Both the position numbers and the translations under genes were made by a program. From the NCBI GenBank assembly GCA_015956445.1, contig WIUZ02000015.1, forward strand, positions 248,001-312,000: a DNA stretch of 64,000 bases, read 5' to 3'. The number at the start of each line of letters is the position of its first letter. The first letter of the stretch is position 1. The DNA comes from Thelephora terrestris (Eukaryota; Basidiomycota; Agaricomycetes; Thelephorales; Thelephoraceae). Positions 1 to 64,000 of the stretch are shown one piece after another. The notes below the pieces were generated by a model that searched no databases, had not been told where the DNA came from, and was given only the letters and a program-made list of their open reading frames with translations.

Positions 1-1159
1 GCAGTACCCCACTCGAGACCGAGGATGACCTCAGGTGCACGAAGAGCATAAGGCTGCACTAGTTTGCTGAGGTGTTCACCTTGAGGGTGAGCTGCGAGAA
101 ATTCGTCCTCAATAGTCTCCCCAAGGTTTCTGTCATTCCAACGCACCGTGCCCCATATCCACAATAACCCAGTCCAGCCCTGCATCTTTACTAGTGTCCA
201 GATGGAAAATAAGGGGACTCGATACCACCGGGTGAAAAGGAGGCTCCTTGGGTTGGATCACCTTTGGAAACCCATAAAACTTGCCCACTTGTGCAGAAAG
301 TTCGTGAATGATAACTTCGTTCACATCAGACGGCAGGAGGAGGATGTTTCCAGGTTTCAAGTCTTTCGGACAGTCAGACTAACCGGCCGATGGCAACGCA
401 AAAGATGGATAAGGCGTACCGGAATGAACCACCTTGCATTCGTCGTGGAGATACTCCAGGCCTTTCAAAACGTGTTTCGTTAGGCGCAAGATAAATGCGA
501 GAGGAAGCCGTGGGTCTTGGAGCTGGCTTTGCAAGCCAGAAGCGCTGTAGCTCAGCACATCTGTGACGAGGCAAACGTGTTGACCGGCGGAACTCTCGAA
601 AGTGAATTCATGCAAGAGGCGGATGACGTGACCGGCCCCGCGATGATTTGGTGATGCGTTAGTGACCTTTCGAAGCAGTTCAAGTTCTGCAAGCCGTCCT
701 TCTTTAATTTCCCTCGATGCGAAGGCCGATAAGACCTTGATTGCGACGTGGCGATTTTCTCTGTTTATTAGAATCAGCTAGCTGTCGCATGGAGCCGACA
801 TTACTCGAAGCGCACTTGCGGTCCCTCGCCAGCCACACGGTCGAATATCCACCCCAACCGAGCTTTCTGGTGATGACGAACCGTTCATGGTCGAGGGCTT
901 CGCCGAGTCGCAGAGGGTAGAAGCCGGCACCCTCGTCAGCGGTCGCTGTGAGGTCCTCTTCTGGCCACCCTAAGGCCTCTGGATAGTTGCTGGCTTGGTA
1001 TGTGACATCTGGGAGATGAGGGGGTTGTTGGAAAATTCTAGATGAGGTGCTGCTGAGGGGACGCGAAACTATTCGAAAACCAGGCGAGAGAGCACGGGCG
1101 AGCAGGACTCTCGACAGTCCCGTTCTGAGAGGATGTCTTATAGGAACAGAGGACAACAT
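1..1159 (-). CDS. SRPK-like serine/threonine protein kinase, partial
   Basis: A protein kinase of the SRPK type common in basidiomycetes. It would phosphorylate Ser/Thr residues in proteins, classically SR splicing factors; the real target here is unknown. Three exons are visible on the minus strand: 1159-816, 760-420 and 362 leftwards. In order they give a glycine-rich loop (KLGWGGYSTVW), the VAIK lysine after the first intron, an alpha-C region (REIKEGRLAELELL), an HSDLKPGNIL catalytic loop formed across the second splice junction, and VDMGH in place of DFG. The expected P+1 segment (LRAPEVILG) follows near positions 30-50, but in another frame. The reading frame breaks at about 135-145 and no intron of workable size explains it. 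The first ATG is at 1159; an in-frame TTG lies upstream. The gene continues past the left edge. It may be a pseudogene, or the break may be an assembly error. Confidence 0.8.
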
Positions 1160-2247
1160 CTCCGCAGGGCTAAAGTTGGCTGCCAAGTACTGTCAAACGG
1201 GGTTCGGTAGATTTTCGACCGGGTAGGTCGAAATCCGACTGAATCCTTTTCTACAGTGCAGATTTTGCGTGAAACAGTTCCATATACTTGTTGGTGGCTA
1301 TAGCAGGGATTTCGTGGCGGCAGGAGGAGGAGGTCCCCGATTTTGGGTGACCCTCTCACTCACGTTCCGCCGATTGCGGATCACGGATTTACCCGGGCTC
1401 TCGAGTCTCGACTTGTACTGACTTCTTGACGAAAGAAAGCCGCTCACCGGACCCACGAACTACCTTGAGCACCTTTGTATTCGATTGTCACCCTCGCCTT
1501 TTTTCTAACCCGAGTCAACACAAAAACGCACCCGGCGAACTGGTCACGAATGGGTCTACAGCACGTTCCAATCTTGCTTCGGATCACTGGTGGATCGGTC
1601 CATTGGAAGAGACGAGTCATGTTCTCGTTCTGGGTTGGTCTGGGATAATCCCAATATGTAACTTCAGTACGTGTAAGTGTCCTTCACACCGGTGGGTTCT
1701 ACAACACGCGACAATCTAAATAAACCTATTGACTCAGATCCTCCCAATCCAGGAACGGTATCGTGGTGATACGAATCATCCTACCGTTCTCCATCCATCG
1801 ATCTGTAAAGTCCTCGCCGTGCCACTACTGTAACGGACCAGCTGAGCACACACCTCGTTCCAGATTTGCATGAAACGGAGGAAGCGCGGCCAAACCACCA
1901 TATATCACGCGGACTGTTCATCCTCCTAGATCAACGTTCAGAATATTTCGCCTGGGTGGCCACCGCCAGCGCGTCCCGTCGGGGCGTTGACGCTCGCTAT
2001 TACAAACACAGATAAAGTTCACAGTGCCCAGGTCACGATGGCCAGTGCTCGTGGAACCAATGGTAGGTATTATGTATCCGACATACTTCTCAGACGGCGC
2101 CAAGTTTCGTAACTTGACTCGTCGAGCTGTCACCGAGGCTAGCCAGCATGCGAGCTTTCGAAATATATATAATAGCCCCTAGGTCTGATACAGATGGCCT
2201 CAGCTTCCCTCCGAAACTTCCCACCTTTCCTCTGCTCCTCGCCCCAG
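1160..2247. other. intergenic, no gene seen
   Basis: No open frame here has a recognisable motif, a good start context or a plausible splice pattern. A TATA-like ATATATATAA at about 2163-2172 lies some 80 bases before the SnoaL-like gene that follows and may be its promoter. Confidence 0.4.
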
Positions 2248-2811
2248 ATGTGCGACTTACACAATTCTAAATCCCCTCAAGTCAAACTCATGTTTGAATG
2301 GGGTCGAGGATTCGAAACGAGGGACATCACTATTCTGGAGAAACACTTGCACAAGGACTTTCGCCATGTCACCTACCCCCGGTCTCTCGCTCTGCCGGAG
2401 CAGACAAAAGAGGGGTGGATTGCGCAAATGAAGGGTGTTATCAGCCTTTGGACCGAAGACTGTAAGGTAAGTCGTGTTCCATGCAAGTTCATTACCACCC
2501 CGGGCTGAATCCTTCCCCGTAGGCAACTATCCATTCCGTCATTGAAGCTCCGGGGAAGGTCGTCATTCACGTTCGTAGTTCCCAGCCCTCAATCAGATTG
2601 ATCGCCACATCTAATTATCGCGGTCGTGTAGATCACCAGCACACCGAAAAACTCGCTCGGGTTGGATGCAAGCCACGAAGCGATCACTATCGCACACATC
2701 GTGACCGATGAAGATGGAACCCTGAAGATTAAGACGCTCGAGGATTTCGTAGACTCCAAATCCCATCTCGATTTTATGCAGGCTCTCGTGGCGGCAAGCG
2801 CTAACAAGTAG
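2248..2811 (+). CDS. SnoaL/NTF2-like small protein, copy 1
   Basis: A 148-residue protein resembling the SnoaL-like branch of the NTF2 fold, a cone-shaped family of small enzymes and binding proteins in fungi. No catalytic role can be assigned. Three exons, 2248-2466, 2523-2570 and 2632-2811, join in frame with GT-AG introns of 56 and 61 bases. Exon sizes of the last two (48 nt and 180 nt) match the paralogs at 3.5 and 8.5 kb, apart from a shorter C-terminus here (ends ALVAASANK). Family-like features are the N-terminal helix (VKLMFEWGRGFETRD), the HKDFRHVTYPRS segment and the TDEDGTLKIK strand. Copies 2 and 3 are far more alike to each other than to this one. The ATG at 2248 was chosen because it aligns with the paralog starts; an in-frame ATG exists at 2194. 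Confidence 0.75.
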
Positions 2812-2911
2812 TCGTACCACGGAATGTAAAGCTTGTGCACGTTTTAGGTTATGTTAACGGTACGCGGGGATGTACGATGTACAATTAGGCCGGTGTCTGA
2901 CTTGAGCAATC

Positions 2912-3323
2912 TACAGCTGTTTGCATGTCGATAGCTCGTTTTCGAGAAAAACACACTCCCTTTTTTTTGTTCACGGAAGGAGCTTAGCACAGCCTGTGTG
3001 TGGCAGGTAGCGCGCGCGGGTGCAAATAAATCTTAGATCTACAACGACTTCATCCCCATCCACCTTGTACACAGAATCTCATGGGACTCGGCTTGTATAG
3101 TTCATGAGCAGGGGAGTTACTTTGTAACTGTGCAGGCTTAGCTAGAGCAGAGCCGTGACCAGCCGTGACAAAGGGTCGTGGCCGATTGGGTTTTCAAATT
3201 GAAATTATGTGCAAACTACTTGTACCGATGCTGTGCTTTTCGCAGCGCCAAGCTCCGTCCGTGAACGAAAAAAAGTGAGTGCGTTTTTTTCAAAAGCGAG
3301 CTATCGACATGCAAACGGCTGTA
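2912..3323. mobile_element. MITE-like element with TIRs and TA target duplication
   Basis: The left end (2914 on, CAGCTGTTTGCATGTCGATA) and the reverse complement of the right end (ending at 3321, CAGCCGTTTGCATGTCGATA) form imperfect terminal inverted repeats of roughly 75-80 bases. They include matching poly-T tracts and a GTTCACGGA block. TA dinucleotides at 2912-2913 and 3322-3323 flank the ends. The 408-bp interior has no coding capacity. TA duplication and CAG termini fit a non-autonomous Tc1/mariner-type element. The matching position in the duplicated copy (about 8310-8325) lacks it. Confidence 0.75.
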
Positions 3324-3523
3324 ACTCGCCTCTACATCAGCAACGCTAGGCGCTATCCAAGTCTTGTAATGACCCATTGGCCAACCGGCGCCCGAAGTCC
3401 GGTTCAGGGTCCCGCACCGTCACGTGTCGCAATCAAGTCCGGATCGAATGTCGAGTTCAAAATCTATAGCGCTAGAATCCCCCTGACGCCTCAGAGGACC
3501 ACCACCTGTTCGCTTTTACCCAG

Positions 3524-4131
3524 ATGTCCGTCCTTGAGAATTCCGAATCCCCTCAAGTCAACCTTGTGCACGAATTTGGTCAGGCGTTCAAGAAGAGAGA
3601 CCCAGACCTCCTCGCAACGCTCTTACACAAGGATTATCGTCATATCACTCTCCCCCGATCTATCGCTCGGCCAGAGGAGGCCAGAGAGGAGTGGCTTCAA
3701 CACATCGGAGGGTTCCTGAGCCTTTGGACTGAGAGTGGGGTGAGTTCTGCTGGTTTTCCCGCCCGAGGTTGCCTGCCCTCCTTGCTGAATCTTTCCTCGC
3801 AGTGGACCATCCACTCCCTCATAGAGACTCCGGGGAAGGTCGTCGTCCACGTTAGTATCGATCCACTGGCCCGATGATCAGATTAACCATCCCGTGTACC
3901 CAACTGATGCGGTACGCATACTCATAGGTCACCAGCTGGGCGAAGACCAGTCTTGGTGTGGATCTAAACCGCGAATCGATCTTCATCGTCCATATTGTTA
4001 CCGACGAAGACGGAAGCCTAAAGATCAAAGCGCTCGAGGATTTTACCGACTCCAAAACCTATCTCGACTTCGTTAAGGCTGTCGCGGCGGCAAAAGCTGA
4101 AAGGGAGCACTCCGCTTCGTATGCTGCCTAA
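3524..4131 (+). CDS. SnoaL/NTF2-like small protein, copy 2
   Basis: A 155-residue SnoaL/NTF2-like protein of unknown function. Exons are 3524-3739, 3803-3850 and 3928-4131, all in frame, with introns of 63 and 77 bases. The ATG follows directly on a Kozak-like context after a pyrimidine-rich leader. The protein starts MSVLENSESPQ, has the HKDYRHITLPRS segment, a short second exon of 16 codons and ends HSASYAA. It is nearly identical, introns included, to copy 3 at 8507-9112, so that duplication is recent. Its 5' flank holds the TA-flanked element, so promoter activity may differ between the two copies. Confidence 0.8.
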
Positions 4132-4312
4132 TAACCGGGAAGGGAACCTTCCGAGGACGGAAGTGCTTGTGAAAGTGTACGATAAACAGACCCATGCCAG
4201 CTGTAAACTCGTTTTCCAGTAAATCTACGCCAAAGAAATTCAGTGTACAAGTGCGTCGATGACCAGGCTGAAATCCGTGCAGAAACATACAAAATACGGA
4301 AGCAAGCGTATG

Positions 4313-4930
4313 ACCAGGGTCTGGTGCGGGCAGATTCCGAGGGGGAGAGCTTCAGGGCCAATTACGAGGGCGGGACAAAAGAAACACGGGCGGAGGTATG
4401 CCGTGAGTGCCACGAGCAATGCATCCAGTGCATTGCACCATCACCACTGTGAAGCAGGTGGCCTTATCAGCTTTATAACGCGCAAAGGAGGTTCAGCTGA
4501 CCTCGAATTTGCATCAACCTTGGCTAGCGCTTGCTGCAGAGTAGATTAGGCGACGACAAGTTGGGCGTCCACGGGCCACCACGGACTCTATGTAAGTATC
4601 TCCGCTTCGAATTTGATCGAAAGAATGTCCGCCCGGTAGACATCCATCACTCATTTCCACCGTTTGCAAGCCTGGGATGTGACAAGGTCGGATGCGCTGG
4701 ATAATCGATACGACGGAAGGTCAAGTCGGTAGGAAGAGCGACGGGGAATGCAGGGTAACGAGCACGGGAGAAACGAACTTTCACACGGTAAGGACTCCAG
4801 TCCTACATGTTTCATTCTCATTCCAACCTGACTAAAACTATGCAAAAGAAATCCGTGACAGTGACCCTTGTTTCAAGCTTGGCAAAGAAAAAACCGAAGC
4901 CTGCCACCAACTTTCCGTGCCCTAGGTAAA
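4313..4930 (-). repeat. inverted relic of the 59.7-60.4 kb intergenic/membrane-protein 5' region
   Basis: Read on the minus strand, this stretch matches about 59,700-60,370 on the plus strand. Landmarks are a shared segment around AGTGGTGATGGTGCAATGCA, a shared GCAAGCGCTAGCCAAGG, and blocks next to the F-box stop codon. The membrane-protein gene itself is not carried over: the match stops inside its first part. Insertions and deletions are common, so this is non-coding relic sequence. Confidence 0.75.
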
Positions 4931-6093
4931 TTACACGGAAGGGTTCAAAATGTCAAGCTGAATGTCAGGGTATTCGACCACCTCAACAACACCTCTCCTT
5001 GTGATCTGCGGAAACAATGATGCTATACGCTCCTTGGTTGCTTCCAGTTCGTTCATTGGCCCATGCATGAACTTCATTCGAAGCGAGTGCGAAGTCCAGG
5101 AGCGGACCAAGCAAGAGTCGAGGTCCGAACACTTCCGACGAGACAGTTTGGAGAAGGCTTCATAAGATAGGCCTATTGAGATCTGATGGATATTTTTGGG
5201 CCTAACGTTAGGAAGCGTGGTAGTGACCCATTGAATATCCGCTCTCCTGCATCGAAATTCCAAATCTTGGATTTTCGGGTAATTGGAGAGGTCAATCAGA
5301 GGCGTGTGCGATGGGCCTGCGCGGAGGTGAAATCGAGGTTGGTGACGTATATGGAAGGAAACTCACGTGTGAAGTAATTTGTAATGCTGAGAGACTCTAG
5401 GGTGCTCTGGTACCCCGACACCAAATCCATCGTCGACTCGATGTCCCGGTTGGAGAACAACGACACCGCGATTCTCTTGAAGTGCAGGCCATTCGGGAGA
5501 TCCAACAATTGATGAGCAGTGGACCAGAGCCCCGGGTATTGATACAGTTCGAGGCATCCTGTCAACCGAGGTGAGGTAGGAGGGTGGCTCCATACGCCGT
5601 AGTTGAGGGGAGAGCGAGCCATGAACAACAGATCCTCGAGAAGCGGGAAAGAACAAATCAGGCCAAAAACCTCTGAATCCGGTAGAATGGCGAAAGTCAG
5701 GTTAAGCGACCTGATTGCAGGGAAAGCTCCGCGCAGCGGAGCGAAAGAGAGGTTGTGATCAGACATGGTACGAGTGTCCACGGTCAAATGTGCAACATTG
5801 CGAAAGGCGAGAACAATACCGACATCTGTGGCGGCGATGGAAGTGGCACCAACGAAAGATAGCGTCCGTGTATGATGGGCAGGAGAGTTTGTGGGATCCG
5901 GAAAAGTTTCCCTCCACCGACTGATGGGGTAGTCAAAGGAATGGAACTTGACCTTGACGAAAAGGTGCTTTTGCGCGCGCTGCGCTAATGCATTGGAGAC
6001 GAGGCAACACGTTTTGAGCGCCGTTTGGTCATCTTGTATGCAGTCGATTATGAGATCCAATATCTCTTGGGGGAGGTAACACCTCATCGCCAT
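4931..6093 (-). CDS. F-box protein, basidiomycete family, copy A
   Basis: A 370-residue F-box protein, presumably a substrate-binding adaptor of an SCF ubiquitin ligase. Exon 1 is 6093-5367 and exon 2 is 5316-4931, joined in phase 1 across a 50-base GT-AG intron. The N-terminal F-box-like motif reads LPQEILDLIIDCIQDD, then LKTCCLVSNALAQRAQKHLF. The rest has degenerate leucine-rich strands (RSLNLTFAILPD, LEDLLFMA) and ends in a conserved LFPQITRR block. The intron position is the same as in copies B (34,965) and C (58,543); copy C is its duplicated twin. It is divergent from the MBOAT gene at 6521, with 427 bases between the starts, so a shared promoter is likely. The target is unknown. Confidence 0.85.
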
Positions 6094-6520
6094 TTAGTCC
6101 CTGGTTTATGGTTAGTCTTTGTTGAAGCGGGCACCAGACTCTCGTGGCACTCGCCAACGGAAGCGGATCAAAGGGTGAGGGGAAGTGTGGGAAATTTTCC
6201 TTGGGGGTGCCTCTTTCTCCGCTTCCGTCGCACTGCAGTGTTGCTTCCGCCCCTCCTCCGTTCTACCTTGAACTCTGAAGTTTGAACGTGTAGGGGAGCC
6301 CAAAGAAGCTCTGGAAAGAATAACTGTGTCTTGTACATATGACGTCGCGTAGGGTGGTACTGAGGACCGCTTGAGAGGGCAGGGACGGTGCGGGCGGTCA
6401 ATCAAAGGGGGAGACAGCGCTCATGCTTTTTTTTTACTTGGCTGCTTCTCACAGGGCTGAACCACATGCTCTTGCGTTTCCTCCTCCTCCGTCTCGACAA
6501 TCCCAGCCAGCAGTCCGGTC

Positions 6521-7869
6521 ATGGGACGATACCCGGCAGCGGAATTCATCCTCTTCGAGGTCCTTCACATCCTCGTTTTTTTCCCGACACGTCACAATCT
6601 CTATCGGGCTGTCATCCTCGCCCTGATGATCTATCTCGCAGCCAAAATATACCTAACAGCGGAAGCCACCGAACCAGCTGGGGTGGTCTATGCCGTGGGC
6701 CACACAATCGCTCTCAACTTCGGGTTCACTGCATACCTCCTGTGCACAGAAGGGTCCTTCCCTGACCACTGGAGGCGCGTTCGTGACGAAATCGGTGCAG
6801 GGGCCGATGCAAACGGCTCGGGTAACCTACCGTCGAATTATCCGTTCGCGAAGAAGTTCTGGTGGACGTTTGATATCGCGCACAGCGTTCGTATGGTTGG
6901 CTGGGTTCAAGAACCACGAGACTGCTTACCGCCGCCCCCGCCGCCTTCCCGCACCACATTCCTCTGGGGGACCTTATTGAAGCTCATCACAAATTGCCTC
7001 CTTCTCGACTTTCTCACCTACGTGTTCGCTCAAAACCCAGCATTCGACTCTCGCGTACATGATCCCACCGACGGCCCCGAGACTTACCTCGCCGCAATCC
7101 CTCTCGTACACCGCGCACCTTACGTCCTAGCATTCGGCCTTTGGCTTGCCCTCTTCTTCAAGGTCTTGCATAACATCGCAGCTTTAGTGTGTGTAGGCCC
7201 CGGTCGCTCGAGTCCTACCCTGTGGCCCGACATTTGGGGGAGATGGGGAGATGCGTTTACCCTTCGGAAGCTTTGGGGGTGCGTACGTTGATGAACCTCT
7301 TTGCTTGAGTCCCTGATCAGACATGTGTTAGGCGAACATGGCACCAAACGATGCGACCGGTAAGAACCCTCGCTCTATTCTCCTGCAAACGTCGTTCTGA
7401 GGTTCTCATGCCGGTTTAGATGCTCTCGGGGCTGGGGAAACTCGTCGCGAACAAGATTTTAAAATTCCCCCGTGGCACCAACTTATCGTCCTACACCCAA
7501 CTTTACGTCGCCTTCTTCTTCTCAGCAGTCTTCCACTTTGGCGGAGAGTTCACGTGCGAGAGACGGATGGTCTACCGCTCGTTTAAATTCTTCCCCCTCC
7601 AAGCCGTCGCCATCACCCTCGAAGACTTCATCATCTTCATCGCGAAACGCTTACTACTCAAGAGGGGAATCAAACTCAATCCAGGCAGTCCTGACGAGTC
7701 TTGGCCAGAAGCGATCGTGAGGGTCGTAGGCTATTGCTGGGTGACGCTATGGTTCTGTTTGACGTTGCCGGGATATATAGATGGGGCTAACCTGGCTGGG
7801 ATCTACACCGTGGATAGGTTGACCATTGCCCAGTTTTTGTTCGATGGATGGAAACCATCTCGGGCATGA
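6521..7869 (+). CDS. wax-synthase-like MBOAT acyltransferase, copy a
   Basis: A 411-residue multi-pass membrane protein of the fungal wax-synthase/MBOAT type, which moves acyl or acetyl groups from CoA to hydroxyls of lipids or terpenoids. Exons are 6521-7278, a 28-nt micro-exon 7332-7359 and 7420-7869. Exon 1 holds several hydrophobic helices, the GWVQEPRDCLP block, a run of prolines, the DPTDGPETYLAA loop and SPTLWPDIWGRWGDAFTLRKLWG. The micro-exon adds RTWHQTMRP, which carries the conserved WHQ motif. Exon 3 has the second conserved histidine in AVFHFGGEF. It is the twin of copy h at 56,735. The TATA box of copy h is altered here (see findings). The substrate cannot be read from sequence. 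Confidence 0.87.
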
Positions 7870-8131
7870 TGTATCATACAGCCCGAGTCGTACGCATAGA
7901 TACGTGCTCCGAAGTAGAGACCAGTGCAAGGCGTCGAATCGTTGGCCCGGAACTCGAACCCCTGAGTACGTCGTCGGAGGGAAGGGTTTTCCATGGGCGT
8001 GGATGATGTTTATTTGCGAGCGTAATTTTACCGGAGTGTGTATCCAGCACACGAAGACTGTTCCTATGTACCGTAGCTGCAAGGATTCTTTACCAAACAG
8101 AGCTTGCTTCTCTCAAGCCAGAAACCCGAGG

Positions 8132-8212
8132 TGGCGCTCGAGGATTTCGTAGACTCCTGATCCCATCTCGATTTTGTGCAGGCTCTCGCGGCGGCAAACG
8201 CTAAGAAGTAGT
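8132..8212 (+). pseudogene. SnoaL-like 3' remnant
   Basis: This piece matches the last 27 codons and 3' flank of SnoaL copy 1 (2735-2890): CTCGAGGATTTCGTAGACTC and so on to the stop. A TGA has replaced an AAA-type codon after GACTCC, and the 5' two thirds of the gene are missing because the inverted block ends here. It cannot make a protein. Confidence 0.8.
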
Positions 8213-8506
8213 CGTACTACGGAATGTAAAACTCGTGCACGTTTTTAGGTTATGATAACGGTCGCGTGGATGTGCGATGAACGACTAGGCCGGGGTCTGA
8301 CTTGGACAATCTGACAGTGATTCACCTCTACATCGGCTACGCTAGGCGCTATACAAGTCTCGTAATTACCTGTCCGGCGCCCGAAGTTCGCTACAGGGTC
8401 CAGCACCGTCACGTGTTGCAGTCAAGTCCGGACCGAACGTCGAGTTCAAAATCTATAGCGCTGGAATCCCCCCTCAGAGGACCACCACCTGTTCGATTTT
8501 ACCCAG

Positions 8507-9112
8507 ATGTCCGTCCTAGAGAATTCCGAGTCCCCTCAAGTCAACCTTGTGCACGAATTTGGTCAGGCGTTCGAAAAGAGAGACCCAGACCTCCTCGCAA
8601 CGCTCTTACACAAGGATTATCGTCATATCACTCTCCCCCGATCTATCGCTCGGCCAGAGGAGGCCAGAGAGGAGTGGCTTCAACACATCGGAGGGTTCCT
8701 GAGCCTTTGGACTGAGAGTGGGGTGAGTTCTGCTGGTTTTCCCGCCCGAGGTTGCCTGCCCTCCTTGCTGAACCTTTCCCCGCAGTGGACAATCCACTCC
8801 CTCATAGAGACTCCGGGGAAGGTCGTCGTCCACGTTAGTATCGATCTAAGCCCGATGATCAGATTAACCACCCCGTGTACTCAACTGATGTGGTATACAT
8901 ACCCATAGGTCACCACCTGGGCGAAGACCACTCTCGGTGTGGATCTAAATCGCGAATCGATCTTTATCGTCCATATCGCTACCGATGAAGACGGAAGCCT
9001 AAAGATCAAAGCGCTCGAGGATTTCACCGACTCCAAAACCTATCTCGACTTCGTTAAGGCTGTCGCGGCGGCAAAAGCTGGAAGGGAGCACTCCGCTTCG
9101 TATGCCGCCTGA
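8507..9112 (+). CDS. SnoaL/NTF2-like small protein, copy 3
   Basis: A 155-residue near-twin of copy 2. Exons are 8507-8722, 8786-8833 and 8909-9112, with the same phases and same exon lengths (216, 48 and 204 nt). Among the few differences seen are FEKRD against FKKRD in exon 1, a Trp-Thr-Thr in place of Trp-Ala-Lys context at the start of exon 3, and AKAGREHS against AKAEREHS near the end. The reading frame is intact. It lies downstream of the inserted inverted block and has its own complete duplicated 5' flank of at least 170 bases. Function unknown. Confidence 0.8.
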
Positions 9113-9299
9113 TAACCCGGAAGGCCGAACTTTTATGCCTTCAATCTGTTGAGGATGGAAGTGCTTGTGGGAGTGTACGATAAACAGACCTGCTGTAAAC
9201 TCAGTTTTAAATCTACGTTAAATAAATTCAGTGTACAAGTTCGTCGCTGGCCCTGGAATCCGTACAGGAACATCTAAATACGGAAGCAAACGAATGATC

Positions 9300-10688
9300 G
9301 GGCACCTTGGCAGGCCCATAGCACCCCCACCCTCAGCCACTACAGCCGCATGTACGGACCCACTGACGCGCCTGGATTTATTCCTTTTTCCACGGCGTAA
9401 ATTTCAAAGCGTTCGCCTCTCGGATTTCCATCGGCTTCCAGCCGTCGTCCAGCGGGAGTGGGTTCAAAGACCATGCGCAGAGATCAGAGGGACTCTGGCG
9501 TGCTCGTCTTGCAACAACCGTCTGCCGAGGTGGACTTCGATGATCCTGCGCATCTAGAACCGGCCTGAACATTTTGAAATGGTCATAGCTAAAGACGAGT
9601 TCAGGAGTGGTCCTTCGACAAAAGACGTACTTACTGTGTCCTGATGGTCATTTTCTGAGCGATCGCCAGATCCCTGACACTAGCTTTCTCATGTGAGGCA
9701 CGCGACCGTCGCAGTGGTGGTACCGATGTCACTACCAGCAGCAGAAACTGCCGGTGGGCTCAGTCTGCACGGAAACGATTCCTTGAGCGGCCAAGACTTT
9801 GGCGGTGACTGGCAGGAAGTCACGAGGGATTAAAGAAAAAGTAGAGCTCGTGTAAATCGTGCAGCCTGTAACATTGAAGTGAGAGTCCTCGATATTCGAT
9901 GACAAGCTGTTGGGGCAGGAAACCATGCATGTTGCAAGGTATCCGCCCAAGTAACGCTAAAGTAAAGCGTTCAGCATGTACATCGCGTTTCCTGTGACAC
10001 CATACCAGCGGGATTGGTGTGCCGTTGCCAAAATATCACATTCGAGCGAAATGGAAGTGGTGGCACTCAAGGGTAGGAATAAAGTGTCGGCTCACAACGG
10101 ATTCTGGAATGTTCAGCCATGAATTTGGTACAACAATCATCGTTCCCGGTAAGTCGACTCTGCGGAAACGGATGAGGGGGAAATTCCTGTCATTTCGGCG
10201 GGTTGATCATTAATCCAATTTGATGTCCGCATTTGAGCATCAACATCCACTGCCAGGTAGGATTGGTCAACTTCAGGGTCTGTTGTTAAAAGTCAGGGTT
10301 CTCTTTGCGGGATAATTCTCAACCAAAGGGGAACTTTAAATACCAACGGTTGATGACTGTACGAAAATCGGTCGAATATTCGGAGCCTGAGGCGGGCTTT
10401 CCCAGCTGCCCAATGAGCTCTCACACCCGCTAGGAAACAAAAATTTCTGACGGCTCCCTGATTTTTTTCAACCAACTTGACCTACATTGGGTGTCCGGAA
10501 GAGCGTTCCGTTTTAGGTTTCCCACGCCCCGATCTCTCCATACCGCATCGCTTTCGACGTTCGTTCTCGACGAGGGCCAATGGCCTGTAATCTGAACTCA
10601 GTACGACCAGGCGTACCCAGGCCCGTCAGAACTGAAGAGCAGTGGTCACGCTAGACACCGTATCTTTTGCGTCCTATTGGACGCCAGG
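9300..10688. other. intergenic, no gene seen
   Basis: Only short open frames without start context, motif or splice support. Nothing can be assigned. Confidence 0.35.
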
Positions 10689-11700
10689 ATGCCGTCTCCA
10701 CTTCCACGAGAGAAGCTAGATCTAATCACTGAAGATCTCCGCGATGAATCTGCAACACTCTACGCGCGTTTCCTGGTTTCCAAATCATCGTTCAAGCGCT
10801 CACGAAAATACCTTTCCATCAGAATCAGGCTCAACCCCTATCGACATGCCAGCCAGTGGAGGGAAACCTTTGGAGCCCGGATCCTATAAACTCTTCTGCT
10901 CATAGTCCTTGGGGTCTATCTATCTGTCACCCACGCTCATCGCTCCAACGCATACCGACACGCTGTTCACTTTCTGTAACGTTCTACTCTTGGACATCGG
11001 CACCAATCTACCGGGCGAACGAGCGAGTCTCCCCAGTCCCGTTGCTTGGTTTTTCTCCTTCATCTGGTCGCTCCGCCTCACCTCCTTTCCGGGAATTTCC
11101 AGTCCCACCGGTTTCTTCCCCTTCTTGAGGACCTGGCATTGAACGGCCCGTCTTCCTCGCCTAGATTCATCGGGTCCCTCGAGTTGCGCCTATTGGAAGG
11201 GATCGATATCCCACCCCACACCAACTGTTGGACCTTCCAAATGGTCTCCAACCGAACGTCCCGATCTGGGATTGATGGCATAGGGGTCGTCGTAAAATGA
11301 AGATGGGTTTAGTGCGGAGATGCTCTGATACCCTCGATCCCACCAAAAGTACAAACTGCCTCTTAGGTGTGGTTCCTTGAACATTTGCACATGACCGCGG
11401 TCTTAATCTCATATGAACGGCATCTCAGGCTTCTTCGATTTCCCTCTCCAGAGCGATAGAACTCCAAGACGTAGTACTTCGGTGCAAAACTTTGGATGCC
11501 CGATGGACCAACGCGGCGCTCCGCACCGTCCTATACCCAACAATATCCATCAGGCATGTCTCAGGGTAAACGCCCTGGCGGGGGATCCCATCAGGAGTGG
11601 CCGGAGCTCTATTCATCGTTGCGCACTATTTTGGACTTCTACACTCGGGTGCGTTTTGTTGCAGATTACAAGGAGAGGGGAGGCATCACCCTACGGCTCA
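10689..11700 (+). pseudogene. F-box protein pseudogene
   Basis: A decayed relative of the three intact F-box genes here. The start reads MPSPLPREKLDLITEDLRDE, followed by a recognisable SKSSFKRSRKYLSIRIRL and QWRETF block. In-frame stops and frameshifts follow. Pieces of the middle (LLEDLA, SSPRFIGSLELRL) and of exon 2 (IELQDVVLRCKTLDARW, then LRTV) appear in changing frames up to about 11,700. It is collinear with the 34,965 gene over its whole length, so it decayed in place after duplication. Confidence 0.7.
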
Positions 11701-14345
11701 TCAAGCCTTTCGAGCTTCACCGCATTTTTGGCGGTATTGAAAATAGGTGGGCAACTCACCAAACGATTTCCCCGGCAACAACGGTTTTTCCGACAGAAGC
11801 ATCACGTCTTCCTTCAATGACACGGTCGTAGAGAAGCAGAGGCAAAATGGTGGATTGTATAATCCGAAATCAAACACCCCGAGAACACCATTAGAGGAAA
11901 GGTTTGACCCCATGTTTACTATCCCGCGTATCCATAGCTCTTTCTACCCGCCCACTCCTACGGAGAATCCTCCGACCTGGGTTCCGCAATGCGATGATGG
12001 ACAGATTGAAACGACATGGTAAGAAACGAGTCGGAGTCGGGGTCTAGGGTACGGGCAAAAGCTGTGACGTACGCAAAAAGGACCGGTGCGGATAAGCTCA
12101 TCGAAACGACCAGCGAACGTTTAGGCTACAAGGTGGTTTATGACCGAGCACCCCGATGAAAGGAACACCCTGCGTCGTACGCAATACTGGAATACATGCT
12201 TTGCTCCTCTGATCACCGACTTTAGTGAGAAACTTACCCAACGGTCCAACAGGATACCCTTTCTCCTTCCCAAGTAGCCCGTCCCAGGTTCCTGCACGTT
12301 TTCGCCCGTCGTGCTTCGAATTTTCCAATCAGACATTCTACAACGCTTCCATATGAACGGGTTCCCTCAATGACGAAAATAATGGCGACATGGAGTAAAC
12401 GCTCATTCGAATGTTCACACTGATAGAATCTGAACACCGCCTCAATACAATGCGATTGTATAGAATCCTCGGTATCAATTAAGACAGAGCACGTTGTCTG
12501 ATTGGATCCAATGAGATTGAATGGGGGGAACTGCGTGAATGTGAGCCAACTGCAAGTGCGGCTGGAGTGACGCGCGATCCACTGATCGGGGAGGAATCTG
12601 GGAAAAATATTCGAAAAAGTCTGGCTAAAACAAACAAACACAAACAAGATTAGGCAGAGATCGCTGAAATGTTTCTGGGACATTCCGGGCGTGACAGTGG
12701 ATAACCTTATCACTCACAGCTACCGTGATCTCCCGATCACACGCAGGGGATCGACGGGCCTCAAGTCCGTGAGGGGCGAGATAGCCTCCAGATCTGCCGA
12801 TCGCGTATCACTGACTTCCCGAACTCACTCGAGACCCTCTACTTCAACGATTGTAAATCCAAGGCGATGAACCGTCGCAACCGATAATCCTCGTGGCTCA
12901 TGGAAATGAAAGGGAGGCGGGTATGAAATTGTTGACATGCCCAAGAAGGCTTCTCGAAAGATACCATCTTTAGGGGATGAATTCGAATATGACCTGGCCG
13001 TAATCGCAAGTTCGAGGGGGTTAAGTTTATTATTCCCTGTATATTCCCTCGGTGGAAATTACCGCGCTCCACTCCAAAGCGCGTCAGTGACTCAGTCAAT
13101 CTCTTCGGGCCGACGTGACTAGGCTAGAACCCAACCTCAAGTTCAGAAGACGTGACTGCAAGACAACTGCAAGAGACGTAAGCTCTAGCGTATACTGCCC
13201 GGGTCCGACCAACCGGGTGATGTCATTCACCCCACGGGCTCCATCCACCTTGCCGAGCTGGAATCCGCACAGTGTGGAACGCGCGTTTCGTGACATAAGT
13301 TTTTTTTTTGAAAGGGCCGCATGTTGTGAAGAGGGGTGGCTCCATAACCCGATCATTTCTGGCTGAGGCGTGGTATCCTCGAGCTCGCGGACTGTTCCGA
13401 GCTGTGACTCGGAAGCTCCACATGGTCAGTTTCTGAAGCGCGTGGACACACACACACAATCACTTCAAATTCCGTGGCCCTCTTGAATTTTCCGTGTAAC
13501 AGGGAGAGGGGAAAGAGAAACGGTGATTGATCAGAGCCCCCGACCCTGTTCAATACCGGGGCGTCCAAAACATGGTCTGCGTTCGCCTATGACAATGAAG
13601 GCCGGTACAAAAATTTTACCCAACTGATGCGAGCTCTTCCATTTGATGTGTTTCCCCTCAGGTTATGTTTTTTTTTCTTTTTCCCCATGAACGTTCATGA
13701 ACCCTGGACGATGGCGACATCTCCGATACTCGGATCTCTTTCTGGCTAGGGAGGAGGGTTGCACCGCACATACTAACGTCTTGAGCCGGATGGCCGGAAT
13801 GATATTCTCGCGCGCGAACACCGTTTTGTTTTTACTTGCTGTAAACTAAAGGCCCAGGCGCTATCGAAAAGGCAAAAAACCCCGACGGTGATTCTGATTG
13901 AGGCCTTCATTTCAGCCTTACGTAGAAAGGCTGCGTATCAGCGAACTTTGCATACCCCCCAATGAATGAATCAACCGGAGTGGGCGTCCATCAGCCCTTT
14001 CACTTGGGTCCCTCCGGTGATAAAGGATCTGGGCCTGCAATCAGGGCAGGGCGAGTGGGTCGTACAGTGAATGAAAAGACTAGTAACCAGTTATACGGGG
14101 ACAAGATCGTATTTCATCGTAAACGGGTTCATCATTTCGAGGGGGGATAAGAATACTCCTGTGGATGGAAGAGATTAGTTTCTACAACGTGATGGGAAAA
14201 AGCCCATCCTGGTCAACGGCGTTGGTGGAGGCGTTCAGGCCTGAAGCATAAAGTACGGGATCCAAAAAGTAGTGTCCAGCTATCTATGAGTCTACATTTA
14301 TCTACATACAAATCAGTGCACACATGAGTACATGCAGTCCATACT
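11701..14345. other. gene-poor stretch, nothing assigned
   Basis: Open frames up to about 160 codons exist but show no motif, no paralog in this window and no convincing introns. Short homopolymers occur (poly-T at about 13,301 and 13,669). No tRNA or repeat structure was recognised. Confidence 0.35.
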
Positions 14346-15699
14346 TCAAGTCCATCGTTTCCATAAGCCCAAACTCAGCTGAGTGAGGGGAAGATCTTGA
14401 TAAGCCGCCCCAATGGCACTCGTGTTGTCTCTCCACCCCGGCAATGTCATAGAAAACCATAAAGTGACCCAACAATATCCCATCACCCGCACGATCGCGC
14501 CGGCCCAGGACTCGTCAGCTTTTCCTGGATTGATTTTGATCCCCTTCTGGGGGAGGAACTGTTTCGCGATATAGATAACGAAATCTTCGAACGTGATGGC
14601 CATGGCTTGAAGAAGGAAGAATTTGAACGAGTGGTACACCATCCGTTGCTGGGACAAGAAGTCCCCGGCGAAGTGGATGGCTGCTGATATGAAAAAGGCG
14701 ATGTAAAGTTGGGCGTAGGACGATCGGTTCGTTCCAGGAGGGAACTTCAAAATCTTGTTCGCGACGAGCCTTCCCAGTCCTGCGACCATCTAAAGCGACG
14801 TACGTTCGTCAGGATAAGTAATAAGGGAAAAATGAAGCGGGAATTCATACCGGTCGCATGTGTTGGTGCCACGTCCGCCTAGCACATGTATGTCAGTCGC
14901 TGGAGAAGGGAAGGACTCCTCAAAGTACGTACCCCCAGAGTTTGCGAACGGTGTACGCATCTCCCCAGCGTCCATACATGTCCGGCCACAGGGTCGGACT
15001 CGAGTTCCCAATGCCAACAAAGGCTAAAGCAATGATATTATGCACGGCATTGAGCGAGGCGCCCGTCATAACGCCGAAAGCCAGGGCGTAGGGGGCGTGG
15101 TGGAGGATGGGGAAAGCGGCGAGGGCGTTTTTGAGGGCGTAGGTGGAGTTGTGCGGGAAACGAGAGTCGAACGTTGGGCATCGGGCGGACACAGCGCCCG
15201 AGAGGTCGGCGATGGCGAAATTGACGATGAACTTCAAGGTCGTTTCCCGAAGGAACTCCCTGCGCGAAGGCGGAGGGTGAGCCGGTAAGCAGTTCCGAGG
15301 CTCTTGAACCCAGCCTATCATCCGGGTACTGTGCGCGATGTCAAGCATCCACCAGAGCTTCTTCGATCGGGGGAAACTCGATGGAGTGTTATCTAGGCCC
15401 GCGGCGTCGGGCTCCGCAAGGACTCCATCGCGAACGCGCCTCCAGTGATTGGGGAAAAAGCCTTCTGCGAACAGAAGGTACGTGGTGAATGTGAGGCGAA
15501 ACGCAGTCATCACGCCCACAAGGTATGTCGATGTTATTTGGTCCGGCGAGGCCCCGTGCGGTGTTAGGAAAATTTGGGCTGCGACGCAGATCATGGCCGC
15601 GAAAGCAACAATCCGATGGCCATGGTGGCGAGTCGGATATAAGATGAGGAGGCGAAGAGCCTCGAAAAGCAGAAATTCTGCCCACAGATATCGCCCCAT
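14346..15699 (-). CDS. wax-synthase-like MBOAT acyltransferase, copy b (divergent)
   Basis: A 412-residue membrane acyltransferase of the same family, the most divergent of the eight. Exons are 15699-14933, micro-exon 14878-14851 and 14789-14346, the same plan and phases as the others. It keeps WVQEPRNCLP, SPTLWPDMYGRWGDAYTVRKLWG, the micro-exon RTWHQHMRP and the histidine in AAIHFAGDF. The DPTDGPETY loop is replaced by an unrelated PHNSTYALKNALA. It stands alone, more than 20 kb from the main group, and next to the P450/hydrolase pair. The start at 15699 was chosen by alignment (MGRYLWAEF). The frame is open for a further 84 codons upstream, but a TATA-like box lies inside that stretch. Confidence 0.85.
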
Positions 15700-15774
15700 C
15701 GGTGGAAGGCTAGAGGTCGAGTTTGGGAAGGTGGAGGATGGGAAAGGTAATTGCGCCCAGGGGGGAGTGGCCGA

Positions 15775-15781
15775 CCTTATA
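15775..15781 (-). promoter_or_regulatory. TATA-like box of MBOAT copy b
   Basis: TATAAGG on the minus strand, 76 bases before the chosen ATG at 15699. The distance is similar to that of the TATA boxes of copies c and d and supports the internal start. Confidence 0.45.
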
Positions 15782-18611
15782 TTACAGAGAGGTAGGTTTC
15801 GGCGAAGATCAATAGCAGTGACAAGCAGCATTATCCGCAATCGGTGACGAGAAGGCTGGATGTGCGTGTTTTGAAAGGAATCTGACCCGGGTGAGCTTCT
15901 CCCGCTTTCTCTCCTTTGTGTAAATCTTTTCTCTGAACGTTTCCGGTCCATGCGCCAAAGTTACGCTGATTGTTCCTCTTCCAGTTTTGTCTGTAATTGT
16001 TTTTCTTCGCCTTTTCCAGCTCCACAGTCTGCCGCTTCGGCACTAGAAATCTCCGGAACACGTGGTTTTGACAGAACCCTCTCGCCCCCGCCGCCGCTAT
16101 CCGGGAAGCAGGTTATTTTCAGGACCCCAAGGCTTCCCATCAACGATCCCGACGGGATACTCAACTCCTACGGATCGCTTACTGAGGCAATCTGTCGCAG
16201 TCCGTGTTTGAATCTCCAATCAGTCAAACCACGGCTTTTGGATAGGAGTCAGCTCGGCAATTGTTGATTCCTGACGGTCTAATGTCGCCAGTCAGCCAAC
16301 CTTCCATTCACCAGCTATTATAAGACAAGCGAACGCACTGACATGTTTACCGGCGCTCGATAGTGGGGTTCTCTTCGGACGCAGTAGCGAATCTTCCCTG
16401 CCTGTGATTAGCCCTTGAGGCAGGGTAACCCTCCACCACGAGGGGAAAGGGCGGTGAGAGATTGTTGGGCGGATCAGAGGGGACAAAGGTATCCCCGGTG
16501 ACCATTGACGCATGGATACAGAACAAAATAGCGCAAGAGATGTGGAAAGGCGGGGAATGAACAGCAGTAGAAAAGGGGTGGGAGAAAGCAGAGGAGGGGT
16601 GTTATTAAGGGCCCAACACATTTCCAGGGTTTCATTTCTTCGTTGTATACCTGAAGCTAATGATAAGCTATGTAACGATGTATCATGAGGCTAGGGCGAG
16701 AGACATACATTTGTTATCGCGGCGATATGGGGCGGGTGCCCTGGTTCCCGAGTCACCCATAGCTTCCAAGAATCAATTGCCAGACCAAGGGGGTTTTCCG
16801 GGAGCAGGTTATCGCCTGCTCTTTTACCCGAAAGCCAGCGTCAAGCTCTTCGCCGGTATCCCCGACCGAGCGTTTCGTTTTCGAGGCAGACCCACAGAGT
16901 TAGCTTCCGCAGAAGGTATCTCCACTTAGCAACAGGAGATCGCCAAAGCGTTTTGACTGACGCGGCCGGAAGGGAACCCTCATACGTAACATTCGACACC
17001 TTACTTGCGAGATGGGAAGTTCAGTTCTCCCTCATCCAATGAGTGTGGCAAGTGTAGACCCACACCTTAGCCACCAGCTCCAACCCAGGCGTCATATGCC
17101 GAGGGTCGGATTTCGGGTATCAATATCGAATGTCGGCATCTCCACCCCGATGACCTGCAGCAAGGTGAACATGGCCTCAGGAATTCGTCATATCCAAAAG
17201 ATTACTCAACCACATACCCGAGCGGTGACACTTGAAGCTCGCGAAGTCAAGCTATCACCCGTACCGTGGGACGCGATCACGGCTGGGGCGGTTCTGCCGC
17301 GGGCTGTAAGCGGAGGGGACGGAGACGATGCGAACCCGTCACTCAAAGGCGAGGAAAGGAGGTGACAGAGATGCGTTCATTCCGCAGATAACCAATGCAG
17401 CCAAGCAGGTAAGGCGATACCAGGCTTCTCGAAAAGAGTCAAGCGTTCGCAGGGTCCCCGTCAGACCTTGCAAGATTAAAACCGTGTCAATAATAACGAG
17501 ACCCTGCGTCAATTCCAGCATCACGTTCCCGAGTGAGCATGTACACATGAAATCCCGGAAACACGCCAGAGCCACGACCAAAGACCACGTCCGTATTTCA
17601 AAAAAAAAAAAACTGACACCAGTCGACTCGAAGCCTCAAAAAGTGACAGAGAAAATCCTCACCGTTCTCGTTGGACGTTATGCTCCAACTCATTTGAGCG
17701 ATATATAATTCCCAGCTCCCCAATCGTGAGAGTTCGACGTGTACGCGATTGCCGCTCGAACGTGTCATAGCACGAATATCGGATCTGTTACGAGTGACGC
17801 GATTCGATGAGCGAGGTCCCCTCGGAGGCGCCACGAGAGAGAGAAGGGCGATCAGTGGATTTAACGTACCTTTGAGCATTCAGTAACACTTCCTTTTCAC
17901 CTTGGTCGCCTCCATCTGTTGTTGTGGACGGCCCGCTTGTGTGCGAACGGGGAGGTAGCGCTGTCGTACGGGAGGGGTGCGCAGTACATGGGGGGAACCA
18001 GAATCGGGCTTTTCTTGCAGAGTGGAGTTGGATGAGAGGAGTTGGTCAATCCAGTAACACGTAACCATCCGATTGAAGACCGGCCCCCGTCAATCCTCTC
18101 AGTCAGGATGTCTCTCGAGGCTTGGTCACCAGAAGACAGCGACGGGGGGAAGGGAGCAGAAGGAGGGGTCATTTGAAACGCACATTACCGGCGCCAATCA
18201 TTTTGCCACCCCACCGACTTCCTGCAGGTTTGCCGAACTGGAGGGTGAAAATATTCAATTGCTGCTGGCTACGAGTACTCGTTCTACGACATTTACAGAT
18301 ACACGTAGGACTACGCGAGCTGTTTTCTACAATAAGTGTGTCCATCGAACGACGAGTACAGGAGAGAGCAAGATCGAGAACATATGTAGTAGGGTTTAAC
18401 ACATATTGAAATATACATTCCAACCAACGGGTCTACGGAGGCGAACCTATCCGAGTGAGGGTGAGAGAAAAAGGGAGGAGAAAAAAAGTCTTTTGCGAAA
18501 CCACAGGTACGAAAAAGATCAGGTGTGGGGGATAGCGATATCGAAAGAAGCGGACGGTGACTTGACAAGAAAAATGTCAGGACAAGGTGATCCGGAAGTA
18601 CACTGAAAGGT
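15782..18611. other. gene-poor stretch
   Basis: No confident gene. It contains the small open frame at 16,347-16,505 described separately, a 12-base A run near 17,600, and minus-strand frames rich in Ser and Pro that show no motif. Confidence 0.35.
16347..16505 (-). other. possible small gene related to 22,987-23,184
   Basis: A 52-codon open frame (starts MVTGDTFVPSDPPNN, ends ENPTIERR). It resembles the minus-strand frame at 22,987-23,184 in parts (VTG, then PSDPP/LPDPL, then LVVE/LVME), as does the DNA around it, including GCTTCGGACGCAGT or near-matches and CTCCACCACGAG/CTCCATCACGAG. A pyrimidine-rich leader precedes the ATG in both. The stop may instead be an intron donor (GTAAAC). No family is recognised. 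Confidence 0.25.
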
Positions 18612-20508
18612 CTAGTCCACGACCTTCTTGAACTTGAAATAGCAAGTCGGTCCGAGAGGGCGAGCCTAAAAAAAAACGGGGTGATGAGACACGGCCGCAA
18701 AAAGCGAAAAAACGCCTCTGGCCACACAACATACCTGGTGAATGTCGTTCCTGTTCGGCACGGGCAGAGGGTTCGGGAAATTCCCGTCCTTGTCCTCCAA
18801 CTCGTATTCGTACCTCATCAAGAACATGGCCGTGATCAACTTCATCTCCAACTTGGCCACCTTCATGCCCGGACAAGGGTGCCTCCCAGCTCCCCAACCG
18901 AGGTACGGATACACGGCGTTCGGTACAGGGTCAGGGCGCAGCCATCGTCCAGGGTCGTACTTGTGCGGGTCGGGGTAAAACTCCGAACTCAGGTGAACTT
19001 CGCTGATCGGGTACGTGAGGAAGTCCCCTCGTTTGACCAACTTTCCGCCGATTTTGATATCCTCGCGAACGTTCCTGCGCAGGGCGGCACCAGTGAACGA
19101 AAGTCGCTGGGATTCTCGGGTGCAGGCCTCGAGGATAGGCAGTTCATCTTCCCACGCAGTGAAGGGAACGCTCGACAGTTTGTCGTATACGGTCGCAAAG
19201 GTGTCCGAATCGCCGAGGTGGCGGGAAATCAAGTCCTCGACCTCCTTTTTGCACTTCGCTTTCCACTCGGGGTGAACGGCGAGATCTATGAGCGTCCAAC
19301 ACGCTTTTTTTACACACAACGTTAACGAATTGTTTTTCACCGCTTCGGAGGTCGAGACTTACCGACTATACCGGTATTGAGGAGACCTGCGAAAAGAACG
19401 CCCATGACGAACTGAAATGGAATGCCCGAGTCAGCCTTCACCTCTCACAACCTGTAGACTGAAACTGACCTCGATGATCACTTGAGTGGTCTCCCCGTCA
19501 GCGATCAAAACGTCGATAGCGTCAGTTGTAGGCACCGCATTCCGCCTTTTGTCGACGTAGCTCCGGAGAATGGTGAACAACTCCGTGGTAGCCAACAGTC
19601 CCGACATCTTCGCCGGACTGGCGAACCAAGAAATCATCAGGGAAACGGGCGTAGCGCTATTCTGGAGCTCCATCAACAATATCTCGATCCTCTTCAGGTC
19701 AGTCTCGTTCTTCGTCAGATCGTGGCATGTCGTCAACCGGGCAGTCATGAGGAAGAGGAGCTGTAAAGTGAGAGAGATTTAGGAACGGTGGGTCCAAGGG
19801 AACACATTCCCGGTGACGCTCACTTCATAGATCTCGTTGAATGGGTCGATTTTACCGCTCTTTCCATTGTTTCCCCACTTGTCAGCCTTGTCAACGATAT
19901 CCTGTATCAGCGTGGGGAAGACTGAAAATAAAATTGAGAACGGCGTTCAAAACCCAGAAAAAGAAGATCACCCACTCTGTTCTACACGGGTTTTGTGCAT
20001 GAGTTTGTTCAACCTCCTGTTGAACGGACCGTAGTTGCCTTCCTCGGGCTCTTCAGTCGCCACGGTAACATTGCTCATGCGAGGAGCCTAAGACCTTGTA
20101 TGTCAGTAAACCGCTCCGGAGAGATCACAAGTGGGGAATACGCACGGCTCCCATGAGAATCTTGTAACCCTCGTCAACGTTGAGGTGTGGGCTACCGAAG
20201 AAGACTTGACGAGCGTCATCTCCAGTCAAAGCGATGATTTTGTGTTGAAGGATGTTGAAGTAGAAGGGCTTTCCCTCGTTGCGTTTGTAGCCCGATCTGA
20301 GGAAGTCGTACCGCTGTTTGAAAAAGTTCCAGGCGTGGTATGGCTGGATACCCGGCAGCTTGGGGAACTCGTTCTCCTTGCCCTTGGAGCCGAGTGCATA
20401 GTAGGCGGCGGTGGTCACGAAGACGGCAGCTACACCGAGGGCACCAGCGAGGAACTGGCTGTCCTCGCTGGCGACGGAATGAAAGAGGGTAGAATTGAAG
20501 GCGGACAT
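18612..20508 (-). CDS. cytochrome P450 monooxygenase 1
   Basis: A 511-residue membrane-anchored P450 that would hydroxylate a hydrophobic substrate using a P450 reductase. Seven exons splice in frame: 20508-20146, 20087-19976, 19921-19824, 19760-19470, 19411-19363, 19303-18735 and 18665-18612. It has an N-terminal membrane helix (ALGVAAVFVTTAAYY), a proline-containing hinge (FPKLPGIQPYH), an I-helix (LFAGLLNTGIVACW, formed across an intron), the ExxR (EACTRESQR), a PERW-like DPGRWL, and the heme loop YLGWGAGRHPCPGMKVA with its cysteine ligand. The last 17 residues come from a tiny exon after a T-rich intron. The I-helix has AGxxNT rather than AGxxTT. It starts about 640 bases from the divergent hydrolase gene, which suggests shared control. 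The subfamily is not assigned. Confidence 0.88.
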
Positions 20509-21149
20509 TGGGGGAACAAGGTGAGGAAGAAGAGATCAGGGAGGGTTCTATTTTAATACCTGAAGATAACAGTCGTTCGAGGGAACGATAGATTCGGGCA
20601 GAATACTCGGTCTTCCCCGCCCGATTGCGGCCTGGGAAGCAGGCGCCTCGCTCAGTTCCAGAAAGATTTTTCGAGAGTTCCCAGTATTCAAAAGTGTCAC
20701 AATCGCGATGTTACGCGCTTCCAATAGACCCAGAAAGGGAACCGACGAGCAGAAAACGAGAGAAAAGCGTCCATCGAGGTATGGTCACAGAAGTGTGTCA
20801 AGAGAAAGGGAAATCATGGATGGGAGCGGGGAAGGAAGTGAAATGGAAGGAGACAGAAAAACCAGGGTTTGAACGTGGTGTGAGCGTGGTGGGGGACGTG
20901 GTGAGAACGTAAGATCCGACACGCAATGTCGACAATCTCTTCGTGTTTGCGTGCATGATCGGGTGTGAACGGACGTAGAGTCATTCTGGGAAGTTCCCAG
21001 CTTCCATTGCTCGATGACATGACAGGTGTAAAGAAAGCAAATGTCACTGTTTGCCGAGAACGCATGCTCGATCTCGGGTTTGCAGCCGCTGCGTCATTCG
21101 TCATAAATCCAGTCAAAACCCAAAGTTTACAAATTCGTTCGGAGTAGGG

Positions 21150-22471
21150 ATGGCCGTACCCCAGCGACAGCCCTTGTGGGCCATCTACCTCATCGGCTTC
21201 CTCATCGCCTTGCTTTTCTTCAAGCTCCCATGGTGGCTCGCTTACTATTCGTTACGGGCAAACAGGCCAAGAAAGAGTTGGACCCTACGCCGCACGATCC
21301 ACGTACAAATCTTCCGACAAGTCACAAAGCTCTTCATGGAGTTTGGTATCGCAGATGGGCGCGACCTGTCGATGGAGGTTCCGCAGAAGGAGCTGGAGCC
21401 GCTCAACGCGAGGTTCGTGTGGATACCGGAGCTGGAGGACGATCTCGTGGGAATCGTGGCGGAACATGCGGCTAGAGCTGGGGTCAAGTCGATCGCTATA
21501 CCGGCCTATTGGATGTTGAGGGAGGGTTCCAAGTGGTCACCGGAGCACGAAAAAGCTCAGAAGGATGAGAAAGTGGTGTTGTACTTCCACGGCGGCTCGT
21601 TTGCGGTTTGCCTTCTCTCCTTCGAACCCTGTCGTCGTCCTGACTCTTGCCCAAGGCTGGTTCCGCCTATCCATCTCACATGACAGCGGCTATTCCCAAA
21701 GGATTACTCAAATATTCTACGTCTCTCTCCAGAGTACTGTCGGTCGACTATCGGCTCAGTTCCGGGCCTCCTACTTTTGGGCCCGTGAACCCGTTCCCGT
21801 GTGCGGTTATAGACGCAATTGCCGCGTACAGGTATCTCGTCTGTGAGATGGGATTCCTGCCCCAAAACATCACCGTCGCGGGTGATTCTGCCGGCGGTAA
21901 CATCGCATTGGCCGTCACCCGTTACGTCGTAGAAAACCGTTTGCCCCATTTGCCACCTCCCGGAGGCCTCATTCCCGCATCCCCAGTGACGGACATGTCC
22001 TCCTCTCACGCTTCAGCCGATTCCTCCCACTACCTCAACGCGGCGTCAGACATATTCGACCTCTCACCCTATCCCTACCTGCGCTCCGATGACTTTCGCG
22101 GATACGTCGGCGAAATAGACGCAGAAGGAACGAAAGAAAACCGATACCTTTCTCCCGCTTCAAAATTCGCGATACCGCCCGACGTTGACGGAGATATCAG
22201 ACTTTTCTCCGGGTTCCCTCGATCTTATATCATAGGCGGAGGTGCAGAACAACTGTTTGACGATATCGTTGCGCTCGCGGAGAAGATGAAAGAGGACGGG
22301 GTGGACGTGACGGTAGACTTTCCTCCCGACGCCATACACGCTTACTTCCTATTCTATTGGCACGAACCTGAACGAACAGAATCGCTCGTCAAATGTGCTG
22401 CTTGGCTAGATGGGCGCCCTGCCGAGGTTGACGTAGAATTAGCGGGCCAGAGAGGAGATGACCTTGTGTAG
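21150..22471 (+). CDS. alpha/beta hydrolase, hormone-sensitive-lipase type
   Basis: A 423-residue serine esterase of the HSL/arylacetamide-deacetylase group, which cleaves ester bonds of small or lipid-like substrates. Exons are 21150-21605 and 21656-22471, joined in phase 0 by a 50-base intron. An N-terminal membrane helix (IYLIGFLIALLFF) suggests ER anchoring. The oxyanion HGGSF lies just before the intron. The nucleophile elbow is GDSAGG, a conserved acidic segment follows (GGAEQLFDD), and the histidine is in DAIHAYFLF. All catalytic elements are present. It is divergent from the P450 at 18,612-20,508. A role in deacylating the product or substrate of that enzyme is plausible but not shown. 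Confidence 0.88.
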
Positions 22472-22986
22472 AGTTGCCTCGTTGTACGCACTCTCTCCAC
22501 TATGACTATACACGATTGATGTCGTGCCTTTCCAAGAGGGAGAGGAATCAATCGACACGCGAACTTTAGCGAACTTAGTGACTACAGGAGGAATTAAAGG
22601 AGAATGAAGAAATACTTAATGTCGAAAAAGCAGGGCCGGTATTCATTCGACTCGGACTACAGGCGGCTGTGAGCAGGAAGCTCCGATGAGATTAAAAGCC
22701 TCCCACGACTGGTATGATGACCTCCCAGGTTTCCACATAACGTCAACATAGGGGAATCACCCATGAGATAGGCACATTAGCCACCATTCACCGAATCAAC
22801 TCCGTCTTTCTCGGTGTTCAATTCTGATAGCTTTCAGGACAGGTGGTTCCAAGAAGAGAAGACGGGCAATACACCCCACTAACTCCGCGTCCCACGCATT
22901 GCCAGCTAGCGGGTACCGGTCGTGAGCGCTGACTGCGCTGATGTCGCTAACATCATATTCGCTATCCCCGTAACTTGGATTAAGGA
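22472..22986. other. intergenic, no gene seen
   Basis: Follows the hydrolase stop. No open frame with support. Confidence 0.35.
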
Positions 22987-23184
22987 TTAAGCCACGAGAT
23001 AAGCAAATGGATCAAGGCGTTTGCCGGTGCTTGACGGGTGTAGATCGCTTCGGACGCAGTCAGCGATAGAGGTAGAGGAATCCTCCATCACGAGAAGCAA
23101 GGAAGCTGGGCGATTCTTGAGCGGATCAGGAAGGATGGGTAGATTACCGGTGACCGGTGACCGATGTCGATGAGGCACGGACAT
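22987..23184 (-). other. possible small gene related to 16,347-16,505
   Basis: A 65-codon open frame that starts MSVPHRHRSPVTGNLP and ends RLDPFAYLVA. It shares parts of its sequence and flanks with the small frame at 16.4 kb. A TATA-like ATTAAATATT lies about 90 bases upstream and the leader is pyrimidine-rich. The C-terminus resembles a lipid-modified tail only loosely: the Cys needed for CaaX prenylation is absent. Function unknown. Confidence 0.25.
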
Positions 23185-25449
23185 GAGAGTAGTTAAGAGC
23201 GCAAGGCAGCGTAATAAGGCAGAGGAGTACAAACATGGGAAGTTGAAGGGACTAAGCGAGGAATATTTAATCGCTGTCCGCCACCTGAGTCGGCTCACAG
23301 GAGGATGGAATCGTGGAAACGGGCTAGTACGCCAGTTACTGTGGTATTGAGACGTACGGCGACGATTCCACATTGCGATTGTGCGTTTATCGCGTTCGGG
23401 CATGGGGAGTACCACCGGTGGTTCCGGAAGTGGGTATTGCCTCAAAGTTAGCATTGACACTCCTTCGAGGGCCAAGACTGCCAGTCGTAACCGTGAGCCT
23501 GATTCTTTCGGTTGTCTTTGAGTAAAGCTCTCACCTCTACCCCTGGTTCCCGTGTTATTCTACATTCGTTCCGATAATCTGGTCCACCAGAGTCAAAAAG
23601 TTATCATCGTTTCGGTACACTACCGTCCGTCGACTTTCGGGCTCTTCTCCCGAGTCCCGACCCTACTTCTAAAGCAGTACCATCGCGGATCATAGCCTCG
23701 GTTTCTTAGATCAAGTCCAGGCCTTGTAATGGGCGAAGGAATACACATACCGCTTCGGTTGTTACCCCGGACACCATGGATGAGAGAATGCGCTGTCTGT
23801 CCTCCTCCACTTGGTCACTTGGTCTCTACTGGCGGTGAGGACTTTAACCAAGCCATCTTTCAGAGGAGTCATTATCGTGCCACTCCACCAAGTCCAAGCT
23901 AGCAGCAGGGTCTCCTCATTGATTGTGCGGCCAGGCCTGGAGTCGAGCTTCCATCCTGCAGCGACGACGTGTAAGCTGCAGTCCAGCCTCGAGTAGGCGA
24001 GGAGGACGCGATTTAGAAGGGGACGATACCTAGGGGCTTGTGCTAGGCTCTTCAATCACGTCATTCGTCCAACGGGGTCGTCGAACTTCGCCGCCGTTCT
24101 GCAGTGACTTAACTCTTGTTTCGCGGAGAGAACACGTTACATTGCCAATGCCGGACTAACCGAAGAAGTCAATGTCCTTTTGAGCGTCGTGTATTGGCTC
24201 TCAAAAGAAACACACCTCCGCCAGCCACCACACACAATATGGTCGACGACCACGATGTTCCTATTCTCAACCAAGTCCGCAGGGTGCAATTCTTAGGTTC
24301 AACAACCACAAACGATCGCGTAAGTATTGTATTCCATCCCGGTTCCTGTGCCGACCTGCAGCGATGGTGCGACATTCCAATCGATGCCACCCCTCCATCA
24401 TCCGAAACTGTAGCCTGTTGCTCAACGGTCAGCCCTTGCATTGGGATGACGGTGCGCGTGGAGGCGCGTTTGTCGATCGCGGGAAATCATGACACGCTAG
24501 AATAACAGGTTTCGACTGATTTCTCATGATAACACAGGACGGGCGAAATAAAACGGGTTGCCCGTGAAAATCTGGCGTGGATCCGCCAAGAGGGGATTCC
24601 CCATCTTCCGGTCTGGTATCCCTCGGTTCACATAGGTTGAAGGCGAATGCAATGCCTTGTTGTCGTTTGTGTGCGTCCAAGGGGGCGGTGGCGGAGTTGG
24701 TCCGCTCGCTTTGTATTAACTCCGCCTCATTTGTGGCTGGCATTTTGTAACATTTGGCCTTGGGCAGCGATCATTTCTTTCTTCACCCCTGCCTCCATCT
24801 CCTTTGTTCTCACTGCGGTTTGTACCTAAAATCCACAACTCTTTCTATGGGCTGTCCTTTGCCTAGATCGCGCCTAGGCCATGTTTGAATCGCGCACGTC
24901 TCATCCTCAGTCCCCATCATCCTGTGTCGACACAGAAGGCTGAGCCCACTGTCGGGCCGAAAGATCCCGTGTGGCGTGCCGGCCGAGCGGAGTCTAAAAA
25001 CCCTAGGATCCATCACACGAGGACTGATGCCTACCGTATATGGCAACTTCCCTTATAAGGCAAGTACCCCCATCTCTTGGCCAAAGGGAAACATTCGGGT
25101 TGGAGTTTGTCCCACGAATGCTCATCCCACGAGATGGGCAACGTGCTGAACGAGGGATTTAAATGAGCCGACTTGGAGGGGGGACTGCCACCCCCCAGCT
25201 TGCTTTTCTTCCCCCACCACCAACACCAGACGATGTTCCCTCAACTTGTTCTTGTTCCTGTTCCCCCGGTCCGTGTCCGATTGCTTCGTCTAGCTGAAGA
25301 TGTACTGATACACGAGCGTTCCCGTTTAGACTTATCATGAGGAGGCTGCCACTCGTGTCTACGACTTTTCCACGGATTCCTTCCTGCTCACCGTCAGCAC
25401 GCGTCCTCATCCTCTCATTTCTCGATGTGCTTATAAACAAGTATCATAG
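23185..25449. other. gene-poor stretch
   Basis: No convincing gene. An ATG at 24,239 opens a short frame (MVDDHDVPILNQ) with a GTAAGT donor after about 27 codons. No second exon could be fixed. Confidence 0.3.
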
Positions 25450-26008
25450 ATGCATGATGACCATGTCCTTATGGGAGACATAGCATACGACTTTTTGGCT
25501 CAAGAGTCAAATGCAACGCTCGGTCAACCCTTTCCTAACTTTCTTGGGTACCCTCCATTGTCTGAGGTCACCTATGATACCGTGGATCTCCTCCCCCCAA
25601 CCTCTCGTCCTGCTGGTACTGCTACTTTCCCCGATACTACGTATGTTCCTACCTTGATGCGTCCTCAGAAAATGTCTAATGCCTCATCCTAGAAACGACC
25701 CTCCCTCTCCCTCCCCATCGTCCTCTCAAGCCTCGTCCAGCCCAGGGCACCACCAAACATCGCACGAACCATCATCTACTCCAGAATTACGTTGCCAACA
25801 AGCCACTCCCGTGTTAATCCGCTCCAGGGGAAAGTGGTGCTGTAGCGCATGCGACATAAGCTTCCGGGGACGGTGGGAGTGCGCGCGACATATCGAGACC
25901 GCGGGCAAGCGAGCCAAGTGCCCAGCATGTAGTAAAATCCTCAGCGTGAGGGACGACGGCTTGTCGAGGCATCTCAAGAACCATTGCAAAGGAGATCTTG
26001 GGAACTAA
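25450..26008 (+). CDS. small zinc-finger protein, paralog 1
   Basis: A 168-residue protein with a Ser/Pro-rich middle and a C-terminal pair of zinc-binding motifs. Exons are 25450-25640 and 25693-26008, joined in phase 2. The first motif has CSAC, a histidine after 12 residues (RHIE) and a following GKRAKC. The second has CPAC, then RHLKNHC. This mixed C2H2/C2HC spacing, with fingers closely linked, points to a nucleic-acid-binding or regulatory protein, but no target is known. The gene at 30,913-31,474 is its paralog, with the same intron phase and N-terminal plan (GDIAYDFLAQE against GDLAYQYLARE). Confidence 0.72.
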
Positions 26009-26514
26009 GGTTCGAAGACGCTTTCATTGAGGTTTAGAGACCTCACGGGCCAGAACACGACCTTCGTGGTGAAACGCGGTTTCACGAGTGGGAACCGCTG
26101 TTCACTTATTCGAAGCGCGTTTCCCCTCCCTTTGGTCGCTGTTCCTCAATTTCCTTTGCTCGTTCGCTTCTTTTTTCTTCATTTTTGCATCCCCGAGCAA
26201 TCAGCGTCATGGGACCTATCCGGTTCCTCGTGACCTTTGTACCAGTATTGTTGACTGTCGCCTTCACAATGCCCATCCCCACCGATATCGCCTGAATAAC
26301 ACTGCGAATGCTGAAGGCATCGATGAGCGAAAACAGGAAACTGCGAATTCGAGGGCCGGTTTGAAGAGGCCCGAACGGCAGTTCTATCCCTCGTGGAGGT
26401 ACCAGGAGTGACCTCGAATCAGAGAGCTTGTTCCGACAACAGGATAAATGACCTTGACGCATCGAGTTGTAGACATGGAGGAAGGCGTGGCAGAAAGACG
26501 GTGGTAGGGCACAG

Positions 26515-27134
26515 TCACTCGTCGAGATTGATTGCGTTACCAAACTTTGCGTACAACACAGTCTTGAGCTTCTGCATCTCCATTTCGCACTCTCCAATCC
26601 TGCCAGATAGATCCGAAATCTGTGACTCCAAGGATGATTTATCCTTTTCAACGCGTTTCAACGCGCGATTGTGCGGGACATGAAGGAATGATTCGCCAAT
26701 TTTGTACCTTATCGCGTTTCAGTAGTAGACCCAGAAGGAAAAAGGCGCAGACAACTCACATAACGAGCTCGTCTTCGTCACCTAACTCGAGTTCAACCGA
26801 GAGATCATCCAACGCCTCTTTCTCCTGCTGTGAAAAAGGTCATCCCATCGCGCCGCTGATTGACCCTGTGCAGAGTAGCTCACCTTTACTTCTTGGAGTT
26901 TTTCAAACAGGCTTCGCACTCGCGAGTTCAACTTCGAGAAAGTGTTTATCCGTTGCTGATCATCTGATAGAAGATGAATCGCAACGTCGACTTCATCAGT
27001 GTTGAATTCATTCACCCCAAGTGACTTCCGTGGAAGAGGCGCTCTCTGCTTCTTGCGAAAGCTGCGTGAAAAGTTTACTGGGGTTCGCAATCCCAGAGCG
27101 AGTCGAAGTTACGCACGATCCGCAAGCTGCTCAT
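26515..27134 (-). CDS. prefoldin subunit 4
   Basis: Subunit of the hexameric prefoldin chaperone, which passes unfolded actin and tubulin to the CCT chaperonin in the cytosol (yeast GIM3). It has 134 residues, the usual length. Five exons: 27134-27117, 27061-27016, 26963-26884, 26827-26760 and 26707-26515. Each join keeps frame. Landmarks are EVTWDDQQRINTFSKLN (made across an intron), the first coiled coil, the hairpin LELGDEDELVMYKIGESF, the second coiled coil and the C-terminal LYAKFGNAINLDE, all typical of subunit 4. The first exon is only six codons. The gene is divergent from sphingosine-phosphate lyase, with about 130 bases between start codons. Confidence 0.9.
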
Positions 27135-27263
27135 GGTTGGGGATGGTGATGGGTTCGGAACCGCTATCCGAAGGCGGGTACTAAATCCGATCAGCTGGCA
27201 AGCCACTTGCCAAAACCTTCATCTTCTGCCCCTCGTTCCACAGGGAGACTGCTCGTGGTCAGA

Positions 27264-29695
27264 ATGGACAAGGTTTATGGCTCTGTACCAATGCAACGTC
27301 TCGTTGCTACCTTAGCACTACTGCGGACGCGGTTCAGCACTACCTACGACCGGGCCAGGACTATGCTCTTCTTCTACTTCGTCATCAGGTATGGAGTCAA
27401 GACTCTTAGACACCTTAGGGCCAGAGGGACTCTTGAAACCATCGGAGAGGGATGGAGTTGGCTGTCTACGGTACGATACCACCGACTTTGCTCATCCTTG
27501 TGCCGGAGGAGCTCATGAGCGCGTTTCACAGCGGACGCTGCTCTTATTATTGACTCTACCACCTATGGCAGCCAAAGTTGAACCTCAAATGGCAGAAGCC
27601 AGGAGAGACATCGAGAAGAAACTCGTTCCATCTGGTCCTCAAGTCAACCGCTACCTTTCCCTCCCTTCAGAAGGTCAAACCAGGGATTGGATATTGTCCG
27701 AGATGGATAAGATGGACAGTTACTGTCACGATTTCGATGACCGTGGTCACAAGTTGCATGACTGGAAGGATGGAAAGATCAGCGGTGCTGTGTATCGTGA
27801 GTTGACCCGCTTTCGAGACTTTGGACTGGGTACTGAATCCACGGCAGACGGCGGGCAGGACTTGACGAACTTGATTGTTTCCGCTTATGAACGCTATTGT
27901 GTTTCTAATCCATTACACCCGGACATATTTCCAACCGTCAGGAAGATGGAAGCCGAGGTTGTGTCCATGTGTTTGAGGTCAGCGAGCTTCCTCGCCTCTT
28001 TTAGCCCTGCAGTCTTGACTCAGGTGTCATAGAATGTTCAACAATCCTACTGGCGCGGGGACGATGACCTCTGGTGGTACAGAGAGTATCATTATGGCAG
28101 TGAAAGCCTACCGTGATTGGGCCCACGACACAAAGGGAATCACTGAGCCTGAGATGTTTGTTTGTGACCCCGAACATCTGACAGTTATCTCACATCCCCT
28201 CCAGGATTGTGCCTGCGTCCGCCCACGCCGCTTTCGATAAGGGTGCAGCGTATCTCAAAATCAAAGTCCACACAATCCCAGTTCATCCGGTTACGCGTCA
28301 GGTAGATCTCGCGAGGGTCAAGAGAGCCATGTGGGTTTCTCTTCGTAGTCAAGGGGTTCGAATTATCTCACTCGCCAATTTTTGAAAGAAACCCAAACAC
28401 GATCATGGTGGGTTGAAATAACGCCGTCATAATCGATGCGAGTTGGTTGATCATGTTTCTAGCTCGTCGGTTCGGCTCCTAATTTTCCGGACGGAAATGT
28501 GGACGACATCACTGGTCTCGGGAAACTCGCGAAGAAACACAACGTTGGACTTCACGTCGATTGCTGTTTGGGATCTTTCGTTGTGCCCTTCATTGAGCGG
28601 TCATTCCCTCCTGGAACGGTGTGTCCCGCGTCGTGTGGTATTTGTATGCGCGCTTCGTTGACGCTTTTCGCACCCAGGATGGATACACGATGCCAGATTT
28701 TGACTTTAGGGTTGGCGGAGGTTTGTGGCGTTCAGACTCGTCCCACTGTGCCTGGTCTGAGTTTAAATTGATGCTGGTTTTCAGTCACAAGCATCAGCTG
28801 CGATACCCACAAAGTATGTGACTCGGCCGAATTCGCACTATCGACGTCGCTGACGGTCGTCCTCAGTACGGTTTTGCGCCCAAAGGAACCTCAGTTATCA
28901 TGTATCGGACCCCAGAGCTAAGGAGATACCAGTATTATATCAATTCCACGTGGCAAGGCACGTCTCGATCTCATTTGTCATTCCTGTGACTTACCAGTCG
29001 TGTCTGTGCAGGTGGCGTTTACGCTAGCCCTAGCCTCTCCGGTTCTCGGTACGTCGCCTTAAAGAACGATGTGGACGTGTCTGACTCATGCAGACCTGGT
29101 GCTCTCATTGCGGGAGCTTGGGCCGCCATGCAGTACATGGGAGAGAAGTGTGTGATGTCATGATCTTCCACCGCTTTCGGACTGATCTCAGTTCGTAACT
29201 GCGCAGCGGCTACCACCAATCAGCGAAGAATATCATCATCGCCACTCGAAAGATAGCTCATGGGATCAAGACCGAGATCCCGGAACTTTATATTCTTGGG
29301 AATCCACCCGTGTCCGTTGTTGCTTTTGGGGCGAAAAAGGGTTCCGGAATCAACATTCTGAAAGTCGGTGATACGATGGGTAAGAAGGGGTGGCATTTGA
29401 ACGCACTGCAGAAACCCGCCGCGGTGCATATTGCTGTTACGGTAGGAAAATCCTCCTCCACCGTTTTTCGTTCCTTCTTCTCATATAAATCGCTGTTCTG
29501 TAGACCCTGACTGTCTCCGTTGTGGATACATTCATCGCTGATCTCAAGGACTCTATAGAGGAGGTCAGGGCTTCCAAGTCTGGTGAAGACGGCACGATGG
29601 TCGCATTGTATGGTTTGGGAGAATCGAGCGCCGTTGGACCAAACCTCGTCGGGGAGTTGGCTGCATCTTTCGTAGATGCACTGTACAAGGCTTGA
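27264..29695 (+). CDS. sphingosine-1-phosphate lyase
   Basis: A PLP-dependent ER enzyme that splits sphingoid-base phosphates into phosphoethanolamine and a fatty aldehyde, the exit step of sphingolipid breakdown. 585 residues. Thirteen exons: 27264-27470, 27532-27977, 28033-28155, 28205-28330, 28389-28407, 28463-28618, 28678-28720, 28785-28813, 28867-28957, 29012-29048, 29094-29147, 29207-29441 and 29504-29695. All phases fit. Motifs in order: N-terminal membrane helix ([12 protein letters not shown]), [32 protein letters not shown], the PLP lysine in [30 protein letters not shown], and the C-terminal domain ending FVDALYKA. The ninth intron needs a GC donor. A 19-nt exon encodes NPNTIM. An upstream in-frame TTG is not used as start. 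It looks functional. Confidence 0.92.
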
Positions 29696-30058
29696 TGCTG
29701 TGTGGTAGCCAGTACCACGTCCGGTCGATCACTACATACATCCGTTATCGGTAATCGTCAGCGGAATACGCGATTTTCTCAAGGGGATTAGTACATGTCA
29801 TAGCATTGCTACATTCCTGTATGATACATTGCAACGTGACATAGTGTGGATAGGCCAGCAGGACTTCTCAGGAAGCTCGCTGAGCCTGTCGTAGAGAGTA
29901 AAGATCAGCCCTTGTCACTCCCCGCTACGACGCTACGCCCATCAGCTCACTTCCAAGCATTTGCCAAATACACTGTCTTGGTGAGGATGATCCGGCTTGA
30001 CCACCGAATGCACGCAGCCCGGTTCCGCGGGCTCGGCCCATGAGGGGTGACAAGTAGA

Positions 30059-30598
30059 TCATTTACTGGACATCTGGTAACCGGTTGTGTCCAGAATCTG
30101 TTTTCCGCAGATGGAGCAGAGTCCTTTCTTGTATGCGCAACCTGGAAAAAGGAATCGTGGGTTGGCCTTAAGACCCGCGACCTCGCAGTTCGTGAGGAGC
30201 GTACCGTGGCAGTATTTTGCTCCGTTCTGCGTCGTTGTTTGTTTGCAGTCTTTACACTTCGATCCGTATGGCTATCCACCGGGGGATAAGGTCAGCGCGA
30301 GGGGATAGAGGGTGAAAGGCGTGGAACTTGACGTACGGTAAACCGATTCTTCGACACCCCTGCTGACGGCGGTCCGAACTTCGTCTTCGAAGAGCCCGGA
30401 CGAGATAACAAAGCGTTCCCACCGCCTACTTTCCGGGTACCTTCTTTGATAGCGCTCGAGGAAGATGTGAACGGGTCTGGTGCGGCGACTTTTGAAAGTT
30501 TCTGGTTATCCGATACGCGGTGAGCAAGAGGTTTTTTTGGTAGCGGCAGGGTTGAGTGGAAGCAGTGTGCCCACCTTTTCACATTTCTTGCAGACCAT
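30059..30598 (-). CDS. CRIPT homolog
   Basis: Small zinc-binding protein of the CRIPT family, linked to the minor spliceosome and, in animals, to the PSD-95 scaffold. 112 residues. Four exons: 30598-30575, 30501-30337, 30271-30205 and 30141-30059, all in frame. It begins MVCKKCEKKLSKVAAPDPF across the first intron, has CKDCKQ and YCHGCAYKKGLCSICGKQ cysteine pairs, and ends DTTGYQMSSK, which matches the family end to end. It is convergent with the lyase gene, with about 360 bases between stop codons. Confidence 0.9.
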
Positions 30599-30912
30599 GG
30601 TTTATTTGATGAAGATGGTTGGAGGAGAGGAGGTGCGGATGGTGGACGGCGGTGGCGGTATACGGGAGGAGGGTTCCGGGATTTTTCCCATCATTGGTCA
30701 TGCTCACGATCAGCCACTCGAGCCAAGCCTAAATGCGTCAAGATGTGATATAGAGTCACTATTACAAGGTGGATTGTGTTACGAAGATCTACGAGACAAT
30801 ATTAAAAGGGTATAGAAGATAGAAAGATTGGGATATGCGAAATAAAGGAAGAGACACGGTGTTTCGGTTTTTGAACTGTCCAAAAAAAAAAAGCCCGACC
30901 TCAAGCCCATCT

Positions 30913-31474
30913 CTAAACCTCGGCGAAAGCGTCCTCAAGGCTGACGCCTCCATCTTTTCCAAGGTCCTTCCTCTTGCAATACTTGTCGTAATGCCGCCTC
31001 CGATTGTCCTTCCTAGCACAAATTGTTTTTCCACAGGCAAGGCACAACGCTTGCTTGCCCACATTTCCAATGTGTCTCTCGCACTCGTATTTGTCGTGGA
31101 AGGCATCTTGGCATACGCTACAGTACCATTTCCGTCGAGCGGTGTCGAACGAAGGGACGGCACGATGACAGTCTGGTCTTGGAGATGATCGTCGGGTGTG
31201 CTGTGGAGAAGGTGGTCCCTGAGATTGTGGCGACAACGAAGATGTCGGAGAAAGAGGAATTTCATTCCTGGATGAAATTATTTGGTGGTATAGAGACAGA
31301 ATAACAAATCTGCACGAACGTTGTGAGGGAAGGCGCAATGAAGCCGGTGAACGCGTTGTTGGTCGACGGCGAGTGGCCGGGCCACTCAGGAAAATATGGA
31401 GCAGGAGTTTCACTCGCTTCACGAGCCAGGTATTGATAAGCAAGATCTCCTTCGAATACAGGCTCTCCAAACAT
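30913..31474 (-). CDS. small zinc-finger protein, paralog 2
   Basis: 169 residues, in two exons (31474-31320 and 31267-30913) joined in phase 2 as in paralog 1. An acidic, aromatic N-terminus (FEGDLAYQYLAREA) is followed by a Ser/Pro-rich linker and two cysteine-rich motifs: CSVC, then ERHIGNVGKQALC; and CLAC, then RRHYDKYC. A short acidic tail (VSLEDAFAEV) extends past the fingers and is also seen near the end of the other paralog's downstream sequence in another frame. Probably a DNA-binding or regulatory protein; the target is unknown. Confidence 0.72.
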
Positions 31475-32902
31475 CTAAGAAGGCTATTCAACAAGGAGTT
31501 GGAGGGGAAAGAATGGGACAGTACTCACAAAGAAAGTATCCGCTATGAGACCATCGAGGTAAACGCCATACTGAGGCTAACCAAAACAGTCTGAAAGTTA
31601 GAGCACAATCTCGCCACTCGAATCAAGACATGAGCCACAGACATTGGAATGAGGATAGACATGGGATTGCATCGTCTGGGGGGATGGTAGTGGGGGGTAA
31701 GAAACCCGAGTGGTGGGGGGGCACTGTCAATTTATATCTCTCGCTCCCCGATATTCCGTCTTGTAGGATGCATTTTCGGACAGGAACGTCGAGGACGGTT
31801 TGTCCTTCCTAATTGGGCGGGCTCGAAATCACAGCCGATCAGAAGGCCTCCGACTCCTCGTAGAAGGAGTGGCTCATCGGACGACGATGACACCCCAAAG
31901 TCCTCGTGCTAACGAATCCTAGGCTCCGGTAGGTCGACACGCCACACAGGATTCAAGAGGGCACTGTAATAATTAATCCGATAGCGGATGGTGATTGGAC
32001 ACAGGACAGGACGTGCAGGATTTGAATAAGCGCCAGACATCATCCCGACAAAGCGTGAGGGCTTGAAGCGAGAGTGGATTTGTGTATAGGAGTCAAGGCG
32101 AGTCGGGAGCATTCACACGCCACTCTCCAACAGGTGGGAATCACTGAGGTGCTCGTCCTCCTTCCCGCCGGGGATACTCGAAGATTCCATCGTCGACCAC
32201 CCGTGCGGCGGACTGGTCACGGTTCAAAGCGTTTTGAGCTATCTCCGGATTGTGATTTCCGCACACTGAACGATGTCCTTTCTTCTATGTGGACTTCCAT
32301 CCGGCCTTGCAGCGAGTTGTGAATGAGCCTCCCCCCATAGATCCTTTCAACTCACCCGTTCACCACATGCGCAGGTTTGCATCGTCAACGATGGCCATTT
32401 ATGACGCGACCTCTCTCTGACCACGTGTCGAAATCGGGAGACAGAAATGTTGCGGGCTTGATACAAACCGCTGCTACATATAGGGTTAGAATGCGAGCTT
32501 GGGCTAGGTGGAAAACATTGCGTACCAAGAGTGTGTTCCGCATTGCGTGATCGGAGAGCAAGCGTCTAACACTCCGAACCTTCGGGATCTTTGCCTACGA
32601 CTAATTGAGCTCAGTTTGAGCCCATCACTGAAAAGAGTAGTCAGGTACCTGCTAACGGCGAATGGCACGACAAGGCTCGTCAAGCGTACCATTTTTATTA
32701 ATTGCTATGGGCCTGTTATCTCCCAAGCGTACCCTCAGTCCTCTCGAAGGCAGGATGATATATTTTATTACGCAGACAAACCACAAGAGTAGATTCTAAA
32801 GCAGTTCGATATGTACTTGTTTGATGGCAATGAGTGTAATGGAGTGAACAGCAGAGAACTGGTTGAGGGTTGGCGGGTGCTGGGAAACCCATCTTCCCAA
32901 AC
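31475..32902. other. intergenic, no gene seen
   Basis: No open frame with motif or splice support. Confidence 0.35.
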
Positions 32903-34489
32903 CTACCAGTCACTATCGTAGACAGCGTCCTCAACATCCAAGGGAGACTCGTCCCAGTTAGGCACAATGTCGTCCAGCCTGTATTCGACAGAAGAAGCAT
33001 AGTTCCTGAGCTTGAGCACCTCCTTGGCTGGCACAAATTCCTTCGAGCTGACGATCGTCACGGTCTCCAACTTGACCCCCCTCGAGGCCCGCTCCTCCGC
33101 CATCTCCAAAAGTTCATTAACGTAGAAGAGATCTTCGCTTTTGATGTACACAACAAGCTCCTCCAACTTTGGGCACAAGATAATTTTTTGTTGGTTTTTG
33201 TTGGGGTTTAGGACGAGGAAGAAGAGGTGATTACGACAATTGGTCAATGTGAGGACGCGAAGATTTTTCATGGATAGGAAGGTAAGGTAGACCGGGGATT
33301 TGTTGACCTCCGGGGATGGCGAGGTGCCACTCCGCCAGCACGCAATCGTGAGGTGTTCTGCTGTCGAAATGGGGAACAGCTTCAAAGACAACAGGGCGCG
33401 CTTATCGATGCCATTTGGGGCAAGACCATCGCCGACCCAGTTTCCAAGCATGTACAGTTCACCATTTGGCCCCTTAAGTCGGAATGACACTCCTAAACCA
33501 ACGATGAGGTTGACAGAAGTTATATTGAGGAGGTTTTTGAGGTTTTGGGGGTTTTGGGGGATGTGAGAAGGAAATGGGGGTCTTGCTCCGCTGAAGTCGA
33601 ACCCCTGGTATACTGATGTGCCGACCGGCATTAACAGGTGATTTAAGAGGATCGTGTGTGCTGGCTGAGCGGCAAGAATTAGGTATTTGAGGTTGGGGAG
33701 GGATACTACTCGCCCAAGGGGGGAGTCAGAGGAGTTTGGGAATGCCTGCCGCAGTATGATTTTACGGAGGAGAGGGGCTCGTTCGAAGAAGTTGAGAAGC
33801 TGAGTCACCGATAATTTGTTGCTCGGGACCTGTTGGAGGTCAAATGTTCTCAGGTTGGCCATGTTCTTCCAGGCTAGGTTGGTGATTACTCCAGACAAAC
33901 GCAATTCGTGCAGCGACGAGAGGCTTCCGTTGAACATGGTGTCTTTGATGATGACGGGATCCTTGGTACGAGTGCAAACGATCTTGAGCTTCTTAAGAAG
34001 TGGAGAAGGGGAATCGAGATGTTTGGTGAGTCTGAGGAGGCTATTTGAAGACCCAGAGATGGTCAGGGCTCCGAGGTTATGAAGATGCGAGACTGTCAAG
34101 AGGAATGCGTCGTTGAGGAAATCCCCTTCTTTAAGGGAAATATCCAAGGGGGACGTTTTCGAACGTTCGAGGGAGATGCGTGTCCACTCGACGTGCGTAC
34201 AATTCAGACCGGTCCATAGCGCGGAGTGGGAAATGAAGTTCTCTCTCCAACCGCGGCACACTTGAGTCAACGTTATGAGATCATCGTATGTATCACAATG
34301 CTGAGGGATGAGAACGAGGACATCTGGAGGGATCCGGTTGATTGGTGCGAAAGTATTCTTGGTGGACCGAACAAGACTCAACACTTCCAAAACGTCCTGC
34401 TCAAGAAAGTCGACCTGGAGAATACGAACACCAGTAAGTGACCATGCACCCGTTGGCACTTATTTTCCGTTTACCTCAGTCCGACCCAT
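32903..34489 (-). CDS. F-box/leucine-rich-repeat-like protein
   Basis: A 508-residue F-box protein of a second basidiomycete family, a presumed SCF ligase adaptor. The F-box motif is INRIPPDVLVLIPQHC followed by LITLTQVCRGWRENF and the usual SHSALWTGL. A long C-terminal region has irregular leucine-rich strands (LHELRLSG, LKYLILAA, LRVLTLTNC, LEELVVYI) and an acidic end. The long exon is 34414-32903. Its frame opens only with a GTG, so the start was placed at an ATG at 34489 giving five codons (34489-34475), joined by a 60-base GT-AG intron. Not closely related to the three LPQEIL-type F-box genes here. Confidence 0.8.
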
Positions 34490-34964
34490 CGTGGTTGCAA
34501 TCCTATGGGGGGGGGGGAGGGGTGGTTAGCCACGTTCGCAACTACGAACTTTGTAACCACTGGACACACCTTCCGGCGAAAGCAGTACCTTGCAACTTCT
34601 TTTTGACAGCGTAGAGGAGTTGAGTTATAGAGAAACTTCGCCCAGGGTAGGTTTCGCCACCGCCAACGGAAATGGACATCGTGGCAGGGGTTGGGAGGGA
34701 TGGGCTCGAACGAGGGAAGTCGGTGCCGGTGAGGTCTCAAGGGTTCTCAAAACATTCGAAGCGTACTTAGCTGGGTGGAAAACGCTCCGGATCGTTCCAA
34801 TTTTCCCACGTTTGCCTCCACCTCTTACCCATTCTTCCATCTACTTAATCTCCCACCAAGTGACTTCTGTCCGCTTCAGTACGTGATTGGGAGGGAGGGC
34901 CCATCAAACTTAAGATCAGCGGTCACGCTCGATACCACCCTTTCGCACCTCATCAAATACCACG
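34490..34964. other. intergenic between divergent F-box genes
   Basis: Contains a run of nine or more G near 34,507 and no gene. It separates two genes transcribed away from each other, so it should hold both promoters. Confidence 0.4.
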
Positions 34965-36127
34965 ATGTCCTTTTTCCTCCCTCAAGAGATCCTACATCTC
35001 ATCATTGACCACCTCCACGATGAACCGGAAACGCTCAGAACATGTTGTCTCGTCTCAACAGTGTTGGTCCAGCGCGCGCGAAGATACCTTTTTGCCAAGA
35101 TCGACTTCCGCCCCCCACATTCTCACCTCAGCCGGTGGGAGGAAACCTTTCCGGATCCCACGAGCTCTCCCGCCCATCACGCACGGACTCTATCCGTCAT
35201 TTACCCTACGCCCATAAACGGTGGAGATGCAGATGTGCTACGCACGTTTTGTGGCGTTGTACACTTCCGACTGGACACCAACTCGTGGCCGGATGCAAGG
35301 ATTTCCCTCCTACCGTTCCATGGCTTTTCCCCCGTCATCAGATCGCTCCACCTCAAATTCTCTCGCCTCCCAACTTCGGAGATTCTCAACTTCATTTGCT
35401 CTTTCCCCTCTGTGGAGGACCTGACGTTGGTTTCTCGTAGTGTCCGAAGCAGGGAAGTGGCATGGGATAGCCCTCCGACCTCACCTAGGTTTACCGGGTC
35501 CCTCGAGTTGGATCTGAGGGATGGCTTCCAGATAGTCATCAGTCGATTGTTAGATCTACCAAACGGCCTTCGCTTCAAGAGGCTCACAGTGCCATGGCTC
35601 GTACCGGAAGATGTCGCTTCGACGACGAGTTTGGTATCGAGGTGCTCTAACACTCTAGAATACCTCAGCATCACGAACTTCATCTTGGGTGTGTCTCCCT
35701 CGATACCTGTGCCTGAGCAGAACCTCACCTTCATTTAGGGGCGCCCCGAGCGTCCTCGATTGACCTCTCGAAAGCAACAAAACTCAGGGATGTGCTATTT
35801 CGGTGCACCGACTTGGATGTTCAATGGATTACTACGGCACTCCGAACCGCCAAATTTGAAAATATCCAACGTATCTCGCTAGACATACCCCGGGATGGAA
35901 TGTCCCATCCAGGATGGTCAGAACTTGACTCGTTGTTGGTCCGGTTCTGGACTTCACGCCCACGTCGGGTAGACGTCGTGTGTGACTCAGCGGATGGATC
36001 GGAGGGAGCGGTGGAGCACGTAGCAGGCTTGTTGCCGCAGATTACGGGGGGACCTGTTGGTCTGAACTTTGTCGAGCGTTCAAACTCCGACAAGTTTTCT
36101 CGAAATTTACCACGGGAGTTTATTTAG
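34965..36127 (+). CDS. F-box protein, basidiomycete family, copy B
   Basis: 370 residues, exactly the length of copy A. Exon 1 is 34965-35688 and exon 2 is 35739-36127, joined in phase 1 by a 50-base intron at the same place. The N-terminal motif is LPQEILHLIIDHLHDE, then LRTCCLVSTVLVQRARRYLF; SRWEETFPDPTSSPAHHARTLS follows in the same place as in A and C. It differs from A and C throughout, so it is an older paralog, and the pseudogene at 10.7 kb is about as close to it as to the others. No MBOAT gene lies beside it; the UGT gene at 37 kb is its neighbour. Confidence 0.85.
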
Positions 36128-36239
36128 AGGTATGGAAAGTCCTCATCACATACCTATTCCTATTACTAATGTGCGAACTTGATTTTCCACGCTCTCCCTG
36201 GATTTCTAGAATCTGATAATCAGTTTCCTCTTCGCTTAG

Positions 36240-36377
36240 GACGGTTTTCCGCTTGTTGTGAATACGAAGAACTTGATGCAACATACTGACCCGTCCCTTT
36301 TCAAAGAGCTGGTCGCCACTCCGGTGGGTACCAAATTCTTCGTCAAATCGTCAAGAGGGAAGGCTGCTGCCGCTTAG
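36240..36377 (+). other. coding-like fragment, possible last exon
   Basis: A frame opening after a TTCGCTTAG acceptor-like site and ending at a TAG. It includes DGFPLVVNTKNLMQHTDPSL and then VGTKFFVKSSRGKAAAA. The composition looks like protein, but no upstream exon or family was found. It may be a relic of a lost gene. Confidence 0.25.
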
Positions 36378-36506
36378 CGCAAACCTACAAGTTTCGCCTA
36401 AGGCGGTAATCTCGTCACCCAGACGGAGGTAAACAATGGGGAAAGACCGAGCGCCCGAAGCGTGCCAGGGCTACGCGGTTGGCACGAATTGAATGTTCTG
36501 ATCTAG

Positions 36507-36917
36507 GTTTCCTACGATTTTGAGTACGCTCTCCCGAACGGCCTTAGGGTTGGGAAACACGAGGTGCTCAGCATACCATCTGTACAGGAACGGGTTAGAT
36601 GTCTATACCTCACACAGGAAGTACTCTGTGCCATGTCGGCCTGTGATGTCTCGTTGATGGCTAATCAGGCAGAGGTTCTCAAGACACACACCCCTGAAGT
36701 TTTTGAACAGTATGCGCATCTCCTTGGTGTTCGGCCACAGCATGCGGCTCTAGACATCGATGCAACACATGCCGAACCTATCATTGAGAAACGTGGTCAA
36801 CTTTTAACTTCATTGAGATCAAAAAGAGATAAGGAAGTTGCGACCGCGCCACGCGGACAAGATCTGACGAATCCTGCTGTAATTCCCTCAGAGGTAACTT
36901 GGGAAGAAACAATCTAG
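36507..36917 (+). other. coding-like open frame, unidentified
   Basis: An open frame after an ATCTAG acceptor-like site: VSYDFEYALPNGLRVGKHEV, then an Ala/Glu-rich helical part, ending SEVTWEETI. There is no ATG at a sensible place and no known domain. Possibly an exon of a decayed gene together with the fragment at 36,240. Confidence 0.25.
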
Positions 36918-36998
36918 AGTGCGTTCCCGCAGATAGACATATCAAAATTAGTACTTAAGGTTCCACAACAGAAATTCTCTAGGGATCACATGTGTTCT

Positions 36999-38623
36999 CT
37001 ACTCGTTCGCGTTATCGATGATCTCCATCAACTTGTCCACCGCCTTACTTTTCCCCCCTGCCTTTCGACAGGCCTCTGCTGCAGCCTTCGCTCTAGTTCT
37101 GAATCCCTTTGACTCCTTCCCTGGCCGCACGAGTCTCGCTACCGCCGCTCCAAATTCGATTGCCTCGATTCCTGGCGCAACACTCCTGTTCCCGTATATA
37201 CCGATACCCCGGTATTCTGCTCGGGCGGCCATATCATACAAGTCAGTCCACTGCGGCAGGATAATCTGCGGCAACCCAGCACTGAAGAATAAAAGACACG
37301 TCAGTGGAAAGGAAAACGGGGGTAGTCGCCTGAATCACTCACAGGGCTCCTTCAAAGTACGAATTTGCCCCGCCATGGTGAACCCAGGCAACAACGTTCG
37401 GGTGCTTCATGATAGAAGCTGGGTCAGCTTCGAGCCAACTGACGATCTTGAACTTGTCCCTGTCCCTGGGGTCCTTCAAAGCCTCCGCAATCAGGTCCTC
37501 GAAGTCAGGTTTACCAGGGAGCTTCCAGAGGAACTGAGTGTTTGAATCGTGGCTCACTGCGCCGAGGAAACCCCCAAGGATAGCCTTAACTTGGGAGTCG
37601 GAGTAGTGGAAGAGGGTTCCCATGCACATCAGCACCGTCTCCCCTCTGTTCAGCCATGGAATCAGTTCCGGGTCCGCGACCTCCAAGGGGACTGAGTCCA
37701 AGACGATTGGGCCATAGAGACCGACGTAGTCAGGCACAACCAGAGGAAAGTCTACCTCGCGGACACCGGGACAGATGACGTGGGTTGCGCGGCTGGGACC
37801 AGTCTCTATTGGTAGCCGACCTGGAATACCACGAGCGTTGCGATACTTGATAACTCCGTTGGAGGCTGGTGACGTGAGTATCGTCCAAATGAGTGCAAAG
37901 GAAGCCATGAGATTTGAGGGGAAATCCTTCCATTTGACTGGGAATGATATTCCGCTTCCGGTGCTGATCAAAAGACAAAGGCATCGGTCAAGGAGTTCTC
38001 GATCGGATAGGAAGAAACAACGAACGTTGGGTAGTACCAAAGCCCTTTCATCCATGGTTGGTGCGACCTTGAGACATCAAGCGGAGTGTTGGGAGAGTTT
38101 GCTACGAATTTGCGGTTTAAAGAATAGCAAGCGTCGAATCCAGGATTCAAGAGGGTGTCGACGACCAGCAACTCTGGGTTTAGTTCTTCAATCAGCTTCT
38201 TGATGCTATTGAATATCCGCATGTATGCTGGAGGGAGGGTAACATCGTCAGATTCCATCCATATACAAAAAAAGAACAAAGCGCACACTCCCCGTCCCAT
38301 CCCACAATTGCGAGCCCTAGGTTGTCATAGCCCGCAAGATTCTTGGATGTTGGTGGATGTGGGAGGTCCCGCTCTGTGAGCCCCTGCGCCGCTAACGCTT
38401 CGAGCATATGCTTGCCATCCAGTGGGTGGAAGTGGAACTTCGGACTGACCCTTTCGACGCGCGATTTGAGGACTGGGAAGGAGGCGATGTGCACTTCGGT
38501 GCGTGAACGCGTAGAGGCCTCGAGGGCCAAGGCCAAGATAGTGTTCGCTTGCCCGCTTTCCGCGTTTGTGATAAACAGGATCTTCTTGGGCCGAGCCTCA
38601 GTGTTACCGCTGTTGGCGTCCAT
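36999..38623 (-). CDS. UDP-glycosyltransferase 1
   Basis: A 480-residue GT1-type UDP-glycosyltransferase that would add a sugar from UDP-sugar to a small lipophilic acceptor. Exons are 38623-38287, 38227-38026, 37963-37343 and 37281-36999; phases 1, 2 and 2 agree with UGT 2. The N-terminal acceptor domain starts KKILFITNAESGQANTILAL. The C-terminal donor domain has the signature-like HPNVVAWVHHGGANSYFEGAL, split by the last intron before AGLPQIILPQWTDLYDMA. The Asp-Gln pair usual at the end of this signature is replaced by DLYD, as in UGT 2. No signal peptide or membrane helix is seen, so it is probably cytosolic. UGT 2 at 51.6 kb is a clear paralog. Confidence 0.88.
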
Positions 38624-40178
38624 AACTGTGGTCTGAGTGGGATGGACTTGTCGACATCAAGAGCTAAATACAGGGGGGGGAGCTTCCTTCGGTCACGAAA
38701 ATATTGCGTCCCAAGTTCCGGGCAGAACATCATGGAGATAACGAGCCGGCTTCCATGAGTGCGCTGGCGCTTGAAACGGAGGAGATGCCGCGAAGCCGCT
38801 CTGAATCGTTCCCAGAGACAGGATAATGCTTCCGTCACTTGATCGACAATGGGCGGGGAAGATTTGCAACGCGTTCCTTTCTCCCCAGGGAGTTCCGAAA
38901 ATTACTAGTCAGATGGTTCGCTGGTGAACAGGAAGACAAAGGACTGGTTTAATGCGGGCGGTGGAATGGACTCTCCAGGCTATGAATTCCTCGCAAGTTC
39001 TCAGAATTTCCATGCGGCGTTCGACTGTTGGAGATTGAATGAATCAACCCGCGTGTTTTACAAGGAATCGAAGAGCCTCACCGGTGGTATCAAGGCGGCG
39101 GCCTCAGAGGCAAGCTCACAGAGTCTGAGGTGATGCTAGCATCAATCAAGCAAATGAAAGGCCGATTCTATGGAACCAGGGGTTTCGCGGACGGCGAACG
39201 GTTATTATCGCTGAACCGGCTGCCACAAACGTCGTTGTTGGTCGCCTGGAGTGATTTCTTAATCGGGGCATAGACGCTTTCGGCGTGGTCGACAGGGACT
39301 GAAGTACTGAGGTGCAGAGAAGATAAAATGACGAATCACTACCATGCCCATGATAACGGACTGAGTGGGTGCGCGGTTTATTGGTCTCGGCGGAGTGAGG
39401 CACGATCGAAGCAAAGAGAGCGTTGTCCTTTCCGGGCCGTTGCGAAGCGGAAGGCGATCCGGCACGTGTCCCGCTTTTTGTTTTTGATCATCATTCTGAA
39501 TCTCAGCCGCGCAATGACGCGGCGCATCGTTTCGCCAGCTGACTGCCGTCAGTCAACTTGCGAGAATGTGCCAACCCACCCATTCCTGAGTACCGAGCTT
39601 CCGTATACTCGTGCTGGACCAGCAGGTAGCTTAATATACCTCTTTCCTGCTTCACATCCGCCCACTGTATCGTTCTATCCCGCAGGAATATTCGTGCACC
39701 CCCTCTCTCATTCGGAGCGGACTCCGAGTCCTTGCACGGAAGGATGTTAAGCTCGGAGCCTCCCTGGACAACGAGTCAGCGTCACTCATTCCTGTCGAGT
39801 GCGACGGATGCTCAGTGCGGGTACGTTCCGCAGAGGTCACGAAGGGTACTATCATCGCATCGTCTACCTCAGCAATGTGGATTGTAGCGGCGCCCGCTTC
39901 GCCTTTTTAACTCCAGCCACGAGGCCCCCTCCCTCAGCTCCGTTCTGCCGAGATAGGGGAATGCATAGGATGGATATCTGCCATATCAGAACCTGCAATT
40001 TCATTCCCACGTGCCATGCCTTCCGGCAGTTCCTCCTCCCGTGGCTCAGCGTGGCTTTCATTAATTCCTCAATCTTATACAAAGTCTTCCCTCCGGTCGT
40101 TCGGGATTGGATCCCACGGTTCACTACTTTGTACTGGTGTCCGATCTATAACATGTAAGTACACAACTCAGACTAAAT
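38624..40178. other. intergenic, no gene seen
   Basis: Contains a TATTTAG-type box on the minus strand near 38,665, some 40 bases upstream of the UGT 1 ATG. The rest has only unsupported frames. Confidence 0.35.
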
Positions 40179-41532
40179 TTACACGTCTGCCCATAATTTC
40201 CATCTACCAAACAAGAACTGAGAAATGGTCCCCCTTTCGGTGGTATAGTACCCGGCGAGGCTGGCCTCGTCTATATATATCGGCAGCGTCCAACAGAACC
40301 ATAGAGTCACCCATAAATAACCTACAACCCTTGCGATTACTTCTGGCCAAGACCCGTTAGGATTCCCGGGGTCGAGTTTGCTTCCCCTTTGAAGCAGTAA
40401 GCGTTTTGAGATGAAGATGACAAAGTCTTCTAACGTGATGGCGACTGCTTGGAGGGGGAAGAATATGAACGAGCGGTATACTATCCGTCTCTCGTACATG
40501 AATTCTCCAGCGAAGTGGAATAGTCCTGAGAGGAAGAAGGCGATATAGAGTTGGGTGTACGATGATAGATTTGTGCCACGAGGGAACCCCAAAATCTTGT
40601 TCGCAACGAGTTTTCCCAACCCTGCGAGCATCTAAACCGGGAGGGGACCTTCAGAAAAACATTTGCAGGAGAATAGAGCGAGCGTTCGTACCGGTCGCAT
40701 CGTTTGATGCCACGTCCGTCTGATGAGGGTTTGATTAATGGCAGGGAAGACAAGAAATTCCCCAAGATACGTACCCCCAAAGCTTTCGAAGGGTGTATGC
40801 GTCTCTCCATCTCCCCCACATGTCTGGCCACAGGGTAGGACTCGAGCCAGCGAGACCAACGCACACCAAAGCCCAGAAGCTCTGGACAGTCTTGAAGGAG
40901 AGTGCAATCCAAAGGCCAAACCCTAGGACGTAAGGCGCGCGGCGCAAAAGTGGGAGTGCGGCGAGGTAGGTCTCAGGGCCATCGGTCGGGTCGTGCGCAC
41001 GAGTGTCGAATACTGGGTTTTGGACGAACATCAATTTGAAAAGGTCGAGGAGAACGACGTATGCGATGAATTTAAAAAAGGTCTTCCAGAGGAATGTCCT
41101 GCGCGAAGGCGGCGGGGGCGGCGGTAAGCAGTCTCGTGGTTCTTGAACCCAACCGACCATACGAACGCTGTGTTTGAGGTCGACCATCCACCATAACTTC
41201 TTCGTCAGGGTGAAATTTGACGGCAAGCGATTCCGACCGTCTGTGTCAGCCTTTGCATGCACCTCGTCACGAACACGCTTCCAATGGTCAGGGAAGGACC
41301 CTTCCGTAAACATGAGGTATGCAACGGATCCGAAGTGAAGCGAAATTCTCTGGCCCATGGTACATACCAGCTCAACTGGTTTTGTGGTTTCGGTTGTGAG
41401 GTAGATATGGGCCGCGAGGTATATCATGGCGACAAGGATGACAGCCCGGTAAGCACGGCGACGTGTTGGGAAGAAGACGAGGCAGTGAAGGACCTCGAAG
41501 AGAAGGAACTCAGCCCATAGATTCCGTCCCAT
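40179..41532 (-). CDS. wax-synthase-like MBOAT acyltransferase, copy c
   Basis: 412 residues in exons 41532-40775, micro-exon 40719-40692 and 40631-40179. Starts MGRNLWAEFLLFEVLHCLVF. It has the WVQEPRDCLP block, the proline run, DPTDGPETYLAA, SPTLWPDMWGRWRDAYTLRKLWG, RTWHQTMRP from the micro-exon and the histidine in GLFHFAGEF. At the first base of the micro-exon it has A where the others have G, which keeps glycine (GGA). It is divergent from copy d, with starts 658 bases apart, and each has its own TATA box. Confidence 0.87.
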
Positions 41533-41602
41533 GACTGAACTGCTGGCCGGGCTTGTAACGGAGGAGGGATATTAGAACACCTTGGTCAGCCTAGGGAATC
41601 AC

Positions 41603-41609
41603 TTTATAT
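41603..41609 (-). promoter_or_regulatory. TATA box of MBOAT copy c
   Basis: TATAAAG on the minus strand, 71 bases before the ATG at 41532. Confidence 0.5.
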
Positions 41610-42104
41610 GGTTGATACAGTGATAAGTTAGAACGTTTTCCACAAACGCGGGTTTTAATAGAAAAGTCGGTTACATTCATCACCTGCATAAATCCCGTCC
41701 TTCGTCTTCCTTCCCATGGGTCGACGGCAAACCCTCCAACCAGTAAGCCGATACATCCTGTTTGAGGGACATAGAGCGCACTGTGAATAATAAATCCTTG
41801 TTTGCCAACCGAGAAACGGAAGTGTTGACACGTCGGAAGATCGCCGATTGCCGAGGCCAGGAGTTTGTAACCAAAAAACACAGTGATCGGTCCGGACACC
41901 TCCGTGAACTTTGACCTCAATCATCAATGTCGATTGGGCCGCGGAAGAGGAACAGCCCAAAATCAAGTTGTGGCACAGCGGATTTTCCGTACGACGTGCT
42001 TCCCTACTTACCTCGTCAGGGGCTGAGAAGGGAAGCCCCGTGGGTGAAATTAAACAGGTGGAGCGGATAGTATGGAATGAGAAAGGCTGCGCGCGTCCCC
42101 GCGG

Positions 42105-42111
42105 TATAAAG
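42105..42111 (+). promoter_or_regulatory. TATA box of MBOAT copy d
   Basis: TATAAAG, 86 bases before the ATG at 42191, followed by a pyrimidine-rich stretch with TCTTGCGCTTCCTCC that is also found, in variant form, upstream of copies a and h. Confidence 0.5.
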
Positions 42112-42190
42112 TTCCTCTGGGCTTTCCCAGTACGCTCTTGCGCTTCCTCCGGACTTTTCCGCACTGACAGACTCCACCAACAGTTCTGTG

Positions 42191-43528
42191 ATGGAAAGAT
42201 CTTCCCTTGCCAAAATACTTCTCTTCGAGATCCTTCGCGTCATCGCCTTGTACCCAACGGGCAACCTCGTTTACCGGCTGGTCATCTATGCCGCCACTAC
42301 CTATGTTATGGCTGAGTTGTTTCTAACCCCAGATATCACCGACTTGGGTCCGACAGCCAACAGCCTGGGCAATCGGATCGCGGTCCATTTCGGGTTCATC
42401 ACCTACCTTCTGTTCGTTGAAGGATCCTTCCCTGATCACTGGAGACGCGTCCGTGACGAAGACCATGCGAAGGAGAGTTCAGATAACTTGCCCTCAAGGC
42501 TCCCCTTGATGAAAAAGCTTTGGTGGATGTTAGACATCGCATACAGTCTCCGTTTGGTTGGGTGGGTTCAAGAACCACGAGACTGTCTACCACCACACCC
42601 GCCCCCTTTGCGCCGAAGGTTCCTCTTGAAAACTTCCTTGAAACTCATCATGAACATCGTCCTCCTCGACATTCTCACCCTACTGACCGCTCAAAACCAT
42701 GCATTCGACTCTCGCTTGCACGATCCCACCGACGGCCCAGAGACGTATCTCGCCGCGGTCCCGCTCCTACACCGTGTACCTTACGTCCTTGGATATGCAT
42801 TTTCGATCGAAAGGGGGGCTGCAGCGTTCATGAACGTCGTACATTTGGTTTGTGTTGGCCTCGGTCGCTCGAGCCCTACACTGTGGCTGGACATTTGGGG
42901 GAGCTGGGGGGACGCATACACCGTTCGGAAACTTTGGGGGTGCGTGTTTTGAGAAAGCTTCCACTTTCCTAGCCATTAAAGAAACAGATCATAGGCGAAC
43001 ATGGCACCAAACGTTGAGACCGGTATGCGCGTTTGCTCCGTTTTTCGTAATTGGTACCCTGAGCATCTCTCGTTCGTCTAGATGGTCTCGGGGTTTGGTA
43101 AGCTCGTCGCGAACAAGTTGTTGAAGTTCCCCCGTGGTACCAATCGATCGTCTTACACCCAACTCTATATCGCGTTTTTCCTGTCGGCGATCCTCCACTT
43201 CGGCGGTGAATACATGTGCGAAAGGCGGATGGTGTATCGCTCTTTCAAATTCTTCCTCCTCCAAGCCGTCGCTATAACTTTCGAAGACTTCGTCATCTTC
43301 ATCGGGAAACGCCTCCTACTCCAGAGGGGGATCAAAATCGATCCAGGGAATTATCGCAATTCTTGGGCGGAAGTGATCTTGAGGGTTGCAGGTTATTTTT
43401 GGGTGGGCTTCTGGTTCTGTTTGACGTTGCCGATATGGTCGGACGAAGCAAGTGCCATTGGGTTGCATGTAAAAAACAGAGGGTCTATCGCCCAGTTTTT
43501 GGTGGATGCGGGGAAGTCGTGGACATGA
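42191..43528 (+). CDS. wax-synthase-like MBOAT acyltransferase, copy d
   Basis: 407 residues in exons 42191-42939, micro-exon 42995-43022 and 43082-43528. Starts MERSSLAKILLFEILRV; a GTG codon just before is not the start. The conserved blocks are WVQEPRDCLPPHPPP, DPTDGPETYLAA, SPTLWLDIWGSWGDAYTVRKLWG (Leu for Pro before Asp), the micro-exon RTWHQTLRP and the histidine in AILHFGGEY. It lies head to head with copy c and in tandem with copy e. Confidence 0.87.
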
Positions 43529-44369
43529 AGTAGCCACCGTACATCTGTGCACTTCGCCATACACATAGGCGTGTTATTTCGACAAACAACCCCGAGGATG
43601 GAAGAGGCATCCCCAGTTCTGCACATTAAATTCAGTTAAATTCGATTTAAATCATAAGTTCGTCCAGAAAACGATTGAATGGGTGACTGTCCATAAGACT
43701 CTACCTGCTGGGTTGTAAACATATTTTCTGAGCCGCTTAACAGAACTGTCAGGACCCCGACCACTCTGTAGGGGTAGGGTGAGGAATACCGCAAAACTCG
43801 GCAACTGGCACCCTCCTCCGACCGACGGATATAACGATGCAGTATCTAGAATTAAAGATAGTCACCGAATTGAATTGAAAATTTCAGCCCTGAAAACTGG
43901 CGCCTAACTGAAAGGGGGACATAGATCGACTTCGCCTCGGTCGCTGTAGTTCGCACGTGAAGTGTATGGCCTTCGACCGGGGCTTCGAGCCACCGGGTAG
44001 TGCTTCCCAAATGACTGGGAATGACGGCTGCTGCACACAATTTATGAAGCGAGGTGTCATGGAAGAACAACGTCGTGTGATGGAACAACGAACAATCCGG
44101 TAGGGTACCTACGAACTCGAAGCGCCTCTTCCTGGCCGGATTTCGTCAGCCCTGCCCGATCAGTTCGGGTTTTTCATAAATTCTGATCGATTCGGTGATC
44201 TGCGAACGACAATAGGCGCTCTTCCCTTTCCTCTTCTTGTGTGTGACGCAGTGTGACGTGCACTTATGGTGACGTGCACTCATGGTGACAGACTTATGGT
44301 TACGGGATATCACTCGTGCGCTCTTGCGTTCCTTCGTTCGCCTCAATAAACTTGGCCTGCAACCCAGCG
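43529..44369. other. intergenic, no gene seen
   Basis: Carries a short direct repeat near 44,255-44,290 (a GTGACGTGCACT or related unit, three times counting the imperfect GTGACAGACTT form) before copy e. No gene. Confidence 0.4.
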
Positions 44370-45709
44370 ATGGGACAATTTCCATGGACGACAGCCCTCC
44401 TCTTCGAGGCCCTTCGCATCACCATCTTATACCCAACGCGTCACCATGCTTTTCGAGTTGTGGCCTTCGCCGCCATGATCTACGTTGCAGTCCAAGTCTA
44501 CCTAACGATGGAGGCCTCTAGGGGCGCGTCATACACCATTGGCATTTCGACGGCGCTGCACCTCGGATTCACCACATACCTTCTGTGCGGCGAAGGATCC
44601 TTCCCTGATCATTGGAGGCGCGTTCGCGACCAAGCCCACGCAAAGAGTGATGCGGGTGGTTCGGAGAACCTGCCCTCGAATTTTAGCTTCATGAAGAAAC
44701 TCTGGTGGACGATCGACCTCGCGTACAGCGTTCGTATGATCGGTTGGGTCCAGGAACCACAAGACTTACCCACACATCCACCACCTTCGCGTCGAACGTT
44801 CCTGTGGAACACCTCCTTGAAATTCATTGTCAACTTGTTCCTCGTCCCTGACCTTACAACCTTGGTGATCGGTCAATCTCCGGCGTTCGACTCCCGCCTG
44901 CACGATCCCACCGACGGTCCCGAAACTTACCTCGCCGCGGTCCCGCTCCTGCGCCGTGTGCCTTACGTCGTGGCGTTTTTCATTTTCATGGGAAGCCTGA
45001 CGTGTGGCTGCCATAACCTCCTGGCTTTAGTGTGTGTTGGTCTTGGTGGCTCGAGTCCCACGTTGTGGCCAGACAATTGGGGGAGCTGGGGAGACGCGTA
45101 TACTATTCGCAGGTTTTGGCGGTACGTGATTTTGGGAAACCGTCGCTTCTTCAACTAACGACAAGAAACATGATAGGAAAACATGGCACCAACGGATGCG
45201 ACCGGTAAGAACCCGTTTGTCCGTTCTTCTGTACACGTTTTTCTAAAAATCTCGTATCGCTTTAGACCCTGGCGGGGTGGGGAGGATTCGTTGCAAACAA
45301 GATCTTCAAGTTCCCTCGGGGTTCCAACCGATCTTCCTACACCAAACTGTATGTTGGGTTTTTCCTGTTTGGGATTATCCACCTCTCCGGTGATTTCATG
45401 TGCGCGAGGCGGATGATATATGATCCCTGCAAATTTTTTCTCCTCCAGCCCATCGCCATCACTTTTGAAGACTTCGTTATTTATCTCGCAAAACGTTCAC
45501 CGCTCCTGGGGGGGATTGGACTTGGGAATCGGACAGGGGCGGTTGTGAGGGTTGCAGGTTATTGTTGGGTGATGCTGTGGCTCTGCTTGGCGTTGCCGGT
45601 ATTGACAGGCGAACAAAGCACCATCGGGTTCAATGACTTCGATAGAGGGCCTATCGCTCGATTTTTGTTCGATAAATGGAAGCAATACGCCGTGGACCGC
45701 CAGAGGTAG
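44370..45709 (+). CDS. wax-synthase-like MBOAT acyltransferase, copy e
   Basis: 407 residues in exons 44370-45121, micro-exon 45177-45204 and 45266-45709. It is the odd one of the group: the junction reads WRKTWHQRMRP, so the glycine before the motif is Arg and two further positions differ, although WHQ is kept. The second histidine is in GIIHLSGDF. The third exon begins TLAGWGGFVANK rather than with Met, and the loop after the RSPLL segment is shorter. The frame is intact. The start at 44370 (MGQFPWTTALLFEAL) aligns with the other copies. Confidence 0.85.
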
Positions 45710-46957
45710 GCGGTGAGCAATCGAGTTCAAACTTCAATGCCACGCCGATACCATCTGCGGGAACGCTTTCTTTCTTGCGTCGCTGGAACCGCCGCGTAGG
45801 GTTATCCCTCTCACGACCTCCGTTGTTCCGGTCCTCTGAGAGAGGAACAGCAAGACCCATCTGTGCGCTCTGTCTGCTGAGCCTCCCCAAAACGTGTGAG
45901 TCCTCGACCACCGAAGCAAATGCATAGATTATAGGTGGGATGGTGGCACTAAAGATCAATACCAACTGTAGCATGAGGCTACGCCGCGACCATAGTCCCC
46001 ACAGTCGGAAGGGAGAGGGATCACTGTTCCGCTTGGTTGGACGGCTCGACACACACGGAATTCTCTCATATGCCTGCCGTTGGAGGAGGGGAGGGTTTGG
46101 GTCCTGCGACTTCTGCCGGGCCATGTGCGTCTGAAGTGAGGGGGTCTTCCAGGACGTTGGTAGAGCGGCCAGAGGTCCTGGTCAAGGAGGGGCCATGGGA
46201 GCGCACCCCTGAACACGCAATTGTCCTCAGGGTGGGTGGGACTCTAATCAATGTCCACTGTCCGGGGTCCTTGATTCGGGTGATCGAACGAAAAACGCAG
46301 GGTGGGTGCGCTCCCGCCGCTCCCCCCTGTTCCTGGTCTTCCAAAACAGGAAGACCCGTTAATGAAAAGGTCCTTCCTTGAGTTGCAGAAGCCTCAGCTC
46401 GAAGACCGTGTTATCCACGCCATTCTTCTCGTCGTCCGTCTCTTCGCTCGTTCGAAGCGCTCGTTCAGTTCCAGGAAAAATCTTTCTTCGCCCATCATCT
46501 ATGCAGATATCTGTGGAGCTCGTGCTCATAGGCTGGAGCCGAACTCTCGTTCTTCAATTGCCTTCCCTTCCGCTACTTCCTTCCGAGACACCGGCGCAAA
46601 GGCAATCCGAGCAGCTGGAAAGGGAATCCTCTCGCCTCGGGTATTTGAAGCGGCATCGCAAACAGAAATTTGAGATCTTCCCGGCAAATGCCTTCGTGAA
46701 CCTCACGGGATGATCAGACGTTCGGTCTCGTGTGCTGCAGGCCTCCTGTAGGTTCCTCGCCAGCTCCCCTTCCCGCTCAATAATCGACGGGTTTGTTGAT
46801 CTAACCGGGTCCGGCCCTACGTCACGCTCATGGGGGGTAATGCGTCTCCGTTATCTCAGGGCTTCCCTGCACCGAAGCGTCAATCCTATACAGCATCCGC
46901 ATATAAGCTGTAATTCTTCTCGCCAACGAGGTAGAGTCCGCTCTTACCCTCGTCAAG
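45710..46957. other. intergenic, no gene seen
   Basis: Plus-strand frames around 46,037-46,713 look partly coding (EVRGSSRTLVERPEVLV, LRVGGTLINVHCPG) but have no motif or splice model. Possibly a relic. Confidence 0.3.
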
Positions 46958-49339
46958 ATGGACTTGGAAAAGATAGCACTGATGTTCTGTGGAGCCACAG
47001 TGGCCTTCATCTGGTACAAACGCCTCCGCGCTTTTGCAATCAGGGACGTCCCAGGACCGAGGAACCCGTCATGGATCTACGGTATCTTTTGATCACCACA
47101 AAACTACCGCCGTTTTCTCACATTATACGAAACAGGTCACGCATGGTCGTGGATATCGAGCAAGGCCATTGTCGTCGAGAAGGAGCTTCTGGAAGAATAC
47201 GGATCCATCGTTCGCTGGAATGGGTTGTTTGGGGTGCGCTGTTTTTCCATGAATCAGACGCAGTGTGTCCTCACGCTGCAGCAGGAAGACCGCTTGTGGG
47301 TCGCCGACCCCAAGGCCGTCCAGCATATCTTCCAAGGTCCCGATCGTCTGTACGAGAAACCGCACTTCCAGAGGGAACGGATCGCAATGCTCACCGGTTG
47401 GGGGGTTGGAACGGTCGAGGGCGAGTTGCATCTCATGTCTCATTTAACTTGCCTCCTAAGTTAGACCCCAGGAGATGCACATAAACGCCAGAGGAGAGCC
47501 ATGGCCCCAGCCTTTGGTCTTGTCGAAGCCAAAGCTTTATACCCACACTTCTCTCGGTGTTTTGACTCCGTCAGTCATCATCCCATCTACTCGTTGTCGC
47601 TCATCTCCGAACTCTTTTTTTCGTCTGATAGCTCGTCGATAAATGGCATGAGACCATTTCGAACTCGGAATCGGGACAAACTGCAATTTTCGATGTGAAC
47701 TCTTGGCTTAACAAAGCATCGCTTGATGCGTACGTCTGAAAATCGAGAGCATGTGCATATAGTGTCCGCTGACCAGAACCAGAGTCGGTGCAGGTGCTTT
47801 CGGCTATGACTTTGGTGCTTTGGAAAATGCCGGCAACAAGCTCGCCGAGACGTACGAGAACTTAACGTGCTGATCCCTTCCCTTACAATGCAAGGATCAT
47901 TGTGATAATCGACTTTCATAGGTTCGATGCAGGTGCCTCGCTCTCCAAGATATATCTGTTTGTGATGGATTGCTTCAAATGGGCCCCGAAGGGCTCATTT
48001 CTCTGGCTGATCGACTGGGGCAAGAGTCCGCAATTGACAAAACTCCGGCAGAACAAGATATATGCGCACGAGGTCGCTACTCAGTTGATCGAGGAGAAGA
48101 GGCAAGAGCTGAAGGATGGCACCTCTCGAAAGGATATCCTCAGTTTACTCGGTCCGTCTTGCATTTCCATTCACACGGCACACGGCAGATGGCTGAATAT
48201 TCGATTCTTCAGTCAAAGCAAACTCTGCCCTGCGACCAGATTGGCGGCTGAACGATGACGAAATTATCGCCCAAGTTCGGTGAGGCAATTTCGGTAATTA
48301 ACATTCCCTCGCTGACATGGCGCAGAACGCTCATGTTCGCGGGACACGAAACTACGGCAAAAGCGGTTAGCTGTTCCGCACAATTGAATTCCGGACCCAC
48401 TCAAACCAGTCCCGCAGCTGACAGGCGCCCTCTGGGAACTTGCCGAAAACCGGCATGTCCAGGAAAAACTCCGAGCGGAAATTATGGAAACGCTGTCGCG
48501 TATCAGGGCCAGAGGAGATAGCGATTTCACCGTGAATGATTTTGATTCCATGCCGTACTTGCTCGCTGTGGGAAAGGTTTGTCAGGAGCCCAGCCTGTCT
48601 GTTGGCGAGAGTTGACCCTACCCTCCGCATAGGAAATCTTGAGGGTCTACCCGGTCGTGGTCGAAGTCGTGCGTGCACCCAAGAAGGACGATGTGCTCCC
48701 CCTTTCGAAGCCATTTGTCGGTCGGTCTGGAAAGCTTTATCGGGATTTACACGTTCCTGCGGGGACAATCGTGGCAGTCTCATCGGTCGGATACAACTTG
48801 TGCGTTCCTCCTCCTCTCTTCCTGCATCCACGTGGGAATCATCGCGGTTGAGAGACTGATTTATGCGCTCCGCAGGAACAAGGACGTTTGGGGGCCGGAC
48901 GCTTACGAATTCAGACCGGAACGATGGCTCGACATGAACGGAAAGCCTGAGTCACCCGTCGGCCTCTACGGAAACCTGTGCGTAATTTAATTCCATGTCC
49001 ACCACATGCATACCCTGAGTTGAGATCCCTCGATTCAGCGCTACTTTCTGCGGAGGCCACAAGGGTTGCATTGGATGGCGATTCGCGTAAGTTCCATCAG
49101 CGCTACGCCAAATAGAAGTTAATCAACTGACCGGCCGGTTGTTCGTTTGCTACCGATATAGCGTCATCGAGCTGCACACTTTCTTGGTCACGCTTATCAG
49201 GCACTTTGACTTTTCCCTCCCGAACGACGGACGAGAATTGGCGAAGACGAGGCTAGGGGCGATTTCGCCGGTGGTGGTCGGGGAGGAACATAAAGGGCCG
49301 CAGCTGCCGCTCAAGGTTACCATTCTCGGGAACGCGTAG
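46958..49339 (+). CDS. cytochrome P450 monooxygenase 2
   Basis: A 543-residue P450 encoded in 14 exons: 46958-47081, 47136-47233, 47282-47420, 47472-47569, 47632-47729, 47783-47866, 47922-48151, 48213-48279, 48326-48365, 48418-48576, 48633-48799, 48876-48977, 49039-49086 and 49162-49339. Every phase fits. It shows an N-terminal anchor (IALMFCGATVAFIWY), a proline hinge (VPGPRNPSW), the I-helix FAGHETTAKA, the ExxR in KEILRVYP, FRPERW, and the heme loop FCGGHKGCIGWRFA, where Lys stands at the usual Arg. The third intron needs a GC donor. The C-helix WxxxR is represented by HKRQRRAMAPAF. It sits between MBOAT copies e and f, inside the cluster. The subfamily is not assigned; the layout fits the large basidiomycete CYP families. 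Confidence 0.87.
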
Positions 49340-49868
49340 GGCGTGGTGGTGGGTTGGGGCAGGTCAATATGGCGGTTGACGCGTATATAAGATCGTATCG
49401 TATCATATTCTCCCCACTACAGAAGGGGAGGGGGACTTATCTTTTTGTTTATCAAAAGTTGGCTGTAGAGCCTAACTTTCACCCACATTGAAGACATCTA
49501 TACCCACGGTTTTTTTTGCTACGACTTGCCAGTCTCGGGTGATTAGGCATACAGCCGCGCACATATCCCCCAGTCTCACCCCGGCGCTACTCAACCATTT
49601 CGCCCTTCTCAGGCGGCCCTCGGCTCTCGGTGCTTATCTTCTGGCGATATCATAGATGCGAAGAACCATCTTCAACGCCCGCCGAATTGAAAACCCATCA
49701 TCCCGGGCTCCAAAATACGGTACAGAGAGCCTTCCCTCTGATGGATTATTCTTAAGACTGCACGCCCCCTGCATATGTGCGAGGGTCATTAATCAAGTTT
49801 AAAACGAGTAGAGGCCTCCGATTCGGAGCGTGCACCTATGTATATACGACCTTGAATGTAGATGTACA
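49340..49868. other. intergenic between convergent genes
   Basis: Terminator region of P450 2 and MBOAT copy f. A GAGCCTTCCCTCTGA block near 49,726 recurs in the 3' flank of copy g (near 53,930) and, weaker, near copy c; it is a leftover of MBOAT duplication. Confidence 0.4.
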
Positions 49869-51205
49869 TTACGCCCATAGTTTCCATCTATCGAATAGAA
49901 ACCGAGCAATGGGCCCCCTATCAGCGGTGTAGTTTCCGGCGAGGCTGGCGCCATCTATGTATCCCGGCAACGTCAAACAGAACCACAGGGTCACCCAGCA
50001 ATAACCTACAACCCTCACGACCGCTTCTGCCCAAGACTCGTGAGGATTCCCTGGATTGAACCTCTTGGGTACCAAGCGTTTCGCGATGAAGATAATGAAG
50101 TCTTCGAATGTGATGGCGGCGGCTTGGAGGGGGAAGAATCTGAACGAGCGGTAGACCATCCGTCTCTCGTACATGAATTCTCCGGCAAAGTGGAAGACCG
50201 CTGACATGAAGAAGGCGAAGTAGAGTTGGGTGTAGGAGGATAGATTGGTGCCACGGGGGAATCTCAAAATCTTGTTCGCAACGAGCGTTCCCAACCCCGA
50301 GAGCATCTAAATTAGGATGAGAACCTCAGGACAATGTTTGCAGGGGAATGAAGTGAGTGTTCGTACCGGTCGCATCGTTTGGTGCCATGTTCGCCTAACA
50401 AGTGTCTGGTCAACGAGTGTAGCGAGAAGATTCCTCAACATACGTACCCCCAAAGCTTCCGTAGGGTAAACGCATCCCCCCAGCTCCCCCATACGTCTGG
50501 CCACAGGGTGGGACTCGAGAAGCCAAGCCCAACACACACCAAAGCGGTGATGTTGTGCAAAATCTTGAAGCAGACTGCAAGCCAAAGGCCGAATGCTAGG
50601 ACGTAAGGCGTGCGCCGCAAGAGGGGAATTGCAGCGAGGTAAGTCTCGGGGCCGTCGGTGGGATCGTGCACCCGAGGGTCGAACACCGGGTTTTGAGCGA
50701 AAATGAGGGTGAGAAGGTCGCGGAGGACGAAGTTTGCGATCAATTTCAAGAAGGTCTTCCAGAGGAATGTTCTGCGTGAAGGCGGCGGAGGCGGCGGTAA
50801 GCAGCCTCGTGGTTCTTGAACCCAGCCAACCATACGAACGCTGTGCGCGATGTCAAACATCCACCAGAACTTCTTCGTGAACGGGAAATTCGACGGTAGG
50901 TTACCCGAACCGTCTGCATCAGCCCCTGCGTCGACTTCGTCGCGAATGCGCCTCCAATGGTTAGGGAAGGACCCTTCTGTACACAGGACGTACGCGACGA
51001 ATCCGAAGTGGAGCGCGATCCGATGGCCCACGGCGTATGCAGCCCCGCCTAGCTCAGCGACGTTTTCTGTTAGGTAGATTCCGGCTGCGAGGTGGATCAT
51101 GAGGGCGAGAGTGACAACCCGATAGAAATGGTGACGCGTCGGGAAGAAAATGAGGATATGGAGGACCTCGACGAGGAGGAAGTCTGCTAACGGATTTCGT
51201 CCCAT
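49869..51205 (-). CDS. wax-synthase-like MBOAT acyltransferase, copy f
   Basis: 407 residues in exons 51205-50448, micro-exon 50394-50367 and 50306-49869. Starts MGRNPLADFLLVEVLHIL; an in-frame ATG 14 codons earlier (51247) is less like its paralogs. It has WVQEPRGCLP, DPTDGPETYLAA, SPTLWPDVWGSWGDAFTLRKLWG, RTWHQTMRP and AVFHFAGEF. A small deletion of four residues shortens the loop (RLVPKRFNPGNP, against RLLLKRGIKLNPG in copy a). Divergent from UGT 2, with 408 bases between the start codons. Confidence 0.87.
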
Positions 51206-51613
51206 GACCGAACTGCTGGCTATATTCGCCGGGAGGGAAGGATGCAAGGACGCATTGGTCTGTCTCGGGATCGCTTTATGTTACGTGGATGCAGGAATGA
51301 GCAAGAGGAATGAAAATGCAGGTCGGGGAAAATAGGCCGGTTACGTCCACCAACCGCGTCAATAGATCCATCGTCGTTGAGCTGTTTGTCAATCAAGGAA
51401 CGGAAGCAATCGTCTGGTCCGTGGGAAGATTAGTACTTAGTTCCAAATGCTGGGAACGCCGTTTTAAGCGCTGGCATGATCATGGAAGCTGGCTCCTTAT
51501 TTCCGTGATGTTCCACCGGTCTATGGTATTTTTTATGACCGAACAGGGCTTTATCACTCTCTATTTAATGTTTACCCCTCGACGCCGAACTGCAAAGCCC
51601 ACCCAGACCACCC
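51206..51613. promoter_or_regulatory. divergent promoter region, MBOAT f / UGT 2
   Basis: A 408-base gap between two genes read in opposite directions. A TATTTAA box lies at about 51,563, some 50 bases before the UGT 2 ATG, and a CATAAAG box on the minus strand at about 51,274, some 70 bases before the MBOAT f ATG. Confidence 0.45.
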
Positions 51614-53237
51614 ATGGATGCTAACAAAGACCACGCTGACGTTCGGACCAAGAAGATCCTGTTCGTGACACACTCGGAAAGGGGCCAATCGAACACGATT
51701 CTGGCTATTGCTCTCGAGGCTTCCACACGTCTGCACGTTGAAGTGCACATCGCCTCCTTCCCGAGTCTCAAATCGCGCGTCGAGGCCCTTAGCCCGAAGC
51801 TCATCTTCCACCCGTTAAATGGCAAGCCCATGTTCGATGTCTTTGCGGAGCAGGGAGTCGCGGAGCAGGATCTCTCCCACCCTCCGATGAAGAAGAATTT
51901 TTGGGCTTTCATGGACAAGTTTGTGTTCGTGACGACGGCACCGGACGGGGAGTGTACGTCCTTTCCTCTGCTTCGATCATGGCTGGGATCCTGACAGCGC
52001 CATCTCTCCATTTAGCATACGTGCGGTTATGCGATAGCGTCAAAAAAACGATCGAAGGGCTAAACCCGAGTATGGTGGTCGTCGACAGCCTATTGCATGC
52101 GGCATTCGACGCATGCTACTCTTTGAACCAGAGATTCGTGATAAGCACTCCAAACACCCCGCTGGATATTGCGAGAAAGTACCAACCGTGGTTGAAAGGA
52201 CTTTGGTACTACCCATGGTGCGTTCTTCCTGCCAATCCGTTCCAGAAACTCTGATTCAGATCTTCGTCTTTCGACCAGGATGGGCACCGGAATATCGTTC
52301 CCGGTCCCATGGCGGGATCTCCCCTGGAACGTCATCGCCGTACTCGTGCTTTTTTACAAGGTGGCTACGTCACCAAAGGTTATTCAGCTCAACAAGGATC
52401 GCGAAGCCCACGGTCTCTCAGACCAACCACCTACAAGATGGGCAATCACTCGCGCACTCCACGTCATCTGTCCCGGTGTCCGCGAGACCGACTTTCCGCT
52501 AGTTGTTCCCGACTACCTCGGCCTTTACGGGCCGATCGTCTTGGACACAACTCCCGTTGACCTTTCTGACCCGGAATTGAACCGATGGTTGGACAGGGGA
52601 CAGACGGTGCTGATGTACATGGGAACTCATTTCTGCTACTCCGAGTCTCAAGTCAAGGCTATCCTCAACGGTTTCCTGAGTGCAGTGGGCCACGATTCGA
52701 GCACCCAGTTCCTCTGGAAGCTTCCGAATAGATCAAAATTCGAGAACTTGATCGAGGAGGCTTTGAAGAATTCAAGGGATAAGGAGAGATTCAAGATTGT
52801 TAATTGGCTTGAAGCAGATCCGCCTTCCATCATGATGCACCCCAACGTCGCGGCCTTGATCCATCACGGTGGGGCGAATACTTATTTTGAAGGAGCCCTG
52901 TGAGTAGATCAGACGGCTTTCACTCCGTTCCGTTCAATCTGACGCTCATTTCTTTTGCAGCGCGGGAGTGCCACAGATCATTCTGGCGCAGTGGTTCGAC
53001 CTGTATGATATGGCGGCCCGAGCGGAATATTTAGGTATCGGTATCTACGGGAACAGGAGTGTCGCGCCGGATATCGAAACGATCGAGTTTGGGACGGCGA
53101 TCGCGAGGCTGTTGAGGCCAGGGAAGGAATCAGAGGGATTCAGGACGCGAGCTAAAGTTGTAGCAGAAGCGTGTAGAAAAGCTGGGGGAAAGAGGAGGGC
53201 GGTGGATAAGCTCATGGAGATCACCGACCGCGAGTAG
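51614..53237 (+). CDS. UDP-glycosyltransferase 2
   Basis: A 479-residue paralog of UGT 1. Exons are 51614-51953, 52016-52217, 52279-52899 and 52961-53237; exons 2 and 3 are the same length as in UGT 1 (202 and 621 nt). It starts with a KKILFVTHSERGQSNTILAI segment and has LDIARKYQPWLKGLWYYPW, HVICPGVRETDFPLVVPDY, the donor-site HPNVAALIHHGGANTYFEGAL and AGVPQIILAQWFDLYDMA. The HHGGAN and downstream Glu of the UGT signature are present. Cytosolic by absence of signal or membrane helix. Located among MBOAT and P450 genes, it is the best candidate for glycosylating a product that the MBOATs then acylate. Confidence 0.88.
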
Positions 53238-54061
53238 CGAACATGTAGGCTGCAAGCGAACATCTTGGGGTTTGGTGGGTTCGTCTACCAACCGGATATT
53301 CAGCGGATACGTGGAAATAAATAGCATAACGTAGTAGGCACCTTACGCTCACGCACCTATGTATGTACATGAGTATTTTTGGAGACTGAGTACTTCTTAC
53401 TGTCCCGGAAATACTGCAGGCCATCGTCAGAGAAGTGCGAAGACCGAGAAGAGGTCACGATGAAGACGTCACCAAATGATTTGTCGAGGGAAAAATACAC
53501 ACCGGCGTAATCGATTACTATGATTCCAAAATGTCAGATCCTTCCGGCAAAGTTGGAACCCCGGAAGAGCGATGTAACCAGCGCTACTGTCGATCACGTA
53601 GAGTTCGAGGGGTCGAGAGCTCGTGGAAGTGGTGCCAGCGTGGAGGACCGGTTTAACCGAGAGAGAACACTAAGAACTCGTCTGCAATGAACCTGCTTGA
53701 GACCGTCTAGACAAAACACGAGTTGAGAATGCTGTTGTCTCAACATCAACCCCGCTTCTTCTTCCTGTCGATGTTCCATGAGATGCGAAACTTACTTTCT
53801 CAGCCCCATCGAAATAGAAAAGGAATACGTAGCATGAAATATATACCGGGCCGAAACCCAGAACCACCGCGCGACGCGAGTCCCTCTCATCCAGTGGCTT
53901 CCATTGATCCCACAATGTTATGGAGAAAGCCTTCCCTCTGAGGATGGCACGTACTCTTGGGGTCCAAGTTCGCATTCGACGATTCACCGGTCACCACTTT
54001 GCGCTGGCCTCCAATTCGGAACATGCGTCTATGTGCGCAACTCGGACCGAGCGTGTATAGA
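53238..54061. other. intergenic, no gene seen
   Basis: 3' regions of UGT 2 and MBOAT copy g meet here. The part after about 53,900 resembles the 3' flanks of copies f and c. Confidence 0.35.
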
Positions 54062-55412
54062 TCATACCCATAGCTTCCATTTATCAAATAAAAACTGGGC
54101 GATGAACCACCTATCCGTGATGTAGTTCCCGGCGAGGCTGGCGCCATCTATGTATCCCGGCAACGTCAAACAGAACCATAGGGTCACCCAGCAATATCCT
54201 ACAACCCTTACGACCGCTTCTGCCCAGGACTCGTCGGAATTCCCTGGATTCAGTTTGATTCCCCTCTTGAGCAGTGAGCGTTTCGCGATGAAGATGATGA
54301 AGTCTTCCAACGTTATGGCGACGGCTTGGAGGGGGAAGAATTTTAACGAGCGGTAGACCACCCGTCTCTCGTACATGAACTCCCCGGCGAAGTGGAAGAC
54401 TGCTGACATGAGGAAGGCGACGTAGAGTTGGGTGTAGGATGATAGATTGGTACCACGGGGGAATTTCAGAAACTTGTTCGCGACGAGTCGCCCAAACCCT
54501 GAGAGCATCTAAACCAGGATGAGGTTCTCAGAACAATGTTTGCAGGAGAATAGAGCGAGGGTTCGTACCGGTCGCATCGTTTGGTGCCATGTTCGCCTAA
54601 CAGATATCTGGTCAACGGCCGGCGAAGCGAAGAAAAAACCAAGACACCCACCCCCAAAGCTTTCGAAGGGTATATGCGTCTCCCCATCTCCCCCACACGT
54701 CTGGCCACAGGGTAGGACTCGATCGACCGAGACCTACACAAACTAAAGCTCCGAGATTGTGGGGAATCTTGAACCAGAGTGCAACCCAAAAGCCAAATGC
54801 TAGAGCGTAAGGCGCGCGGTGCAAGAGCGGGATTGCTGCGAGGTAAGTCTCGGGGCCATCGGTGGGTTCGTGTACGTGAGGGTCGAATACTGGATTTTGA
54901 GCGAAGATGAGGGTGAAAAGGTCGAGAAAGACGATATTGACGATGAATTTCAAGGAGGTCTTCCAGAGGAATGTGCCGCGCGAAGGCGGCGGGGGCGGTG
55001 GTAAGCTGTCTTTTGGTTCCTGAACCCAGCCAACCATACGAACGCTGTGTGTGATGTCAAGCATCCACCAGAGCTTCTTCGTGAGCGGGAAATTCGATGG
55101 TAGGTCATTCGAACCGTCCGCATCAGCCCCTGCACCGACTTCGTCACGAACACGCCTCCAATGGTTGAGGAAGGACCCCTCTGTCCACAGAAGATATGCG
55201 GTAAATCCGAGGTTGAGGGCAATCGTGTGGCCCACAGTGTATGCCAGCCCAGCTGGTTCAGTGGCCTCCATCGTAAGGTATATTTTGGCTGCAAGATAGA
55301 TCATGAGGGCGATGATGATAACCCGATAGAGATTGTGACGTGTCGGGAAGAAAACGAGGATGTGAAGGACCTCGAAGAGTAAAATTTCCGCTAACGGATA
55401 TCGTCCCATCAT
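54062..55412 (-). CDS. wax-synthase-like MBOAT acyltransferase, copy g
   Basis: 411 residues in exons 55412-54652, micro-exon 54596-54569 and 54508-54062. The first two codons are both Met; the upstream one (55412) is used. It has WVQEPKDSLP (Ser for Cys), EPTDGPETYLAA, SPTLWPDVWGRWGDAYTLRKLWG, RTWHQTMRP and AVFHFAGEF. The first donor is GTGGGT rather than GTACGT. It is closest to copies a and h in exon 1 (helix ILVFFPTRHNLYR is shared). In tandem with copy h. Confidence 0.87.
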
Positions 55413-56039
55413 CGAGCCGCTTGCTCTGCCGCCACGAAGGGGGAGAAGATACGAGGGTGTTCCCGTGAGATAAGCATAGTTCCTTCAAGCAGACTACATA
55501 CAACGGGTGTATCCGTGTAGTGGTGGTGATCGGCAACGTGTTGAGGGATGACGTCATTTTCTGTTTTTTTCCCATCGCAGTCTCAGGCCGAGGACGGTGT
55601 CCGCCGCCGTGATTATTTGAACAAGGGGATGCAAAGGGGATGCGATGATTTTTTGTGTAATGTAAATACTGGAAATAAATCAGCGGATGTATCTACCTGT
55701 AATAAAATTTGAATGTCAGCTTGATCCCTAAATAACACGGCTCTACGATTTTCCGTCGACGGAAAAAATGAGTTTTATGAACGATTCCCGCGCGCAAGTC
55801 GCGGGATGCACTGGACAGGTCGGCCGCTCGGCGCGTCGATTCCGTCGCGTTTGTCAGCATTCCCACGACCAAATCATGCACCTCACTGTCAGCTCTGGGC
55901 CGCGTCCCTTAGCTTCAACGCCTGTCCCAGCACCACAGCATCCGGACGGTTTTGCTGCTGCGAGTCTGTGCCCTACTAATCTGTGAGGCTTGAAGTCCTA
56001 GATTCCAATAACCGACTGGTAGAGTTCAAACAAGCGCGT
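55413..56039. other. intergenic, no gene seen
   Basis: Only unsupported frames. Confidence 0.35.
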
Positions 56040-56260
56040 CACTAGCCATCTCACTTTGCTTCCCAGCAGTCCTCAGGCTCCTTGGTGAGCCTCTCTGGGG
56101 CTACGGAACTTCAAGACATCCCGTTTCGGCTTGAACTCCCTGATCCTCACCAAGTACAACAAATCTCGCTTGACATAGATATACCGACGTCTTCAGGTGA
56201 CATTCAATCTAGGACGGTCGGGCCTCAACTCGTCATTCGCCTATATTACCCTTGTTTTTG
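56040..56260 (+). pseudogene. F-box exon-2 fragment
   Basis: A short frame reads SLSGATELQDIPFRLE and then QVQQISLDIDIPTS. This lines up with the exon-2 start of the intact family (LSKATKLRDVLFRCTD and ENIQRISLDIP in copy B). No exon 1 and no C-terminal block were found, so it is a truncated relic. Confidence 0.5.
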
Positions 56261-56734
56261 GCAGGCGAGACTCATCGCGACAACGACTTGGGGACACGAA
56301 AGCAGGGGAGCGGGACAGGGTATCGCCGCGCCAGGGGCCTTGACTCACGCGTGGTCGTTACCATGACGTCTCAATCTACAACCCTGTGCTTATCATCCCC
56401 GGTGTACACCCGGCTGGTTTACAGAGCTCTTCGTGAGGCGGCGGCCTATCAGCGAACTTTAGATGATCTGCCTAGATGATCACCGAAGTCGTGGCCAAGC
56501 AAGCTCTGTTGGCAAAGAGTTCTTGCAGCTACAATATGGGAACAGTCTTTATATGCTAAATACACAGTCCGGTAGAATTGCGTTCGCAAATAAACATCGC
56601 CCACGCCCACGGAAAACACTTCCCTCCGACGACGTACTCAGGGGTTCGAGTTCCGGGTCAACGATTCGCCGCCTTACATTGGTCTCTACTTCGAAGCACG
56701 TATCTATGCGTATAACCCAGGCTGTATATATACA

Positions 56735-58081
56735 TCACGCCCACGATGGTTTCCATCTATCAAACAAAAACTGGGCAATGGGCAACCTATCCATGGTGTA
56801 GTTCCCAGCCAGGCTAGCCCCATCTATATACCCCGGCAACGTCAAACAGAACCATAGAGTCACCCAGCAATATCCTACGACCCTCACGACCGCTTCTGCC
56901 CAAGACTCGTCGGGGTTTCCTGGATTGAGTTTGATTCCCCTCTTCAGTAGCAAGTGTTTCGCGATGAAGATGATGAAGTCTTCGAGGGTGATGGCGACGG
57001 CTTGGAGGGGGAAGAATTTGAACGAGCGGTAGACCATCCGTCTCTCGTACATGAATTCTCCACCAAAGTGGAAGACTGCTGAGAGGAAGAAGGCGACGTA
57101 GAGTTGGGTGTAGGACGATAGATTAGTGCCACGGGGGAATCTCAAAATCTTGTTCGCGACGAGTTTCCCAGGCCCCGAGAGCATCTAAAGGGATGCTATC
57201 CTCAGAACGACGTTTGTAGGAGAATAGAGCGAGACTTCGTACCGGTCGCAACGTTTGGTGCCATGTTCGCCTAACACATGTCTGATCAGCGACTCAGTCA
57301 AAAAGGTTCATCAACATACGCACCCCCAAAGCTTCCGAAGGGTAAACGCATCTCCCCATCTCCCCCAAATGTCGGGCCACAGAGTAGGACTCGAGCGACC
57401 GAGGCCTACAAACACTAAAGCGGCGATGTTGTGCAAAACCTTGAAGAAGAGAGCAAGCCAAAGGCCGAATGCTAGGACGTAAGGTGCGCGGCGGAAGAGG
57501 GGGACTGCGGCGAGGTAAGTCTCGGGGCTGTCGGTGGGATCATGTACGCGAGGGTCGAATACTGGGTTTTGAGCAAACACGTAGGTGAGAAGGTCGAGAA
57601 GGAGGAAATTTGTGATGAGTTTCAATAAGGTATTCCAGAGGAATGTGGTGCGGGAAGGCGGCGGGGGCGGTGGTAAGCAATCTTTTGGTTCCTGCACCCA
57701 GCCAACCATACGAGAGCTGTGTGTGATGTCAAGCATCCACCAGAACTTCTTCACGAACGGGAAATTCGATGGTAGATTACCCGAACCGTTTGCATCGGCC
57801 CCTGCACCGATTTCGTCACGAAAGCGCCTCCAGTGGTTAGGGAAGGACCCTTCTGTGCACATGAGATAGGCGGTGAACCCGAAGTTGAGAGCGATTGTGT
57901 GGCCCACGGCATATACCACCCCAGCTGGTTCGGTGGCTTCCGTTGTTATATATATTTTGGCTGCGAGATAGATCATCAGGGCGAGGATGACAGCCCGATA
58001 GAGATTGTGACGTGTCGGGAAGAAGACGAGGATGTGAAGGACCTCGAAGAGGATGAATTCCGCTAACGAATATCGTCCCAT
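56735..58081 (-). CDS. wax-synthase-like MBOAT acyltransferase, copy h
   Basis: 411 residues in exons 58081-57324, micro-exon 57270-57243 and 57184-56735. Starts MGRYSLAEFILFEVLHIL. It has WVQEPKDCLP, DPTDSPETYLAA (Ser for Gly), SPTLWPDIWGRWGDAFTLRKLWG, RTWHQ and AVFHFGGEF; the micro-exon reads TWHQTLRP. It is the duplicated twin of copy a at 6521, with matching introns and 3' flank. Divergent from F-box copy C, with 461 bases between the start codons. Confidence 0.87.
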
Positions 58082-58266
58082 GACCGATCTGCCGGCTGGG
58101 ATTGTCGAGACGAAGGAGGAGGAAACGCAAGAGCGTGTGGGTCAACCCTGCGAGAAGCAGCAAGGGGAAAAAAGCATGAGCGCTTCAGTGCTTCTCCCTT
58201 TGATCCTTCGCTCCGCCCGCATCGTCCCTCCCCTCTCAAGCAGTCCTCAGTACCCACCCTGAGCCA

Positions 58267-58273
58267 CTTTATA
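58267..58273 (-). promoter_or_regulatory. TATA box upstream of MBOAT copy h
   Basis: TATAAAG on the minus strand in the sequence GTACATATAAAGTGG. It is 186 bases before the ATG. The same site in the duplicated copy a region reads GTACATATGACGTCG. Confidence 0.4.
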
Positions 58274-58542
58274 TGTACAAGACACAGGTATTCTTTTCCC
58301 AACTCCTCTGAGCTCTTAGAGTTCAAAGTAGAACGGAGGAGGGGCGGAAGCAACGCTGCAGCGCGACGGAACCGGAACGGGTGGATAGAGAAAGAGGCGC
58401 TCCGGTGGCGGAAAACACCCCCAATGAAAATTTCCCACACTTCCCCTCACCCACTCTTCGATCTGCTTCCGTTGGTGAGTGCCACTGAAAGTCTGGTGCC
58501 CGTTCCAAGAAAGACTGACCACAAACCAGGGACTAAACAGCG

Positions 58543-59699
58543 ATGGGGTGTTACTTCCCCCAAGAGATATTGGATCTCGTAATCGACTGCATAAAAGATG
58601 ATCAAACGACGCTCAAAACGTGTTGCCTCGTCTCCAAAGCATTAGTGCAGCGCGCGCAAAAGCACCTTTTCGTCAAGGTCAAGCTCCATTCCTTTGGATA
58701 CCCCATCAGTCGGTGGAGGGAAACTTTTCCGGATCCCACAAACTCTCCTGCCCATCATACACAGACGCTATCCTTTGTTGGTGCCACTCCCATCGCCGCC
58801 ACAGATGCCGATATTATTCTCGCCTTTCGCAATGTTGCAAATTTGACTGTGAACACTCGTACCGTGTCTGATCAAAACCTCTCTTTCGCTCCGCTGCGTG
58901 GAGCTTTCCCTGCAATCAGGTCGCTTAACCTGACTTTTGGCATTCTACCGGATTCAGAGATTTTTGGCCTGATTTGTTCTTTCCCCCTTCTCGAGGATCT
59001 GGCGTTCATGGCTCGCTGTGTTTTCACCGACGACGTATGGAGCCACCCTCCGACCTCACCTCGGTTGACAGGATGCCTCGAACTGTATCAATACCCGGGG
59101 CTCTGGTCCATCGCCCATCAATTATTGGATCTCCCGAATGGTCTACACTTCAGGAGAATCGCGGTGTCGTTGTTCTTCGACCGAGACGTCGAGGCGACGA
59201 TGGATTTGGTGTCAGGGTGCCAGAGCACCCTAGAGTCTCTCAGCATTACAAATCACTTCACACGTGAGTTTCCTTCAATACCCGTCCCCAACCTCAACCT
59301 CACCTCCGTGCAGGCCCATCGCTCACGCCTCTGATTGACCTCTCCAATTACCCGAAAATCCAAGCTCTGGAGTTTCGGTGCAGTAGAGCGGATATCCAAT
59401 GGGTCACTACCATCCTTCGTAACGTTAGGCCCGAAAACATCCATCAGATCTCAATAGGCCTATCTTATCGAGCCTTCCCCCACCTGCCTTGTCAGAGTTG
59501 TTCGGACCTCGACTCTTGCTTGGTCCGCTGCTGGACTTCGCACTCACTTCGAGTGAAGTTCATGCATGGGCCCGTGAACGAACTGGAAGGGACCAGGGAG
59601 CGTATAGCATTATTATTTCCGCAGATTACGAGGAGAGTTGTTGTTGAGGTCGTCGAATACCCTGACATTCAACGTGACATTTTGAGGTCTTCCGTGTAA
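58543..59699 (+). CDS. F-box protein, basidiomycete family, copy C
   Basis: A 368-residue F-box protein, twin of copy A. Exon 1 is 58543-59263 and exon 2 is 59314-59699, with a 50-base phase-1 intron. Starts MGCYFPQEILDLVIDCIKDD, with LKTCCLVSKALVQRAQKHLF next. It has MARCVFTDDVWSHPPTSPRL where copy A reads MARSPLNYGVWSHPPT, so the repeat-like middle part varies. Ends with PQITRRVVVEVVEYPDIQRD and a short tail. The reading frame is intact. Divergent from MBOAT copy h. Confidence 0.85.
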
Positions 59700-60244
59700 T
59701 TTACTTAGGGCACGGAAAGTTGGTGGCAGGCTTCGGTTTAGTTTGGGCGAGCTTTACACAACGGTCATTGTTACGGTATATTTTGTTGGAATGGAATGAA
59801 ACACGTAGGATTTCCTTACCGTGTGAAAGTTCGTTTCTCTCGCGCTCGTTCAATAGTACCCTGCAATCCCCCATGGCTTTTCCTACGGACTTGACCTTCC
59901 ATTGTATCGATTACCCAGCACATTCGACCTCGTCACACTCCAGGCTTGCAAAACGTGGAAATGAATGATACTGTAGGTGCCTGCCGGGTTTGGCATGTGC
60001 GCAAGCGGGGTGGAAATTGTTTTTGATCAAAAATCAACGGACTCGTTCGGAGCGGAGATAGAGTTCGTGGACGCCCAGCTTGTCGTCGCTTGCCCTGCTC
60101 TACAGCAAGCGCTAGCCAAGGCTAATGATCGCAACTTCGAGGTCACCTGGACCTCCTTTGTGCGGTATAGTTCCAGGTACGTGACAGCCTAACAAATAAT
60201 TGCAAAGCTGATAAGGCCACCAACTTCACAGTGGTGATGGTGCA
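59700..60244. other. intergenic with homology to 4313-4930
   Basis: Part of the inverted duplication. An open frame at 59,977-60,192 is not convincing as an exon, because joining it to the next gene leaves a stop. Confidence 0.4.
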
Positions 60245-61081
60245 ATGCACTGGATGCATTGCTCGTGGCACTCACGGCCCACCTCTATCCGTATTTCTCC
60301 TTCCCTACCCTCATCCCTGGCTCTGAAGCTTCAGGTCCCCCTCGGAACCTCCCCGCACCAGACATGGCATTACTCAGAAGACAGTCTTTCACTTACAAAA
60401 CGTTCGATGACCAGGGTCCAGAACTATGGGGCTCGTATGCCGGCGACTGGACTCACTATCTCCAAAATTCTGCCTACAATTCTACCGTGACGGTCACTTC
60501 CACCCCAGGGGCTTCGTTGTCCTTCACTTTTTCGGGTTTGTGAGCCGTTCGCGCTAGGATGTTCGCGAATGCTAACGCGTTTGACGGGAATAGGGTCTCA
60601 GGCGTTCGTCCAGGGTTGCTTTCTGAGCGGTGATCCGCTTTCCGGTTGCGTCTCTCAGAATGGTTCGCTTCCGAGCACCTACCCAACCGCTGATTACTTG
60701 GTCGACGGTATTTCTTGTAAGCTCTCCAACAGCGACGCCCTGTAGTCAACCCCTTACCATCGCATTCCAGCCATTTTTGAACAGCCTTACCTTAATCCCT
60801 CCGGGGGGCTCATTTACTTCTCGACACCGATCTTAAAGGCTGGCACTCATACGATCAACGTCAAGGTGACGAATGCCAACCTCACTAACTATTACGCCCT
60901 CGACCGTATCGAGGTTGCAATCGACACCACAAGCGGCGCGTCATCCACCCCGAATGCCACAGCCACACACTCGACTTCCGTCGCTGCGATCGTCGGTGGT
61001 GTCGTCGGTGGCATTGCCGCTATCGCCGCCTTGGCCTTCGCCGTATTCTCAATCCTATGCGGGAGATGCCGTGGCAGATGA
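60245..61081 (+). CDS. single-pass membrane protein with Thr/Ser-rich ectodomain
   Basis: A member of a widespread but uncharacterised basidiomycete surface-protein type. The ectodomain reads FTYKTFDDQGPELWGSYAGD and is rich in N-glycosylation sites (NST, NLT, NAT). A Ser/Thr linker follows, then a Gly/Ala/Ile-rich membrane helix (VAAIVGGVVGGIAAIAALAF), and the chain stops just after a short CGRCRGR tail. Exons ending 60535, then 60594-60707 and 60771-61081, are well supported by frame. The N-terminus is uncertain: a start at 60245 with an intron at about 60,335-60,384 keeps frame but gives a poor signal peptide. Related proteins usually have a longer cytoplasmic part. Confidence 0.6.
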
Positions 61082-61839
61082 CGAAATGGCTTCGGAAAGG
61101 GTCCAGCTGACGCCCTCGCTGGTTGGAGCATGTGTGTATTTCGTTAGGCTGGAATCCAGCTTCAAATTCAGAGCAGGAGAGGAGGATGCGAGGGGGGAGG
61201 GGATGCTCTTGTTTCGTCGATTATCTTTCTGAGGATTTCGAGGATCTACCAGAATTCGTTTAGACCTGTTGCCACTGACCCCTGGTTCATCGACAATAGC
61301 AACCTTCCTGATTTTGATTTATCGCCGTCGAATGTAGTTTACCTTCAAGTAGTTTACCAGTCGATGAGAACAGAGAACTCAGAATTTGAGAAACCCACTT
61401 CCATTCGTCACCTGATCCCCAGTAAGAAATTTCAGCGGCACCCTCCGATTCCGCGCGATCAAAGGGGTCGGAATCGTCCGAGGTCGCTGGGGATCCGAAA
61501 ATCAGACTAACTCGCGACCCGGGACGACCAGTTTAAAAATAAATAAATAAACAAGCTATAATTGGTTTTTTTTGGTTAAAAATCATCGAGTGAGAGCGAT
61601 TCCAAGCAACTGCGTCCGATTGTAAGCAATCTCGAGCGAAGCACGGTGACTAGGTCTAGAGCTATTTAAAGGATCCCGCGCTTGTTATGATTTCCTTTAG
61701 CCCGATTCACAGCGATATGGGTCGATTCAATGCGATTTATAAAAATTTACAGCGAACCACAGCGTTCGTACAAAGTCCTAATAATACATGTGATTGTTAT
61801 CCTGCGTTCTGCTTCGCGGCCATTCGGTCTTCTGATTTT
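61082..61839. other. intergenic, AT-rich low-complexity patch
   Basis: Contains an AAATAAATAAATAAA patch near 61,536 and a TTTTTTTT run near 61,566. The stretch 61,580-61,680 has repeated short GCGATT and AAGCAA words. No gene. Confidence 0.35.
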
Positions 61840-64000
61840 TCATCTAATAACGGGATTTCTGTGAAAGGACGTAAGTATGGCGACTCGGGTAATGGTTTGA
61901 TGGGAAGCTAGGCGTACAAGTTCGTTGATCTTCGCCTAAGACGAAATTAGGATAAGATTAGATATGGGAGGACAGCCACGTACCGCTTTGGCCTCGTCAG
62001 TGATTTCCTTGAGGTACGCGTTGAATCCGGCCTTTGTGTTGCCCGATATGGCGAGCCATTCTCCCAACCATAGTTGCCTGAGATCTTTGGTTAGTGTATG
62101 TAGACATGATAGGTATGCGCACATACCTCCAAGGGAACCGCCCTTTGGCTCCAGTCCTCTTCTTGGTGGGGGCAGCAACGGGCTCCGGAGATACGGAGGG
62201 GGCCGTGAGGCTGTCGCTATCTCCATTGGTGTTCCCATCATTGGAGGGAGCGAGAGTGGCGATGATCGGAGTGATGACGGGAGGGGGGGGAACCGACGAA
62301 GAACTGTGGGTTGGGCTCGAACTGGGAAGGTCCTTAAGCATGGCCCTTATCTGGGTAAAGGGACCGGGAGAGGGAGTAAGAGGGCCAGCACCCGAAACAG
62401 AGTCGTTGAGTGCATCCAATACATTTCGGGAGGCGGTGCACAGGGTTTGTTCTGGGGTGGCGGAATGAGGGGGGGAAGGTTGGACGGCACGACTTCCCGA
62501 TGCAACCGGAGGGTTCTGTTTCGTAACTAGGTTAATGGATGCAATTGAACCACCCTAGAACGGACAGACTTACCTGTGGGGTGGAGGGACGAGGGGGCTG
62601 GGGATCGACGGCGCCAGTTCCCGACGCAACCTGGGGATCGACGGCGCCGGTTCCCGACGCAACCGGAGGGTTCTGTATCATAACCAGGTTAGATTAGTTG
62701 ATGAGACCACCCTAGAATCCACTTACTTGAACGGGTAGAGCCTTGGGAGCAGGCTGAGTGACCTTCACCTTCGAGCTAGAGAGGGGGGTCAAGAAAGTCC
62801 ACCCATAGCGTAGCGAGAGAACCGGTACAATATATCTGTCTGTGTGTTGTTAGCAGAGGTATTGATAGACATAATAGACTACGACTTACCTTGCCAATCT
62901 TGGCGGTATTTTTTTTGGGCTGTGCCTTCGGGGGGTGGAAGTCGGTGGTCGTGGCAGTCGCCTTCCCCTTCCCTTTGCTTTTCTTGGGAGAAGCCGGACG
63001 CATGTCGTCGGATTCTGGACGTCCACGCTTCGAGCCAGCGGAGGGACCCGACGACTCCATGGGCTCCGGGTCGATAGTGGGGTTGGACGCCCTGACAGGG
63101 GCCTCGTTTGTTGTGTTCCCGGGGGCTGGGGAACCGTCTTCCGCCTCCGAGGAGATCACCAGCACAACCTTCTTCTTCTTTTGATTGCCAGTGGGCTGGG
63201 AACCTTCTGTATCCGAGGATATCTCCAGGATATCGGTGGGATCGGGAAGGATTGCTGCGAATTTTTTCTTGAGGGTCGGGTCGTTCTCGATAATGGCCAG
63301 GATCCTGCTTTTCCTATAATAGTTAACCCATATTTGTCTTACCTTCCAATGGCCTTCGCAGAGTCGAAGCCAAGGATATTTCTCCTCCATAGTCTTGCGG
63401 AAGTCCTCCCGGCGATTGAGTCCAAGGCCGGAATAATGCACGGGTAGCTTGCCGTCCTGGAGCATATCTACCCAGTATGCGGTGAGATCTCCCTGGACCT
63501 CTTCTTTGACGTCTGCTGAGACAGGGACGCCGAACTCGTCCTCAAAAAAGAGGGTGAGGACAGGAGGGGGGCGGGAGTCCAGGGTGTGGGATTCCTTGAG
63601 CTTGGCACCGTTACGGATTTCCTGCCATACGCTTCGGGGCCAGAACTTGACGCGCTTGTAGTCAACCTGCTTTGGGTTGAGCGGGATCCCAAACGTCCCG
63701 ATCCCAGGAATTTCCCCGGTGTAATTGGCCGCGATATGTTCGGCAATCTTCTGGACGTTGTCCTTCGTGTCGTAGATCGCATCGCGAAGGCCCTCAAACA
63801 TCTGTTCATATTCCCTGTCGATATTTTGATGATAGTTAGGCGCATATAATGTGTAAAATATGTAGACACTTACAATGAGGATTTTCCGAGGAGATGGGCG
63901 TCATGCACCTCGCGCTGCAATCTAGCACATTTAGCACGTAAATCCATTAGTTCAATCAAGTTGGGGTCGTCGTCGTCAACGGGAGAAGAGGATTGAGAGT
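61840..64000 (-). CDS. unidentified large protein, 5' end beyond the window
   Basis: Exons on the minus strand: beyond 64000-63874, 63814-62890, 62768-62727, 62672-62574, 62515-62127, 62077-61984 and 61935-61840. Phases all agree. The right part has a coiled-coil-like segment (LRAKCARLQREVHDAHLL), then a folded-looking region with GIGTFGIPLNPKQVDYKRVK and a conserved LRLCEGHWK. A long basic Ser/Pro/Lys stretch follows, with a likely nuclear signal (KKKKVV, SKRGRPE, PKKSKGKGK). The left part is a Pro/Ser-rich linker and a helical end. No known domain was recognised. It may belong to an unannotated basidiomycete multicopy family or a transposon-associated gene; this was not established. Confidence 0.6.
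62515..62672 (-). repeat. duplicated exon-intron unit and 33-nt tandem repeat
   Basis: Two neighbouring exons begin with the same NPPVASG start and sit after introns that are alike: both begin GTAAGT and end with a ...GTTA(C/T)(G/A)A(A/T)ACAG-type acceptor, and share CTAGGGTGGT. Inside the first exon the 11-residue unit VASGTGAVDPQ occurs twice. Confidence 0.7.

Follow-up and report, generated by a model that had tools for sequence, protein, structure and literature searches.

An eight-copy array of MBOAT_2 acyltransferase genes interspersed with UDP-glycosyltransferase and P450 genes in Thelephora terrestris

Among described basidiomycete loci, the erinacine (eri) cluster of Hericium erinaceus offers the nearest point of comparison: the genes named in the part of its description drawn on here include those for P450s (eriA, C and I), a UDP-glycosyltransferase (eriJ), an acetyltransferase (eriL), a GGPP synthase (eriE), two UbiA prenyltransferases (eriF and eriG) and oxidoreductases (PMC11969743). 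A shallow literature search on gene clusters of basidiomycetes and other fungi returned nothing on point as regards MBOAT or wax synthase genes. The locus described here lies in a 64-kb stretch of the T. terrestris genome (the window; contig C7), in which genes for UDP-glycosyltransferases (UGTs) and P450s are interleaved with those for MBOAT_2 acyltransferases. The MBOAT genes are clustered beyond chance, but by duplication. The locus is probably a local array of duplicated MBOAT_2 (wax-synthase-like) genes whose copies are under constraint, with UGTs and P450s that would decorate molecules independently or in partly shared fashion.

Gene content of the locus

The sequence-only reading of the interval 36999..58081 had listed UGT1 (-), MBOAT c (-), d (+), e (+), P450_2 (+), MBOAT f (-), UGT2 (+), MBOAT g (-) and MBOAT h (-), and the genes, their order and their strands are all confirmed, with open, spliceable frames in each of the nine. 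The two GT1-type UDP-glycosyltransferase genes, UGT1 (36999..38623, minus strand) and UGT2 (51614..53237, plus strand), have four exons each and encode 480 and 479 amino acids, respectively. The MBOAT genes are uniformly of three exons: c (40179..41532, minus strand, 412 amino acids), d (42191..43528, plus strand, 407), e (44370..45709, plus strand, 407), f (49869..51205, minus strand, 407), g (54062..55409, minus strand, 410) and h (56735..58081, minus strand, 411). Two further copies lie outside this interval, namely a (6521..7869, plus strand, 411 amino acids) and b (14346..15699, minus strand, 412), the latter being one of the most divergent. P450_2 (46958..49339, plus strand) is represented by a 13-exon hand model of 562 amino acids, some exon edges of which are uncertain.

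The rest of the window contains a second P450 gene, P450_1 (18666..20442, minus strand), of which the last exon alone is modelled well, the 5' part being incomplete with one junction missing. Divergent from it is an Abhydrolase_3 gene (21644..22471, plus strand; a stop-to-stop frame with the 5' exon outside the model), which matches PF07859 at 88.6 bits (cut-off 25) and, more weakly, PF10340, the Say1_Mug180 family of steryl acetyl hydrolases, at 29.8 bits (cut-off 21). SnoaL-like genes are also present in the window outside the interval. The composition and tandem repeats of the 64 kb showed nothing notable.

Divergent promoters had been proposed for several neighbours. Two such pairs lie inside the interval, c/d with 658 bp and f/UGT2 with 408 bp between the starts, and a third, MBOAT h with an F-box gene (about 460 bp), lies at its edge, so that 'several' comes to two pairs within the interval together with this third one.

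Duplication and constraint in the MBOAT array

All eight MBOAT copies of the window pass the 25-bit cut-off of PF13813 (MBOAT_2) in a profile search of the organism's own genome, with rows at C7:255333, 262613, 288458, 291064, 293278, 298130, 302335 and 305011. The full-length MBOAT f scores 71.4 bits, and MBOAT e is near the cut-off: its exon 3 alone scores 24.5 bits, just under the threshold, and the own-genome search gives 25.7 bits. All nine spliced models (the eight window copies and one on contig C24) contain a WHQ segment followed by a conserved histidine, which together we take to be the acyltransferase core feature of MBOAT_2. A search of solved structures with MBOAT f retrieved no MBOAT relative. 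Judging by the family, each MBOAT is most likely a membrane enzyme that would use acyl-CoA to acylate a hydroxyl on some small lipophilic molecule.

In the 40.6-Mb genome, at least 8 of at least 13 PF13813 loci fall in a 52-kb part of this window, and the high copy number is due to local tandem and inverted duplication. The clearest trace is an inverted segmental duplication of 3.9 kb, the left arm of which (4319..8109, plus strand; an F-box gene and MBOAT a) is 85.6% identical over 3927 columns to the right arm read from 60363 to 56497 (56497..60363, minus strand; MBOAT h and an F-box gene); MBOAT a and h themselves are 90.0% identical. The MBOAT tree is a ladder that leads from old copies to this young inverted pair, and dS among the copies spans 0.18–1.33, which corresponds to very different ages. 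Elsewhere in the genome, the close relatives are an intact copy on C24 and a degenerate copy on C58. The array grew stepwise by tandem and inverted segmental duplication of MBOAT_2 genes, and the two UGTs and the P450 interspersed in it belong to families that have their centre elsewhere in the genome, on C12 for the UGTs and on C14 for P450_2.

The dN/dS values for all 36 pairs of the eight window MBOATs and the C24 copy lie within 0.237–0.390, which indicates that the copies are under constraint and supports, at the level of sequence comparison, purifying selection as the process that would maintain them. An array of pseudogenes is ruled out, all eight copies being open with dN/dS well below 1.

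Glycosyltransferases and P450s

Both UGTs exceed the cut-offs of PF00201 (19.5 bits) and PF06722 (31.7 bits), UGT1 with 32.0 and 34.2 bits and UGT2 with 24.3 and 39.2 bits, respectively. The C-terminal half, with the nucleotide-sugar binding region, matches solved GT1 enzymes of the PF00201 kind. The N-terminal half stands out at the histidine of the G-H segment, presumably the catalytic histidine of GT1 enzymes: this position is occupied by glutamine in all 15 readable members of the UGT subfamily in this genome (17 genes looked at, two of them unreadable, out of about 21 UGT places). A weak alignment (E 0.19) sets the glutamine opposite a histidine of 7yp3, and a shallow literature search found nothing on point for glutamine replacing the GT1 histidine. 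Some GT1 enzymes that lack this histidine are active, so it is the profile that places UGT1 and UGT2, putatively, in GT1.

The relatives of UGT2 in the genome are found mostly on C12, then on C5. UGT1 and UGT2 are 66.2% identical, and both are equally distant from the C12 members (61.3–69.4%); the AU p-value for UGT1 and UGT2 as sisters is 0.296, which fits one arrival of UGTs at the locus as well as two. An exon-by-exon genome search with PF00201 gave no matches and missed the UGTs of the window themselves, so this search was evidently too weak.

The P450_2 hand model, cut to 533 amino acids, matches PF00067 at 182 bits and contains the motifs AGHETT, ExxR (as EILR) and the heme motif FCGGHKGCIG; the last exon of P450_1 matches the same profile at 113.8 bits. 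Among the 82 of 124 candidates that were scored, the closest relatives of P450_2 are on C14, C58 and C45. Genes of the P450_1 and P450_2 types adjoin again on C14 (C14:504-514k). From their families, the UGTs and P450s would act, separately or partly in common, as decorating enzymes on molecules with a scaffold made elsewhere.

Linkage, rival explanations and known systems

The sequence-only reading had found no synthase in the window, and this is borne out for the four core families that were looked for. Profiles for terpene synthase, ketosynthase, AMP-binding and UbiA have 17, 13, 20 and 4 matches genome-wide, respectively, and no match on C7, the AMP-binding result being the weakest of the four because 14 of 101 candidates were scored. 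The longer among the ORFs (≥100 amino acids) in the 100 kb on either side, 80 of 256 on the left and 74 of 247 on the right, include no scaffold-forming families and match kinase (14 of the 80 on the left), F-box (in both flanks), ABC transporter and transposon families. The transporter gene (an ABC_tran match at L007:2-1312, next to PDR-type matches from that scan) is located some 100 kb left of the locus; matches to Ery_res_leader2 (three flank ORFs) and Apolipoprotein (one ORF) are taken as chance. Within the longer ORFs and the four families covered, the flank scan and the genome search speak against a core enzyme lying unnoticed in the flanks. Thus, the core scaffold-forming enzyme expected of a fungal biosynthetic gene cluster was not found in the searches covered.

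It appears doubtful that all nine genes belong to a single pathway. The sequence-only reading had proposed a cluster of tailoring enzymes whose core lies elsewhere; the families, the gene order and the missing core agree with this, but the many MBOATs are explained by local duplication. In a version without any dedicated core, P450s would hydroxylate, UGTs glycosylate and MBOATs acylate a scaffold from primary metabolism (a sterol, triterpene or fatty acid), yielding acylated glycosides. Intact frames and the interleaving of mixed families fit this scheme, as does the Abhydrolase_3 gene with its Say1_Mug180 match in the same window; the placement of the UGTs, the 408-bp promoter region common to MBOAT f and UGT2 and the recurrent P450 pairing on C14 speak for functional grouping. 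Nevertheless, the scheme seems rather unlikely given that no core enzyme is nearby within the families and ORFs searched and no promoter word is clearly above chance: three 7-mers are shared (1.9 expected) and one 8-mer (0.14 expected, with as many as 2 among 200 shuffles), with no 9-mer in common. Furthermore, the surroundings of the C24 MBOAT (10 kb) have no match to the window UGTs or P450s, those of the C12 UGT trio (9 kb) none to the window MBOATs and those of the C14 P450 trio (16 kb) none to UGTs, MBOATs or the hydrolase. Within this genome, homologs are indeed scattered and unlinked (MBOAT on C24 and C58, neither with a match to the window UGTs or P450_2 close by, UGT mainly on C12, P450_2 on C14, C58 and C45), a pattern that the earlier proposal had itself named as adverse if seen in close relatives. 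The most specific form of the scheme, in which the eight-fold MBOAT_2 set, a glutamine-type GT1 and co-travelling P450_1 and P450_2 make acylated glycosides of a sterol or triterpene whose acyl pattern evolves by copy number alone, is distinctly improbable.

The opposite possibility, that the UGTs and P450 landed without a common role in an unstable, duplication-prone region, deserves tentative consideration: the region has many duplicated genes and transposon genes in its flanks, and the two UGTs are as far from each other as each is from the C12 members. It must be set against the intactness of both UGTs and an expectation of about 0.03 UGT places in a fixed 52-kb stretch (from about 21 places per 40.6 Mb, a post hoc estimate). 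With UGTs and P450s inside a short MBOAT array and the promoter region shared by f and UGT2, which weigh against a reading mainly by duplication, chance placement is not very likely. The widely varying ages of the MBOAT copies and the expanded kinase and F-box families nearby would also suit a locus that modifies foreign or self-made harmful lipophilic compounds by broad-substrate acyltransferases, UGTs and P450s, with diversity arising through birth and death of copies, and the ABC transporter gene would fit as well, although it is too distant to weigh much. To our knowledge, however, acylation by MBOAT_2 is not a classic detoxification step, and this explanation is unlikely.

The duplication array with constrained copies thus remains the favoured reading, and even without a common pathway it documents cleanly how MBOAT_2 genes arise through tandem and inverted duplication while remaining under constraint. 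Should the genes work in concert, the locus would offer a compact natural example of one scaffold receiving many acyl patterns because a single acyltransferase was duplicated locally, and the divergent copies, whose relative ages are known, could be tested singly. The locus also points to a fungal GT1 subfamily with glutamine at the catalytic histidine position in every member readable in this genome.

Compared with known systems, the MBOATs resemble MBOAT_2 (wax-synthase-like) acyltransferases (PF13813) in the profile match over the cut-off, the WHQ segment and the conserved histidine, and differ in their local eight-copy expansion. The UGTs differ from GT1 UDP-glycosyltransferases (PF00201) by glutamine in place of the N-terminal catalytic histidine. 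The eri cluster, as far as the part of its description drawn on here goes (PMC11969743), is likewise a basidiomycete locus with P450s, a UGT and an acyl-transferring enzyme, a likeness of gene content; unlike that cluster, the window has no core enzyme found and carries one acyltransferase family in eight copies.

A local eight-copy MBOAT acyltransferase array with UGT and P450 genes lying among the copies

The window encodes eight MBOAT acyltransferases (a-h), two UDP-glycosyltransferases, UGT1 (36999..38623, minus strand) and UGT2 (51614..53237, plus strand), and one second-type P450, P450_2 (46958..49339, plus strand), as delineated by stop-to-stop frames and a tblastn search of the window with one MBOAT copy. 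In the alignment of the eight MBOAT loci, two conserved introns flank a 28-base middle exon, and splicing yields eight three-exon proteins of 407–412 amino acids; all eight pass the PF13813 cut-off in the profile search of this genome, and f reaches 71.4 bits with Pfam MBOAT_2 (cut-off 25). The splice models of UGT1 and UGT2 (four exons each; 480 and 479 amino acids) match Pfam UDPGT and EryCIII-like_C. P450_2, in a hand model of 13 exons with some doubtful edges, matches Pfam p450 (182 bits) and keeps open the AGHETT, ExxR and heme motifs typical of P450s. The spliced frames and Pfam matches bear out the sequence-only reading that UGT, P450 and MBOAT genes are interleaved at this locus.

The short GT-AG introns, together with the genes present, suggest a fungus of the mushroom type. 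In the genome (40.6 Mb, 60 contigs; the window spans C7:248001-312000), at least 13 PF13813 loci were found (from 14 matches, as a single C1 locus accounts for two exons), and eight of these lie within the window. A whole-genome search with MBOAT f produced 26 matches, including the eight window copies, an intact member of the same subfamily on C24 (59 and 63% for its exons), a degenerate member on C58 (44–49%) and weak matches on C5, C1 and C23 (24–51%, the 51% over 45 residues). The nucleotide tree from the codon alignment of the window copies and the C24 gene has the shape of a ladder, in which b, C24, e and d fall on one side (support 100; their internal order weak, 55–66). To these are added c (99), f (86) and then g, and the young pair a/h is set apart at 100. 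The dN/dS values (NG86) span 0.237–0.390 in all 36 pairs, with dS from 0.18 to 1.33. Self-comparison of the window reveals a 3.9-kb inverted duplication (4319-8109 versus 60363-56497; identity 85.6%), which places a divergent F-box/MBOAT pair at each end of the region. The tree shape, the dN/dS values and this duplication together indicate that the array grew stepwise and that its copies were retained under constraint.

On C24, a frame at L027:2319-2690 opens with the same residues as the intact MBOAT (L027:5129-6471) and then diverges, by eye a truncated second copy. The C58 relic (C58:2012001-2019000, L029) is in pieces and has a by-eye F-box-like frame in its stretch (L029:1052-1975). Within the window, a 1-kb block (3326-4313) recurs at 8322-9297 with 89% identity, and there are three related SnoaL-like small genes (2243-2797, 3470-3921 and 8459-8908); the SnoaL_2 match falls below the family cut-off.

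Relatives of the UGTs and P450s

Relatives of UGT2 account for 62 exon matches at about 21 places in the genome (hand count), most of them on C12 and the next most on C5; C34, C60, C11, C16 and C58 have one place each. Over the parts that could be aligned, UGT1 shares 66.2% identity with UGT2, and the two are 69.4 and 67.5% identical, respectively, to C12_1643; the branching of UGT1, UGT2 and two C12 lines is without support, and a UGT1+UGT2 clade stands unrejected (p 0.296). Two UGTs of this family on C5 (C5:342934-350328 and C5:369186-378686) lie ~20–35 kb from a ketosynthase match and an AMP-binding match (AMP-binding: 14 of 101 candidates scored), possibly a PKS-type cluster with UGTs.

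GT1 enzymes have a catalytic His near the N-terminus, within a G-H segment. The N-termini of 17 UGT genes were inspected, against ~21 places in the genome, and two were unreadable: C5_342 (not covered) and L040 (no pattern match). All 15 readable members (eight and seven in two readings) have G-Q at the His position, among them those read at window 51614-51953 and 38623-38287 and in L028, L030-L032, L034-L039 and L041. In a weak N-terminal profile alignment (E 0.19), this Gln lies opposite a His of glycosyltransferase 7yp3; a literature search for Gln replacing the GT1 His returned nothing on point. The Gln-type enzymes may use another base or other acceptors, or may be inactive.

P450_2 has its closest relatives on C14, C58 and C45 (82 of 124 candidates scored). 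For the other window P450, P450_1 (18666..20442, minus strand), three paralogs were found, on C23, C14 and C34. The C14 paralog (C14:508764, 59%) sits between two P450_2-type genes (C14:503980-506351 and 511837-514226), so that the genome has both P450 types next to each other at two loci; among the same 82 scored candidates, no P450_2-type match falls on C23 or C34, and the 16 kb of C14:500001-516000 (L042/L043) hold no window-type MBOAT, UGT or hydrolase. In a sequence comparison with solved structures, P450_1 comes closest to sterol 14-demethylases (57 bits over a ~120-residue stretch); CYP4B1 scores nearly as well (55 bits), so the apparent sterol 14-demethylase likeness is only a lead. 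The window hydrolase gene (21644-22471) matches Abhydrolase_3 and also Say1_Mug180, a steryl acetyl hydrolase. Its 76% paralog at C12:584206 has two terpene synthase matches, which point in opposite directions, ~23–28 kb away (C12:608169 and 611961).

Core enzymes and a possible shared pathway

None of the genome matches for terpene synthase (17), ketosynthase (13), AMP-binding (20; 14 of 101 candidates scored) or UbiA (4) falls on C7, the contig of the window; for these four core families, the earlier statement that the window lacks a synthase gene holds. In the 100-kb flanks, the longer ORFs of at least 100 amino acids were scanned (80 of 256 left, 74 of 247 right), and no scaffold-forming enzyme was found among them. 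The left-flank ORFs match kinase (14 of 80), ABC transporter, transposase, helicase and F-box families; those on the right match retrotransposon, transposase, kinase, Myb, cellulase and F-box families. The flank stretches have no match to the window MBOATs, UGTs or P450s, and F-box relatives are scattered over both. The 14 left-flank ORFs (C7:148001-248000, L007-L016) match PK_Tyr_Ser-Thr, and a 518-aa window F-box protein (32903-34459) has four near full-length left-flank relatives (39–42% identity; L009 twice, L011, L012).

Several observations count for a cluster: the genes of the locus are intact; f and UGT2 lie on opposite strands with starts 408 bp apart; and, with ~21 UGT places in 40.6 Mb, post hoc arithmetic predicts 0.03 for a fixed segment of 52 kb. 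To these genes the window adds P450_1 and the Abhydrolase_3 gene. Upstream of UGT1, UGT2/f and P450_2, the shared words are three 7-mers, where 1.9 are expected, and one 8-mer, where 0.14 is expected and 200 shuffles gave up to 2; no word beyond 8 bases is shared, which gives no clear sign of shared regulation. Unlinked homologs in close relatives had been named as evidence against a cluster, and within this genome each family does have unlinked relatives. There is no match to the window UGTs or P450s within the 10 kb around the C24 MBOAT and none to the window MBOATs in the 9 kb around the C12 UGT trio. C24 is absent from the genome-wide UGT and P450_2 lists (P450_2: 82 of 124 candidates scored), and the C58 UGT and P450_2 matches in these lists lie far from the MBOAT relic; thus, the window is the only place where the mixture was found. 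That no core-family match falls on C7 and no scaffold-forming enzyme was found among the flank ORFs scanned counts against a cluster; a tailoring cluster with its core elsewhere is possible. The locus is best described as an acyltransferase array that expanded locally, with decorating enzymes encoded between its copies, and a shared pathway of MBOATs, UGTs and P450s is possible.

The erinacine cluster of Hericium combines P450s with the UGT eriJ and the acetyltransferase eriL, and includes its own GGPP synthase and UbiA prenyltransferases (PMC11969743). The window locus likewise joins P450s, UGTs and acyltransferases; unlike in the erinacine cluster, no core of this kind was found, and the MBOAT family is present eight-fold.
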